From Aphrophora alni (lineage: Eukaryota > Arthropoda > Insecta > Hemiptera > Aphrophoridae): DNA of 64,000 nucleotides. This document shows, one piece after another, positions 1 through 64,000 of the stretch (its first letter is position 1; every line of letters starts with the position of its first letter). The DNA is taken from positions 35,834,216-35,898,215 of the forward strand of contig OY740768.1 of the NCBI GenBank assembly GCA_963513935.1. Reading direction: 5' to 3'. The position numbers and the translations under genes are program-made. The notes under the pieces are model-generated. The model saw nothing but the letters and a program-made list of their open reading frames with translations, was not told the DNA's origin and did no database searches.

Positions 1-1189
1 TTGTAGTTATGGTAAAAAAAATCTAATTTATCACAGATGTCAACATGGCCGTTGGTTTAATTCAAAATTTGGTATAGCACTTCCCATGATTTTTAAGTTA
101 CAATAAACTTGTACTATAACAGGAAAATTTGTAAAATTAAAAAGTTTGATAAATAAAAAAAAAATTGTAATTAAATAAATAAGATAAACTGAACCATGTC
201 CATTTTATAAATTGCGACGATTAAAGTTAATTTTTACCAAGGCACAAAAATTGATTAAAATTACACACGACGTTAATTTCGTTACCAACTTTTACTTTAA
301 TTTCGGTTAATCTTCACTATCGCCAAAATTCTATTGTCAAACAAAATTTCAGATAAATGAACTTCCTTATCGGCGTAGAATGTTTTATTTAAATTTTTCC
401 GCAGGACATTCGCAAATTTTATATTATTGGAGGCAATGACCATTATGTATTGCTTGCATAGTGTGTGAGGAAATGATTAATTATATACTATTTACTGTTA
501 TATTCCCACTTTGACCTTGACCTGTGCATAAAACAATAAATATAGTTTAATTAATAATAATACAATTGATTTATTTAATCAATTTGAAAGATGTTATATG
601 ATCTTAGTCTATAATCATATTTGTATCGAACTTTTTATTGCCTATACTTATATAATCTTGTATATTTTATTCATCGTATTATATCATACCACATTTATAT
701 TATAATTTAATAATTTCATATAATATGTTCTATTATCCAGAAAAACCGGAACAAAAATATTAAATAAACATGTACGGATGCAGTCGAAGACAGGCCGGAA
801 GGAATTCAAAAACTACGCTCAGGTAAAGCTCTTTCCTGACCTTAACTTTATGATGCATAAATAATGTAATGATTAAAATACAAAAGAATAAATTATACAG
901 TTTGAAGAACATACAAACATAATGAGATATAAACCTCAAGTACTCCTACAGCGATAGTATACCTAAAGCTGTTAAATGATAAATCAAATGTTATGGTATT
1001 TTTTCATTTATTTAAATCCAACTACAGTTTATAAAATAAAACATTCCTTTATATAAAATAGTTTCTAACATGTTAATTCGTCTTGTACTCAACGTGTAAT
1101 ATAATTTGCAATTTCTTCCCTTGTAGAGAGGACTTATGCAAATATGAAGCACATGTGAGCTGGTCAATAAATTTGCAAAAAAGGCAAAA
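1..1189. other. AT-rich non-coding DNA
   Basis: No gene, tandem array or recognisable mobile element is visible. The stretch is simple AT-rich sequence with stops in every frame. Confidence 0.6.
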
Positions 1190-1400
1190 ATTAATTGCAG
1201 TAGGCGTGGTTTCACTGCATAATGCTCTTTTTCCACCGTATGGGAACCAATAGAAAAACGCGTAGAGTGGTAGGTTCCAACCCTCGATATTTCTCTCTCC
1301 CTCCCTCGCACTGAAACATTCTCACTGTCTCTCTCTGACAGAGGAGTGGGAATTTAAAAAATCCTTGGTGAGTTTTAACTCCTTATGGACGCCATTTTTG
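1190..1400. other. Higher-GC island, possible untranslated exon or regulatory DNA
   Basis: Composition changes abruptly from the AT-rich surroundings. The island holds an ACCAAT box near 1247, ACGCG near 1259, a pyrimidine-rich block (1291-1337) with a small CTGTC/GACAG hairpin around 1326-1342, and a GTGAGT splice-donor-like site near 1368. A 99-codon frame on the minus strand runs through it but has no recognisable domain, and I do not call it a gene. A promoter or 5' untranslated exon is possible, but nothing proves it. Confidence 0.25.
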
Positions 1401-1682
1401 TTGTTGCAATTTTTCTATTTTCTGCCTAATGATACATAAATATGTAATACTTGCAATTCTTAAAACAATGCGCATTTAGAGTTCACAAGGAATTACACAG
1501 TCGGTGCCCACTTTGACTTTTGTCCGCATCATATATTTAATTTTATCCGACCTTTTATAATTAGTCAAGTTGCTTTGTCTCTTGGATAAAGAATATTCTA
1601 ATGTGCATTCTCTTCCTCGTGTCCTCTTTTCTCGTCTTAAATCGTCCATTAAATTGTTTAATTCCGTTGCAATTCAAAGCGT

Positions 1683-1697
1683 CCCCCCCCCCCCCCC
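1683..1697 (+). repeat. Poly-C tract (15 C)
   Basis: An uninterrupted run of 15 cytosines in strongly AT-rich sequence. Shorter C runs occur at 34,351-34,361 (11) and 61,017-61,025 (9). Confidence 0.95.
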
Positions 1698-4617
1698 GAA
1701 TGACATTTCGTTTGTCACACTATGTGTTCACATTTCTAGAGAGGTTTTAATCAGTTTGGAACACAAAAAGCTACACTCCAGAGAATTTAAATATATTGTG
1801 AACCGCGTAAATTTATAAATTGTGGATGGTGAAATTCTGTCAAAGAAAACAAAGATACATTTGTATTTAGCAATAGGGCCTACATTCCTTTTACAAACCC
1901 TGAAGGATATATTACTTTTTCGAATAATATAATTCCATTAAGAGTTATTTTAATATTTAAGAATGTAAATGATTTCGTTCACTATTAAAAAAAATAATTT
2001 TACCTTTACTTTTAATCTGTTATGAAAATCATTGCTAATATTTTCTAATAAATATTTTTCCTCTCCATAAAATTAATATTTATATTGATTGCGAGTAATC
2101 CAAGTAACCTAAAATCCACGTTGTTGATTTATTTTTTGAATTAATTCGACTTAATTGTTTCTGACTTGGACACAATTTGTTTATCTTTTATTCAATTCTT
2201 AAGCTACTTAACCCTAGAATTGCCGGTTATGTTTAGCTTTTTTAAAAATATTTCCTTATAAATTGAAAACTGTGAACTTTTATATGTGACTTTACTCAGC
2301 TTATTATAACGAACTTTTTAATATGAAGAAAGAAAAATAGTAACAACAAATAAAATTTGTATATTGTTTTTGTTTTCACTAGAAAACCAAAATAATACTT
2401 TTTTAAATATCTTTGGCATAAAACATCTTCCACATATATTATGAAAAAAATGAATTCCATTATATAAAAATGTTTTACAATTTTATACTGAATATGAAAA
2501 TACGGTTTTCTCAAGCTACTACAAAATTAAACAAAAGTAGGCTAGTAAGCGTGCAGGAAAAAAACACAGTAAAATATATCAGTTGCATATATATGTTTGA
2601 TCTTTATATAAGTCTAACGAAACACAAAGCTATATTTCAGACACATTTCATGAGTTGTATATTGTATGAAAGCCTAATTATTTAGCCATCAAATATTACC
2701 AAAAATAGTTGAATCTGATAAAAATTTAGAGAACAATAACAAATAAAACAAATGATTACTTAACCGTCAAAAAATAAACTGTTGACAATTATACGGTTAA
2801 GAAATAAAGTTAAAAATACATAAATGTATTAAGAACTCAATTTTACTCACTTTGGTTTAATGATAGCGTCACCAATTAATATTTTCATTAATGTAACCTA
2901 TGGATTTGTTCCAGATTTCTGTTTTTTTTTGCAGTACGCTCTTTTAAATATTATGCAGTATGAGTATCGGACAAGTGATGATTTTCTTACTTCTCTGAAA
3001 AAAGGTAAACTTCTTTTTTTAATAATGTTTATCTTACTTAAGTATATTGTTTTTTCGTTTGTTATTATTTTATTATTCAGATAATGTTTGCAGTGTATTT
3101 GTGTAAGTCACTGTCCACTTAGTCCTAGATTAAACAACTTATTCAAGTGTCGTCGTTTCTAAATATACAAAATCACAATCTATTAAAATTATTATAAGTT
3201 TCTGTAAAGAAGTTTCTCTCTAATAACACATACAAAAATCTCTATATTTACAAACTTATAGTTAGAAAAATATATCACACAAGTAAATTCACTTACGTAG
3301 GCCTACTTGAAAATGTTTACTATATTAATTTTAAAATTAATTGTATAATATTATTAAATATGTAACAGTTAAAGTTATTTAGTATGAGAACTGTTACTGT
3401 CTGCTGTAATGAGTTTTATTCTTACTATACTTACATTATTTGAACAACTTAAGTATTGAAAAGTATAAACTGCCTAAACAGAATAAAACAGAAGTAGGCC
3501 TAATATATATTTCTCGTACAATTTCCTTTCCGTAAATAAACAATCTAAATTTTAATTTTATTAATGCTTTAGTCTCAGCAATACAAACATAGAAATCAAT
3601 ATTTGATTGGGTTTTATTTTAAACTAATTAGCACTGCGAAGAATTACTGCGACTTTGTTTTGCTAAAAAATTATGTAAATATAACCTCAAAATAAGTTAA
3701 TCAATTTATATCAGCCAAAAACATTAACTAGTTGTGCGTGTACAATGATAAAACAACTGTTACAATCTTTATAAAACTAAAAAGTTGCTTTTAACCATTA
3801 ACATTGCTCTTATGGAGGTATAACTTCCTATAATGAAACACGAATAGCTTTCAAGGACGTGGAACTATAATTTTCAAAGTTTCTTTTTATTCCTCGTGGC
3901 GTAGATTTTTCAATTTAAACACTAGGCCTGTACCTCTTTCTACTTATAGATTTTGTTAATATATAAAAAGCAGTAACCTATGTTACTCAACATTATTTTC
4001 AAGGTAGCCCATCTTTAATTTAATGGTATTCTTTATGATAAATAATATATTTAACTGCCTTTTAAAAAACTAATATTTATGGCAAGAATTAAATTTTAAG
4101 AAAATAAAATAAAAAATGTATATGCTCTAATTAATAATATATAATACATATTTTTATATTTTAAAAATCCTTTCCGTAATTTAAGTTTCTTATAAAGAAT
4201 GGTAAAATGATATTTAACCGCTATCAAATGAAATCTTTACATGATAGAAAAGAAACAAAGTTAATAATGATTTTCATCGAAACAAATTAATTAACTTCAC
4301 AATCGAAAGCTGTGGTGGGATAGATTGTTTACGAAACAAATATTCCATTTTAATCGTAGAAGTATAGAATTGAAAAGAAAGCGTATTGGAATGATCGCCA
4401 TTAGCCTAATTGAAAAGGTGGTGAACTCCAATTTTCTACACATATAGCCTATAAAACCCCAACCTTTGAGGAAAATAATGTTATGAATACAACCGATAAT
4501 AGAATAGCAAATGTATTATTTCAAACAGTCACTCTTTTAAGTTGTCAACACAAAACAAGTTTTAAAATAACGCTTAAAACAATTTTATGTTAATGGAAGT
4601 GAACGTGTATTTTTTTA

Positions 4618-4740
4618 GGTCCGCTGATAAAGCCGTCGACAAAACAATGCTCCGACCAGGAAATGCATTTAACTAAATATTTCGCTCTGCTCCAACTTGG
4701 TCATGCGTAAACCATCCCCACTGCATTATTTACATCAAAA
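4618..4740. promoter_or_regulatory. Candidate conserved non-coding element
   Basis: A compact patch of balanced composition lies between AT-rich flanks and is preceded by a run of T and an AG. It contains a SalI-type GTCGAC palindrome, GATAAAG, GAAATGCATTTA and TCATGCGTAA. No open frame continues through it. The texture resembles a regulatory element or a small non-coding exon; this is inference from composition only. Confidence 0.2.
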
Positions 4741-5312
4741 ATTTCCTAAATTCAGTACTCTATTCTGCACATTAATATTTCAAAGAATGTAAGTTAATTA
4801 CGTATTTATTTTGTTATTCATTATAAATTAATTAGTATACGTTATTGTTATGACATTTGAATTGTTTGTATCTTGTAATTTATTGCGGTAAACTACTTAA
4901 AATTGATCATATTGATTATCGTTCCTAGCAGATAAGGTTTGAACTTTACTGTTGTAAGTTTCAAAATTGTTAAAATGGTTAAAAAATTCGTTATTGAGGA
5001 AAATCATTAACTAAAATGTTTGAAGTGTAAGAATAGTGATGTCTTGAATAGTGTAATTAATTAATAAATTTAAAATGTTTAAAATCATTAAAATAACTTA
5101 AAGCACATTTTTTTAAACATATGTTTCTTTTTAATCATACATAAATTGTCTTTTCTTTGATACCTATAACGAAATATTAAACTTCCATACCTTATATTAG
5201 CTGTTATCTTAATTATAAAAATATAATTTTTATTTATTAAGTGATTTAAATTATTACAAAAAAAAATACAAAATGTAAATAGCTATATATTATGTTATAT
5301 ATTAATGTAGAA

Positions 5313-5316
<4 letters not shown>

Positions 5317-5365
<49 letters not shown>
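5317..5365. repeat. (TA)n microsatellite
   Basis: About 24 perfect TA dinucleotides directly beside the left end of a fold-back element that itself lies between TA dinucleotides. Confidence 0.95.
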
Positions 5366-5367
<2 letters not shown>

Positions 5368-5376
5368 TAAACTATA

Positions 5377-6245
5377 CAGAGTGTTTAAAAAATCTGGAAA
5401 CGGCATAATATCTCAAGATGTACGAGTAATGAGATAGAAATAAATGGAGTTATACACAGCCATAAAAGAACCACTTTTAGGTGAATTTGAAATTTTTGTC
5501 CACCATACCTCTTAGGTCCGCCATATAGAAATGAACTTCATTTATTATTATTTTTTTCTTCTTCTTTAATGGAAAGGTAGACGTATTTTACATGATTTTA
5601 TTGTAAACATTTACGAAAAAACAATGGTCAAATCCATTTTTGAATATCTAAATGACGTTAGTTAAATGTTTCTTTTTTCTTCTTATTCATTTCATTTTTG
5701 TTAATAACCGTTTTGAAATTAAATAAATTACTTAAAAAAAATAATTATCTTATTAATTGTTGGCTTGCAAGCTTCTTTTTCAGTCTAAGGTTGCTTATTT
5801 TTTCTAAGTTATTTCATTGCTCTAATCATGTTAATTAACAAAGTTTAGGGCATTAATTACAATTAGTATTTTTAATCACATTTTTATAGGAAATTTTTGA
5901 AGTTGTCATAGAAATATGCGGTGCTTTTTTATTTGATTATTTTGACCGACGAGTTTGCGCTTTCGTTCATTTGACTGGTGATAACTTAAAAATGGATTTA
6001 GATATTCAAAAACGGATTTGGCCATCGTTTTTTTCGTAACATTTATTTTACATTGAAATCATGTATCACACGACTACACTCATATTAAAAAAAATAATAA
6101 TTTAATTTCAAGATGGCGGACAGAAATTACAATCTCACCAAATATTTATTTTTTTTATGGCTGTGAATAACTGCATTTAATTCTAACTCATACGATTTGT
6201 ACATTTTGAGATATTAAGCCATTTGCAGACTTTTTAAACACCCTG
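5377..6245. mobile_element. Fold-back DNA transposon (MITE-like) with arms of about 260-290 bp, TA-flanked
   Basis: The left end CAGAGTGTTTAAAAAATCTG and the reverse complement of the right end, CAGGGTGTTTAAAAAGTCTG, match closely. The similarity continues inward for most of 5377-5660 against 5985-6245: both arms share TAATATCTCAA, CACAGCCATAAAA, GTCC(A/G)CCAT and a stretch ending GATATTCAAAAA. TA lies immediately outside both ends, which suits a Tc1/mariner-type target-site duplication. The 320-bp centre has no coding frame, so this is a non-autonomous element. The arms have diverged but remain obvious, so the copy is not recent. Confidence 0.85.
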
Positions 6246-6409
6246 TATATACAGTATATGTATTGAAATTTATATAAACGATCACAAATTATTTATTTAA
6301 TAGCCATAAACGTTTATTCAAGCACTATTACTTCCTGTTTTGTCAGAAAATTCTATTTTACGCCACTTTTGATTTCTTCACATACACATGTTTATTATTA
6401 ATGTTATCC

Positions 6410-7070
6410 GGTTGGTAAAAAAATCGATGTTGATTTTTGTGTGTGGAAATATTCATTTTGAAATTTTCACTGAACCCCAAAAAAGAGTTTTTTTGAAATT
6501 ACGTCTGTCTTTCATTTGAGTAGCCCAAGAGAACTGAATGATTTTAACTAAATTTAGCATGTAAGTATATTTTGGGGAAATCTCGAGTTTTGTATAAGTT
6601 ATTATAATTATTGCTCTAAATTTATAGCTAATAATTTATAACACTAATTATAAATACTAAAATTATAATATAACTTATAAAACTGAAATTCCAATTATTT
6701 TTAAGTCGTCTCTAAAGGTGTTGTGAAAATTTTGATTAAATGCACCCTTATAGGAACCTAAACATTGATCGCTCTCTCACCACATGTTTCTTTATAAAAT
6801 TATAGCCAAGGATAAAATCGACTATAATGATTTTATAAAAAACTTTAGTCTTTTCGATTTCATTCAAATTTCGGTGAAAAATGGCCATCGCCATTCAAAA
6901 CATGATATTAATAAAATTTGATTAGAGCTAGTTCATGACAGAAAATATGGCTTAGGTTGTATTTAAATACATCTTTACAAATATTTTATTTATTTTGTAA
7001 AAATAAAATAGTCGCTCTTATTTTTTAGTTAGGTATTTAAGAAATTTAGTGCAAGTTATTACACTGTTTC
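6410..7070 (+). repeat. RPT-1 interspersed repeat, degenerate copy
   Basis: It starts with AAAAAATCGATGTTGA and CTGAACCCC, passes through GTCTGTC and ATGATTTTAACTAAATTTAG, and ends with the family's 3' signature (AAGAAATTTAGTGCAAGTTA, near 7037-7060). The order matches the other RPT-1 copies in the window, but this is one of the most eroded. No coding capacity is seen. Confidence 0.5.
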
Positions 7071-7442
7071 TATTTTCTTTTCTTCGTGTTAACCGAAATA
7101 AATGTCGCATGTTGGTTGATATGAATTTGATTCCAAGTAGGTAAATATTTTTAAAATCTGTTTAGTAATTCATTTTGCAACGTCAAAGGGTTGAAATAAA
7201 CATGCCATCATTTTTATTATTTTGCTTCATATTTATTTATTTTTAATGTTAAACAATATTCGTCACATCATAATTATTAAACAAATTTCATTATTAATAA
7301 CTTAGTTTTTAAGAGACAGTTTAAATTGTATTCGACAGTTAAATTTTTAAATAGTGATTTGAAATTAAAATCAATGTATTGAACGTTAGATTATAAAAAA
7401 CAATATAGGTTCACCACGTCTATATTTAACTAGGTATTAATA
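7071..7442. other. AT-rich non-coding DNA
   Basis: Nothing recognisable is present between the RPT-1 copy and the complexity island that follows. Confidence 0.5.
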
Positions 7443-7770
7443 TTGGATAATGTTTATTCATACGTTAGTATCGCCTTTAGGGCATACGTTTGGTTCATTG
7501 GCTGTAAAAAGACCACTTTGCTTTCGTTGCTAAGTGGAGATTTGGAAACATTCCGACGCAATAATTTTAATCCTTATCATAAAAGGGGTAGTTCTCCCTT
7601 TAGAAGTAATGGCCACTTCCATTCGTCTCAAGCCAATTGTAGTTTATCCGACTGTGCTTTGCATTAACCGCTCGCCTTTCCTAACTTAATTCTTTGAATT
7701 ATGGAACTGCGATGGAGCCGTATGCTTATGATTTATAAGCTTACTGGCAAGAGTTTGAACCAGGGTTTTG
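7443..7770. other. Complexity island with a 74-codon open frame, unrecognised
   Basis: GC content and complexity are higher than in the flanks. A plus-strand frame (7443-7667) encodes 74 residues including IGCKKTTLLSLLSG, which faintly resembles an ABC-transporter P-loop. The essential GKT/GKS is absent (KKT is present), and nothing downstream resembles a Q-loop or signature motif. I therefore do not call a protein. It could be a decayed exon, an enhancer or part of an unknown repeat. Confidence 0.2.
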
Positions 7771-7924
7771 TCTTATTGCTAGTAACCATAGAGACGTACT
7801 ATTATAAAATTGTTAATTTTCTTTTAGTTAAATGCTACATATGTTTTTGATAATGAAATTATAGTGACAGTCAAAATACTTTCTAAAAATGTTAACTTCG
7901 TTACCTATATGTAATACAGAGAAT

Positions 7925-8985
7925 ATATCGTGTTGGATTAAAAAATAGATGTTTGGTTTTTTGGGGATATATCCGTATTGAAATCTTAAGAACCCAAAAA
8001 TAAAGTTTTCGAAATGATATCTGTCTGTGGTCCGTCACTGCTCTACAGCCCAAACGAGAGGACCGATTTTAATCAAATTTCGTATGTAGATATATTTTGT
8101 CAAAGTATCAAGATGTGTTTTCATTTTGTTTTTGAAAGTTCAAAATTTGAGAGTAGCCTACCTGCAAAAAAATTAAATAAAAGACTTTGTAATACGAATT
8201 TCTCAAAATGGGTTCTAACGATGTAGACACAATTTTTGGTGGATTGTAGCTTCTAAGAACCAGTGGCTTCAGTGGTTAACTGTAAAATAAAATACTTGAA
8301 ACTGTTATGAAATACTTAATTTCTCAAATCGACCCTACCGATTTTGATGAATTTTTTGCGAAGTGTGAAGATTAATGTCCTAAACGAATGTGTTAAATCG
8401 CAAGTAAACGTGAATTATTTTTCAAGAATAATGAACAACAATGAAATTTTTTTCCCCAAGCTTGCCTATTTGGCAGACTAATAGTTTTACCTTACGACTA
8501 ATACGATTTACCTTAAGCTATTTTCCTGTTGTTAAAGGCAAACAACTTTTCAGACACCATCGCCTTTAATAAAAAGGAAGAAAAGACTTCAATAACGTCA
8601 GGGTTGAAAACAACAATAGTTTGATTAAGAGAGACTTGATATGAAAGATGAAACTCAAGACTACGTAAAGTGTAGAGCCAGCTAGGTTTCTAGGGATCAC
8701 CACCCCGTACATATTAAAGTAATCCCCGAGAGAATTTCCCTGTAGGAATAGTTTCGTGCATAAGGAAGAGTAGTATATAAATAACGTGTAACATAGTAAA
8801 TGATAAGTCCATCAGGCTGGAAACGAGAACTAAGTTTTGGATAAAATTAGTAATGAAGAAAAATTACATTTTTTTACCATGTATGGGAAGGATTAAGACT
8901 TTTTCTTAGGATTGGTGGCTTTTATAGACGTGTGACTGAGAAAGTTCGTGCAATATTTTTATTAAACATTATAGTAAAATGTTCA
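7925..8985 (+). repeat. RPT-1 interspersed repeat, split by a SINE-like copy
   Basis: Family landmarks occur in order: GATATATCCGTATTGAAATC (7966), GTCTGTGG, CTCTACAGCCCAAACGAGAG (8040), GACCGATTTTAATCAAATTT (8061), TTGATGAATTTTTTGCGAAG (8344), then the 3' signature GTGACTGAGAAAGTTCGTGC near 8933. The SINE-like copy at 8525-8733 lies between the body and the 3' signature. Removing it leaves about 850 bp, close to the uninterrupted copies at 19.5 and 40.7 kb. The SINE-like copy must therefore have inserted after this RPT-1 copy. Confidence 0.65.
8525..8733 (-). mobile_element. SINE-like element, copy 1
   Basis: It shares the family landmarks CACCATCGCCTT (tail side), ACGTCAGGGTTG (8596-8605) and AGAGCCAGCTAGG (8675-8687), followed by CCCCGTAC and CCCCGAGAG at the tRNA-like end. 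Strand is assigned by the direction of the putative internal pol III promoter. This copy sits inside an RPT-1 repeat and is well diverged from the consensus, for example in its shortened middle. Confidence 0.65.
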
Positions 8986-9239
8986 GAACAAATTATAACA
9001 ATTCAATTAATGTAACTAAAATATTTATCTACAAATGAACTACATTTTGTAGATAGGTAGTAGGCCTATTAGTTGTAATAGGTGGTATAATGTTGTTAGT
9101 ATTATATTTATCTTAAAAAATAGTCAATTTTTTCTTTTTTTTTTTAGTAATTTTACCTCGGACTAAAGAAATATACCCGTCTTAAGTCAGATTAAAATAA
9201 ATTAATCTGTTTAAACATCTTTATTTGGTGATTAAAATT

Positions 9240-9280
9240 CAATACCACAATTCAATAAAACAAGATTTATTGTGGTATTG
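9240..9280. other. Perfect 12-bp hairpin
   Basis: CAATACCACAAT (9240-9251) is followed after 17 bases by its exact reverse complement (9269-9280). It is not part of any repeat I can identify. It could be the remnant of a small inverted-repeat element or a structured RNA segment. Confidence 0.6.
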
Positions 9281-10184
9281 GTTGTTAAGTTCGCCTCAGT
9301 ATTCTCAAAAGTGCAGTATCTTTATTTAGTGACAAGTTAATGATGAAGGATGATGAATACACCATTTAAACTACTAGGTCGTCATCTAATGACATACGTT
9401 GGATCGGAGCAAGTTTCTTAGTTAATTTATATTGAAACCGTCCCAATTTCAAACTGTGTAACTTACAAACAAACACATATTTCATTTATATAATGAATAT
9501 TTTTCATTGTGAGAGTTTATAGAAAGTCAACAAAAAGAGAAAAATAGAGAGATAGATGTGTTTGTTAGAAAATAAAAATAATATACTTCACACGATGATA
9601 ATTTTATGTGAATCTTTTTAGCTAATGTAACCTCAAATTTATTTTACTGTTATTTTAATGAATCAATTATTATTAAATTTGTAAAACTGATTGTTATGAT
9701 ATAGAATGTTAATATGGTTTCAAGGAACAGCCTAACCGATTTATAAGTTCCCTTCAGTATAATTGACATTCTTGGCTAATCAGAAAGTGTAATCATTTAA
9801 TTTCATGAAAAAGTATTATGATAACAGTTATATATTTTTAAAGATAAGTATTTAGTTATAATTTGATTTCAACCTTTTTCCAAAAGGAATCAAATAAACA
9901 AAAATGTTATGTTTAATATAATATTTGCTCGTAGAAATATTGTATTACTACAGAATCGGCCTTTAATAGAATAGCAAAGATAAAATATAAAGGTTAATAT
10001 AATAGCACTACCCCATTTTGAATATGACTTTTAAAAGATAAATATTAAATATAGCGAGCATATGTCGACATTTTAAATTTGTAATACAAGGAAAAATACA
10101 GCTGAATGAAGGCATTTAATTTTGTGTACAATACTTCAATTAACGGAAGAGTTTGAAATAAATTTACAGAACAAGAGGGAGAGA
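9281..10184. other. AT-rich non-coding DNA
   Basis: No gene or repeat is recognised here. Confidence 0.5.
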
Positions 10185-10560
10185 AAGGAGTATACACGTG
10201 AGAGTGGGAGAGAATTAAAACATTCTAAACGGATTTCTCAATGAACAAATGAAAATGATTTGCGTCGAAATAAATAATAGGAACTCTTCACGTAAATTGA
10301 ATACTGCACAGAGCAGTCTTGAAGTGGAGTTGTGGACAGCTACTAATAATTCAATCTCGGATTTCGATTTTGTGAAAAATTGAATAATTAAAAAAACGAC
10401 ACCAAGCACGGTTCATTGGTAATAATTTGTAAAGGGTGAGTGGAGTGCAGTGCAGAAACTGACACGAGAACATAACGCAATCCATCGCAGGTTGGGATTG
10501 TCAAACACATCAGTTAGTGATTGTATCAGATGAATTGATCTTGTGTGTTGACAACCTGTA
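10185..10560. other. Complexity island, possible promoter or exon, unrecognised
   Basis: Purine-rich sequence with CACGTG (10196-10201) leads into a stretch with a plus-strand frame of about 55 codons that starts near 10,209 and ends near 10,383. It includes the peptide SLEVELWTATNNS. A GTGAGT donor-like site lies near 10,437, followed by GGAGTGCAGTGCAG. The frame matches no family I know, and an equally long minus-strand frame overlaps it. The composition stands out from its flanks, but function is unknown. Confidence 0.2.
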
Positions 10561-10564
10561 GCAA

Positions 10565-10587
10565 CTCTCTCTCTCTCTCTCTCTCTC
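10565..10587. repeat. (CT)n microsatellite
   Basis: Eleven uninterrupted CT units follow the complexity island. Confidence 0.95.
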
Positions 10588-10988
10588 ACTCGTCATTCTC
10601 ACCTTAACATTTCGTGTAATACGATCATTCATGTATATTGTGATATAATGGTTTTAAAAATATTTGCAAACACTGATTTATTTAAGTATTTATATACACA
10701 CAAGTTTTAAATTGTTACAATGTTTTCAACACTGAAGTGAACAATAATTTATGTAATAAAAAATAGTAATAGTTATTATGATGGTTTACTATTCACTAAC
10801 TATTTCACATAGTCATCCACAGAATCAAATGTTAATCAAATAAACTATTCACAGCCATAAGTGTCAGTTCAATATTTGTGAGTGAAAATTAATCATTGAC
10901 GTTGATTTAAATATATACAAATTGATTTAAACAATATTTATATCAAATGTCCAAGGAGCACTGTGGCGATATTCACAATAAGAAAAAC

Positions 10989-11190
10989 AATGATTCACCG
11001 AACCACAAAAAAAGAAACAAAACTAAGATTAAAATAAATTTATTTGTTTGTACATTTTAGTTGTAAATCTCTGAGGATGATGACTATGTCATCAAAATGT
11101 ACATAAGTGTACTATAAGAAACATACTAGGTTTATTATAATCTTAGTTTGTTTGTTTTTTGTAGTTTTTTTGTGGTTCGAGGAATTCTTG
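10989..11190. mobile_element. Short fold-back element with a hammerhead-like motif at its centre
   Basis: The left arm CGAACCACAAAAAAAG..ACTAAGATTAAAATAAA (10,999-11,038) is matched in inverse by TTTATTATAATCTTAG..TTTTTTTGTGGTTCG (11,131-11,179). The centre carries CTGAGGA, then GATGAC-TAT-GTCATC (a perfect 6-bp stem), then CAAAA where a hammerhead would have GAAA, then GTACA/TGTAC (a 5-bp stem). Size and structure suggest a small non-autonomous element of about 200 bp. The core substitution means that a ribozyme here is probably dead. Confidence 0.6.
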
Positions 11191-13478
11191 TTTTATATTT
11201 AAATAAGACATGCTTCATAAACTTGTGGTATCTGATGCTATCGTGTTTAAAACAAAAAGGTCTAAATTTGTGTGCACGTTTTGTAAATTATCCTTAATTA
11301 TCCTTCAAATAGCTATTCTGGAACTAGTTTGAGTCATTGAAAGTTCAGCAAAACTGTACGAAAACCGTAGAGCCGATGTTTATAAAATAAGCTTTTATAA
11401 CAGCTACAAAGCTTGTTTTACTGATAATTGTCGAACCAACGTTTTAGGTGAAATGGCTGCCAGTATTTTAATTTATTTCCTAGGAAGCTTAAATTTTGTG
11501 ATTTATTTGCTTATAAGTTACTACCTACTCCAAATTGTCTTAGAGAAAATATGAAAAAGAGTTTGAAATATGACCAAAACATGCCTACCATACTGAGTTT
11601 GGTAAAAATCTCTCCATTCGTTTAGGTTGTAGGTATAACAACTAAATTGGTAAAAAAAAAAAAACGAACACAAAGCTCATATATCCAGCGATAACATCAA
11701 TGATGTTCTTTACTCCACACTTTTCTCTAGAGAGAAAGTTAAAACAATGTATTTAAAAGTAAGCTTATATTGTATATTAAAATCTTTGTTTACTAATTAT
11801 TGTATTATATTAAAAATACATTTGTTCCGTTGTTTGTGAATGGAAATACATTTCATGTCTTAAATATGAAGTCGAAAAGGAGGGAACGTAATTATAACAT
11901 TTCGAACGTTACTTCCAAAGGAATTCCGTAAAAAGTGTAGAAGAAAACAGAATCAGGAATGTCAAACAAGAGAAAATATTGGCAAAAGAGAAATAAATTA
12001 TCCAAAATTATTTGTTCAACAAAATCTTACGACAAACTATACGAGATACAAGATTATCTGTTCTCTCATCATTTTCTGTATAAAGTAAATAGATTTAAAT
12101 AAAAACTTAGAAATCATTAAAATATTTCACAATTACAGACATAAATTAGGAAAAGCTATATTTTTTCAGTTCAGACCACTTAAATCTTTAACGATTTAGT
12201 TTCAATGATTTAGGTTCGATTGAAAAACACATCGAAACAAGTTAAAAGTTACGTTTTTATGACTGGAAGGATTAATTTATTAAATTTTGCTTCAGATTTA
12301 TACACACACAACATTTTTATTAATATTTTATTTATACTTTAGAAACCAAAAATGTAAAGCAATATTCAATAAGACAACCATATTAGACCTTTTAATAACA
12401 AATTTTGTACCATTATATGTGGGCTTATTATTCAACCGAAACAAAAGATAAAACTTTTTTCCCAAGTGTTTCGGCAAAATATTTTATAACATTTGAACAA
12501 ACTAATGCATAATCATTTGTTTCTAAACATTAAAAGTAGTAATTTAATTAAAATACATATGACAAAAAAAATGACTCAGTCATAAACATGATAAACAAGA
12601 GATAAACATATACCTAACATCTTTAATATTATTAGTATTAGATGTCGACTCTGCTTTAATTATGTTTTGTGTTGTTAATATTTATATTATTAAGAAGTAA
12701 AGTGTGAAAAAAAAAACGAAATTATTTTTATTAGACGACGGTTTTGATTGTTTTATTGCCAAATGGATTTGTGAGATGTGTTACCAAGATATTTGATTTA
12801 CGAAAGAATGGATTATATATGAAAAACTGAATTTTAAAAATATGATAGTGGTTTCTAATAGGTGCTGTTCATTTCATACCGATACAAATATATTGAGTAA
12901 AACTTATCAAATATACACAAACAATAGTACAAACCTCTAATAAACACAACAAAATACCTAAACAAGACGACTATTCAACAGTTAAATTGTCATCCTAAGT
13001 TGCAAATATTTCACCAGTTGCGATTTATTCGTTGAAACGTCATCTTGTGGAATAAGTTTTCTTTAATTACTAATTTTATCACAATCTAAACAATTTTGAA
13101 TTGAGCTAATTCCTTTTCTAGAAATTATATGATAAACGTATATTATGAATATTAGGGCAAGATATTTTAGACTATTATAATCAACTAATATTAAGCATTA
13201 TACTAAAAAAAAAAGCAAACCAATAAAGGTTTTCTATGTTTCAGAAGATCTCCAGCCTACTTCAAATACCCAGCAACATGGATGAATAAACATAGGCTTA
13301 CACTCATTTTTTATGGTTGTTTTATGAAATTAAACAGAACGGATAATATGTGATGATTTAACAAGTAAGTTTATTAATGTAAATGACTCATAAAAATATA
13401 TTTGTATATAAATTCATGTTGCAGGTAAGTTATAACACATAATATACTTAAAACTAAAATTTCTGTGTATAATAAACT
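11191..13478. other. AT-rich non-coding DNA
   Basis: No gene, array or clear mobile element is seen; there are short A runs near 11,651 and 12,709. Confidence 0.5.
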
Positions 13479-13600
13479 GAGCAAAAAATTGCACTAACCT
13501 TTTCCACACTCTCATCAACAAAAAATATGAAGCTATTAAAGTTTTCGCCATCAAATATTACAGATCGGTAGTTGTCAGTCAAAAATTGAAAACTATACAC
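13479..13600 (-). repeat. RPT-1-type 3' signature, isolated fragment
   Basis: Read on the minus strand it contains GTGTGGAAAAGGTTAGTGC followed by AATTTTTTGC, the signature that ends RPT-1 copies. It is preceded by GACAACTACCGATCTG, which has a close relative at 31,080 (GACAACTGCCGAACTG on the minus strand). The 65-codon minus-strand frame over this segment is a by-product of the repeat. Confidence 0.4.
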
Positions 13601-13903
13601 GTTTAGGGAAATTTGAACCCAATTTTTTTCACTTTTTTTTTCTTTTATCATAAAATGATGTTCTCAATTGAAAATTAGTCAGATAAATGCGTTTTTATCC
13701 ACATAAAGAAAAACTTAAAAAGAAATTAATGTTCCTGATTCCACCGCTTATAAGAGATTGACACTTGTAGCGTACTGTGTTAATTTTATTTCATATCGGC
13801 ATTGGTAGGTATAGAATAGATATAGAATAATTCATTTGTTACAAAATGATGGTCTTAATACTAGGTTTAGCAAGAATCATAAGAAATAGGTTAGGCCAGG
13901 GGG

Positions 13904-13905
<2 letters not shown>

Positions 13906-13950
<45 letters not shown>

Positions 13951-13960
13951 TATATATATA
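13906..13960. repeat. (TA)n microsatellite, one interruption
   Basis: A TA array with a single AAA interruption near 13,947. It produces an artificial poly-(Ile-Tyr) stretch in a minus-strand frame. Confidence 0.95.
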
Positions 13961-14753
13961 AGAAAGAATAATAAAAAAATAATAAAGAAAAGCGATAAGG
14001 TAAGTCAATAAGCAGATAAAGTGAGATATTACGTAAGTCATTATACAGATAACGTACATGACCATTATCATAACAACTTTTGTATATTGACTTTGGTTAC
14101 TGTACAACACTTCATGATTGACTTACCTTATTCCTTATCCACGGGTATGCACGGTTATGCAAACCACCTAATTCAGTCTATTTGTGATGATTATTGCTAA
14201 CCTAGTATTCACAACATCATTATGACAAATGAAAGAGATTCTATTTAAAAAATTATAATAAATCTTGGGGTTGAAATTCCAAAAAAAAAAATCCAAAACC
14301 AATTCTCTAGAAGATATTTTTTTAAACATATTTATACAGACCCTTACTTCGGTTTTTGCAGTTAACTCGACCTAAGCATAAATTGTAACTGAATGAAATT
14401 GAGTTTTTAACTATGGATGTTCATTTTGGGTTTTTTCCTAATTATTTCTGAACTAACCTTTCATTTTACTTGGAGGTTTTAACATTGTTAAGTTCTTGAA
14501 ACTTCACTTTGCTTAGGGACATTTCACCAATATTTGAAAGAAATCGAAATTTGTTTGCTTTCCTGAATAATAAATAGGCTATACGAGTCTTTGTTACTGA
14601 CTTTACATCCGGGTATATATCATGGGAGATAGGTTGGAATAGAAAGTTTAGTTCGTTGGTGATATAAAAATATATAGGCTACAGTACTTCAAATAATGAT
14701 TTTTTTTTTTAGTTTATAACACAAAAGTCTAGCGATTTAGCTTCAATGCATAA
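13961..14753. other. AT-rich non-coding DNA
   Basis: Nothing recognisable was found. Confidence 0.5.
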
Positions 14754-14795
14754 TTCTCTCCCTCCTTCCCTCTCTCCCTCTCTCGCTCTCTCCCA
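14754..14795. repeat. Pyrimidine-rich tract
   Basis: An imperfect CT/CCT tract, a weaker version of the long CT arrays at 16.1-16.4 kb. Confidence 0.8.
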
Positions 14796-14979
14796 GGAAA
14801 GATGAAGGAGAGTAATCTAACCCAATTAAAAACAATTTTAAGTTATTGACCAAATAAATAAAAAAAAATCTTAAGATATGACCATAAAATTAATCATAAG
14901 CTTGTGTGTGAACAACTGCCGACATGCGACAGACGTCTAACTGATACAGAAATCATTCCAAAACCTACTTTTATGCTCA

Positions 14980-15350
14980 GGTTACCACCAAGCGGATACA
15001 GACGCAAAGAGCAACTCTGAATTTCTGATCACATAACTTTCTCTAAAGTCAAGAGAAAGTAAAAATGTGTGTTTACAAATAAAGTAAAATGATACAAATA
15101 TTAATGTACTAAGAAAACACAAAGTGTGTGGATGAAAGTGTAAGTCTATGTGTGTGTAATGGGGGTGGCACCATAAGTTTAGAGGGAGGGATAAAAAAGA
15201 CTTTTCCGTTCTGGATTGGTTCGAGTTTTCCACGTCCGACAAATGAGAGCGCTGTTTGTCACTACAATTTACGTACACTAACACAAGCGTGAACTCTTTT
15301 ATACGCACCCCTCCCCCTCGTGCACCTTCTGCACGACTTTTTCATCGTAC
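14980..15350. other. Higher-GC island, possible regulatory DNA
   Basis: Sequence complexity rises, with GTGGCACC, CCTCCCCCTCGTGCACC (near 15,308-15,326) and a small GTGCA..TGCAC palindromic block near 15,320-15,333. A 108-codon minus-strand frame (14,982-15,308) is open here. It is rich in H, F, L and S, with no recognisable domain, and looks like a consequence of CA/TG-rich DNA. Regulatory DNA or an untranslated exon are the alternatives. Confidence 0.2.
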
Positions 15351-15410
15351 TTCTACATTAAAACTTTTCCACTTGTTTTGGGGTTTTACCGCATGGTAGC
15401 AGCACTCGGC

Positions 15411-15983
15411 TACAACAAGACCTGAACAATCACATTATTGTTAACAACTTATAAAATAAGTTATAATTTCAACAATTACCTGGTTGCCAATTGAAACAAG
15501 TTTCCAAAACAATTAACTTAGTTTACTTGCAATAATTAAATGAAGTTAACTGTAAATGAAAATGTATATGATTAACTTGATAGTTCAACAACACTTCACT
15601 AACACACATCCACAAAACCAAATATCCAATTAAAAACAGTTAATAATTTTCGTTATCTTACCAGAAATGTCTCTAATACTACTTACATTCTGTTCTGGCA
15701 CACCGTTTTGGTATACATAACTTTCATATTCCACAAGACCGTTGAGAAATACGACAAAAAACCAAAAATGAACCTTGACCGCCAATAATAAAACCCAGTT
15801 TCAAGTGAATACGATTTACACTTCTGGTCAGTTTATGGCACAAGCGAAGCAAAGTTGGTTTCTTTTTATATCTAATCTATAAATATTTTACAATATTAAA
15901 ATATTACAAAAAGTTATAAGGGAGGATTTTTCTTTGTAATATATCTTACGTAAGAAACACATGAATACGTAAGAAACTCGGTA
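15411..15983. other. AT-rich non-coding DNA
   Basis: No gene or repeat is recognised here. Confidence 0.5.
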
Positions 15984-16088
15984 ATGAAGATAATTAAAAT
16001 GTCTCCATCTCTCTTTTCAGCTTCCTCTTCCTCGTTTTGCATCTCTTTCCATATTTTCTCCTTCTCGCTATCTCTCTCCTCTTCGCTC

Positions 16089-16209
<121 letters not shown>

Positions 16210-16371
16210 CTCTCCATTTCTCCCTCTCTCTCCATTTCTCCCTCTTTATCACTCTCTTCATCTCACTCTGTCTCTGTGTCTCTCTATCTACCGTCTTTTT
16301 CTCCTTCTTAATCTACCCATCTTTATCTCTCTTTCTCTCTCTCCAACTCCCTCCCTCTCACACTATCTTTC

Positions 16372-16373
<2 letters not shown>

Positions 16374-16434
<61 letters not shown>
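16374..16434. repeat. (TC)n microsatellite, second block
   Basis: About 30 TC units. It is separated from the first array by roughly 170 bp of degenerate pyrimidine-rich sequence, so the whole 16,000-16,480 segment is one decayed polypyrimidine tract. Confidence 0.97.
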
Positions 16435-16436
<2 letters not shown>

Positions 16437-16654
16437 CTCTCACTCCCTCTCACTCTCTCTTCTCTATCTTTTCCCGCCTGTATCTTTATCTCAGTTTCGC
16501 TTACGTAAAATTAGTGGTAAAATTATTTTGGGTATAGTGCGGTGGATTCCATTTTTAATAGAATTCTTGGTTTCGTGGAGAGATGCAAAGAGAGTGCAAA
16601 ACTATATTCACAGTTTATTTATTTTCTCAAACTTAGATGGTATAGAGAAAGTTA

Positions 16655-17730
16655 TGGGATAGGTCAAAAAATCGATGTGGGGTTCAATGGTCCCTGACCA
16701 TAAAAGTGATTATTGATTAATCTCTTACTGTCCTTCTGTTGTCTGTACTGTGCTCTATCACAAGAACGAGAGGGCTGATTTCGATGAAATTCGGCATGAG
16801 TGAATATTTCCATTTGTTTGTTTTTTTCATATCCCAAGATGATTTCATATTTCAAATATTTAAAGATGATGATAAATAAAAACTAGCTGAAATTAGATAC
16901 ATATAAAAAACCGATTTTCCTACAAATATCTCTTAGCTTTGCTAATTGTAAAATATAGAAGGTAAGGATTTTTTTTTTATGTGTTGGTAACCAAATTGCC
17001 CAAATTTCTGGTACATGAGTTATTGATAAAAATCAATCATACAACTGTTATAATAGTATATTTCATTACTAGGACTAAAAGTGAAGCTATTCGATACTAG
17101 TTTAAATTTAAAATTCAAGAAAATTATCGAGGATCGAAAAGCTTTCTTTTGGTCCAAGTGATGAACTATATTTTTCGTTATACTGCAAATAATATAAGAA
17201 AACATTTTCACAAAAACAAAAATGTTATAACCTATTTGTCTTCAAATCGATGTTAACAGCTGTTTTTACAGCGGTTATTTACAATCGAGAGTATCGGTTG
17301 TTTTTATAGATGCTTTACAATCGTTAATTAATTCGTATAAAGGAAGTAACAGCTAATGGCCTCGACCACAGCTGATGTTTTTAGGTCCTAGGACTAAAAA
17401 GAACAACTTTAGCATCTCAATATATGTATTGAAAACAGCAATTTTGAAGCAGTTTGACAAAAAGAATCTTATTTCTCAGCTCTACATATTTCATTTAAAT
17501 TTCAAAAAGTAAAGTTTAATTACTATTCAGCAAAATAATATTGATTGCCGTAATTCAAAATTATGTTTTAATTAAAATATATTTAAGTTTGGGTGAGTTT
17601 ATGGTTTATAAAGTATAATATTTCTACATTTTTATATAATTTAGAATGTTGTCCATGGAATAAATTTGGATTTTTAGTATTTGGCATTCTGTATGTGAAA
17701 TAGTTAGTGCAATATTTTTGAACCGTTTTA
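16655..17730 (+). repeat. RPT-1 interspersed repeat, split by a palindromic repeat
   Basis: The body at 16,655-16,990 carries AAAAAATCGATGTGGGGTTC, a CTGT-rich region, GCTCTATCACAAGAACGAGAG and CTGATTTCGATGAAATTCGG. The 3' signature GTGAAATAGTTAGTGCAATA lies at 17,696-17,720. The repeat at 17,052-17,465 lies between them. Without it the RPT-1 copy would be about 660 bp, within the family's range, so that repeat is probably an insertion. Confidence 0.55.
17052..17465 (+). mobile_element. Palindrome-rich repeat, copy 1 of an inverted pair
   Basis: Nearly all of this segment recurs in reverse orientation at 40,195-40,598. Internal structure includes an inverted pair (TATATTTCATTACTAGGAC..GTGAAGC at 17,056-17,087 against GAAAAGCTTTCTTTTGGTCC..TGATGAACTATA at 17,137-17,170). 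Other landmarks are TTAACAGCTGTTTTTACAG, GTCCTAGGAC (a perfect palindrome) and CAGCTGATG. There is no coding capacity. It interrupts an RPT-1 repeat, so it is likely a mobile non-autonomous element. Confidence 0.7.
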
Positions 17731-17955
17731 TATGTGTATTATAGTTGTGTATCTTCTATGCATTGTGTATTGTTTAAAACTCGTCTTATCAATTTATCAG
17801 TATCATTAAACTTAACTAGTATAAAAATAATTAAAAAACAAATTATTATAGAGAAGGAAAAAGAAAAATGCATTAATTTTACTTATAATGGATATAATAT
17901 CCAGTTTTAGTACATCGTTTGTCCACTAGATAGCACAGCTCGGTTGTTCCAGCTT

Positions 17956-18028
17956 AAAAGAATCAAGTGGCAAAAAACCACCCTTACCTCTTCACCGAGG
18001 GGTGGTGACTGCTGAGCACGATTCTTAA
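17956..18028. ncRNA. Nested GC-rich hairpin in AT-rich DNA, possible structured RNA
   Basis: The outer arms AAGAATC (17,958-17,964) and GATTCTT (18,020-18,026) enclose ACCACC (17,977-17,982) with GGTGGT (18,001-18,006). These in turn enclose CCTC (17,987-17,990) with GAGG (17,997-18,000) around a TTCACC loop. The stem is conspicuously GC-rich for this window. No known RNA family is recognised; this is a structural observation only. Confidence 0.3.
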
Positions 18029-18311
18029 AAAAACGGAGTTTTGTCAAATGCAGCTAGAAACGTATTTATATAGGGTAGACACTATTTTTTACAATAGCAC
18101 AATCAAATTGTGGTTGATGGTTTTTTCAAAGTTTATTAATCAGATTTTTAAATTAAATAATAGATTATTATACTGATAATTATACAATGTTATTCACGAA
18201 AATATGCAGAAACTTAGCTCATTCTACATGTAAAATATATATAAAAAAAAAAATTCATATAATCCTAGGTCCAAAAAATCTTTGTTTCACGTCTATCCGA
18301 AATTCTTTTTG

Positions 18312-18362
18312 TAAAAAAAAAAAAATTTAAAAAAAAACAAAAAAAAAACAAACAAACAAACT
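18312..18362. repeat. A-rich low-complexity tract
   Basis: Runs of A broken by single C or T bases, ending in (AAAC)n just before a fold-back element. It could be a decayed poly-A tail. Confidence 0.8.
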
Positions 18363-19121
18363 AGAAATAGGTCAAATATTGGGTTCAATTTTAGTACACG
18401 TATTATTATTGTTAAGTTTTACAAGATCACAGAAACAACGACTTTATTTTGCATTATTTTCGAAATGGCGGCAGTTTAACTTTAAATATTTCCAAAACCA
18501 TTAACTTTAAATAAATGTACAAGAATAAATATTTGTGTTTTTAACAACGAATAAAATGGTATTTTATGTTCCTTGTAGCACACAAAATGATAACTTATCT
18601 TATTTATTGACAAAAAAACTTAATTTCTAGATACTGTAATTGCTTGCAAAACTCAACTTTATAATACGATCGGCCTACCATTAATTAATTTAGACTAATT
18701 TATTGTAGGTGTAACAGAAAATTACTAAGATACACATCCAATACTAAGTTTTACACATCCAATTTAAGGGTAAACAAATAAAACTTGTTAGAAATTTAAT
18801 TATAGCCGTGGATATTGTAGAAAATTACCAAGAAATAATTGTGTTTTTAGTTTTTGTCGATAACTCAGATATTATTTAAGCTACAGACAAAATTAAACCA
18901 ATATTTTGTTTGTCATTGAAAAGGAAATATATTTTGTTTCTTGTTTATTTTTTTAAGTTAGATTTTTTGAGATATAGTAAAGTTGTTAAACATTTTAAAT
19001 TGCCGCCATTTTGAAAATATAATAAAATAGCCTAAAGTCTGGGTTTCTGTGCACTTTTAAAATTTAACATAAATAAAGAGTATATTTGAACATATATTTC
19101 GTCTATTTCCAAAGTTATGTT
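18363..19121. mobile_element. Fold-back element FB-2, copy 1
   Basis: The left arm (about 18,363-18,650) and right arm (about 18,845-19,121) are inverted relatives. GAAATAGGTCAAATATTGGG pairs with the inverse of the segment ending near 19,120. ACAGAAACAACGACTTTA and CGAAATGGCGGCAGTTTAA match the inverse of TTAAATTGCCGCCATTTTG. The inner parts around TTGTAGC and TTGACAAAAAAACT also have inverted partners. The same element lies at 52,729-53,535. No reading frame is present, so it is non-autonomous; transposon class is undetermined. Confidence 0.75.
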
Positions 19122-19514
19122 TCTTAAAACGAAATGATGTATATACGGGAAGCAAAGCTTTTTCGGATCCATGTTTATATGATTTTTGGTTTATTTTTAT
19201 ATGTAAAATGAGCTTCCAAAATGTTTTCCATATCTATGAATAAACCTGTATAAAGGAGATAAAAAATGAATAGGGATTAATATTTGATAACTCTAATGAG
19301 TTTAAAATAAATTTATATTATAAATATTGCTTTATTTATTATAATAATTATTAATTTAACTTTTTACTTAAGTTGCTTATCAACAATGCACCAGTTGTGT
19401 GGCTATGTTCTTAAAAATAATAATATAGTCTGAGTAAAACTTGAATAGCCAAGGTTACTTGATAAATTATTTATTTCTCTCTCACATATAAGTAGTATGT
19501 GATTGGTTCAAATA

Positions 19515-20330
19515 TTGATGATGATATATCCGCTTTGACATCCCCTGAACCCAAATACGTGGTTTGGAATTATATATGTATGTCTGTCTACCTGTCGTTA
19601 GTGCAATATTGTAAAACACAAACGACTTGAACTAATTTGGTAGGTGAGAATGTTTTAGTCATAACTCAAAATGTTTTTTGATGTTTTGTTTTATTTTTAT
19701 TTATTTGTTTTTAATAACTCAACGTTTGGATGTAACTTCCATAAGATAAAACCACAAAATGCCGATTTCTTAACATCGACTGTAACGATTTTGATTTAAT
19801 TTCGCTGGAATTTAACTTCTAAGGACCCTCACAAAAGTTAATGATTAGTTTAGCCTCGAAAATTCCAGAGAAGGAGTTATCGGTAGAAACAAAAATAACC
19901 TATGTTATAAAAACTCCTGTGTCTTAAAATCGGTTCTTTCAATTGTTCAAATCCTGGTGAAATGAGACACACACAATTTTCTAAATATTTGAGGAGAAAA
20001 TTAAACGTTGAGATCCGTCATTAAAACTAAAATACAATTCACTCTATGCACAAGTTTATGAAACATGTGAAGGAAAATTATGCTCTATTTTAATATTTAA
20101 ATAATTTTTTTTTCATTAATTTTTCAAGAAATTGATACGAGAGAGTACCTTTCTATATCAACGTATTTGCCAAAATATATACACGAGCAAAATATTAGTA
20201 GACTAATAAAAAATATAATTATAAATATTTGTAGCATACAAGCTAAGAATAAAGGAGATATTTTCGAGAAATGGATTATTTTTGGATTTGTGTCCTGAGA
20301 AAGTTAGAGCAATGTTCTTATTAATGTTTG
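19515..20330 (+). repeat. RPT-1 interspersed repeat, uninterrupted copy
   Basis: Landmarks run in order: GATATATCCGCTTTGACATC, CCCTGAACCCAAATACGTGG, GTCTGTC (19,583), GAACTAATTTGGTAGGTGAG, ACGATTTTGATTTAATTTCG, CTTCTAAGGACCCTCAC, and the 3' signature CCTGAGAAAGTTAGAGCAAT near 20,292. The copy is about 815 bp, giving the likely full length of the family. No frame or recognised protein motif is present. Confidence 0.6.
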
Positions 20331-20689
20331 TTTAGATAGATCTAAACGTACTCTGGAGACAAAATAGTGTAGAAATCGAGAATTTTTTAATCTATCTAAG
20401 TAATATCTGTTAAGAATAAACAATATTTTGTTAGGTAAGATTTAAATAAAAAGCTACTTGATTCGCAACGTTTTAATATAAGAAAATGTATTTTAAACTA
20501 ATGAAATCGTCTTGACTTTGAATTTTAAGCGCCTATTAAATATTTTGAATGTTTACAGAAACCTCTAACAACGTCTGCCTGTATTCAACAAAAAATTTTG
20601 AACTTTTTATTTATTTAATGCCTGTTAGATTAATGAAGACAGCAGTGTAACGGAAAAACCAATCCTAGCAACTGAACTTAATCAATCCT

Positions 20690-20765
20690 GAAGTTTTATT
20701 AGTCACAGCTGATGCGAGCGAGAGGTATGAATCAACCAACTGAGCCACTCCACCACCTCAGTATA
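20690..20765 (-). pseudogene. tRNA-like sequence or SINE head with a consensus A box
   Basis: On the minus strand GGTGGAGTGGCTCAGTTGGT (from about 20,752 down to 20,733) contains TGGCTCAGTTGG, an exact fit to the pol III A-box consensus TGGCNNAGTNGG. A tRNA-like course continues (TACCTCTCGCTCGCATCAGC), but no clean B box or full cloverleaf can be drawn. It is probably the head of a decayed tRNA-derived SINE or a tRNA pseudogene. It is unrelated to the 11-copy SINE-like family. Confidence 0.45.
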
Positions 20766-21895
20766 CTAAAGGTATTGCACGTTAAACAAAAATAATCTCC
20801 ATTATATTACTGCCTATTTCTTTTTATATTGCTACCCAATTCTCCTCGAATATAATCGGAAAATCGACGAGTAATATGACTACCAAGTTTTTTTAAAGTA
20901 AGACTTAATTGATTAGATAACATTTGAGTTTATTTCTTCCAAAACAAAATCGGAAAACCGATATGTTTCAATAAAATATTGCTACTGTGTTTTAAAACAA
21001 CATTGAACTAATTAGATATTCATATTAAAGTTTTATTTAATAATAGTAATAATAATAATATATTTATTATTTCCGTTGTAATTACAGTTTTTTTCAGCAT
21101 ATTTTCTATTTTAGGAAATAGCTAACCATCTTTGCCGGTATTCCATCTTTGGTAATCTCACCATTTCAGTGCACTAATAATATTTTACAAATAAGAAAAC
21201 TTCCTTTAATTTAATAAATGTCAAGTAGCAAAATGATTCCAATGTAACTTTAATGCCACCAAGTTTTTACATAAAACTGAATTTGTAAGCAATTTTTGTG
21301 GAATTGAATCTCTACAATTATGAACAGAAATAAGGTTAGGTTAGCTTAGTTCCTGAAGTTAACTTTATATTAATTATTTATTTGTATTTTAACAAATGAT
21401 AAACAAATCAGATATATTGATTTAGGATTTCAAAATATAAGAATATATTAATATATGTACATTTGTTGAAAACCTTCAATGTGTTTCAATAGTTTTACTT
21501 GTAATATAAATCAGTGCATAATAAATCACGTAATATAAATACTATTTTGCACTAACTATGAAATTTGCACCAAATTTCCTCATAACGCCAAAGATGTTTT
21601 CAAATTTGGAAAGATGAAAAGGTAAAATTGTGTGTTAAACTTTAAATTACCGTAGAATATGTTTAATTAGTTAAAACAAAAGCTGTACAATCACCTCAAG
21701 AGGTAGTTGGTTTTTAACTTTCATTAATTAATAATAGTTTATTTATTTATTTTCCCAAAACATTTTTATATAAATACAAATTATCACTAAGGCATATTCT
21801 ATAAGCCTGTAAGATAAAGTTTTAGTTTTCTATATTAATGTTTTATGAATTATTTTTGGACATAAATATAATTTAAAATACTGTATCTTTTTTTT
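20766..21895. other. AT-rich non-coding DNA
   Basis: Nothing but short AT repeats, such as a small ATA run near 21,045-21,062. Confidence 0.5.
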
Positions 21896-22147
21896 CTTGT
21901 TGTTTAAAAAAAAAAAAAAACCTCTAAGTCCTTATCGCCCTTAGAAAAGGAAAGAAACCTAAAATGAGGATCCCTAGTCCTCAAATATTCTATTAGTGTC
22001 AGGTTGGGAAGAGAACAAAAGTTGGTCAAGTGAGACAAGATAAGAAATTCGAAAAAGATAGATCTTACTGAAGATATAAAAAAGGTGTAGATTCAGCTAG
22101 GACCCACAGTATTGCCAAACTCCTTCTTACTATATTGAGATTTTGAG
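21896..22147 (-). mobile_element. SINE-like element, copy 2
   Basis: It has the family tail side TTGTTGTTTAAAA..CCTCTAAGTCCTTATCGCCC, the middle GTGTCAGGTTGGGAAG and GTTGGTCAAGTGAGAC, and the promoter side GTGTAGATTCAGCTAGGACC. A run of 14 A follows the TTGTTGTTT motif. The tRNA-like end is truncated or eroded (TACTATATTGAGATTTTGAG). Confidence 0.75.
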
Positions 22148-22353
22148 ATTCTACAAATTTATAATAATATAAGAACAATTATAAATTAAAAAGACAAAAA
22201 TGGCATGAAATATTTTAATTACACATAAAATTCAAATTATTATCTTCATTGTGTTAACGTAGAATTAATTATATTTTAATAAGCGTTCTAGAGATGTTTT
22301 TATAAGTTTTTTAGTGTTTTGTGGTGTGTAAATGCAGTGTTTTATTCATAATT

Positions 22354-22401
22354 GACTAGCCTGAAGATGCTGCCTGTATGCAGCGAAAGATGTAGCTAAG
22401 T
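22354..22401 (+). ncRNA. Candidate type I hammerhead ribozyme (HH-1)
   Basis: Seen: GACTAGC (22,354-22,360), CTGAAGA (22,361-22,367), one extra T, GCTGC/GCAGC (a perfect 5-bp stem II, 22,369-22,373 and 22,380-22,384), GAAA (22,385-22,388), GATG, T-A (22,393-22,394), then GCTAAGT (22,395-22,401). The last segment pairs with GACTAGC over six base pairs with one bulged A. Known: hammerheads need CUGANGA, GAAA and a UH cleavage site, and Penelope-type elements carry type I forms with very short stem III. Inferred: self-cleavage after 22,394. The extra T between A9 and stem II, and a one-pair stem III, weaken the case. Confidence 0.45.
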
Positions 22402-22505
22402 ATAAATACATGACTACATAGAAGGTATTTATTCAATTATTATTTAAAATCAATTACAATTCAAATATATTATCAAGAATGTTTTTACAGTGAGATATCA
22501 AAAAC

Positions 22506-22538
22506 ATTCTGCACAAAGTAAAGTAGTTTGTGCAGAAT
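22506..22538. other. Perfect 12-bp hairpin
   Basis: ATTCTGCACAAA (22,506-22,517) and TTTGTGCAGAAT (22,527-22,538) are exact reverse complements around a 9-base loop. It lies between two hammerhead-like motifs and may be part of the same transcript or element. It is too short for a typical microRNA precursor. Confidence 0.7.
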
Positions 22539-22923
22539 CATTGATTCAAAGATGAAGTTTTAGTCGGTATTTTTTTCCAAATTTTAAATAAATTATTTCT
22601 AAGACATTTTTTGTAATTTAATTTCTATTTTTTTTTATCAATCACAATTTTCAAACTCCCTTGCATTTTTTCCTGTTTCTAAATTAGTTGGTAGATTTTC
22701 CTATATAATTTTACATTATTTTCTCTAATTACCAACAAATATCTTTGTTAACGACATGTTTTATTCTTTAATCTATTTTAGAATTTTTTTTAATTCATGT
22801 GTTTATCGTATAATTGTTAACCAATTGTAATTTTTGAAAGTAAAACAATAGTTTTTTTTAAATTTCATATTTGAAAATTTAAAGTTAGCTTGTTAATTTG
22901 CCTTTCCTTAAGTTATTGTAGCT

Positions 22924-22973
22924 CTTGTATTACTGAGGATGGCGACTTTGTCGTTGAAACACGTTTGATTAAG
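22924..22973 (+). ncRNA. Candidate type I hammerhead ribozyme (HH-2)
   Basis: Seen: CTTGTATTA (22,924-22,932), CTGAGGA (22,933-22,939), one extra T, GGCGAC-TTT-GTCGTT (stem II, four Watson-Crick pairs plus two G-T), GAAA (22,956-22,959), CACG, T-T (22,964-22,965), TGATTAAG (22,966-22,973). The last segment pairs with CTTGTATTA over eight positions (two G-T) with one bulged T. The architecture is identical to HH-1: GAAA, four bases, U-H. Cleavage would follow 22,965. A related but altered segment occurs at 49,580-49,715. The extra T is again present, so activity needs testing. Confidence 0.45.
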
Positions 22974-25900
22974 TAAACGTAATTTTTGTGAGAACTTGTG
23001 TTCGAGATTTATTCTATCTTTCCTTAAGCCCAAAGTCGAAATTTATGTAACTTATCTAATATAATACCATTACCGTAAATAAAAATCAAACAGTTTATCT
23101 TCAGTCTTTAGAGGAAATGCCAGCCTCTTTTATAGTTACTGTAACTAATATATTCAACTCTTGAACTACTTCCTTGGACAATTGTAAATATATTCTCTTC
23201 TGTACAATTTTAATGTATCACGTTGTTCAATCAAAATACCGACACCCATGGTGGGATGAGTGAGATCTTGCATTTCAACATCTCTTAATTTCTTTGGCGC
23301 CGTTATATTGCCGTCATTCTATATTAGTTTCTTGGTCTACCAGATGGGAATTTCTTCAAGCATAGCCCATCTGCTTCAGGATAAACTGAAGGCATCAAAA
23401 CTTGTTATTCCTTATGAAATATTATTCTAAAATATCATAGTTGTAACAAGTCCTTTATTCCTCTATCAAATTTTATATTATAGAGATACATTAAATAGTA
23501 TTAAATTCCTACTTTTTTTTAGAAACCAAGCTAGGACCACAAGATTCATTTTCCATTACCTTAAGTATTGTAATATGTTGTAATACTTATGGTGGTACTT
23601 TCTATAATAAATTGACTAACATATATATTTTTTAAAACGAGAATATTCTTATGTTCTATGATAAATTGAAAGTTGAATGTTAAAAACCAGAACTTCTACT
23701 CAGATTGTTTTTCTATAAACATCAGAAACCTGAACACAGTAAAGTTCAGAAGCAAAGATACAAGACACAGGTTCAATATTTTACAACAACGATAAGAGTG
23801 ATATTGGATTATGAAACTAGGCACTGTTTCCATATTTATAATATGATAAAGTATAATGACTAGCTGTCCAACTTATGACTGATTGACAGATCGTAATTCA
23901 CAGTTCAAACTGTCATTCATAGTAAATAATTGCTTTCAGATTATTACTTAAATTATGCATTAATAAACAAATATAAAATAATTGAAGAGTATCAATTTAT
24001 TTGAAAATTTACTATTAAATTTACTAACATTAATGTAAATATGATCTTCAATAAGCTCTCTAGTGAAATTTACAATATTTATTTAACATTTCCCTAACTA
24101 TAATTAAAGATAAACAACGAAAAACACAATAATTATTATTTCGTGTATTCCTTTAAATATTCTAGTGTATATTCTCATAATATTATTACCAACTAGGGTT
24201 GAACTAGACCTAACATTTATGACTAAGTTTACATAAATGGTTTTCTATTTATTTTTGTTAAACTAATTACCGTAAAAGTTGGCTCCAATAAATAAAATAA
24301 ACATGATTTTTCTAGTTATTATTTATCTGTACTCTTAACTTGTCATTTTTTATGTCTATCCATTCAGGGCGATTCAATAATTTGTTAAAAGTGACATTTT
24401 AATATATTTTAACGTTATTTAATTCTAAAACATGATTGTTTCCTAGTATACGGTATGTTTATCTACGCTAGAATTTGTAGATCTATTGTGTTTTATACAA
24501 TCTTACTTAAAGTTTTTTTTTTTTTTTTTTTGGTCAAAGAATTGTTTTTTCACGTAAATTAGAATTGATTTCATAACTTCCTGACTTCCCCAACATTAAA
24601 ATGTTTTCTTTAAAGTATTTATTTGTTTAAGAATAAATTAATGTTAAAATTACAAACATACCCATTCGTAAGGTTAAACCAATTAATGTAATAATAAACT
24701 AACTTTTCTCTCTTTCTGTGTGACAATAGTTGAATTTTTTCTAAAATTTGTTATCTATGTTTTATTACTATATTATTATTTATTATTATATTACTTCGGA
24801 AACAAACCCATTAAATTTACCTTGCATTATAAAAACATTGATTGGTAAGAAGGATTTTAATGGTCCTATAGTATTAAGTACTGCTACTTTGTGCTTATAG
24901 GGATGTATCTATTTAAAATAAATGTTATTGTTTTTTATAAATTTAAAATAAAACTCTTTTTTCGTTTTTAATTTCAATAAAAATATTCCTGATCAGGTGC
25001 TAATTTATACTACCATTACCTCAAAAAAATTATGTTGAATATTCAAAACTTAATTCTCAAAATGAATATATCAATGTTCTCTTACTGATTCAACTTGCAG
25101 CCCTTTTATTAAAAAAAGGCCGGCCTCTAAGCCACCAGAGACTGGTGATTTTATAAACTTCCTTATTATTTACGGGGGGGGATATTTAAGTTACGATATA
25201 GTATATTACATAAAACCAGTTATAAAACCTTTCTCTGTTGTGATTTCAGACAAAAATGTTTAAGTTCTTATCTTTTACATCACTGAATGTCAGAAAATGT
25301 TACCCAGCAAAGTACCAATTTTAGCAGCAAGTAAAATTTTGTAAATTTACCTTGTCAAAATATATTAAATGGTTGGTAAATAAACATAAGGTATGAAATT
25401 TTAACTTTACATGTTCACTTAAGCGCATAGTAAATTCTGATTAGAACATGTTTATTTAATTATCGCCTAAGAAGAACGTTGTTTAATAATTTCTGAATAA
25501 ACTGTATTCGTTGTTTTTAAACAAATATATGATATTTCCAAGTTTTTTAATAATAGGGATTTGTAATTAATTTATAATATTATTGTTTTATAAACATCTA
25601 CGTGCCTATGACGTTCTAGAAGATAACGTAAAATTCATGTTTGTCTTTATTTAAAATATTTCAAATAGTTTTAAATATTTGAAATAATTTCAAAATTTCT
25701 AATAAGAGGACATACTCTTAAAAATTACTATGTAATAATTATTTACCATTTCATTCATTTTATATATAGTTCTAAGTAAAGAAAAGGGTTAATGAAGCCA
25801 GCCACCAAAGACCGTTCATATTCTCAGATCTTCAAAATAAATAAATGTTATACATTTCTTAAAACTGGACATTTTTCAATAATTTATACCAACCTCTTTC

Positions 25901-27067
25901 TTTACTCTTTAAACAATTTCCCCTAAATTATAATCTTTGCTTTAAACAGCCAACTGTATCACCCCTCGGAATACCATTTATTGAGGTAATAAGGGACAAT
26001 ATTTTTTTAAAACTTACACCATCTTATAAAAAATATATATACTACCTTAAAACACTCACAACTTAATAGACATTAGAATAATTGTCTGTTAATCAGATAA
26101 CTCCCTTTTGTTAATGACAGACAGATATAAAGAGAGTCAGGTTGGACAGATAGTTTTCTGAAAAAATGTATGAATGTATTTCTAGGACCTCTAAACGTCT
26201 AATACATTAAAATTGTTTAATCTGATTTAGAACAAAACTGGAAAATAAGTTATTTTAATGTTTAAGTATTTCATTCTTCCAAATTTAATACCATTTTAAA
26301 AGCAATTTTATGTGTAACAGTACCATATTTGGAGTCATTTCAACTCCACATTTTATTTAAAAAACATGTACTTTGATAACATTTGAAGATACGTAAATTT
26401 TAAACATTATTTCTGATTATATTGACTATAAATCATCTGTAAATGTACGATCCATGGTGGAATCCTTTTCAATTAATTTTTTGATTGAAACTTCCCATAT
26501 CTCTAAAATTAGTTCTACAAAACTGCATGTTAGTTCATTAGAATTGTTTCTCTAAAATAACATACACTTCAATTAAATGTATTTTAACAGTTGAATTGGT
26601 CTTATCTTAAATTTGGAAAATAAATATTTGTAATGATTTTTAATTTTAGTAGAACACCTTGAATTTATAACGAGGTTTATGATATTATGTTCTTATGATT
26701 GGTTAGTTTCTAATATAAGTCCTGTACATATATTTGATTTACTTGAAATAAATAACACTTGTAGAAACTTCAATTAACGAATAAATAAATAAGACAGAAT
26801 TTATTCGTTCAAAAAGCACTTTTAAAACAACATTTTATTTAAATATTTTAATGGCTAGATTATCATTTGCAATTGGTACATTTATAGAAACTTTTATGAC
26901 ACTAGGTTTATGTTCATTATTATGTTTTTTGTATCCGTTGACTTAGTTTTCTTTTATTTGATGATATATTTTGTGTTTTTTTTATTATGATTGTGTATTT
27001 TGATATTTTGTTAAACATAATTCCAATTCTTCCAGTAATCATATCAAGTTATAACCTAACTAAATTT
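22974..27067. other. AT-rich non-coding DNA
   Basis: No supported gene. A GC-richer patch at 23,220-23,400 reads GRPRN on the minus strand, as in LINE C-termini, but with stops on both sides. A run of 19 T lies at 24,513-24,531. A 10-bp inverted repeat (ATTTCAAATA/TATTTGAAAT) lies near 25,659-25,688, and GGCCGGCC occurs near 25,120. Confidence 0.45.
24513..24531. repeat. Poly-T tract (19 T)
   Basis: The longest homopolymer in the window; possibly an old poly-A tail of a minus-strand retroelement, although no body is recognised beside it. Confidence 0.9.
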
Positions 27068-27226
27068 TTTTTTATTCTGTATTTCAAACTTGCATCCCAG
27101 TTTCAGAATGCTTTGTCTGTATAATTACCGTTATTGCATAACTTCATGGGTGGATTTCATCTCAGACTTCAACAATTTGTGCAAAACCAAGGACGCCACC
27201 TTACTGACACTGTATTCAAAAAATAA
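27068..27226 (+). pseudogene. Probable Tc1/mariner-type transposase C-terminal fragment
   Basis: A plus-strand frame ends FHLRLQQFVQNQGRHLTDTV-FKK-stop (stop at 27,224-27,226), with one in-frame stop upstream near 27,131. The pattern of a basic helix followed by N-(G)-R/G-H-x-x-D/E is typical of the end of Tc/mariner-like transposases. The fragment is followed at about 130 bp by CACCCTGTA, a plausible terminal repeat. Identification rests on a short motif and context, so confidence is moderate. Only the last 40-50 residues can be followed; the rest of the element is absent or unrecognisable. Confidence 0.4.
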
Positions 27227-27330
27227 TTGTTTTTAAGGTAAAACATTAATTTCCACTCGTGTACTTAAAATTTATGTTAACACAATTATCCTTTTTTTTA
27301 AATAAATTATTTGTCATTTATCAAAATAGT

Positions 27331-27354
27331 GCCGTTTCACTGCCTCACCCTGTA
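27331..27354. repeat. Putative terminal inverted repeat end (right end)
   Basis: GTTTCACTGCCTCACCCTGTA closes the transposase fragment. Its reverse complement begins TACAGGGTGAGGCAGTG, the same style as the ends of the fold-back element at 5377 (TA then CAGAGTGT/CAGGGTGT). No matching left end is seen upstream, so the element looks 5'-truncated. Confidence 0.4.
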
Positions 27355-29991
27355 TTAAATACTACATCCAATAACACCCATCCAGTGTTCTAATCTTCAG
27401 TATTTCTTTTTTAATTTGTATTTGTATTTGTATTCTATCTTATATTTCGTGTTCGCAAAAACAGTAATACTAGATAATATTCAGTACTGAAAATAATATA
27501 TAAAGCTATTCATGTCTTAAATTTACTATTTGAAGGATTAATGATACTTAAAGAATAGATTTTGTGTATTTAAGTAGACATAGTACATGTAGGAATGGCG
27601 GGTATAAATACTAATATTAAGGCAGCTGCTTTTTTATTTTGTTGTAAATTTATTCCACCTATATACAAGTAAATACAAGTAACACAAATCTTACTAAAAT
27701 TGCAGGGAACTGGTCTTCATATAAAATGATGTTACAAAGTTTGTTTTGTTTTTTATCTGTATACTTTGAAATCAAAGTTATATGCCTCTGATTTAATCGT
27801 ATTATTCTAATACTTATTTAGCTGGCTCATTGTTTAATCCTCCGTTAAAAAAGCTTTCAAATTCAGTTAAAAACGTTAAACTCAGAATTGACTGTTGACC
27901 CTTCTGGTGAGAATTTGTGCCCACTTTCCTCTGTCGTTATGCAGATTTTGTTTCTCCTCCTACGAACCTTATTTCAGTTGTTAAATTATATACACAACTT
28001 TTGTACTAGGTTATTGTCGTTGTTTTTATCTTTCTCTCGTATATTAGAATTATTAAAACCTATTTAATTCACTGAGTTATCCAATAAAAGGTATTTTATT
28101 GGGAACAATTGTATTTGTTAATTTTTTCTATCAATAATTTTAATTTATATCAAACCAATATTGTGCGAACAAACTTTCTTAGACATTGAATTCATTTTTA
28201 TTTCAAAATTATACCAATTACTGTTTAATTTGATTTAGATTGTATTTAATCACACATGTGTTTACTTTATAATTTTTATTTGATGTTCTAACAGTGGACA
28301 TTTTTAATTTGAGTTAATTGAATTGGCAGTTGAATACGATTTCAATAGCAGTTAAGATCAAGGTAACATATCTACAACATCTGTTGTCTAAGCTTAATGA
28401 CAACTAAGTTAACTTTTGTTTAAAAATTCTTACTTTTGGTTAATGTATTATGCTATATTATTAATTACACATATTTGTATAAATAAATATCGAAAAGTAT
28501 TTATACATTACTCCTTTTTATCCAAAAATTCATTTTACAAACATTTCACTGCAAACCTCAACTAATTATTACAAAATAATACACTTATTTACACTATGTT
28601 TCACTTAAAATTATCTTTCTTCGTTCATATGAAATTAAAAATTGTGTAAAATCCCTATTTAATTTAGGTCAAACATTAAATTGATAATTTATTTGCAGCT
28701 GTTCCATAATGTATGGTTTTCCATATTCAAATATGTGTAAAATAAATTCATTAAAACAGGTTAATTAAAAAAGCGGATTAATATTGTTACAATTCTTCTT
28801 CTATTATTAATTACAACATTCATGATTTTATCTTCTTCTCTTACACCTCTCATTTGTTGCTATCATTGTTCCTTATAATTATTGTTATTTTGTGTATATA
28901 ATATTATTTGTAAGGCAAAATAATATTACATTTTTCGTTCAACACAATGCACAAAATGCACAATGTTTTAGCGTTGCTATAAGATATTGGATATCCTATT
29001 GGGATAACTAATCGATTTGTTTAAATCGTTAATTTAAATTCTTTATTTTATTTTGTTATTATTATTATTATTATTGACCTTTCCATAAACATTTATTTTA
29101 ATTGTCAAACTCATCCCGTCTCTTAATTACTCATTTTAATTGTTAATTAGATTTAGGATAAGTATAAATCTATTAATTAATTTAATATTTGTTTCAATTT
29201 TATTATATTTTCTTTAATTCTTTAATTTAATTTAAAGTTTCCTTTCATTTTATTTGTGATTTTGTTGTTGTTGTTAATATAGATATTTACTTTGATTCTG
29301 AAAAACAACATTTTCTGGACTTACTTAATCACTCCTTAGATTGGCAATTATCGTTTCTTATGTCATTCAATTGTATTATTAGCACACCTGATTATTAGAT
29401 ACTTTTAAACTTATTTCAACTTATAAATATATGACATTGTACAACAACTCCGTGTATTCTAAAACATTTTCATGAGTACATTAAATGTAAATTGAAATTT
29501 ATATTTCATAAATGCTTGCTAATTATAATATTATAAAAAAGTTAAAACTTGATTTAACATGGATAAATAAATATCATTTTTAAGATTATACCAGTAAAAA
29601 ACTACACCAGTTTTCAAATATTTTTTGAGTCATCAGTTGAACAGTTTAGGATATTAATTTAACATAACTCTATGCTGGAAAACAAATCTTTAGTAAACAA
29701 TTCATTTATTTAAACAAAATTTAATAATAAATATAGTACTTGGCTACTAACAATTTACCTGTTATTAGATCAATAATGAAGTAATAGACCATAGGTCTTG
29801 CAAACACTTTCTAATCATTTCATTGCATACCGTCAGTTCATTCAACTGTATATAAACATACATCTATAAATATAAACATGGCTAACGACTGTTCCTACGT
29901 GCATATACTCTAAATATTTTTTTAATTCAAGAACGTCATGTATGAAAAGGGTTTGAGTTATAAAAATATAATCAATTTTAATGGATGTGTA
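27355..29991. other. AT-rich non-coding DNA with small tandem repeats
   Basis: Three copies of TTTGTA occur at about 27,416-27,433, and a (TTA)7 run at about 29,054-29,075. No gene is recognised. Confidence 0.5.
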
Positions 29992-30150
29992 GAATGTCTG
30001 TCAAGGTTTTTCATGGAATCATTGGAGAATAGAAAAATGGAAGGTACCACAAGAAGTGTTTTGCAACTGGAGTCATAAATTAAACTGCAGTAGTCCTGAG
30101 ACAGGAACGGTTGTACGAGCAATGTTCCCCCTAAGAAATGGAGAGACTAT
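29992..30150 (+). other. Open-frame island, unrecognised
   Basis: A plus-strand frame with no stop runs from a TAG at about 29,989 into the adjoining SINE-like copy. It has protein-like composition (WNHWRIEKWKVPQEVFCNW, four tryptophans in 19 residues) unlike the AT-driven frames elsewhere. There is no convincing splice acceptor and no recognised family. It may be a fragment of an unknown mobile element or a decayed exon into which the SINE-like copy inserted. Confidence 0.2.
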
Positions 30151-30155
30151 TTTTT

Positions 30156-30412
30156 TGTTGTTGTTTAATGGTAAACAAACTCTAGGTGATAAACGCCTTA
30201 TAGGCCTAAAAAAAGTGAGAAAAGAAGATAAAATAAAACTCCCTAGACTTCGAATACTCTAATAGCGTCAGGACCGGAAAATAACAAGAGTGGTCGAAGG
30301 AGACCTGAGAGGGGAGAGAGGTATGTAAACCAAGACTAAATCAAAAAGGAGTAGATCCAGCTAGAGTCCTTCGGGATAGCAAAACCTGTACTCACTATAC
30401 GAGCCCCTGATG
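30156..30412 (-). mobile_element. SINE-like element, copy 3 (near full length)
   Basis: One of the best preserved copies: TTGTTGTTTAATGG, GATAAACGCCTTATAGGCC, AATAGCGTCAGGACCGG (30,260-30,276), AACAAGAGTGGTCGAAGGAG, GTAGATCCAGCTAGAGTCC (30,351-30,369) and CTGTACTCACTATACGAGCC (promoter end). A 68-codon frame that starts in the preceding island runs into it by chance. Confidence 0.8.
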
Positions 30413-33323
30413 CGTTAGAGAATAAAATTTTCTAGTAAAACTGAAAAATATAATATGTATATTTTTTTGAAAAACAAAATATAGAAAGAAATTTATTATT
30501 ATTAAAAAGTAGCATTAGTTAAGATTTCTTCAAAAATGTTATTATTAGTAGTATTAACCGTATTAGTTTTCAAGTTTTGATCTAGAAAGATAATTTAACT
30601 TTTTTTTTCTCTTTTGCTGACATTCTAATAAAACCTTACAGTTTTAATTTTAAATGATTTAACTACCAAAAATAACTAAGGTATTTAATTTCACATATTT
30701 AGTTAATAAAATTTGGAAAAATCATTTTTAATACAATTTGTTCTAACCCGAGTAAAGGCGGTAAGGTACCCCATACGTTTTTGTTCTGAAAATAGTTGTA
30801 TTTTAGGCCTACCATTTAAAATTTCAACTTGAGAGATTTAATTTGTGATATAGATATACAACCTATCATCTTAGTAAGGAAAACACCAGCTTAGTCTAAA
30901 ATAAAAACAAAAAACAAATTGTTTGTATTTTTTTAATTATAAGAATCAATCTGGAGAGTAAAAAACTGTCGTATATTCCTATATCAACTATTTATTTACT
31001 GTAATAAAGGGTGGAATAATATTGCACACACTTTTTCACATACACATTTCCTAATCGATAGTCACCAAAAATATCAGTTCGGCAGTTGTCAGTAAAATGT
31101 TAAAATCAATTACCTACTTAGATTTTATAGATAATGTTAAGCAATGTTTATATATTTAACTTATATATAAATAACGACTACCATTCTTTAACTTGTACCG
31201 TATACTTGTCTTAAGGATTGATATTATAAGATGAAATAGAGTTTAAATAACTTTTATTCTTCGAAGGATATATCTATTATTTGTAACTTTATACTGGTTT
31301 AGGTCGTTAATCTTCACGTTTGTAATAAAAGCGTCTCCTACAACAGCCATTATTATTTTTGAAGAAATGCTACCTATTTTGTTTGTGTACAAATACATAG
31401 GAGCGAAATTCTAGAAACATAATATTAAAATCATTAGATGATGTTTTGAGGAAAACATTTTTTGTCATACGGCATCGCCAAAATTTCAGTTAGGCTTACC
31501 GAAAAAAAAAATTAATCTTTAGTGCCAATTTTGAGAACTTTTTTTCTTGTTGTGGCAGAAACACCCTAATTTTGAGTTATAATGAATTTGATAAAATTAA
31601 TCAAAGAATTTTGTTTAATGTGGGAACCATTTTGGTTTTTAAAGGGTGTCAGTAAAAGCAATACTCATTCGATATAAGCACTCTAAGAAACGTAGATAAT
31701 AATTTAAAATCTATGTTAAAAGTTTTTGTTTAATTAATAAATGTCAGAAAAATAGGATACTAATATTAGTACGTTTAGCAAACGTATGTTTATTAAAGAA
31801 AAGAATTATTAGCTTTGTCTTTCTTGTGGGATGAAGGACATTGAGTTTCATAGCAAAATAAATATATTACAAATTACGTAGGAACAATACAAGGTTTTTA
31901 CTAAAATATACAGTCATTCTCCTTATGATATAGGCTAGTTTGGTTGTATATGCCATATATGGAAATCATAATTTTAGATAAAATTTTAATTTCTTGTATA
32001 AAAAAAAACTTTATCTAAAATGTTGGTAAACTACCATAGATTGTTAGCTCTGACATTCACAGTAGCAAAAATTTCCAAAATTATTGTTTTATTTTTGGTT
32101 AAATATAATTGGAAAATTTCATTCTCAATTTCAACTTTAATTTCTTGATAACACTCAATAATTTCAATGTTATTAACATTTTCAAAATACGTATAACTTA
32201 CTACATACATTTTCTATGATCTTGTGAGAGTCATTACCTTTACATTTGAAGAAATACCAATGTGTCATTTGTTTAGTTAAAGTTTACTAATACCGTACTT
32301 TTTAAGTATAATAGATTTAAATAGTTTGCAACAAGGAAATTAGAAGACATCTTAGAAGAAGAAGACGTTCTGTGACACCGAGATGTAGGCTACCAACATA
32401 ACATATTATCTTATTTTAAAGAAGTATCATAATTTATAAAATATTCGTAAAAAACATAGTTTTACGAATATATTAAAAATATATTTCTTAGTAATCTTGA
32501 CTTCAAATGTTAAATAGTAATTTTTTTTATGGTATAAAATACAAATTTCTAAGTAATTTGAACTTTAAAGTTTAAAAAAAAGTTTAAAACAAAATAGTAC
32601 TTTTTTATTTCCGGAGAAAATTGTACACCCCAAATTAACATTAGTAACACGTCACTGTGCGATCTCCTCTTTTGTTTGGAACAATACTATTGTCTTTGTT
32701 TTTTCCATTTAATAACAATGAAGATGATTGTCAGCGCTGTGTACGTATGCATGTAAATATTACTTGAGAGATAAAACGTTCAAACTCTATATTAAGCTAA
32801 GAGGGATTGAGTATACTCTTCATTATAAAATATATAAACAGAAACCATTACTGATCTATATTTCCAGGTTATTAATATAAAATTCTTAGACTCTAACCAC
32901 AATTATAGTCATTGTAAAGTCAAGAGATTCAACCAAACAATACTGAAAAGGGATGTTTTCAGGTGCACCTGTAACGTTTTACAAAAATTACCCATAAAAT
33001 AACTCTTCCTCAAGTAATAAAATCTTCCTGGTGTATCTGTAGGATGAAAATAGACTATCTTCATTCAAACCCTAACCTTTCTTTCCTAACTAGTATCATG
33101 GGTTGTTTATATTTATTGTAATATCTGAAATGTCGTATATACCCAATCTAAAAAGAAACATTTCATTTGTTACTATTTTACAAAGCTATACTTAGTCACT
33201 TACATCCCTTTTAAAGTTACAGTGACAATACAATATTCAGTTGTTTTCTTGTCTCTACAATGGTTTAAACAATAGTTATTTAAACAAATAAAAATTGGCC
33301 AATGAGATATAGATTTTTTTAAC
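30413..33323. other. AT-rich non-coding DNA
   Basis: Contains an isolated minus-strand RPT-1-type signature at 31,021-31,090 (GTGAAAAAGTGTGTGCAATA preceded by GACAACTGCCGAACTG). Two TAGGCCTA palindromes lie in or beside the stretch (30,201 within the adjoining SINE-like copy, and 30,804). No gene is recognised. Confidence 0.5.
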
Positions 33324-33368
33324 CGCGTTATCGCTTAAACGCGTTATCGCTTAAACGCGTTATCGCTT
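33324..33368. repeat. CpG-rich 16-bp tandem repeat, 2.8 copies
   Basis: The unit CGCGTTATCGCTTAAA repeats perfectly at 33,324-33,339 and 33,340-33,355, then partially to 33,368. Each unit carries a CGCG and a second CpG, very unusual in this CpG-poor context. It could be a young duplication or clustered protein-binding sites. Confidence 0.9.
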
Positions 33369-33447
33369 TTGAATGGTAACCGGAATATTGAAGTAGGATG
33401 AGGAAAATGTTTCATGACTTGTGAGAGTTATTTGGATTAATAATAAA

Positions 33448-33780
33448 TGAAATAATTTTTTTTTTTTAACATACCATGTTTTTAAAACTAACTGAAAAGT
33501 ATAATAATAATAAATCAATTTTTTTTTTAATCATTCACCCGGACATAAGACTAAAAAACAGAAAATAATAAATCTAATAAAATTTTTTTTTTTTTAACAT
33601 ACAACGTTTTTAAAACGGACATTTTTCTCTCCAAGTATTCCAAATCCAAATATATCCATAGCCACTAACAATCCTCCCTCAAAATTGTAGAAGGGTCATG
33701 AAAAATTATTTTATACTTTTTAGTCCGTTTTAAAAACGTAGTATGTTAGAAAAAAATTTATTTGATTTATTATTATTTGT
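33448..33780. repeat. Inverted and direct copies of a 25-bp palindromic motif
   Basis: TAACATACAACGTTTTTAAA continuing ACGGAC (33,596-33,621) is matched in inverse by GTCCGTTTTAAAAACGTAGTATGTTA (33,723-33,748) with one mismatch. Similarity continues outward through T-rich and ATAATAAATC-type sequence to about 33,566 and 33,780. A degenerate direct copy (TAACATACCATGTTTTTAAA continuing ACTAAC) lies at 33,467-33,492. The 152-bp segment 33,597-33,748 looks like a small inverted-repeat element. Confidence 0.75.
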
Positions 33781-33879
33781 TGAATTTTATAACAATATTT
33801 CAGCTAAACTTCAACATATTAACAACAACATGTATGTTAGTACATGTATAGATTTTGAACGTTAATACTAACAAAAAAA

Positions 33880-33925
33880 TCCCTTTTTAGTTGAAACATG
33901 CCTGATCGCGATCTTCAGGTAGGCC
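33880..33925 (-). other. Eroded hammerhead-like motif
   Basis: On the minus strand CCTGAAGATCGCGATCAGG is itself a near-palindrome and contains CTGAAGA followed by a CG-rich stem, then GCATGTTTC. The GAAA box expected after stem II is missing. It is listed because it resembles the other motifs in layout; it should be inactive. Confidence 0.3.
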
Positions 33926-34350
33926 CTAAATAATAACGACTCTGTGGGAGTGAAAACAAATTTGTGAGTTCAATTATTGTTCCTCACAACTTTATATTTA
34001 TTTCCACTTGCGTCAGTTAGTAGTTTTTAATTACTTATAACATTTAATTATTTTATTTGGTCTGTCACGTGACTTTTTAGCTAAGAATCGACATGTTTTT
34101 TTTAATTATAAGTTGTAAGTCATTTTAAACATCGCCTTAGATACAACAAAATGCAAAGTATTTTTTAATCTTATATCACCTCAATTTCTTGAGGAATGAA
34201 ATTTAATGTATTTTAATAGATCAGAAAACAGATAATTTCGCAACTTTAAGTAAAAATCTTGTATCATCCAATCTGTCAAAAATTATTACCAAATTGGACT
34301 ACAATTAAGCCAAAAGACAAAGAATCAAGATCACTTTATCTACCAAAACA

Positions 34351-34361
34351 CCCCCCCCCCC
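34351..34361 (+). repeat. Poly-C tract (11 C)
   Basis: An uninterrupted C run followed by CTCTCC. Confidence 0.95.
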
Positions 34362-35299
34362 TCTCCATGCATACTTTAACCATACAAGTTGGTTTTATCA
34401 TTTCATTTAATGAGCTAAGAAAAATATGACTCAATTATTTTACAATTAGCCTATATTAGGGTCTGTGCGGGCTTGTTAACCATACTATTAATTTTAGCAA
34501 AGGAATTTTAAAACAAAAATATTGACCTGTGTCCGATTAGAACTAAGACTGTAGTGCTACTGTTTATCAAAAAACAACAGCATGGCTAAGAGGACTTTAG
34601 GGATAATTACTTTTTTCTTAATATTTATATAGACGGATTGCCTATTCTGATTTTATGATTTTAAAATGTATTAAAATCTGTCATTCATGCTTGATTTTCG
34701 TAAACCCATAATAATTATGTATTTTTTGCAATGAACGTTTGCAATTTTTTTTAAATATATAATTCTTCTAAATTTCTGCTATCTTAAGGTACTCATTTCC
34801 CTTAAATACTCTAATATTTTCTCTACTATCTACCTTAAATGTGCACTATAGAACCTAAAATTTAACAATTATGGATTTAAATAACACTACAAAGTCAAAA
34901 AGTGCAGTATACTGTTCTGATTCCCATCATAAAATTAATAAGCAATGAGATACCATTCGGCAGCAATTTCGTAGTTCATAACCTATTTTTATGCATTTTT
35001 TTACAGTCCTGCCCCTGAAATGCATTAGCTGAAGTATGTGTCTTAGAATGGTATCCTACAGAAATGACTTTTATTTAAACACATATACTCTACATTGTTT
35101 ACATAAAATGTATTAAACGCGTATTGCTTACGTTTTAAAATGTATTGCTTTTAAGAATTATACGATTTGTTATTTGGTTGAAAGAGAAACCATGATAAAT
35201 ATAGCTTGTTAACAAAGTGATAAACGTCGAACAAGTGGATTTAAAAAAACGTAAATTTGTGTTTATATTGGAGCATTGCTAAACAGCAAAACACGCATC
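34362..35299. other. AT-rich non-coding DNA upstream of the candidate promoter
   Basis: No gene is recognised. A T-run followed by CAG (near 35,006) could act as a splice acceptor, but no convincing exon follows. Confidence 0.45.
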
Positions 35300-35344
35300 C
35301 AGAGGAAAAAATGCAGGGAGGGTGAAACAAAACAATTGTATCTG

Positions 35345-35683
35345 GTATTTCATTGGTAAATTCCCTACCCAAACACTGTATAAAAGGAATCAATTATTAA
35401 TTTCCATTTTTTTCTGCGGGGAACTGGGACGGGCGTTTGACAGCAAACCCCTCCCCTCGTCAATATAGGCTTGAGATCACGTGACATACAATATACAATC
35501 AATGGCTGTGTCACCAATGAGCCCTATTTAACCCCCCACCCCACCCCTCCCACCGGAACAACAAATATACAAATTGTAGTCTATTCCATGTTACACTTTC
35601 CACATAGAGGCCCAATCCCGCTCGAACCACATCACATATGTTACTAGTGTTGCGGAGTGTCGTGTTTGTGTATAACTGTGATA
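35345..35683 (+). promoter_or_regulatory. Candidate promoter and 5' untranslated region
   Basis: This is the most promoter-like segment of the window. It has a TATA box TATAAAAGG (35,379-35,387), an inverted CCAAT (CATTGG, 35,351-35,356), CACCAATGAG (35,511-35,520), a CACGTG E-box within TCACGTGAC (35,477-35,485), C-rich boxes (CCCCTCCCCTCG; CCCCCCACCCCACCCC near 35,530-35,545) and locally high CpG. It leads into an ATG with good context and a splice donor. Transcription start is unknown; about 25-30 bp after the TATA box would be near 35,410. Confidence 0.45.
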
Positions 35684-35701
35684 ATGGAATCTGTGATTGA
35701 G
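35684..35701 (+). CDS. Candidate first coding exon (MESVIE) ending at a splice donor
   Basis: ATG at 35,684 has A at -3 and G at +4, a good start context. Six codons (Met-Glu-Ser-Val-Ile-Glu) lead to GAG followed by GTAAGT (35,702-35,707), a perfect 5' splice site, in phase 0. It lies about 300 bp downstream of a consensus TATA box in GC-rich DNA. No second exon is recognised in the remaining 28 kb, so the intron would be long, or the prediction is wrong. The product cannot be named. A 67-codon minus-strand frame over the same DNA is regarded as spurious. Confidence 0.35.
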
Positions 35702-35707
35702 GTAAGT

Positions 35708-38098
35708 ATTCCATAGAATGGCCTAGTTTTTAACCAGTCAACTTCCTTGAGGGTTTAGGCCTAATAGTTGACCTACATTCCATATATTGGCAAGTATTTA
35801 TAATAAGCAATAAATTCACTTTGTGAGATTAGAATGGCCTATATCGTAAAACTATAATCTAAGAGGTACACAAATTCACAAAACCACTATTTTAAGATAA
35901 TATTAATAGTTTGAATTTCGAATTCGTTGGTTTCTAGATAGACTCATATACTATTTTCGTTATAAAATTAATTAAAGGTTCTCATTTTTTCTAACTCCTA
36001 CTACAGCTTTAAACAAGTTAATCTCTATTAATATTAGTTTGCAATAAAAAAGTAGCTATCAAACGTCACTGAAAACATTTATCCTAATTCAAATTGCCTA
36101 AAAAACAGGCTAATTAAATGTATAATCCAACCCTTAGGAATACATCTTGTGATTGTAAAAAGAATCTGGTGGGGGTAGGACAATGGAGGGGAGGTTTTGT
36201 TTTAGGTTTCTTCAATAAGGGTGAGAAAGAGGGGTTGCAACATAAATCTAAACGGCTAAACAATTTAAAATAAAATAGGATTGTTTCTATAGAGGGAACG
36301 ATAATTAAGGAAAAGTCCTTGAAAATTTTCTTTTTATTATCGAATATATTGTGTTCATATGTTATTGAGTTTAATATTCATTTATATAGTTAAATAACAT
36401 AACAATAAACATGGTTTTATGTGTAACTTAATTAAGTAACGTTAAATATTAAAATTTTAATTTTAAAGCAAAATAAATTCAGAAGAATCTTAAGTTAATT
36501 AAATTTAATACAATACTCCTTACATATAAGAATGATTGTAGTCATAAATCGTTTGTACATAATATAATTTTTTTAAGACATGTAAATGTAAGCTTATGTT
36601 TTAGGCCTATACGAATTGAAGAGAACCCAAAGTTGTACTCCTAAAAATTATAATTAATCAAGTAAAATGAATATTTTACAATAAATAAATGGCAATAATT
36701 TAGTTCTTAACGTTTATAATGAAGACTATGAAATCTACATTTGGATTCAGATTTCACGTCTGTATATTCAATTGTGGTTTATTTTCGCTATAGTATATAT
36801 TTAGCTCCACTTATATTAGTACAGGAAAACTAAATTTAATGAATTTTTGAAAATTTCCCAGATGTTCAGTATATTGGTCTTTGTGTATATAAAACTTATT
36901 TTAAAATAAACAAAATATTTATATGATTTAAATCTTATTATAATTTCAAAATAATTCTAATCTAAGCATTTAAAGTAGCTAAAATTTCAATTTTATTCCC
37001 AACTTTAATGTCTCTTATCCAATACTTCGTTCTATTATAGTGATTTATGAAGCCTGTGTTTTCAAACATAAGAGTTTTGATTTGAAACGTTTTTTAAAAT
37101 TGTACCATTTTGAGTAGACGTTTATTAAACATTACATGGCATTTTCCTTAACGATATTGTGCTCACGTTACTTCCAATAAATAAACAAGATTTTATTTCT
37201 TCAGCTCACACAAAAAAATGTTTAATGAATATTTGTTTAAATACGTACCCAAACTAGGAACACTGTTTTCTTTTGTCATTTAGAAGTTAATATATCTATA
37301 TAAATACTCTTAGTCTCTCTTTTTAAAACTATTCACCCGTTACTTCAAACCAGTTTTATAATAATATAATATCGTCCTCTCCAATGAGTAGTTTCTAAAA
37401 AAGCAAAGAACTACACACTACAGAAGTGAAACTTGTTTTCTAAAACTGTACATAGGCTACACACCTGGTTGGAAATAGGTTAGATTTGTGAAGTATTTCT
37501 CAATGATTATATACAATTTATTAAATATTTGATTTATTATTACCACATTTCCTCAGATTCATATTCCAGAAAAGAGATAATTGGTTTATAATAACTAAAG
37601 TTTAAATAGAATATTTTTGTTTGTAATTGTTTGTAATCCTCAAATACAGCGTCTGTTCCCAATTTAGTGCTGGATACATTATTAATTTTAAATTAAATTT
37701 ACGATCTAAATAATTGCTGCTATGGAGCAAAATTTACATTAAAATCGCAAAATGTAGAGTAATTGAGAAAACTCAATTTCAATAAATTGTTTATTAGAGA
37801 CGTCATTATTTAGGATTAAAGTTTGTCTACAAATATAATGTGAACAAAGTAAATATTGAAATACAATTAATTGCTAATACGTTATTACGTTTTAACAAAT
37901 AATATTGTCGTTGTATTCACCACTTCAATGTAGTTTTGAGTACGATTAATATGAGACATTACAAACACAATACATACGTATGATATGCACAAAATAATAT
38001 TTTAATATAAATAGAAGTGTATTATAATGTGTATACGGTACTCAGATTAACGTGGCGATTTTTCTTGACTAAGGGACGCAAATTGATTTTACCCTTTC
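35708..38098. other. AT-rich DNA, putative intron
   Basis: No exon or recognised repeat. TAGGCCTA occurs at 35,756-35,763 and 36,602-36,609. If the exon before it is real this is intronic. Confidence 0.45.
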
Positions 38099-38330
38099 GG
38101 GGCTCAGTCATAGTGAATACAGGTTTAGCCTCCCCGAGGGACCCAAGTAGAATCTATACATTAGTCTTGGGTTAGATCACTCTCTATCAGATTTCTCTTG
38201 ACCAAAGCTTGTTCTTTTCCGATTCTGACACTATTGTATTATTCAAGGGTTAAGGAACTTTATTTCTTTATCTTTTCTTATTTTTAAAGCTATGATGACC
38301 GATAGGTTTTTCCCCTTCAAAAAGTAAGGA
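38099..38330 (+). mobile_element. SINE-like element, copy 4
   Basis: Promoter end GGGGCTCAGTCATAGTGAAT (38,099-38,118), then CCCCGAGGGACCCAAGTAGA, GTCTTGGGTTAGATCACTC, GATTCTGACACTATTGTATT, and the tail TATGATGACCGATAGGTTTT with TCCCCTTCAAAAAGTAAGG. The order is the exact mirror of copies 1-3, confirming opposite orientation. Confidence 0.75.
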
Positions 38331-38373
38331 AAAATATGGTTTTCGGAACTATAGAGGTGGGGGTCGAGTCGCA

Positions 38374-38400
38374 TTGACTCCCAGAAGAGTGGGAGTACAA
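38374..38400. other. GC-rich hairpin
   Basis: ACTCCCA (38,377-38,383) and TGGGAGT (38,390-38,396) form a perfect 7-bp stem around GAAGAG. The stem is extended by TTG/CAA with one bulged A. It lies just past the SINE-like copy in a short GC-rich patch (38,355-38,450) that matches nothing else here. Confidence 0.55.
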
Positions 38401-38621
38401 CGTTTAATTACATGCTCACCCGCGTCAACCCTCTACAGTGCACAAGGAATTTTTTCCCAAAACATAAATTAATTATAGTATATAATTTTCTGCATCTCTT
38501 TTACTTCCATGCCTTAATATAAAACCAGTAATTAGGCTATATTTTAAATATGGTCATTATTATTAAGCATATTGTTACAGCAAAGGCAAAATAAGATTAA
38601 AACAGGCAAAGTGTTATAAGA

Positions 38622-38624
<3 letters not shown>

Positions 38625-38681
<57 letters not shown>
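38625..38681. repeat. (TA)n microsatellite
   Basis: About 28 perfect TA units. Confidence 0.97.
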
Positions 38682-38683
<2 letters not shown>

Positions 38684-39526
38684 CTAGGTGTCGTATGTGA
38701 AAAATTATTGAACTTTTTGCCGTTTTAGAAACAATTTAGTTTGAATTTGATATTTAATAAATGAATAGAATAAACAAAGTAAATTTACATTTCAATAATA
38801 TGTGCTTGCCATTTACCTATTAAAGGAGGATTATAGTTGCAATCAGGTTACATATTTTCCATTTTACAAGCAACCTCAAATATACGAAAAACCTACAAAC
38901 AATTTCACTGACCAGAGATAACAACGATAAACAATCACTTTCACTAATATTCTCTCCTAATGTTTAAAGTCCTTATGTTTTCATTTGTGTTTATTGGTCT
39001 CAGTGTTTACTCATTATTAACCCATATTTGAAATTTTGATCCACAGGTTCAACGTTTACACATTAAAAAAACTACTAAGTTTTTGAAAATATGTTGACAA
39101 ATACTGATTAACATTTAAAATGTATTATTAAAGTTCTTTACTATTACTAAGAACATTTTAAATTTTCGGCGATGTTTATATTTTTTGAGATTTTCAGGAA
39201 TATGCATCAAAATAAATCTTAATCAATGTGAACAAAATATGCGTCAATAGAGGTTTCTAAGAACCTCCTTCGTCTAAACAATATAAATGTACGATTAACA
39301 CTAGGACTTCTTCTCATCCCCCCAAGTTTAAACCAATTATCTACGCATCTGAAAAATATAGACGAGGTCCCCTCTTACGAAACCGTACAATGTTTGGTCT
39401 TAAACTTTCCACTATCATTTAAGGGTTTGACGATAATGAACTTCATCGTTAGGTTACGATGATCCAGTTTTTTATTCCACGAGTCACCCGTACTCTTGTC
39501 TCATATCTTAATCATAAAAGAGATCC

Positions 39527-39528
<2 letters not shown>
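38682..39528. other. AT-rich non-coding DNA
   Basis: Nothing recognised. Confidence 0.5.

Positions 39529-39561
<33 letters not shown>
39529..39561. repeat. (TA)n microsatellite
   Basis: About 16 TA units, 850 bp from the preceding array. Confidence 0.95.
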
Positions 39562-39563
<2 letters not shown>

Positions 39564-40194
39564 AAAAAATCAGAAGTTGTACAAAAATAAAACTTATTAT
39601 ATTCGTTGTAAATACTGAGTGAACTAAATTTTCATTTTATGTTTATACACTATTGGTCAGCCCAGCAAGCATTGTTTAGAATTCAAATTCATATAGTACG
39701 CAATAAAATTATATATATTGAAATTAATATCAAAATTCTAACATATTGTTCAATATCTGCCCCTCCTTCAGAGCCATATATAAAACTCGTATGAGTTTTA
39801 AACGTGCAATAAGTTTTATCTATCATAACATACATTTTAAACATAGCCTACATAACGTCAAATTTAAAAAAAATTAATCATTTAATTAAATTTAAATTTA
39901 GTTTAATTCGTTACATAGACTTTCTGACTTTTTATTACAAATTTCGGTAAATGATTACAATAAAATCTGAACTCCTAGTTCAAAAAGTGTGAATTGAATG
40001 AAACTGTAAAAATTGAATACGCCCTACCTTAACTATGAGTAAAGATTATAGATTGTGAAATTAGACTCAAAGTGGTTGAAAACTCTAGGTTCAGCTATGG
40101 TAACCACACGACACAATGTCGGTCCTAACTAAAGAAGTATTATTGTTATGAGGTATACTTACTGTTCTTGTGTGTCTGTGTTCTCTTGCAGTAC
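39562..40194. other. AT-rich non-coding DNA
   Basis: Nothing recognised before the palindrome-rich repeat. Confidence 0.5.
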
Positions 40195-40598
40195 ATTTTT
40201 TTCGTCATACTGCTTCAAAAACAGCTGTTTTCAATACATGCATTGAGATGCTAAAGTTGTTCTTTATAGTCCTAGGACGTAAAAACATCAGCTGATGTTG
40301 AGGTCATCAGCTGTTACTTCGTTTATACGAATTAACTAACGATTATAAAACATCTAAAAAAACAACCGATACTCTCGATAATAACCGTTAAAACAGCTGT
40401 TACCATCGATTTGAAGGCAAATAGGTTATAAGATTTTAGTTTTTGAGAGATTATCTTATATTATTTGCAGTATAACGAAAAATATATTTCATCACTTGGA
40501 CCAAAAGAAGCTTTTCCATCCTCGCTTATTTACCGAGTTAAACTTGAGCTTGTATTGAAAAGCTTCACTTTCGGTCCTAGTGATGAAATATACTATTA
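40195..40598 (-). mobile_element. Palindrome-rich repeat, copy 2 of an inverted pair
   Basis: The reverse complement matches 17,052-17,465 along its length; shared blocks include CTGCTTCAAAA, GAGATGCTAAAGTTGTTCTT, TCCTAGGAC, CCGATACTCTCGA and TATTTGCAGTATAACGAAAA. Perfect palindromes within it include AAAACAGCTGTTTT (40,215-40,228), TCCTAGGA and CATCAGCTGATG. Arms ATATTTCATCACTTGGACC (from 40,483) and GGTCCTAGTGATGAAATAT (40,574-40,592) form a hairpin. Four CAGCTG sites occur in 200 bp. No coding capacity is seen. Confidence 0.75.
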
Positions 40599-40654
40599 AT
40601 CTCATTGATGCGTAGTATAGAAAAATTTGAAGAAAATTAACGTCTAGTATTTTA

Positions 40655-41390
40655 GAAATATATTTGTTTCGAGGTCACCTGAGTCACAACAAAGTGGTTT
40701 TTGGAATGGTGTCGCTCTGGTAACGACAGCCTGTACATTGCTCTACAGCTAAACGTATGCGACGATTTTAATAAAATTTTGTATGATATTTTTTCCCTAT
40801 CTCGGGACTTTGTTCATTCTTTCGGTAACCGAAAATTTGGGGGTAGTTGCATTAAGAAAAACAAAAAATTATGATGTTTATCAAATTTTGCACAAGTGTG
40901 TTTCTAAGGACACGAATAATATATATGGGCCCCCATCTATTTACAAATTTCAGTTCTTGAGTTATCGGTAAGCAACCTAAAAATCGTTTATGAGGCTGTT
41001 ATTGAAGGTATCATCGGCTCCAATGATTCTGTTCAAATTAGAATGAAGTGTAAAGGTTAATGACCTAATCCCAAAGTATTAGACTTCAGGAATGATTGGC
41101 AAAAAAAATAATCTTATTAACGAGCCCCCTTTTTTAAAGCTCGATTATAAAACGATTAACGCTGATGATGCGTGTATGGCTCAAGTGAAGCAAGTTTAGG
41201 CTATATTTAATATTATAAGGCCTAATATATAAATATGTTTTTCAGAAAGCGACAATGATATATTTTCACTTTTGATCTTAGTTGAAATTTTTTTTTACGA
41301 ATAGTTTTATTGATTTTTAATTGATTTTTAGAATGAACGAGTGAGAAAATTAGTGCAATATTTTTCATAGTTTATTTAGCATGTTTTCTT
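40655..41390 (+). repeat. RPT-1 interspersed repeat, uninterrupted copy
   Basis: GAGGTCACCTGAGTCACAAC, GGTTTTTGGAATGGTGTCGC, CTGTACATTGCTCTACAGCT, CGATTTTAATAAAATTTTGT, CTTGAGTTATCGGTAAGCAA, GAATGAAGTGTAAAGGTTAA and the 3' signature GAGTGAGAAAATTAGTGCAA (41,340) occur in family order over about 740 bp. The 62-codon frame at 40,783-40,971 is inside the repeat and shows no known motif. Confidence 0.6.
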
Positions 41391-41398
41391 GAACAACG

Positions 41399-41445
41399 CC
41401 TGATGATGAATGCTACGTATTTAAACAGCAATAGTGTGTATCGCA
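41399..41445 (+). other. Weak CTGATGA motif after RPT-1
   Basis: CCTGATGATGAATGC lies just beyond the RPT-1 signature. No stem II and no GAAA follow, so a hammerhead cannot be drawn. It is kept because the same CTGATGATG string recurs at 53,244, 56,879 and 61,931 (-). Confidence 0.25.
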
Positions 41446-41689
41446 TGATGACAAATAATTAATGAATTTATTTTTGAAAACTAGACATCTTAATGACTTG
41501 GAAGAATAATTATCTTTTTAATCCCAAAACCACAAACCTGTAACTTATTTCATGTACTGTGTTTTTTTTAATGTTTAGTTTTTATTCGAGATGCTTTATT
41601 TCAGTCGACAATTCAACAAGTAACTCGGCAGCCTTCGTGTGTAATCCATATTCTATATAACACAATTACCAACAATGACGGTCATTTGA

Positions 41690-41990
41690 AAAATACAGAG
41701 TGAATTAAGGAAAGAAGGGAGAATTTTGTTTAATGGGGAGGAGAAAAATATGTGTGAGCAATAAACGCGTGGGGATGGAAAGTGGGTGAAAAACTGCAAT
41801 CATGAATTTGTTCGCAGCTTTTATAATATCTCCCCTCGTAAATAATAACACTTTTTGAGATCAAGTATTCATGTTGATATTCCCTGCACCTTGCAGTCTT
41901 CTTGTGTAAATGTATCGAGCATGACTTTGACGTAATATTCATTTACATACGTCAAAAAGAGGGTGGGAGGGTGACCCAGCATGAAGCAAA
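41690..41990. other. Purine-rich higher-complexity island
   Basis: GGGGAGGAGAAAAATATGTG, AAACGCGTGGGGATGG and GAGGGTGGGAGGGTGACCC stand out from AT-rich flanks. A 70-codon minus-strand frame runs through it without recognisable motifs. A regulatory or exonic role is possible but unsupported. Confidence 0.2.
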
Positions 41991-42271
41991 AATCCAATTA
42001 CAGAATAACGGTGAAGATGTGTCTAAACTGTGCTTACTGAAAGATGCTTCAGATTAGAAATTTTTGTTAATTACAGAATAATGGCTTAATTAATGAACTT
42101 AATTTTATTAAAATTCTCAACTAAGACACGAACAGTAGAATACAAATATTCTAATAGTGGCTTCTATTACTAAGTCATCAACAAATAACATAGGTTATAT
42201 TTCGTCATTAAGGACTTGATACAAAACCTCTCACGTCTTCTTTTATTGTAATGAATATTTTTCCTTATGTG

Positions 42272-42470
42272 AGTTTGTGTGAGAAGGACTAAATAAAAAT
42301 CCAATAGGCTTTCCCAAGTACTAGCTGCATACACACTTTTTTCGTATAGTTTTGGGTTAGACTCCTCTCTTTCCTATCATGTCTCTATTAACCAACTATT
42401 GCTCATTTCCAACCCTGACGATATTATAGTTTTTAAAACTAACGACGGCTGGAAACTTAGCAAAACTTTT
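42272..42470 (+). mobile_element. SINE-like element, copy 5 (eroded)
   Basis: CCCAAGTACTAGCTGCATAC, GTTTTGGGTTAGACTCCTCT, CCTATCATGTCTCTATTAAC, CCAACCCTGACGATATTATA and the tail CGACGGCTGGAAACTTAGC follow the family order. The promoter end is strongly altered, making this one of the oldest copies. Confidence 0.6.
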
Positions 42471-42800
42471 TCTCACGCACGCACACTTACAGACATCCTG
42501 CCTAATGAGTGATTCACCAACTGCAACCTCTTTTGATACAAAGACAATTTACTTAGTGTTTCTAAATTGTTAAGTAATGCTTATTGAATCTTAATTTTCA
42601 TAAACTTTTGATTGAAAACTTTTCAAAATAAGCCATTATTAAAACAAAAGGGAGAAATAATGTGATTAAAAGAAAAGTACAATAATAAAGAAAGAATGTA
42701 GAATAATATTTATCATGATTGATAAAACCGTACCGAATAATTACATAAACTACAAAAATGTTATATAACATATCATAACTGTAATCTAGAGAGAGATAAA

Positions 42801-43100
42801 GTGATAAACTCAAGTTTTATTCCGATAATAATGGATGCAATCTACGAATCGGAAACTATAGAAATGACGAAAAAATCATTGATTCTGGAATTAAATTGCG
42901 CAGTAGTGAGACCACCAAAATATGCGTTGTATGGAATGGACTTGGAGATAGTGTGTACTATCAATATCATCTCAAAGTCAAATAAACCATTACTCCGAAA
43001 TTGAATATCGAAGAAGAGTTCCACCAAAATGTTCATTTCTTTAAAATGAAGCCCAAGAAGGAGTGTGACTTACATTTGCTATTTCCTGAGATTATACAAT
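42801..43100. other. Balanced-composition segment beside the LINE fragment
   Basis: Both strands are open for 64-67 codons (plus 42,801-43,004; minus 42,842-43,036), with no recognisable motif in either. It lies just beyond the stop of the reverse-transcriptase relic, so the simplest reading is the LINE 3' untranslated region or an adjoining unknown element. Confidence 0.25.
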
Positions 43101-43104
43101 TGGA

Positions 43105-43640
43105 CTATATGACCGTACATAAAATATGACGCCTCTTTATCCTACGCCAATACTTTTATCTCAGTCTATGTCTACCACCCACTTTCGGTTCTACCTCCAC
43201 TATTCGTCTACAATTCCGTCTTTGACATCTTGACATTCTCTGACGCCGAAAGTTTCACTTAAGGCTCTCTGTAATAATGTGTACTTTCTGAATATATTTC
43301 CCAACCATCTATACTTTCGTTTCTTCAGAGTAGTTGGAATTGGTTCCTGATCGGTTCCACGCCGTTATTATTCATTTCTGATGTTCAATGTTTTATTTAT
43401 AAACGCCCCGCGTTTACTTAGAACTCTGTTTAGTTGTATTCCAGATTTCACAGCCGTATAAAAATACATATCTTAATTTCCAATCGAAGATTTTCTGTAA
43501 AATTCCAAATTGACCATATCTGAGATAATGCTTGTTGGGTTTTCCTGATTCTGCCGGCTATGTCTTCGTGGCTCCTTCATTCGCTATCATCATACTCCTT
43601 TCGGCGTATCAGAACTTGTGAACTTGTTAATACGATATTA
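43105..43640 (-). pseudogene. LINE (non-LTR retrotransposon) reverse-transcriptase C-terminus, broken
   Basis: Three frames read on the minus strand give, in order, DIAGRIRKTQQALSQIW (about 43,566-43,520), YVFLYGCEIWNTTKQ (about 43,471-43,425), LKKRKYRWLGNIFRK (about 43,330-43,286) and RRIVEVEPKVGGRH (about 43,208-43,160), with the last stop at 43,105-43,107. This is the usual order of the thumb and C-terminal region of endonuclease-reverse-transcriptase LINEs, where xLLYGxExW and KKRKWRWLGHxLRK are characteristic. At least two frameshifts and several stops separate the blocks. The catalytic palm motif and endonuclease are missing, so the relic is 5'-truncated and inactive. The clade (RTE-like or similar) cannot be fixed from this piece. 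Confidence 0.75.
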
Positions 43641-45941
43641 AGCAATATATTTTCCCGACAACTGCTTTTAACACACCTCTTTAATTTTTGGCATTCATTC
43701 CTAATCGATCCTTAACAGTTTTAACTTGGAAATTGTTCTTTACTCAAGCCTCTAAATGAGAAAAAATGGTCAAATATATTCTACCTGAGAAAGGTACAAA
43801 CGCACGATAGAATTGACGATGAAATCAATTGATCCAAAGTGGATTAAATGATTGTCAAGATGATCGATGTCAATAGTGGTAATGCAAATTTATCTATGTT
43901 AAGTACACATAAAATATAACGAGGATTAGCTATAGGATCGTCAATGAAATCCATGATTTCCCGGCCTAGAGGATCAATGCTTCTTGTTCTGTTTAAAGGA
44001 GTCTAACACCAAGTCTGAGTACTCTAGATAGTCTATTTTTCAGGAAGAAGTGAAATTTTTTAAAATTTTCCATTAGAAAATTGCAACCAAATTCCTTATT
44101 AAATTGCACTTGTTCAATTTGGTTTGGAACTTGCCAAACTTGCCAAACAACTTGCACTTGTTCAAACTCTTTTATTTGGTTTTATCTTATAAAACAATTT
44201 TCCTTAATTTAATCTTATTCATGGCTTGCATAATATTGATACGTAATACCATTATTAAGTCGGACGTTTCTAACTATCAAACGTTTGTTAACCAAATGTT
44301 ATTCGGTTGAATAAAGACATATAAAATCCACACTCAAAAGATGACGCAAATTTAGTATAATTTCAGCATATTAAGTTTAATTTTTTTTTGTATCAATTTG
44401 TTATTGCTTTTTGGAAATAATGTAACTATTATTTGCTGTATTTGGAGCCACAAGACATGAAATAAATTGTTGCTTAAGATTACTCTGGTGCTGAAATCTA
44501 TTCGAATCATTCGTTTACAGAAATCCAATTTGCCATCAGTTTGGAAACAATGAAATAATCAGTGAGACATGATTAAATGACCAATTCCTCGTTGCATTTC
44601 AATCCGGTAAATTACCAGACAACAATCTGGTATCAGCCTAACAACTGACTTATTGCCTTATTCTCAAGAGAGAGTGCTAACAGATTTAGTGGGAGTTGTA
44701 TTGGCTCCCACTTTGGAATCAACTACAGCCTTAATTTATGAATAAATAACTGTATTAAAGTATTTTAACCTCAACTAAGATCAAAACTAAGGTGCCATAC
44801 ATTCTTTACGTTAAACATTACAGGATTCCAGAATAACTGGTTTGGTTAAATTTAAATTAGATTATTCCAAATATTTGTTAAGGGTCTTCAAAATTATGTA
44901 AATTTTAAGTTTCGTAGAAAAAAAGTACAAAAAAATCGTGCCCTCCTCTCCTCCTTATACTACATGTCCTCAGTACACTTATGAAATGCTTAAAGATATT
45001 TTGATGTTTTATTTTTTAGTTTCAAAATTATAATTTCATCTTAGTCTACACATAGACCACTAATATTTATCATTAGTGAAAAAATCCATGAACATCGATT
45101 CGGTCATTTAGGGTAAAGGAATAATTATTCCAAATGTCCATATATTTTCATTTTCTGTTTATATCGTTTTTGTACAGACTTGGTCGTAAAATAAAAATAA
45201 TGTTTCTTTACTAAATATTAAATGTCGTATCCCAACTTTGGACAATTAAATTTTGATATAAAAATTTTCGATTTCAAAAATTACAACGTAGATTTTACAA
45301 TAAATAACCCATTTTCTTAAATCTAAACTAAAATATTTTTCAGCTTTCTTATAATGAATCTACGACATTTTTTAAGTAAGAATTTTGTACTGAACCGTAA
45401 GACAAAAATATTTCAAAGTCACTGATTATGAAGTAAGATAATACAAGAAATGCATGATAAAATAGGCCTAAATGTGTAAAACTAGAGAAATGCAAATACT
45501 TTTTTTCTATATATGTAATACTTGTGGATAAAATACAAGCTGTTTTTAATTGTCCATGTTAGATTATTTTTTTTAGTACATTATGAAATTTTCAAAATTT
45601 ATTAAAAGAATTGCAGTTATAAACTAGCATTCCTAATAGGGAATTTATAGAAATTATTATTAAAATATCCTTCGATTTTCGGCTGTCTGATACATATTAA
45701 TAAGTCTGACTAATATAAGTTTAACAAACTTTAATCTTGTGTAAACGTTTCAAAGATCGCAATTTCGAGCTGTTTTTTCTCGAAGTTATAAAAGTCTAGT
45801 TATACGAATTGTAGTAAAAAGTCGCAGGTCAGAAAAAGTGATCAGTATATTTTATCATTTCAGCCGATTTTCAGTTTGTATAATGAATGAGTTTCCTTTT
45901 ATAATATTCACCAATATCCTTCAACAATTACTCAATTTCTT

Positions 45942-45944
<3 letters not shown>
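43641..45944. other. AT-rich non-coding DNA
   Basis: No gene is recognised. Near 44,100-44,170 a short local duplication of TTGCACTTGTTCAA (44,104 and 44,151) flanks AACTTGCC repeats. TAGGCCTA lies at 45,463-45,470. Confidence 0.45.

Positions 45945-46009
<65 letters not shown>
45945..46009. repeat. (AT)n microsatellite
   Basis: About 32 perfect units, the longest TA/AT array in the window. Confidence 0.97.
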
Positions 46010-46011
<2 letters not shown>

Positions 46012-47585
46012 CTGTGATAACATATAAGCGATAACATTTAAAAATAAGGGGGGAAATAGCATGAACATAACTTCAAAATCAGCCATAACGACTCTTGTAG
46101 CAGAATTTTAAATAAATTTCACCAAATTTAGTAAGTGAATTAAGTTATACATTTGATTTAATATCATTGTTACTAAAATATAGTCACATACATTTTAAAA
46201 TGGCAACAGTTTGAAACGGTTTGTCAGTTTATATGTTTTATCTCCGAGCTAAAATAAAGTCTATAGTAATATAAGTTGGTTAATGCATATATTTATACAA
46301 ATATTGAGGTTGGCAAATAAGAGAATACAATATAATAGGCCTATTTATATTTGCACCAAACTAATTTCTTGTTAACTAAAAGACTTGTAATCACAGAATC
46401 AATATGATATAATCTAGTACTTGTTGCTTTTGATAATAGCAATAAATTTGTCTTATATTTCAAACAATTTGTACAATAAATTTGTAAACAAATTAAAAAT
46501 AAACTCACAATTGCGATTTTAATCAAATTCAAAAATATTTAAATGGAATATTTTATAATGTATGTGGTACATAATAATAAAATAAAATTACATTTTATGT
46601 GCTAATTATTAATGGAAAGTTAAATAATTAAAATTTGTAAATAAAACTTTGTTGTGTTGAAACTATCAATATTATATTTAACAATATATGGCAAAACCTA
46701 TTAAAAATGATGCGGAATAGTTGTCATTAAATGAATTGTTATCGTATTTATGGAATCAAAATTGCATTCCAACAGATTTAATTAGGTTTTACAGGTGCAA
46801 ACGGAGTAACATTGGATATAAAACTTTTATTGCTTCTCACAGTCCTGCTCCCTATTACAGCTATTAAGTTTTAAGGTCCAATGCAATTTCAAGTAATAAA
46901 ATATTTTATTGTATTTCTGTTTTCAATTGCTTTAATACTTTCTAGAAATATCTCAATTCGATTAAATTGAATATAATATTAGATCCCATTCAACAGGTTG
47001 GCTGATTGCTGAAATTATTAGAATAATATTAAATTAAATTTTTTTTTTGTTTTTAAATAAGAAAATAAATATATAAGTTGAAATATTTATCTACGAATTT
47101 CAACACGTTTATGATATTGTAATTGTATCCATCAATAGTATTCTAAAATACAAAGAGAGAAAGAGATCATGTTATTAAAGTTGTGACAGATTTTTAATTT
47201 CTGAAATATAAAGAAAGTTATGTGAACAGGGAAAAATCGATAAGTTTTTTGATAAAATATAAGGTTTAGATTCTCTGAATCAATAAAAAAATTTTGGAAT
47301 GATGATTGTTGTTTTGTATGTGTGTTTGAGAAAGATAATACTGTGTTTTTTTCTATTTTTCTTTTGAACACATATTATAATTTAAATTAACCCTTTATAA
47401 TTACTACTCATACATTTGTAAGCTTCACTTTTTAACCTGTCGCACTTTAAGGTTGAAGTTTTACTTAAATTAAAGAATAAAACTAAACATAGAAATGTAA
47501 ACAACATTCCGTTGATGAAAATAATTTATCACTACTAGAAAATTTATAACACAAAATATTTACATGATAGATTACCTTTCCCCTC
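46010..47585. other. AT-rich non-coding DNA with traces of repeats
   Basis: TTTTAAAATGGCAACAGTTT near 46,192-46,211 resembles the arm of fold-back FB-2 (CAAAATGGCGGCNGTTT), suggesting a decayed fragment. No gene is recognised. Confidence 0.4.
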
Positions 47586-47811
47586 CTTGTTGTTTAAAAG
47601 CGAAAAACTCTCAGTCATCATCGCCTTGTAACGTTAAAGTAGAGAAGAACATAAAATAAAGACTTCTAACCAGGACAGGAAACGAACAAGAGTTGGTGGT
47701 CTCTAAGGAAAGATAAAATAGAGAGATCTAACCAAATATTGTAGGATCCAGCTAGAGTCCATCGAACTGGTACTAAAGATTGCCATCCTCGTATAGTGAG
47801 CCACTGAGTGG
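47586..47811 (-). mobile_element. SINE-like element, copy 6 (near full length)
   Basis: CTTGTTGTTTAAAAGCGAAA with ACTCTCAGTCATCATCGCC (tail), AGGACAGGAAACGAACAAGA, GTTGGTGGTCTCTAAGGAAA, GTAGGATCCAGCTAGAGTCC and CCTCGTATAGTGAGCCACTG (promoter end). The CTCGTATAGTGAG string in the promoter end is close to the family consensus. Confidence 0.8.
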
Positions 47812-48535
47812 ATTATAAATTATAATTCTGTAATTTCATTGACTTGTTAAATATCCTACAACAATTTAATATGTTTTAACTATGTTCTTCAACTGTTTTA
47901 GTGTTTAAATTAGCTTCTTCTACAATAAATATATGATATATGTATTGAGGTTGAACGAAATTAAATTAATAAAAAAGTAACGAGTTCTAAAGGAATAAGA
48001 GATATTTCAAATATCACTAGTGGAGTCAAGGGATGGAAAATATGAGTCTATAAATTAATCGAATCCCTATCAGACTACAAATTGTTATTTATTAAATTAT
48101 ATTAGAGGATTTTTAAATCAGTTTTTTAAAGAATATTAAAATATTTTGACCTGAAAGTAATTAATTTTTTGGACCCTAATTTCTACTATTGGAATAACTT
48201 AAATGTTTTATGCATATACTGTACATTAAAAAATAATTTTAAATTAATAAGTAAACCATATGAATTAGAAAATTTTGCATTTAAAAACATTCGAACATCG
48301 TGTTCGTATGTTATCTTACTCTTTGGAGAAGATTGTTTGATGATATTTGTTTTTAAAAAAACACAAAATAATCAAGCCTTTGGCAATTTTTTACAACTTT
48401 ACAGTTTTATTAAACATTTATGAAATAAAACAACGTAATTTACATAGTTTTTTTACTCCTTCACTTTTTTAATTATAGCCAATATACATTTGGCTTTATT
48501 TTTTATGTTCACATAATTGTTATATACACTACTAA
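47812..48535. other. AT-rich DNA with an 84-codon chance frame
   Basis: The plus-strand frame at 48,169-48,423 encodes an N-, F-, K- and L-rich peptide without motifs. Its composition is what AT-rich random sequence gives, and I do not call a gene. Confidence 0.45.
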
Positions 48536-48790
48536 AGCCCTCAGATGCTCAATACAGTGAGTACTATAAACAATCCCCAGGGTCCTAGCTGGATATACAC
48601 CTATTCTCACGTAGTTACCTTGACTTAGTTCCCTTTTGTTCATCTTTCCTATCAGATTGACCAACTCTTTCTCTTCCGACTGTGACGCTATTTGAGAGGG
48701 GCTTGGGGGTTTATTTTATCTTTTTTTCATATTTTCTTTTATAATAAAATATGATTGTGACTGAGAGGTTTTTCGACTTTAAACAACAAG
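48536..48790 (+). mobile_element. SINE-like element, copy 7 (near full length, best promoter end)
   Basis: Starts AGCCCTCAGATGCTCAATAC, with an A-box-like CAGTGAGTA (48,555-48,563) and a B-box-like GGATATACACC (48,591-48,601) about 40 bp apart. The middle follows (CCAACTCTTTCTCTTCCGAC, GTGACGCTATT), then the tail GATTGTGACTGAGAGGTTTT with TTTAAACAACAAGAC. It clearly shows the tRNA-like promoter to tail order from which family orientation is assigned. Confidence 0.8.
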
Positions 48791-48917
48791 ACAAAACTAT
48801 ACTTAAATATTTCAAAGCAAAATACCCATTTAGTAATATAATCTTAAAAATAAATTGTTAAAAATAAATAATGAACCGAATGTCTGGTAACTCTAATGAT
48901 GTGATTTAACCAAGTTC

Positions 48918-49109
48918 ATTTTGAGTTTTCAATTACAGCAGTCAAGGTTTTTAAAAACATTATTTCTGAAACTTAATTTTCGTTTATACCATTTTTTAAA
49001 GTCTTTAAACTTTGCGTTTCATCAAAATTTGAACGAAATAGGTTTAGTGGATATTAAGAAATTTCGTCTTTAATGAAAACTCCATGACCTGTCTTATTTG
49101 TTGTTAGTA
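48918..49109. repeat. 192-bp direct duplication, copy A
   Basis: Starting TTTGAGTTTTCAATTACAGC and ending CTTATTTGTTGTTA, it is about 94% identical by eye to 50,526-50,714. The inner part (TTTCATCAAAATTTGAACGA and on) is the minus-strand body of RPT-1. The high similarity contrasts with the strong decay among other RPT-1 copies, so this pair is a recent local duplication or was homogenised. Confidence 0.85.
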
Positions 49110-49559
49110 ATGATAACTTTCGAACCAACAATTAATGTATACTATTACTTTTTAAACAATATAAGATAATAGTTATCTACTTTAACCAAGAATGTTTGAC
49201 TTTTTTGATTTAGAGACTGCCCTATGCGATTAACAATTAACCACAATGTAATTAAGTTAATGCATCACATATTTCAGTATATCTAGGTTTCAAAAATTTT
49301 TAAAGTTACGCCAATATTGCACAATATTTTCTCATTAGAACATACACTAAAACTTTATGTACAAAATGCCACAAAACATATAATATAACAAATATATTAA
49401 GTAAATAAGCAACAACTATTAGAGTAAAGTTACCTACCGACAATAGATTTTTATAATAAACTGGTTCAAATTAAATAGAAATTAAAAACAAAAATAGAGC
49501 AAAAACATTTCACTTAAATCCCTAATATAAAAACCCTTTTGTTTCATTCTGGTATCCAT
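49110..49559. other. AT-rich DNA with a reversed RPT-1 signature
   Basis: CAATATTGCACAATATTTTC at about 49,313 is the minus-strand form of the RPT-1 3' signature. Nothing else is recognised. Confidence 0.4.
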
Positions 49560-49579
49560 AAAAGAAGTTTCATAAACAA

Positions 49580-49715
49580 AATGAAACACGTTTCAACGAC
49601 AAAGTCTCCATCCTCAGTGCTACATGAGCTACAATAACTAAACTTTAACTCTATTAGTTTGATTAAGTAAACTTAATTTTTGTGAGATCTTGTGTTCGAG
49701 TTTTATTCTCTCTAA
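49580..49715 (-). ncRNA. Hammerhead-like core (altered) joined to an HH-2-like tail
   Basis: On the minus strand CACTGAGGATGGAGACTTTG followed by TCGTTGAAACGTGTTTC repeats the HH-2 core (CTGAGGA, stem II, GAAA, four bases, TT). Here stem II has a mismatch and the flanks do not pair well as stem I. At 49,660-49,715, on the plus strand, lies GTTTGATTAAGTAAACTTAA with TTTTTGTGAGATCTTGTG, almost identical to the sequence downstream of HH-2 (22,964-23,000). The two halves of one element are therefore in opposite orientations here. Confidence 0.4.
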
Positions 49716-49754
49716 TATCATCTCACAAGTCAATATTGATAATTATTTATTCTA

Positions 49755-50236
49755 TATACTACTAGAAACGATATAATATACTATTAGAAATGTCTAAATA
49801 CTACTGAATATCTCTGTATACTACTACAAACGTCTATATATACAAAAAACATCTTTAGATTGCTAAAACTGTCTATTTACTACTAGATACGTTCATGTAC
49901 TGCTATAAATTTCTTTATATTACTACAAAAGTCTATATATTACTAGAAAATTATATGGACTATTAGAAACGTATATATAATAAAAATGTCTATATACTAC
50001 TTGAAATGTCTATGTACTAAAAAGTCTATATACTACTAAAAACATCTATATGCTACTAGAAACATATATCCACTACTAACAAAAATCTATATACTACTAG
50101 TAACGTCTATATACTAAAAGAAAAGTTAATATACTAAAAACTCTATATACTACTAGATACGTCTATATAAACCTACTATAAACGTCTATATACTACTATA
50201 AACGTCCATATACAAATAGAATGTCTATATACTAAA
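49755..50236. repeat. Degenerate minisatellite, 20-bp unit, about 24 copies
   Basis: The approximate unit GTCTATATACTACTAGAAAC recurs across 480 bp with many substitutions and indels (for example TCTGTATACTACTACAAACG, GTCTATATTACTAGAAAA, GTCCATATACAAATAGAATG). Several adjacent units share the same changes, such as ACTATAAACGTC in the last part, which suggests local expansion. No frame stays open through it. It lies directly beside a SINE-like copy and between the two halves of a 192-bp duplication. Confidence 0.85.
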
Positions 50237-50283
50237 TTTAATGTAAGCCTACATCTTGTAGCATTAAATCCGAGTCTTATTTT

Positions 50284-50522
50284 TCCTTGTTAAAAGGCGA
50301 AAAACATCTCCTTCATCATTTCCTTATAAAAAAAAGACGATAAAATAAAGACCTCTAACCCTCTAATACTATAATACCGTCAGAGTCTAGAGAGAACAAG
50401 TGCTGGTCAAGTGAGACCTGATAGGAAAGGATCTAAACTAAGTCTTCATGAAAAATGGTATAGATTTAGCTCGAACCTCGGGGTTGCCATGCACGTACTA
50501 AATATAGTGAGTTCATGAGGGC
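50284..50522 (-). mobile_element. SINE-like element, copy 8 (near full length)
   Basis: TTCCTTGTTAAAAGGCGAAA (tail), CTAATACTATAATACCGTCA, GAACAAGTGCTGGTCAAGTG, AGACCTGATAGGAAAGGATC, AGATTTAGCTCGAACCTCGG and AATATAGTGAGTTCATGAGG at the promoter end. It directly abuts the second copy of the 192-bp duplication. Confidence 0.8.
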
Positions 50523-50525
50523 AAT

Positions 50526-50714
50526 TTGAGTTTTCAATTACAGCAGTCAAGGTTTTTTGAAAACATTATATCTGAAACTTAATTTTCTTTTCTTACCATT
50601 TTTTAAAGTCTTTAAGCTTTACGTTTCATCAAAATTTGAACGAAATAAGTTTAGTGGATATTAAGAAATTTCGTCTTTAATGAAAGCTCCATGACCTGTT
50701 TTATTTGTTGTTAT
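50526..50714. repeat. 192-bp direct duplication, copy B
   Basis: Same orientation as copy A, about 1.6 kb away and immediately beside the SINE-like copy. Differences from A are scattered single bases plus a short altered stretch near 50,585. The intervening DNA contains the hammerhead-like locus, the minisatellite and the SINE-like copy. Confidence 0.85.
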
Positions 50715-51179
50715 GTATAACATTCAAACTGCCATTTTGGGGAAAATTGTGTCCAATACGTATTTTATCCATATAAACTATAATTTATTAAATTTGATCA
50801 ATATACTTAGAGCCAGATAGACTACAGACAAGAGACATCATCTCAAAAATAAATAACAAAAAATCTATATTTCTGCCTTCGATATTTTACCCTATACATA
50901 ACTTTATATTATTGTTTAAATTTTTGGTTTTTTATTTGGTTAAAAAAAAAAGGTAAGTTTCAAAGGATGCATGTGTACAATTTTAGAAACTTATTTTTAA
51001 AATTTTATCTAAAACTTTTAAATTTTTTGTTTGTTACAAATTCATAATTACATACAAACAAAAATTAAACACGACTTTGAAAAAAAAAAATTGGAAAACT
51101 TAAAGTTTGATTAACTCTGAGATTTAAAGTGCAGTATATCATCAATAAATTTGGCTTAACACTCAAGTTGTGTTTATTT
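50715..51179. other. AT-rich non-coding DNA
   Basis: AAACTGCCATTTTGGGGAAAA near 50,727 resembles an FB-2 arm in reverse. Nothing else is recognised. Confidence 0.4.
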
Positions 51180-51480
51180 TAATAAGTTTGAACGATAAAC
51201 GACTTTATGACGTAACAATAAATGATTGGCACGGTTAGATCATTTATCACGCTTATCACACGATACCTGTGTGCAAGTTTTTCATTGTACTAATTAGAGG
51301 AAACTGTGTTTAGTACCCAACACGTAGGGTAATGGGTTTAGTCTGTAACATCCATCACCTACCTTGAACCCCATCTCTCTACTGCGAAACAATTTACCAT
51401 TAAAGATTTACTAATCACATTTTTCTACTTATTTACCCGTAATTGGCAATTTACGAAACCTTAGGGGCAAGATTGAGTTT
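51180..51480. promoter_or_regulatory. Candidate cis-regulatory module
   Basis: A complex, gene-free patch dense in motifs: TGACGTAA (CRE/bZIP-like, near 51,208), AATAAATGATTGG (Hox/PBC-like), TTATCACGCTTATCACACG (two TTATCAC sites near 51,245-51,260), CTAATTAGAG (homeodomain core) and CATCACCTACC (E-box-like). It matches no repeat in the window. Function is inferred from motif density only. Confidence 0.25.
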
Positions 51481-52314
51481 GAACCTAATTTACTCTTACA
51501 CAGGATTGGCTTACAGCGACCAATTTACATCAGTCTACCCTTCCAAAGTAAAATATTAGCAAATAACTCGTGAAAAAGGTCAATATTTAAAATTTATTAG
51601 ACATGTCGTATATTTTCCATACTTTTGTTTAGTTTAAAATTATAATTTAGGGTAGTTATGTGTATTAAACAATTTTAAAACTCTAATGTTTTAAACAATT
51701 GCCCAATTCAAGTCAATATAACTACCTACATCATTCGTTAAAATTACACGAAAAAGTAAATATTTGTCAATTTAAATACATAATCACAACATGTATAGAA
51801 AGTCCAGCGAGAAAGTTATAGAAAAAACTGCAGGCTCCTGGACTTCAAATAAAATGTTTTTAACCATTTATTTTAGTTCCAGAATGAATTCTTAAATGTT
51901 GGACTACCAATTTTAAAAATCTAATGTTTATTAAATAATAAAATATAATTGTTATTTAATACACTTATGCTATTTTTTGTGTCTTTGTTGAATTTAAATA
52001 CCCCATGTTTCACACTGGTACCTACATTAGTAGACCTTTAATTATTGTAAATCAATTATTTACACCAATTAAATTTGTGTATGATTATTCTGGAACACTC
52101 TGTATAAGGGGAAGCATATGTGTTTATGTATATAAGAATTAAATTATAATGATGTTTAAAATAATTCATATAAATGTGTAATGTTATAGCAAATTAATAA
52201 CAAATAATAGAGACAAAGAACTACTTCCTCTGTTTATGTGTTTATGTAATAACTCTTTCATTATCTATTTACTGTACTGTTTTTATTATCTCACATATAC
52301 GTAGCATATAGAAC
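51481..52314. other. AT-rich DNA with a lone terminal-repeat-like end
   Basis: GGAACACTCTGTATA near 52,090 resembles the right ends of Tc1/mariner-like elements (compare CACCCTGTATA at 6,240 and CACTCTGTGTATA at 53,664). No matching left end was found. Confidence 0.35.
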
Positions 52315-52690
52315 GTTACGTGACAAGCCAAAAAATCGATGTCGTTTCAGGGAAATATCAGTTTTGACGTCCCTTGAGCCCAATTAAGTGTTTTTTAGAA
52401 ATAATATTTGTCTATTTTTCAATCTGTTTGTTGTCTATACAATTCTCTGCAGCCCAAACGGGGACCGATTTTAATCAAATTTGGTGAGTAACCATATTTC
52501 GAGACAATTTTTTAATTCTCTGATAACTAAAAATTTACGATTAGCTGTCATAACCGAAACTCAAAATACCGATTAACTAAAAATCAGCCTTGATGCTGGT
52601 ATAAAAACGTATTTTCTCAAAGTCGATGATACCAATTTCGTTTAAATTTTGATAAAATGTGGAGAATAATGACCCAAAACGAACTTTGAC
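52315..52690 (+). repeat. RPT-1 interspersed repeat, 5' part
   Basis: CCAAAAAATCGATGTCGTTT, GAAATATCAGTTTTGACGTC, CCCTTGAGCCCAATTAAGTG, CTCTGCAGCCCAAACGGGG and ACCGATTTTAATCAAATTTG (52,462-52,481) are close to the family consensus. The copy stops near the left end of the FB-2 element and no 3' signature follows within the next kilobase. Confidence 0.6.
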
Positions 52691-52728
52691 GGGGTTTTTT
52701 TTCTTTTTTCTTTTTTTTTACGAAAAAG

Positions 52729-53535
52729 CATTATAACTCCGAAAATCAATCAGATATTAAGTTCAGATTTGGTATACGCATTATGTACGTTACTTTTTAC
52801 AAGTGTACCAAACACAAAGACTTTATGTCTTTAATTTTCAAAATGGCGGCCGTTTAAAATATGTAAGATAACATATCTCGAAAACTGTTAACTTTAAAAA
52901 AAATTAACAGGAGAAAAAAAATTCTTTTACAACGGACGAACAAAATATTTGTTTTTATTTTTTCTGTAGGTCAAAAGATAACCGATTTATCGTCAAAAAA
53001 CTAAAACTACATACTCTTGGTATGTGTCTATAACACTCAAAATTAGCCTACCTCGGAACAATTTTTATATTATGATTATGTTTTCCATGAGAATTTAAAA
53101 ATAGACTATTATTATTAATTAAACAAGTTTCCTATTTATTATTGCGTTAGTAATAATAAAGATACGGCCATAACCCGCACTTTAACACAACTCGCAGTTC
53201 TGTGTGAAGTCTAAAACTAAGCCTATTTAACAATTTTACAACTACTGATGATGAAATTCACTACTTCAGCAAAACATTGTTACATCATTTAATTCAATCA
53301 CAATAATTATTCAAGAAAACATTATCAATTGAGTTTAAACCTGACCTAGAAAAAAATGGTTTAAAATCAAGTAGTTCATAGTTATTTAAAAATATATTAA
53401 GTCCATTATGAATTTTTATTAAAGTTAATGGTTTTTGAGATATTTGACGTTAAAAATTTAAAACAAACGCCATTTTGAAAATTATACTTATATAAATCTG
53501 AACTCAATATCTTATCTATTTCTAGAGTTATAATG
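52729..53535. mobile_element. Fold-back element FB-2, copy 2
   Basis: GCATTATAACTCC..ATTAAGTTCAGATTT (52,728-52,770) is matched in inverse at the right end (AAATCTGAACTCAATATCTT..AGTTATAATGAT, 53,497-53,535). CAAAATGGCGGCCGTTTAAA (52,839) is matched by AAACAAACGCCATTTTGAAA (53,460-53,481), and ATCTCGAAAACTGTTAACTT by AAGTTAATGGTTTTTGAGAT. Arms are about 200-290 bp. The centre carries a degenerate CTGATGATG motif near 53,244. The copy matches 18,363-19,121 in layout and sequence. No coding frame. Confidence 0.8.
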
Positions 53536-53673
53536 ATTTTTTATAAGAGAACAAAATAGCTGATAGACGGATAAAGTAGCGGAATTCGACTATATGTTAT
53601 TTGATTTTTTTTTGTTCGTTTTGATGTATATAATCCGAAAATGCATAGACACCTCTTTCGGACACTCTGTGTG

Positions 53674-53693
53674 TATATATATATATATATATA
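53674..53693. repeat. (TA)n microsatellite, short
   Basis: Ten TA units directly after GGACACTCTGTGTG, a terminal-repeat-like end; a second short TA block follows at 53,697-53,706. Confidence 0.9.
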
Positions 53694-53706
53694 GTCTATA
53701 TATATA

Positions 53707-54685
53707 GTTTTAAAAAATCTACAAAATCAAAGTAAACGTCTATAATTTATTTTACTTTTTTACAGAAGAATAGTTTTTCATTATTTATATTTTATATGAG
53801 AAAGTTTATGCATCGTTTATTTTATTTTTCTAAATGGTGACCTCAACACAGCTAAGTTCACCTATTTATATTTCACCACGTCTTTATCTATATTTAATGT
53901 TTATTAAATTTAAACTGAACAAATCATTTTTGTTGTTGGCTATGGTTGAACGTGTACCGAAATATAGATATACAATGCTAATTCCAAAAAGTACTGTATT
54001 GTTTATTATTATTATTATTTATATTTACAGTTGGGTATATACAGTTATGTAACTAGACAGCTACATTGTAATAGGTACGATCATTTTGAAATATCACATG
54101 AATTGTTTTTATTTTAAAAATTGCAGTAGAATTAAACTACGAGAGGGTCTGAGGTAATTTCATTGTGCACCAGAGCAATGTAAAACACGCATGCACAGTA
54201 CAAATCTAATTTTTAAAGTTAGATGTTCCCACAATGAGTCCTGTCATGTATGCCCAATAATTCCTTTTTTCTCACTCATCCTCTCGTATATTTTTATACC
54301 ATCACTTTTGCTTTTTACAAAATTATTATGTTTTCTTTAGATAAAATAAAACATTCAGTAAGAAACATGTTTATACTTATAACATACAGCTTTTTTTTCT
54401 CTTTTTAAGAATAAAAATTTCGTTTTATGAAATTAATTTGCTGATATGTCTCATATTATGATCAATGTAAATTTAAATATAGGTTAGGATTATTATAATT
54501 AACTATAATTTCCTCTACTCTGATCAAAACTTTAATAGTTGTGAACTATTACAAAACTATGCAAAATTACTAAATATTTCCAAACATTTCTGGTTTTCAA
54601 ACGTGTAATAATAATACATCCTAAGAAGCTGTAATTAGGATAAAATAATCTGGTATATACCATTTGGTAGCAATATTTACTTAAA
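53707..54685. other. AT-rich non-coding DNA
   Basis: A patch at 54,130-54,260 is slightly more complex (CACCAGAGCAATGTAAAACA, CGCATGCACAGT), but no gene is recognised. A 72-codon frame at 53,834-54,052 is AT-driven. Confidence 0.45.
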
Positions 54686-54891
54686 AACTGGGCTAAGAGC
54701 TTGACAATTCCGAGGAACTTAAGGAATTCATCTTTTTTCATGTTGGCACGGGTTAAATCCCTCTCTTTCATCATTCATATTGGGTCTCTCATGACCAACT
54801 CTTTTCCGACCTTGATGCTATTATGTTGTTATTTTCTTTCTTCTTATTTATTAGGCGATGATGAGCAAGAAGTTTTTGGCCAATAACCAAG
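54686..54891 (+). mobile_element. SINE-like element, copy 9 (promoter end eroded)
   Basis: GGCTAAGAGCTTGACAATTC, TTTTTTCATGTTGGCACGGG, GTTAAATCCCTCTCTTTCAT, TCATGACCAACTCTTTTCCG, ACCTTGATGCTATTATGTTG and the tail GGCGATGATGAGCAAGAAGT occur in family order. The open frames on both strands here are by-products. Confidence 0.7.
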
Positions 54892-57148
54892 AAGAAAAAT
54901 AATAAAAACAGAAATTGACAACATTTTATTTCTTTAAATATGATTATTATATGTATCACTTTCAGAAAAAATAATTTTATCATAAAAACATAGATGTTTT
55001 AGAATAAAATTATTTTTAATAAAAGTAATATTTACACTTATGTTATTATTTTAAAAGCTAAAAAAAACAGTTAATGATTTTTTTTTGTCAAAGTGCAACT
55101 TAATGGTGTAAATTCAATTAAAATTTCAGGAAAAATTCCTTTTTATAAAAATATTAATTATTTGGCCGTAGATCAATGATTCAAAAACTAAATTGAAAGG
55201 AATTTATTTATCTATAATTTTTGTATTCAGTCTATTTTTAAATGACAAACCCTGCATTGATATTGGGATGATATTGAGTTGGTCAAAGAGCTGAAATTAA
55301 CTTAATTTAAAAAAAAAAATCATATCTCAGTAATTTATATTGAAACAGGTCAAAAATAGTTACAAATCATATGGAATTTCCTAATTTTAAATTGTTTTCT
55401 ATTCATTTTCCTCTCACACAAATAGCTTTTGAATTATATTTGTAAAATCCTCTTTCACGCCATATTAACTTTTTAATTTTAAAATAAACCAAAAGCGTAT
55501 GTTTTTGAACTATAAAGCTTTAAGTAATAGATGTAACGAACAATGCAACAAATTTTCAGAAAATCTATCTGGTCTACACTAACCATTTAACAAGCATAAG
55601 AAAAATTGAAAGTAAAAAATTGTATATAATACAACTATATACACTTTATCAGTTGGGTTTAGGATTTAGTTTCTTCAAAATATAAGAAATTTAAATTTTC
55701 TATTGTAGTTTTTGATTCAAGTTTAAAATTTCTTCTGTAAGAAATAACATGTTGATTTTGTATACTTTAAAGAAATTATGTATGGAGCTCTACTGGGAAA
55801 ATTTTCATTTTTATCTTTCTAAATTATAATATATGGTGTAGTTTCTTCAAAAAATAGAAAATTTGAATCTGTATAACTCGTACTATTAAATATTTTTTAA
55901 ATTCAATTTGAGTTAATTACAGACGAGGTTAGTGGTGAAGAGTGGCTTCCAAAAACTTATTTAGCACCCTATAACCCAAACATAACCCAAATATGTTTTT
56001 CACTGTAAGTAATGTGAACTTTTGCCTGCACACTCAGCAGGATTCCGAAACGAACAATCGACGGGGTTGAGATTTACTTTCCAAACTCTGTTCTCCTATA
56101 GGCAATGGCTATTCAAAAGTGAAGTCAGTACCTAACTTCAAGCTGTTTATGACTGCCACACCTGTACCAAGAATGTTGTGAATAAATGAAATTTCGTAAT
56201 AATTTATAAAAACTTGGAATCAATGATTGTTAATGAAACTGTTAAGTTTGATTTATTTATCTACATTTTCCCTTGATATATTTTGGATCGAGCAGTTAAA
56301 AATAAATTATTATTCTTTTTCTTATTGCGTCACTATACTTATAAACAAATTTTAAAACGTAAAACTAACTATTTACAAATTTAATGTATGTATTTATTTT
56401 TATTTTTGTGCAGAATGCTCATACGGGTTTACTAGGCATTATTGAATATTTCATAAATATCACTATCATTGTACCTGAATTTAAAATGTTCTACTAAAAA
56501 TGACAATCGATTACATTAACTTTTATTAACAATATTTTAATAACAATCACATACTTAGATTTAGCACTGTTATTCAGTGTGGTTTTTGTTCTCTATGAAA
56601 CCCAAACATTTAAAAACAACTTTGTTATGAAAAATCATCTACTTGTACTGTATGTTGAAAAACTAGGGGTACCTAGAGAATATACTCAAAATGAATACTT
56701 CCAGGGTTTAATTCTTCCAATGAAAGTTTTAAATTGACGAAGACATGTACTTTGAGACATCTGTAATGCATTACCTTCAGACAGTGTTGTATCTTTCAGG
56801 GCATGAATTTGTTAAGGCTTATTGTTGTACACAAGATACTTCAGTAAACCCCATATAAAAAATCATGTAGCAACAGGTCTGATGATGTTGGCCGCTCCAG
56901 ATTTTTCGAAAAAAATAATTTATTTTATTAAAAGTAACCTTACATTCGTTACCTTTTTACTGAATATATATGCCTACACTACCGTGGAAGAAGTTTGATC
57001 GAAGAATATGGGACTGATAAAAGGGAACCATACATCACAAACTAAAAATTTAATGAGTAATATATGAGTTTCCTAACGAGAGAACCGCTCTTGTACGATT
57101 CACTGTGTACAAATAAACATTTTAAAACACACAAAAACATTCACGTAC
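54892..57148. other. AT-rich non-coding DNA with one complex patch
   Basis: The 56,020-56,180 patch (GCCTGCACACTCAGCAGGATTCCG, AATCGACGGGGTTGAG) is more complex than its flanks but has no open frame of note. GGTCTGATGATGTTGG at 56,876 is another CTGATGATG string without a usable stem II. Confidence 0.4.
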
Positions 57149-57348
57149 TTTTTTAAAGTTGAAAAACATTTTGATTATCATAATTTTATAAGGAAGATAA
57201 GAACATCAAATAAAAACTCTTACCGCTTGAATACTCTAATAAATCAGGCTCGGAAAAGAAGAAGATTTGGACCAAAAAGACCTTATATAAAAGATGAAAG
57301 CGACTGCTTGGAATTGTCAAGCCTGTGCTCACTGTTAGATTCTAAGAG
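57149..57348 (-). mobile_element. SINE-like element, copy 10 (partly deleted)
   Basis: TAAAGTTGAAAAACATTTTG (tail), CTTGAATACTCTAATAAATC, AGGCTCGGAAAAGAAGAAGA, AAAGACCTTATATAAAAGAT, GGAATTGTCAAGCCTGTGCT and CACTGTTAGATTCTAAGAG (promoter end). The GTAGATCCAGCTAG block seen in other copies is deleted. A 67-codon frame at 57,227-57,430 crosses it by chance. Confidence 0.7.
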
Positions 57349-57839
57349 TTCATTAACAAACACAAATATCCACACTTTCTTAGTACAATTTTTAATTTAT
57401 TTTAATCTATGCTCAACGTGTTTAGTTTAGAATATTGTTGATTGTTTTATTTAAACATAATTGTATTATGTACATGTATTAAGTACAAGACCATCACCCC
57501 TAATTAAAAAATAAAATATTAAAAAACGAAATAAAATACACAAATAAAATGTTTATATTTTCTCACTGTACTTTCCAAAAAAGGTAATAAATAAATTAAA
57601 TATTTTCAAAAAGACATGTATTTTACATGAAAATATTATATTTTTATTCATTTTCAACCCGTTGTTGATTTTATATTACCCTTATCTGGCTGTGTATAAT
57701 AAATATTGAGACTTCTGTTAAAAAGTATAACTTGTTTGAAAAAGAAAAAATGGACATTTTACAGACAAAATTGCAGAATAACTTAACAAATTGCACAAGG
57801 GAATGGAAATTCATTTCTGAGTAAGAACATAAAAATTAA

Positions 57840-57960
57840 TCGCCTGTCTGCAGCTCTTTTATCTGTACACAGCTGTAATTTGCATACAATTACGTAACAA
57901 TTTGGTACTTTGGTCATAAACCTCGTCAGTTGTATGGCCGTCGTTTCTACAATATTATTT
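57840..57960. promoter_or_regulatory. Candidate enhancer with POU octamer, E-box and bZIP-like sites
   Basis: Within 60 bp lie CTGCAG, TTTTATCTG (GATA-like, 57,857-57,865), CAGCTG (57,870-57,875), the octamer ATTTGCAT (57,878-57,885) and the palindrome TTACGTAA (57,890-57,897). The segment is gene-free, not part of any repeat seen here, and more complex than its surroundings. Enhancer function is inference. Confidence 0.3.
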
Positions 57961-59026
57961 AATTTGAAGTAAATTAGAATTATTTAAAGATGTGGTATCT
58001 ATATAATAATAATCCAAAACAACAATACAATCAAAACAATTGGGACTTTTATATCTGCATAAATGTTTCTGATAAATATTAAAAGTTATTATCTACAGTG
58101 TCAAATGTTTTGATTTACATTAATACTTACCTGTAACAAAATATTGATTTATTCCAGAAATAATATTCTTAGACTGCAGAATATTTTATTGATTTATTTT
58201 CTCAACCCTTATACAAATACATTATTCATATGTTAAGTGTCAATTAAAATCATTATCTTAAAAATATAACACTATAACATCAATCACAAAATGACACACA
58301 CACATTAACGAATATAGACATAAATATATAAAATACAAATAAATATTAACAATTATTAATAATATTGATTATTAAACCCTCTGCTATGTAGCCTAAAATG
58401 TATTCAATTTCAGCAACTGTATTATTTAATTTTGTTTAGATGTTAATATAAATTGGTTCCTTATGAGTGTGTACGTATCCCTTATCTATTACAATGTTAA
58501 CTTAAATGCAATTTTCTCAGAATCTAATGATAATAGAGCTTTATTTTTTTTAAATTATTTTTCCCTCCATACGAAACCTTGACTATACTGGAGAAGGCTT
58601 GAAAAAATACTAAAATTCGATTGGGTCATATACATAAATAATATTAGTAAAAACCAATAGTTCCTTAAATAGGTCTATTATTTCAACCCTAAAAAACAAA
58701 AATTGATTTTTACATAAAACTGTCTCCAGATTCAGATGACACTTTTTATTAGCCATCAACCTGTGTTGTAGTCTGGAGAAGTTGTATCTCCTATAAGTAT
58801 TACATGAAAGTACTTCAATATTAAGAGTTGAAATAATTATATTTTAAAATAGACGTATTAGGGCAACTTTTGACGTTGATTTCTCGATGATATACTTGTA
58901 TTGTGATTCATCGACCATATCGTGATCCTCACAGTTGTACAATTTAAATAATTCCTTTACTAATTGTACTCATGACTGTAACTGAATGTTTACTTCGGTA
59001 ACACACTACTACTTGCAAAGCAAATA
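57961..59026. other. AT-rich non-coding DNA
   Basis: No gene or clear repeat is recognised. Confidence 0.5.
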
Positions 59027-59420
59027 AACTATGCAAAATTATTACACAACTTTCTCACATACCCATCTCAAAACCTAGAATAATATACATAACAATAACT
59101 CCTAAACTATACTGCCTACACATAAGAAAGAAGAAAAGGCTTGCTTTGCCTGATCTATAAAATCGTAATCATGGAAATTAATTGTCGATTAATTTACGCA
59201 CTGGTGTGGTAATTATTAATCTTCACATTTCACCAAAATTTAAACAAAATCTGTTTAGTTGATTTTGAGAAATTATGTCATACATAATTCAAAACAGGTT
59301 CATAGATTTTTATGGTCCTTAGGTAAAACCAAGAACCCTTATATTCTCACGAGCGTCTCTGTCCGTCATTTGTTCGTATCGCAACCAGTTTACAAAGATA
59401 AAACGATAAATCGTATATAT
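59027..59420 (-). repeat. RPT-1 interspersed repeat, degenerate minus-strand copy
   Basis: The minus strand carries the body (from TTTCACCAAAATTTAAACAA on the plus strand at 59,229, closely like the 48,918/50,526 pair) and then the 3' signature GTGAGAAAGTTGTGTAATAA near 59,055-59,036. The order is correct for the minus strand, with the two parts only about 170 bp apart, so part of the middle is deleted. Confidence 0.5.
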
Positions 59421-61089
59421 GAGTATTTCAAGGTTTAACATATATTCATTGTATTGCCCAATAAGAAAAAAAAATATAGCAGTTACAAAAAACTGTCTAG
59501 TTGAATGTTTTTATTTTTAGAAATATTACTCGTATCAAATAAAACTAGAAGTTATTCTGATTAAGAATAAGTTATGAATGTTTATTTGAGGAATAAATTA
59601 TTAATGTCGATTTCATAAAAATGACTATCCCTATATGTACTAGACCCAAGTCGTGTGGATTTAGCACATCTTGAACCTCTTATTTTACTGTAGACTCCCT
59701 TACTAATACTGTATCATGTTGGCGAAAATACTACCTTGACGTTTTGCTTAATTTCTTAGAAGCTACAGTTTAACAAACTATGATGAAAATCATTTCAGAT
59801 GATTTTGATATAATCAATTTTTTTTTTTCCAAAAGATTTGAAATATTAAAAATGATAAATACGTATTATAATGATTGATCAAAATATCATATTATACCAA
59901 ATTTCATAAACATCAGTTCACTCGATTGGACTGTACAGCACTTCACAGGACGACTTAGACGATGGTTCCACCAAATATTCAACATAGATTTTTTGACACA
60001 TCGTATAATTTTCTGTTATATTACATATATGTTAAAAATTAAAAACAGGTAAAAATATTATAACAATTCACCAATGTTAAGACCGAAGGACAACAATGAT
60101 TGAAAAAATTATAATCTGATAGAAAAAAGTGCGTTATAATTTAATTAATTATAACCAATTACCATTACTTCCAATTATGCGTGTATTTTCAACATCTGAT
60201 TTTGCAAACATAAAATATCTTTTGAAATATTCATATTTAATCTCATTATATGAATATTTAAAAATTTTAAACACAATGATTTCAGCAAATTGAATAGGAA
60301 GTCACCAACTTTAATATTGATAAATAATTAAATAAATTTTACATTGTCTTTTGAACTTTTTTAAGAATTTTAAATTTCAAATTGAATTTTTTAACTCAAA
60401 AAGAAAAAAAAATGTTTAATTTGATAGTTGAAACAAGAAGTTATGTTTATTGTTTCCTCCATTAGCAAAATAATATTAAAAGGTAAAATAAAATAAAGTA
60501 CGTAACTTGCATATAACATAAACATTAACAACTTATCAAGATGTACTTATGTTACAACACAAAAATAAATATGAAATTGGAACAATTACACCAGGAAGTA
60601 ATAAAATCTTTGTGAGATGAAATTTTGTTTTCGTACATATTATTATAGTGATCAAAACAAAGAGAAAATATTTTCAGCTGCTGAGTTTAGTACAAAATTA
60701 AAAATAAATGAGGTAATGTTTTCTCACATGCCCATCTACAAAGGCAAAGATAATATTAGTGGTTATCTCACACAAACTAATGTAAACTTTTCTATTAATG
60801 AGTTTTTCAAATATATTTTGACAAAATTTATCAAAATGTTATAACAGATTTTATAAAAATCAGTCTTTGAGTTTTGGTCTTATGCAGCTATTTTGCAGTA
60901 TCCAATATAACGAAAAAAGAAGTCAGGAAATATATTTTAAATACGCCAAAAAACTAATTTTTATTAACATTTTTTCACACCTTTACAGTCTGCAAAGAAA
61001 TTACCTACTACAACATCCCCCCCCCAATAAAAATGTACCACTTTTGTTTAATTTTCTATTTAATTACGAGTTTTGTAAAACACAAAACT
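59421..61089. other. AT-rich non-coding DNA
   Basis: No gene. The 75- and 76-codon frames at 60,617-61,097 show no motif. TTTTCTCACATGCCCATCTA near 60,720 resembles a reversed RPT-1 signature flank (compare 59,050). A 9-C run lies at 61,017-61,025. Confidence 0.45.
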
Positions 61090-61380
61090 ACAACTAACTG
61101 CAATGAATGTCCTCCACGACTTCCCAGTTGTCGTGTCGTATTTGTTACTTTATTCGCTTCGTACAAAATACGACTGGAGAGGATGAGTGAAGGATGTACA
61201 AGGATGACAAGCCACGTGTTCTAAATTTGCTGTATGACGGAAGCAAATGAGAGACACTAATGGATCTAACCCTAGTCTATTTCTACTGACATGTGAGCGA
61301 AGGTATTTTGCCGAACAGTGACAGTTGAATTTCCCGTTTAATATCTTATCTCCCACCAACAGTAGTAGTGTTGTAAACTT
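61090..61380. other. Higher-complexity island, possible promoter or exon
   Basis: Rich in CpG for this window, with CACGTG (61,213-61,218), CGTGTCGTATTTG, GACTGGAGAGGATGAGTG and CCACCAACAG. Frames of 63-69 codons occur on both strands without recognisable motifs. It resembles the island at 35.3-35.7 kb in composition but lacks a clear TATA box and splice donor. Confidence 0.2.
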
Positions 61381-61650
61381 CCATTAATCTGATGGAATTA
61401 GAAAATGGATTTTCTTAACAGGTAAAATTATTGGAATTAGAACTTCAATTTTCAAGTACAGTAATAAGTTATATGATTAGGATTAAAATTTACTCTAACT
61501 ATTTTATTATATTAAAGTACTCTAGCTTTAGTTGTTATTCTGAAAATTACTGTTTCTAATTATTGTTATAGCTTAATTTAGAAATTTAAAAAACATATTT
61601 TCAATTTAATATGTGTTATAATTTATTCATTTTAAATACCCAAATATACA

Positions 61651-61803
61651 AAAAGCGTCAGGGTAGGAAGTGTTAAGTTTTGGTTAAGAAACCTAATAGG
61701 AACAGCTGGACCTAACCCAAGACTGCATGAAAAAAATATGTAGATCCAGCTAGATCCCTGGGGATTGACAGGCCCGTACTCATGTACGACAGCCCCTGAG
61801 AGC
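61651..61803 (-). mobile_element. SINE-like element, copy 11 (tail-truncated, promoter end well kept)
   Basis: AGCGTCAGGGTAGGAAGTGT, AAACCTAATAGGAACAGCTG, GACCTAACCCAAGACTGCAT, GTAGATCCAGCTAGATCCCT, GGGGATTGACAGGCCCGTAC and GCCCCTGAGAGCTG. About the last third of the element (the tail side on the minus strand) is missing. Confidence 0.75.
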
Positions 61804-61892
61804 TGAAGATTCATTGTTAATATTTAATTGAGTTTAAAGTTGAAAGGTTATCTACATTAATTATCCTTGCCAAATAATTATCATTATTACAA

Positions 61893-61938
61893 CAAGATAG
61901 GGGTTTCGACGAATTATACTGTCATCATCAGATTCTTG
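61893..61938 (-). ncRNA. Candidate hammerhead-like motif (HH-3)
   Basis: On the minus strand: CAAGAAT, CTGATGA (61,931-61,925), an extra T, GAC..GTC (a weak 3-bp stem II with a long loop), GAAA (61,907-61,904), CCCC, T-A (61,899-61,898), TCTTG. TCTTG pairs with CAAGA, leaving AT unpaired before the core. The layout GAAA, four bases, T-A equals HH-1 and HH-2. The short stem II makes activity unlikely without compensating tertiary contacts. Confidence 0.3.
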
Positions 61939-62689
61939 GTCTCAAATAGCTAATCTTCTATGAATTTATTCATGAAATTTCGGTAAACTTTTTTTATAGC
62001 ACAATAAATTTATAACACATTATATCGAACTAGCCTTTTTTTGTTTTGTTTTAAAACCACAGATATTGACCAATATTTCACCCAAAAACATTTTAAAACA
62101 CTCAAGAAAAATTCGTAATTATTCAAAATTGATATTGTAAAAGTATTTCCTGATATTACAATGAATCATATTATGATGAATGGTTGCTTATAAACTAAGC
62201 TCCTACTATTATTTAGTGTTTAATATAATGTGTCCATGTCCATTAGTAGTTTAGAAAAGTGTTTTTATAGTTTAATTTCAAATTCATTATCAATTTATTA
62301 TGTTTAAAAAGTTATTTTAAAGGAGTTTCATGTTGAAATCCACATAATATTGACTATTTTATGTCAAGGATCTATTAATTGATGATGGTCATAATCAGTC
62401 GAAACTTGATATATAAATGGAGATTGTATAACGGAGAGAATCAAGTTAAATAATCTATTTATAATAGATTCACACATATAACCAATTAAGATGATTTCTG
62501 AACATTGTAGGTAACTTGTAAGTGTCTTGTGATCTAGTAAATGTATAGCTATGTCCATAACTCCATATATATTTTTCAACTATTTACACCGTTATGAAAC
62601 AAATTATTGTGAAACAAAAACATTTTGTTAGGACTTTTTTAGTAGACTTACAATGACTACTCGATAGTTTGATGTAAATTACTATATTC
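61939..62689. other. AT-rich non-coding DNA
   Basis: Nothing recognised. Confidence 0.5.
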
Positions 62690-62800
62690 TAAAGTTTCTT
62701 TTTAAACGATCTTCACTGATTTTATGCTCTAGCAGTGATAATTTTAATCAAATTTGTCAAGATTTAGTGCAATCGTTATTTTAATAATTCTGTGAACAAA
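62690..62800 (+). repeat. RPT-1 interspersed repeat, short deleted copy
   Basis: TTATGCTCTAGCAGTGATAA with TTTTAATCAAATTTGTCAAG (body motif) is followed at once by AGATTTAGTGCAATCGTTAT (3' signature). Body and signature are nearly fused, so most of the repeat is deleted. Confidence 0.4.
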
Positions 62801-62886
62801 AGTGTTGTTTTACTTTTTGTAATCTCAAAAATCGAAAGGTTTGGATAGTATAACATTGAAACTATTTTACAGACCAGATAGCTAAC

Positions 62887-62887
<1 letters not shown>

Positions 62888-62929
<42 letters not shown>
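62888..62929. repeat. (TA)n microsatellite
   Basis: About 20 perfect TA units. Confidence 0.97.
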
Positions 62930-63539
62930 CGATTTTGTTACATTTTTATGCATAAAAACATTATCTTTTTGGACACTAGAGATATACAAAAACAAGCAGT
63001 TTGAGCTCTTGCATGGCTTTTTACCTTCCATATATCCATTTCTAGGCTTTTTTTTTTAACTGAGATTTTAATAAAACGTAGGCCTAAATTCCATTAAAAC
63101 TATGGAAGTTCTCTCTATTTCGACCACAAAAACACATAATCCTAGGATTATGCCTTAGTTTCCTTCATTTTAGTTCAATGAAAATATTTTACATTCAGTT
63201 TTGTTGTTCAGGGACTCAACACTACACCCATATTCAACAAAATCACTTCGAATAGTGTTATAGTGACTAGATATAAGCTGACCCCAACATTTCCACAATA
63301 TTAAAACAAAACAAAAATCTTAAGTTGTTTTACTTATTTTCTGATCAAATATAAAGATGTATCAAAAAGTTTCTCAAATCCCTTCCTAACTCCTCTAAAT
63401 TATCATATAAATATATTTAAATTTAGTTGAACTTTTTAATAATTCTACAATTTTAAATTAGTGATTAAAACAAATATTACCTAATCAAAGTAAATTTATA
63501 GATATTAATTCTCCGTGCTTTCCCTCTGAACAGAAATTA
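62930..63539. other. AT-rich non-coding DNA
   Basis: No gene; TAGGCCTA at 63,079-63,086 and the palindrome AATCCTAGGATT at 63,138-63,149. Confidence 0.45.
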
Positions 63540-63706
63540 TATAACCTGTTTTGTAAATACGCAGATCAAAGGTGCGAGTTGGAGATCAGTTGGAGTAGCT
63601 GTAGCAGGTTCCTTGCAGTATGCTAATATCTTAGCTTTATGCAGATTTATTGCGAGGGGTGAAACCTGACTTGTCTTCTTCTTCAACTCATATATCTTAC
63701 ATTGTA

Positions 63707-63742
63707 ATGAAACCAACAGAAGAAATCACATCTCAGCTCTCT
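63707..63742 (+). CDS. Candidate coding exon (MKPTEEITSQLS) ending at a splice donor
   Basis: ATG at 63,707 is followed by 12 open codons and then GTAAGT (63,743-63,748), in phase 0. Upstream DNA (63,540-63,700) is more complex than usual and includes ATCAGTTGG, an initiator-like TCAGT. The codons are varied rather than AT-driven. Alternatively it is an internal exon with an acceptor at CAACAG (63,714-63,719), or chance. The product cannot be identified, and the rest of the gene would lie beyond the window. Confidence 0.25.
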
Positions 63743-63748
63743 GTAAGT

Positions 63749-64000
63749 AGTATACTAATATTATAACAAACTAAATATTTACAGTGAATCTGTTATAAGA
63801 TATTGTTTTTTGTTTTATTTTTATGTTTTCATAATATTTTAGAAGGGTTATTGTATATAATGAGTATAATTTATTAAAAACAGTGATTTATATAGTTAAA
63901 TCTGTTTAAGTTTTTTATTTACTCCAGAACTAAAGGTAAAACAGTGTAATTAAATTTTACTGTATATGTCTTAAGTAGATATTAAAACAATTATACATCC
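63749..64000. other. AT-rich DNA to the window end
   Basis: Nothing recognised; intronic if the preceding exon is real. Confidence 0.4.

What the first reader, a model, noticed from the sequence alone, without database searches (positions are those of the whole stretch)
22354..22973. Two hammerhead-like ribozymes in tandem, 571 nt apart, same strand
Both motifs share CTGANGA, one extra T, a base-paired stem II, GAAA, four loop bases and T-H, and in both the flanks pair as stem I with a single bulge (six and eight pairs). Two unrelated sequences reaching the same fold argues against chance. Predicted cleavages after 22,394 and 22,965 would release a 571-nt RNA containing a perfect 12-bp hairpin, a retrozyme-like layout. 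Penelope-type elements and retrozymes are known to carry type I hammerheads. Against: the extra T in the core, and the two motifs are not copies of one another.
Basis: partly seen in the sequence, partly recalled or inferred. Interest (0 to 1): 0.82.

Follow-up and report, generated by a model that had tools for sequence, protein, structure and literature searches.

The report
Two decayed Penelope retrotransposon hammerhead remnants
The two ribozyme-like motifs are real, but they are most likely the worn-out ends of two separate insertions of a common kind of jumping element (Penelope-like retrotransposons), not the two ends of one small unit that makes RNA circles.

Summary
In detail: both motifs lie at the stated coordinates, cuts would fall after 22,394 and 22,965, and two such motifs in 64 kb are far above chance (0.005 expected). 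The tandem-retrozyme reading does not stand. Motif 1 (F1) and motif 2 (F2) belong to two different dispersed repeat families of this 1.7-Gb genome. The 446 bp between them match only themselves. F2 is a ~106-bp insertion with its own 9-11-bp target-site duplication. In L039 an F2 relative lies between a GIY-YIG endonuclease end and a reverse-transcriptase frame, the pseudo-LTR/ORF junction of Penelope-like elements (PLEs). A tandem PLE with ~800-aa open frames has the same kind of motif there. The 'extra T' is the rule in this genome. Head-to-head pairs, tails ending in a stem-loop and short duplications match published PLEs (PMC3846280, PMC11167929, passages). Both window copies lack the palindromic stem III of the five family representatives compared, so cleavage is doubtful. 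F1's PLE origin rests on anatomy alone. Verdict: new members of a known kind, small PLE hammerhead variants.

The parts
22278..22434 (+). F1 repeat copy: decayed element end with hammerhead variant and tail. Other copies start matching at 22267-22347 and most stop at 22399-22447. A piece 22237-22282 also matches L025 (82.6%), perhaps the remnant of a partner. A tentative AT-rich 9-bp repeat AATTATTAT at 22235 and 22435 would put its left end near 22246.
22354..22402 (+). F1 hammerhead variant (stem I, CTGAAGA, extra T, stem II, GAAA, GATG, TA). Family majority is GAAACATGTA; this copy has G for C at 22389, which breaks the ACATGT palindrome.
22455..22900 (.). Interval between the two insertions, one match (itself) in the genome; holds the 12-bp hairpin 22506-22538.
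22902..22912 (.). Left target-site duplication CTTTCCTTAAG of the F2 insertion (9 bp if the element ends at TATCT)
22913..23018 (+). F2 repeat copy: 5'-truncated element end (end of pseudo-LTR, hammerhead variant, tail ending in the loop of a stem-loop); 92-96% identical to the 39 other top-scored copies
22924..22973 (+). F2 hammerhead variant (stem I, CTGAGGA, extra T, stem II, GAAA, CACG, TT)
23018..23028 (.). Right target-site duplication CTTTCCTTAAG
49580..49646 (-). Third F2-family copy with a degraded hammerhead (CTGAGGA T GGAGAC TTT GTCGTT GAAA CGTG), left half of a head-to-head pair
49657..49731 (+). Right half of the head-to-head pair: F2 tail and stem-loop without the hammerhead core

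Best explanation
Each motif is the fossil of an independent, 5'-truncated insertion of a Penelope-like retrotransposon (PLE). In a PLE a small type I hammerhead variant lies at the junction of pseudo-LTR and ORF, followed by a stem-loop. Reverse transcription starts inside the RNA near that stem-loop and often stops soon, so many insertions are only about 100-150 bp: the end of the pseudo-LTR, the hammerhead and a tail. A second copy is often laid down head-to-head. Shown here: the repeat family of each motif, the link of F2 to a PLE, the target-site duplication of the window F2 copy, the tail end inside the stem-loop, the head-to-head bias. Inferred: the priming model (from published PLEs), the PLE origin of F1 (same anatomy, no linked ORF seen), and weak or no ribozyme activity of the two window copies.
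For: F1: 44 matches from 40 scored of 350 candidates. F2: 60 matches from 40 scored of 3233 candidates, the 39 other best copies 92-96% identical with nearly fixed ends. Interval single match. F2 duplication. L039, one of 20 pieces fetched blind: GIY-YIG end, non-coding stretch, F2 hammerhead, leader, RT frame (PF00078, 1.3e-11) in that order; of 120 listed of 1421 protein relatives, 34 by my count carry the GIY-YIG domain. A tandem PLE with ~800-aa open frames has CTGAAGA T GACAAC TTT GTTGTT GTAA TAGCTA TA upstream of its ORF start. Head-to-head: 20 of 20 second matches for F2; for F1 10 of 30 loci within 650 bp, 8 of them within 150 bp, none tail-to-tail. The F2 tail ends in the loop of a TTGTGAGA/TCTCACAA stem-loop. 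Published PLEs: head-to-head pseudo-LTRs, 8-10-bp duplications, tails (PMC3846280, passages); hammerhead at the pseudo-LTR/ORF junction, priming inside a stem-loop, both strands cut and extended (PMC11167929, passages).
Against: No PLE ORF was seen next to an F1 copy (by-eye comparison of the coordinate lists, both capped). The GIY-YIG match in L039 is below Pfam's cut-off (20.6 against 22.6 bits), though the top homologue passes. Within F1 there is no covariation beyond shuffles. Of seven hammerhead stretches folded alone, only the two F1 ones take hammerhead-like stems as lowest-energy fold; the five from F2, L029 and L044 do not. 8 of the 20 F2 partners lack the tail rather than the 5' part, which both-strand priming alone does not explain; self-priming is proposed for rotifer PLEs.
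Confidence: 0.92

Rival explanations
1. Retrozyme-like unit: the two hammerheads bound a 571-nt segment that is cut out of a transcript, circularised and re-inserted.
For: Two hammerhead-like motifs on one strand, 571 nt apart, with a stable hairpin between.
Against: The interval matches only itself. The motifs belong to different families. F2 has its own duplication. Animal retrozymes are multicopy repeats giving RNAs of about 170-400 nt (PMC7229834, abstract and one section read).
Confidence: 0.02
2. F2, and perhaps F1, are SINE-like non-autonomous elements: a defined ~107-130-nt hammerhead-plus-tail unit that PLE proteins mobilise in trans, rather than merely truncated PLE copies.
For: Very high copy number: 4 firm and 2 weak F2 sites in 20 pieces of 10 kb, roughly 34,000-51,000 per genome if these pieces are typical.
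Against: In a sample of 38 of 40 scored tail matches the 5' ends are spread over at least 60 nt rather than fixed, as expected for truncation. At least 5 of 20 fetched copies run further upstream into shared sequence.
Confidence: 0.15
3. Chance resemblance or convergent hairpins with no link to hammerheads.
For: Rfam finds no hammerhead; lowest-energy folds favour other structures for F2; no covariation within F1.
Against: Expected 0.005 per window; palindromic stem III in 5 of 5 representatives and stem I pairing well above shuffles; position at two PLE junctions. Rfam also finds none in five better-preserved sources, so its silence is uninformative.
Confidence: 0.02

Closest known systems
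[quoted passage not shown] Lunse, Weinberg and Breaker 2017; neither is held, both seen only as citations and as described in passages of PMC7761336 and PMC6155905)
   Same: Type I layout, almost no stem III, thousands dispersed in non-coding regions of animal genomes, found at PLE pseudo-LTRs, may cleave through dimers
   Different: All 25 distinct descriptor hits in the sequence held carry exactly one extra nucleotide between A9 and stem II. Whether the published variants do too could not be read. In the Anolis PLE the ORF is said to begin at the start of stem II (PMC11167929), which would fit CTGANG-ATG; that is my inference.
Anolis carolinensis Poseidon PLE (PAc; PMC11167929, passages)
   Same: Hammerhead at the pseudo-LTR/ORF junction, priming inside a stem-loop of the RNA, both strands cut and extended
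   Different: There the cut lies 26 bp inside the ORF and cleavage needed the PLE protein. Here the L039 element has no ATG at the motif and the L109 element an in-frame stop, and the likely ORF starts lie about 100-200 nt further on.
Penelope elements of the rotifer Adineta vaga (PMC3846280, passages)
   Same: Head-to-head inverted pseudo-LTRs, 8-10-bp duplications, optional tail, solo pseudo-LTRs
   Different: The word hammerhead does not occur in that paper (0 in the listing)
Animal non-LTR retrozymes (PMC7229834, abstract and one section)
   Same: Hammerhead in a non-coding repeat
   Different: Those are multicopy repeats, often tandem, with classical type I hammerheads; the window pair is not one repeated unit

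Membership tests
PLE small hammerhead variant | CTGANGA, stem II, GAAA, UH in type I order | tested here: met
PLE small hammerhead variant | Stem III absent or very short | tested here: met
   family majority ACATGT or ACGCGT leaves room for about 2 pairs within one molecule
PLE small hammerhead variant | Location at the pseudo-LTR/ORF junction of a PLE | tested here: met
   For family F2, in L039; the window copy itself is truncated. For F1 no ORF-linked copy was seen.
PLE small hammerhead variant | Self-complementary stem III that would allow a dimer (my inference; the 2017 paper was not read) | tested here: not met
   Present in 5 of 5 family representatives, absent in both window copies (AGATGT, ACACGT). 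ACACGT is common in F2 (8 of 21 aligned copies).
PLE small hammerhead variant | Self-cleavage as a dimer | not testable with these tools
   needs in vitro transcription
Canonical type I hammerhead (Rfam RF00163) | Covariance-model score above gathering | tested here: not met
   whole genome none at E<=0.001, but the control genomes did not ring either
Canonical type I hammerhead (Rfam RF00163) | Stem II directly after CTGANGA | tested here: not met
   one extra nucleotide
Animal retrozyme | Repeated unit with the same hammerhead in each copy | tested here: not met
   different families; interval matches only itself
Penelope-like element insertion | Short target-site duplication | tested here: met
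   window F2 copy 9-11 bp; F1 only a tentative AT-rich 9-mer
Penelope-like element insertion | RT with GIY-YIG endonuclease in the master element | tested here: met
   For F2: L039 RT PF00078 1.3e-11; GIY-YIG 20.6 bits, below the 22.6 cut-off, while its top homologue has 30.5. Not shown for F1.

The most novel reading that the evidence does not exclude
The one-nucleotide insertion before stem II together with a palindromic stem III marks a distinct hammerhead subclass that works as a dimer and is shared by several PLE-type families of this genome. It also sits in the units of chromosome-clustered 159-bp (and perhaps 193-bp) satellite arrays, which would then make RNA circles with the PLE-type rather than the classical retrozyme hammerhead.
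Probability: 0.15. Interest if true: 0.5.

Novelty: new member of a known kind. Interest (0 to 1): 0.3.

Why it matters
It explains a high-copy repeat pattern of this genome (CTGANGATG - hairpin - GAAAC) as the ends of Penelope-like elements, and shows that two hammerheads near each other need not make a retrozyme. The genome offers very many insertions in which the unknown role of PLE hammerheads can be tested; a first look at 38 insertion starts gave no clear footprint of cleavage.

Tried and rejected
Retrozyme unit: rejected by the single-match interval and the separate duplication. Rfam as arbiter: set aside, since it also gives no hammerhead in L109, L029, L012, L060 and L101. Covariation inside F1: none beyond shuffles (84.6% of cells paired against 8-39% for slid partners, but covariation score 0.082 against a shuffled mean of 0.092); one family of common origin cannot test the structure. 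Covariation within F2 was not tested. RNA cleavage footprint: a tail-only query starting at the predicted cut (no bias upstream) gave 40 scored places of 1280 candidates, of which 38 were fetched (one of the other two was already held as L070). 5' ends lay within 5 nt of the cut in 3 of 38 (L072, L091, L094) and at 41-42 nt, the start of stem I, in 4 of 38. Five rows (L083, L084, L085, L087, L089) were mis-anchored by my script and read by eye: one begins about 16 nt upstream, four carry the hammerhead. L082 and L108 are identical upstream and may be one event. No clear peak. Pfam on two of the window's six open frames of at least 110 aa: nothing. One search used a placeholder one-pair structure and says nothing. 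My notebook gives 9 of 30 F1 head-to-head loci; recounted it is 8 within 150 bp and 10 within 650 bp. No structure prediction and no covariance model of my own was made.

Full report
What is there. A descriptor with one extra nucleotide, stem II of at least five pairs and GAAA is expected 0.005 times per 64 kb in order-2 Markov sequence (400 simulated windows, both strands) and is seen twice on the plus strand; the descriptor was fitted afterwards. Rfam's covariance models find nothing in the window. They also find no hammerhead in five sources holding better-preserved relatives, including the junction of a tandem Penelope-like element with long open frames, so this silence carries little weight. 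Energy folding is no strong support: motif 1 folds into hammerhead-like stems alone but not with 150 nt of context, motif 2 not at all, and of seven family stretches only the two F1 ones do.

Two families. The window lies in a 1.7-Gb genome (G000:C3:35834216-35898215). Motif 1 belongs to a dispersed repeat (F1): 44 matches from 40 scored of 350 first-look candidates, 75-95% identical apart from the window itself and one 26-nt piece. Motif 2 belongs to another (F2): 60 matches from 40 scored of 3233 candidates; the 39 other best copies are 92-96% identical within 22907-23025, nearly all from 22908/22913 to 23015/23020. In 20 pieces of 10 kb fetched at round-number coordinates, F1 has 0 matches and F2 7 matches at 6 sites, two of them weak. 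That would be roughly 34,000-51,000 F2 sites per genome, a rough figure. The window itself holds one more F2 site, a head-to-head pair at 49580-49731.

Not one unit. The interval 22455-22900 matches only itself in the genome (the search skips very common words). F2 is flanked by CTTTCCTTAAG at 22902-22912 and 23018-23028, right at the ends of the family unit. Two random AT-rich 20-nt flanks share a 9-mer in 199 of 100,000 trials, so this is very probably a target-site duplication. F1 has only a tentative AT-rich 9-mer (22235 and 22435). The two motifs therefore most likely arrived separately.

What the families are. L039, one of the 20 blind pieces, carries on its minus strand, in order: a 132-aa frame with a GIY-YIG match (20.6 bits, below Pfam's 22.6), a stop, about 440 nt of non-coding DNA, an F2 hammerhead (GTATCA CTGAAGA C GACGAC CTT GTCGTT GAAA CGCGTC TGATAC), a leader with a stem-loop, and a 471-aa reverse-transcriptase frame (PF00078, 1.3e-11). 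A search found 1421 relatives; the 120 listed are 36-54% identical, 34 of them by my count with a GIY-YIG domain, and the six that name an organism come from a lacewing, mosquitoes and a springtail. This is the partial-tandem ORF - pseudo-LTR - ORF order of PLEs. The genome holds many PLE frames (97 matches from 90 scored of 10307 candidates), a number of them uninterrupted at 640-828 aa and some tandem at about 3.2 kb. Upstream of the ORF start in one such tandem (L109) lies CCCT CTGAAGA T GACAAC TTT GTTGTT GTAA TAGCTA TA AGGG: the same design, but with GTAA for GAAA.

Design rules. In the sequence held (window and L001-L050) the descriptor finds 27 hits (25 distinct, as L001 repeats the window), every one with exactly one extra nucleotide before stem II (T in 22, G in 2, C in 1), although 0, 1 and 2 were allowed. 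Most of these loci were fetched for similarity to F1 and are not independent; three hits come from the blind pieces, one of those weak. Extra core nucleotides elsewhere in the hammerhead lower activity in published tests, though one in the GAAA part was thought tolerable (PMC3088659, passages). Five representatives (F1, F2, the L029 array, L044, L109; L029 and L044 may be related) have different stem I and stem II sequences. Pairing is specific for F1, F2 and F4 (6, 8, 8 pairs against at most 5 with other arms), slight for F5 (4 against 3) and absent for F3 (3 with its own arm, 4 with two others). All five have a palindrome between A15.1 and U16.1 (ACATGT, ACGCGT, ATGTACAT twice, ATAGCTAT). 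I infer that this lets two RNAs share a stem III, which would fit the title of Lunse et al. 2017 (seen only as a citation). Both window copies lack it (AGATGT, ACACGT); ACACGT is common in F2, 8 of 21 aligned copies. Within F1 pairing is 84.6% but shows no covariation beyond shuffles.

How the copies arose. F2 copies reach TATTCTATCT or nearly so, in the loop of a stem-loop (TTGTGAGA/TCTCACAA) that lies before the ORF; 8 or 9 of the 20 fetched copies run on through its 3' arm. Of 40 scored F2 places 20 have a second match, all 20 head-to-head (18 of the 20 at E<=0.001). Of 30 F1 loci 8 have a head-to-head partner within 150 bp and two more within 650 bp, with no tail-to-tail pair. For rotifer PLEs head-to-head pseudo-LTRs, duplications of 8-10 bp and tails are described, and self-priming is proposed (PMC3846280, passages). 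For the Anolis PLE, cutting and extension of both strands and priming inside a stem-loop of the RNA are shown in vitro (PMC11167929, passages). 8 of the 20 F2 partners lack the tail instead of the 5' part, which fits self-priming or template jumping better than both-strand priming.

Is the ribozyme used? In 38 F2 copies chosen only by their tail (of 40 scored places), 5' ends lie within 5 nt of the predicted cut in 3 and at the start of stem I in 4, with the rest spread (five rows read by eye). So there is no clear footprint of cleavage. This is in line with the Anolis study, which found no reads ending at the cut and no effect of ribozyme mutants on insertion in vitro, though the ribozyme did cleave when the PLE protein was present. 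The two window copies are most likely inert; this is inference.

Limits. F1 is assigned to PLEs by anatomy alone. Copy numbers are extrapolated from 200 kb. Genome searches score only the best candidates. Whether the published PLE variants also carry the extra nucleotide could not be read; the two key papers are not held. Paper searches.

Noticed in passing
L029:2062-3109 (G000:C16:41332642-41333689); related arrays at many C16 positions and 192-193-bp relatives on C11: Tandem array of a 159-bp unit (6.7 copies) with a PLE-type hammerhead variant; the descriptor is met in 3 units, others read by eye have changed cores. Of 241 matches (40 of 1190 candidates scored) most listed ones are on contig C16 in many separate arrays, with 192-193-bp relatives on C11 and single matches on C14 and C273. 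A chromosome-clustered hammerhead satellite, closer to a retrozyme than the window pair.
   Followed up: partly
L109 (G000:C1:20171150-20171900): Junction of tandem PLEs with ~800-aa open frames carries the hammerhead variant with GTAA instead of GAAA, and a run of about 40 A upstream.
   Followed up: partly
window 49580-49731: Degraded head-to-head F2 pair directly beside a degenerate ~20-bp tandem array (49751-50234).
   Followed up: partly
window 22506-22538: Perfect 12-bp hairpin ATTCTGCACAAA/TTTGTGCAGAAT inside the single-match interval; origin unknown.
   Followed up: partly
window 21915-22101: Matches two places in L009 at 70-75% identity: another dispersed repeat just upstream, not identified.
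   Followed up: no
window 61931 (minus strand): Weak hammerhead-like match CTGATGA T GAC (loop of 10) GTC GAAA with a 3-pair stem II, found only by the laxer descriptor.
   Followed up: no
F2 copies L051-L070: Two preferred 3' ends of F2 insertions, in the loop or beyond the 3' arm of the stem-loop, as if reverse transcription started at two sites.
   Followed up: partly
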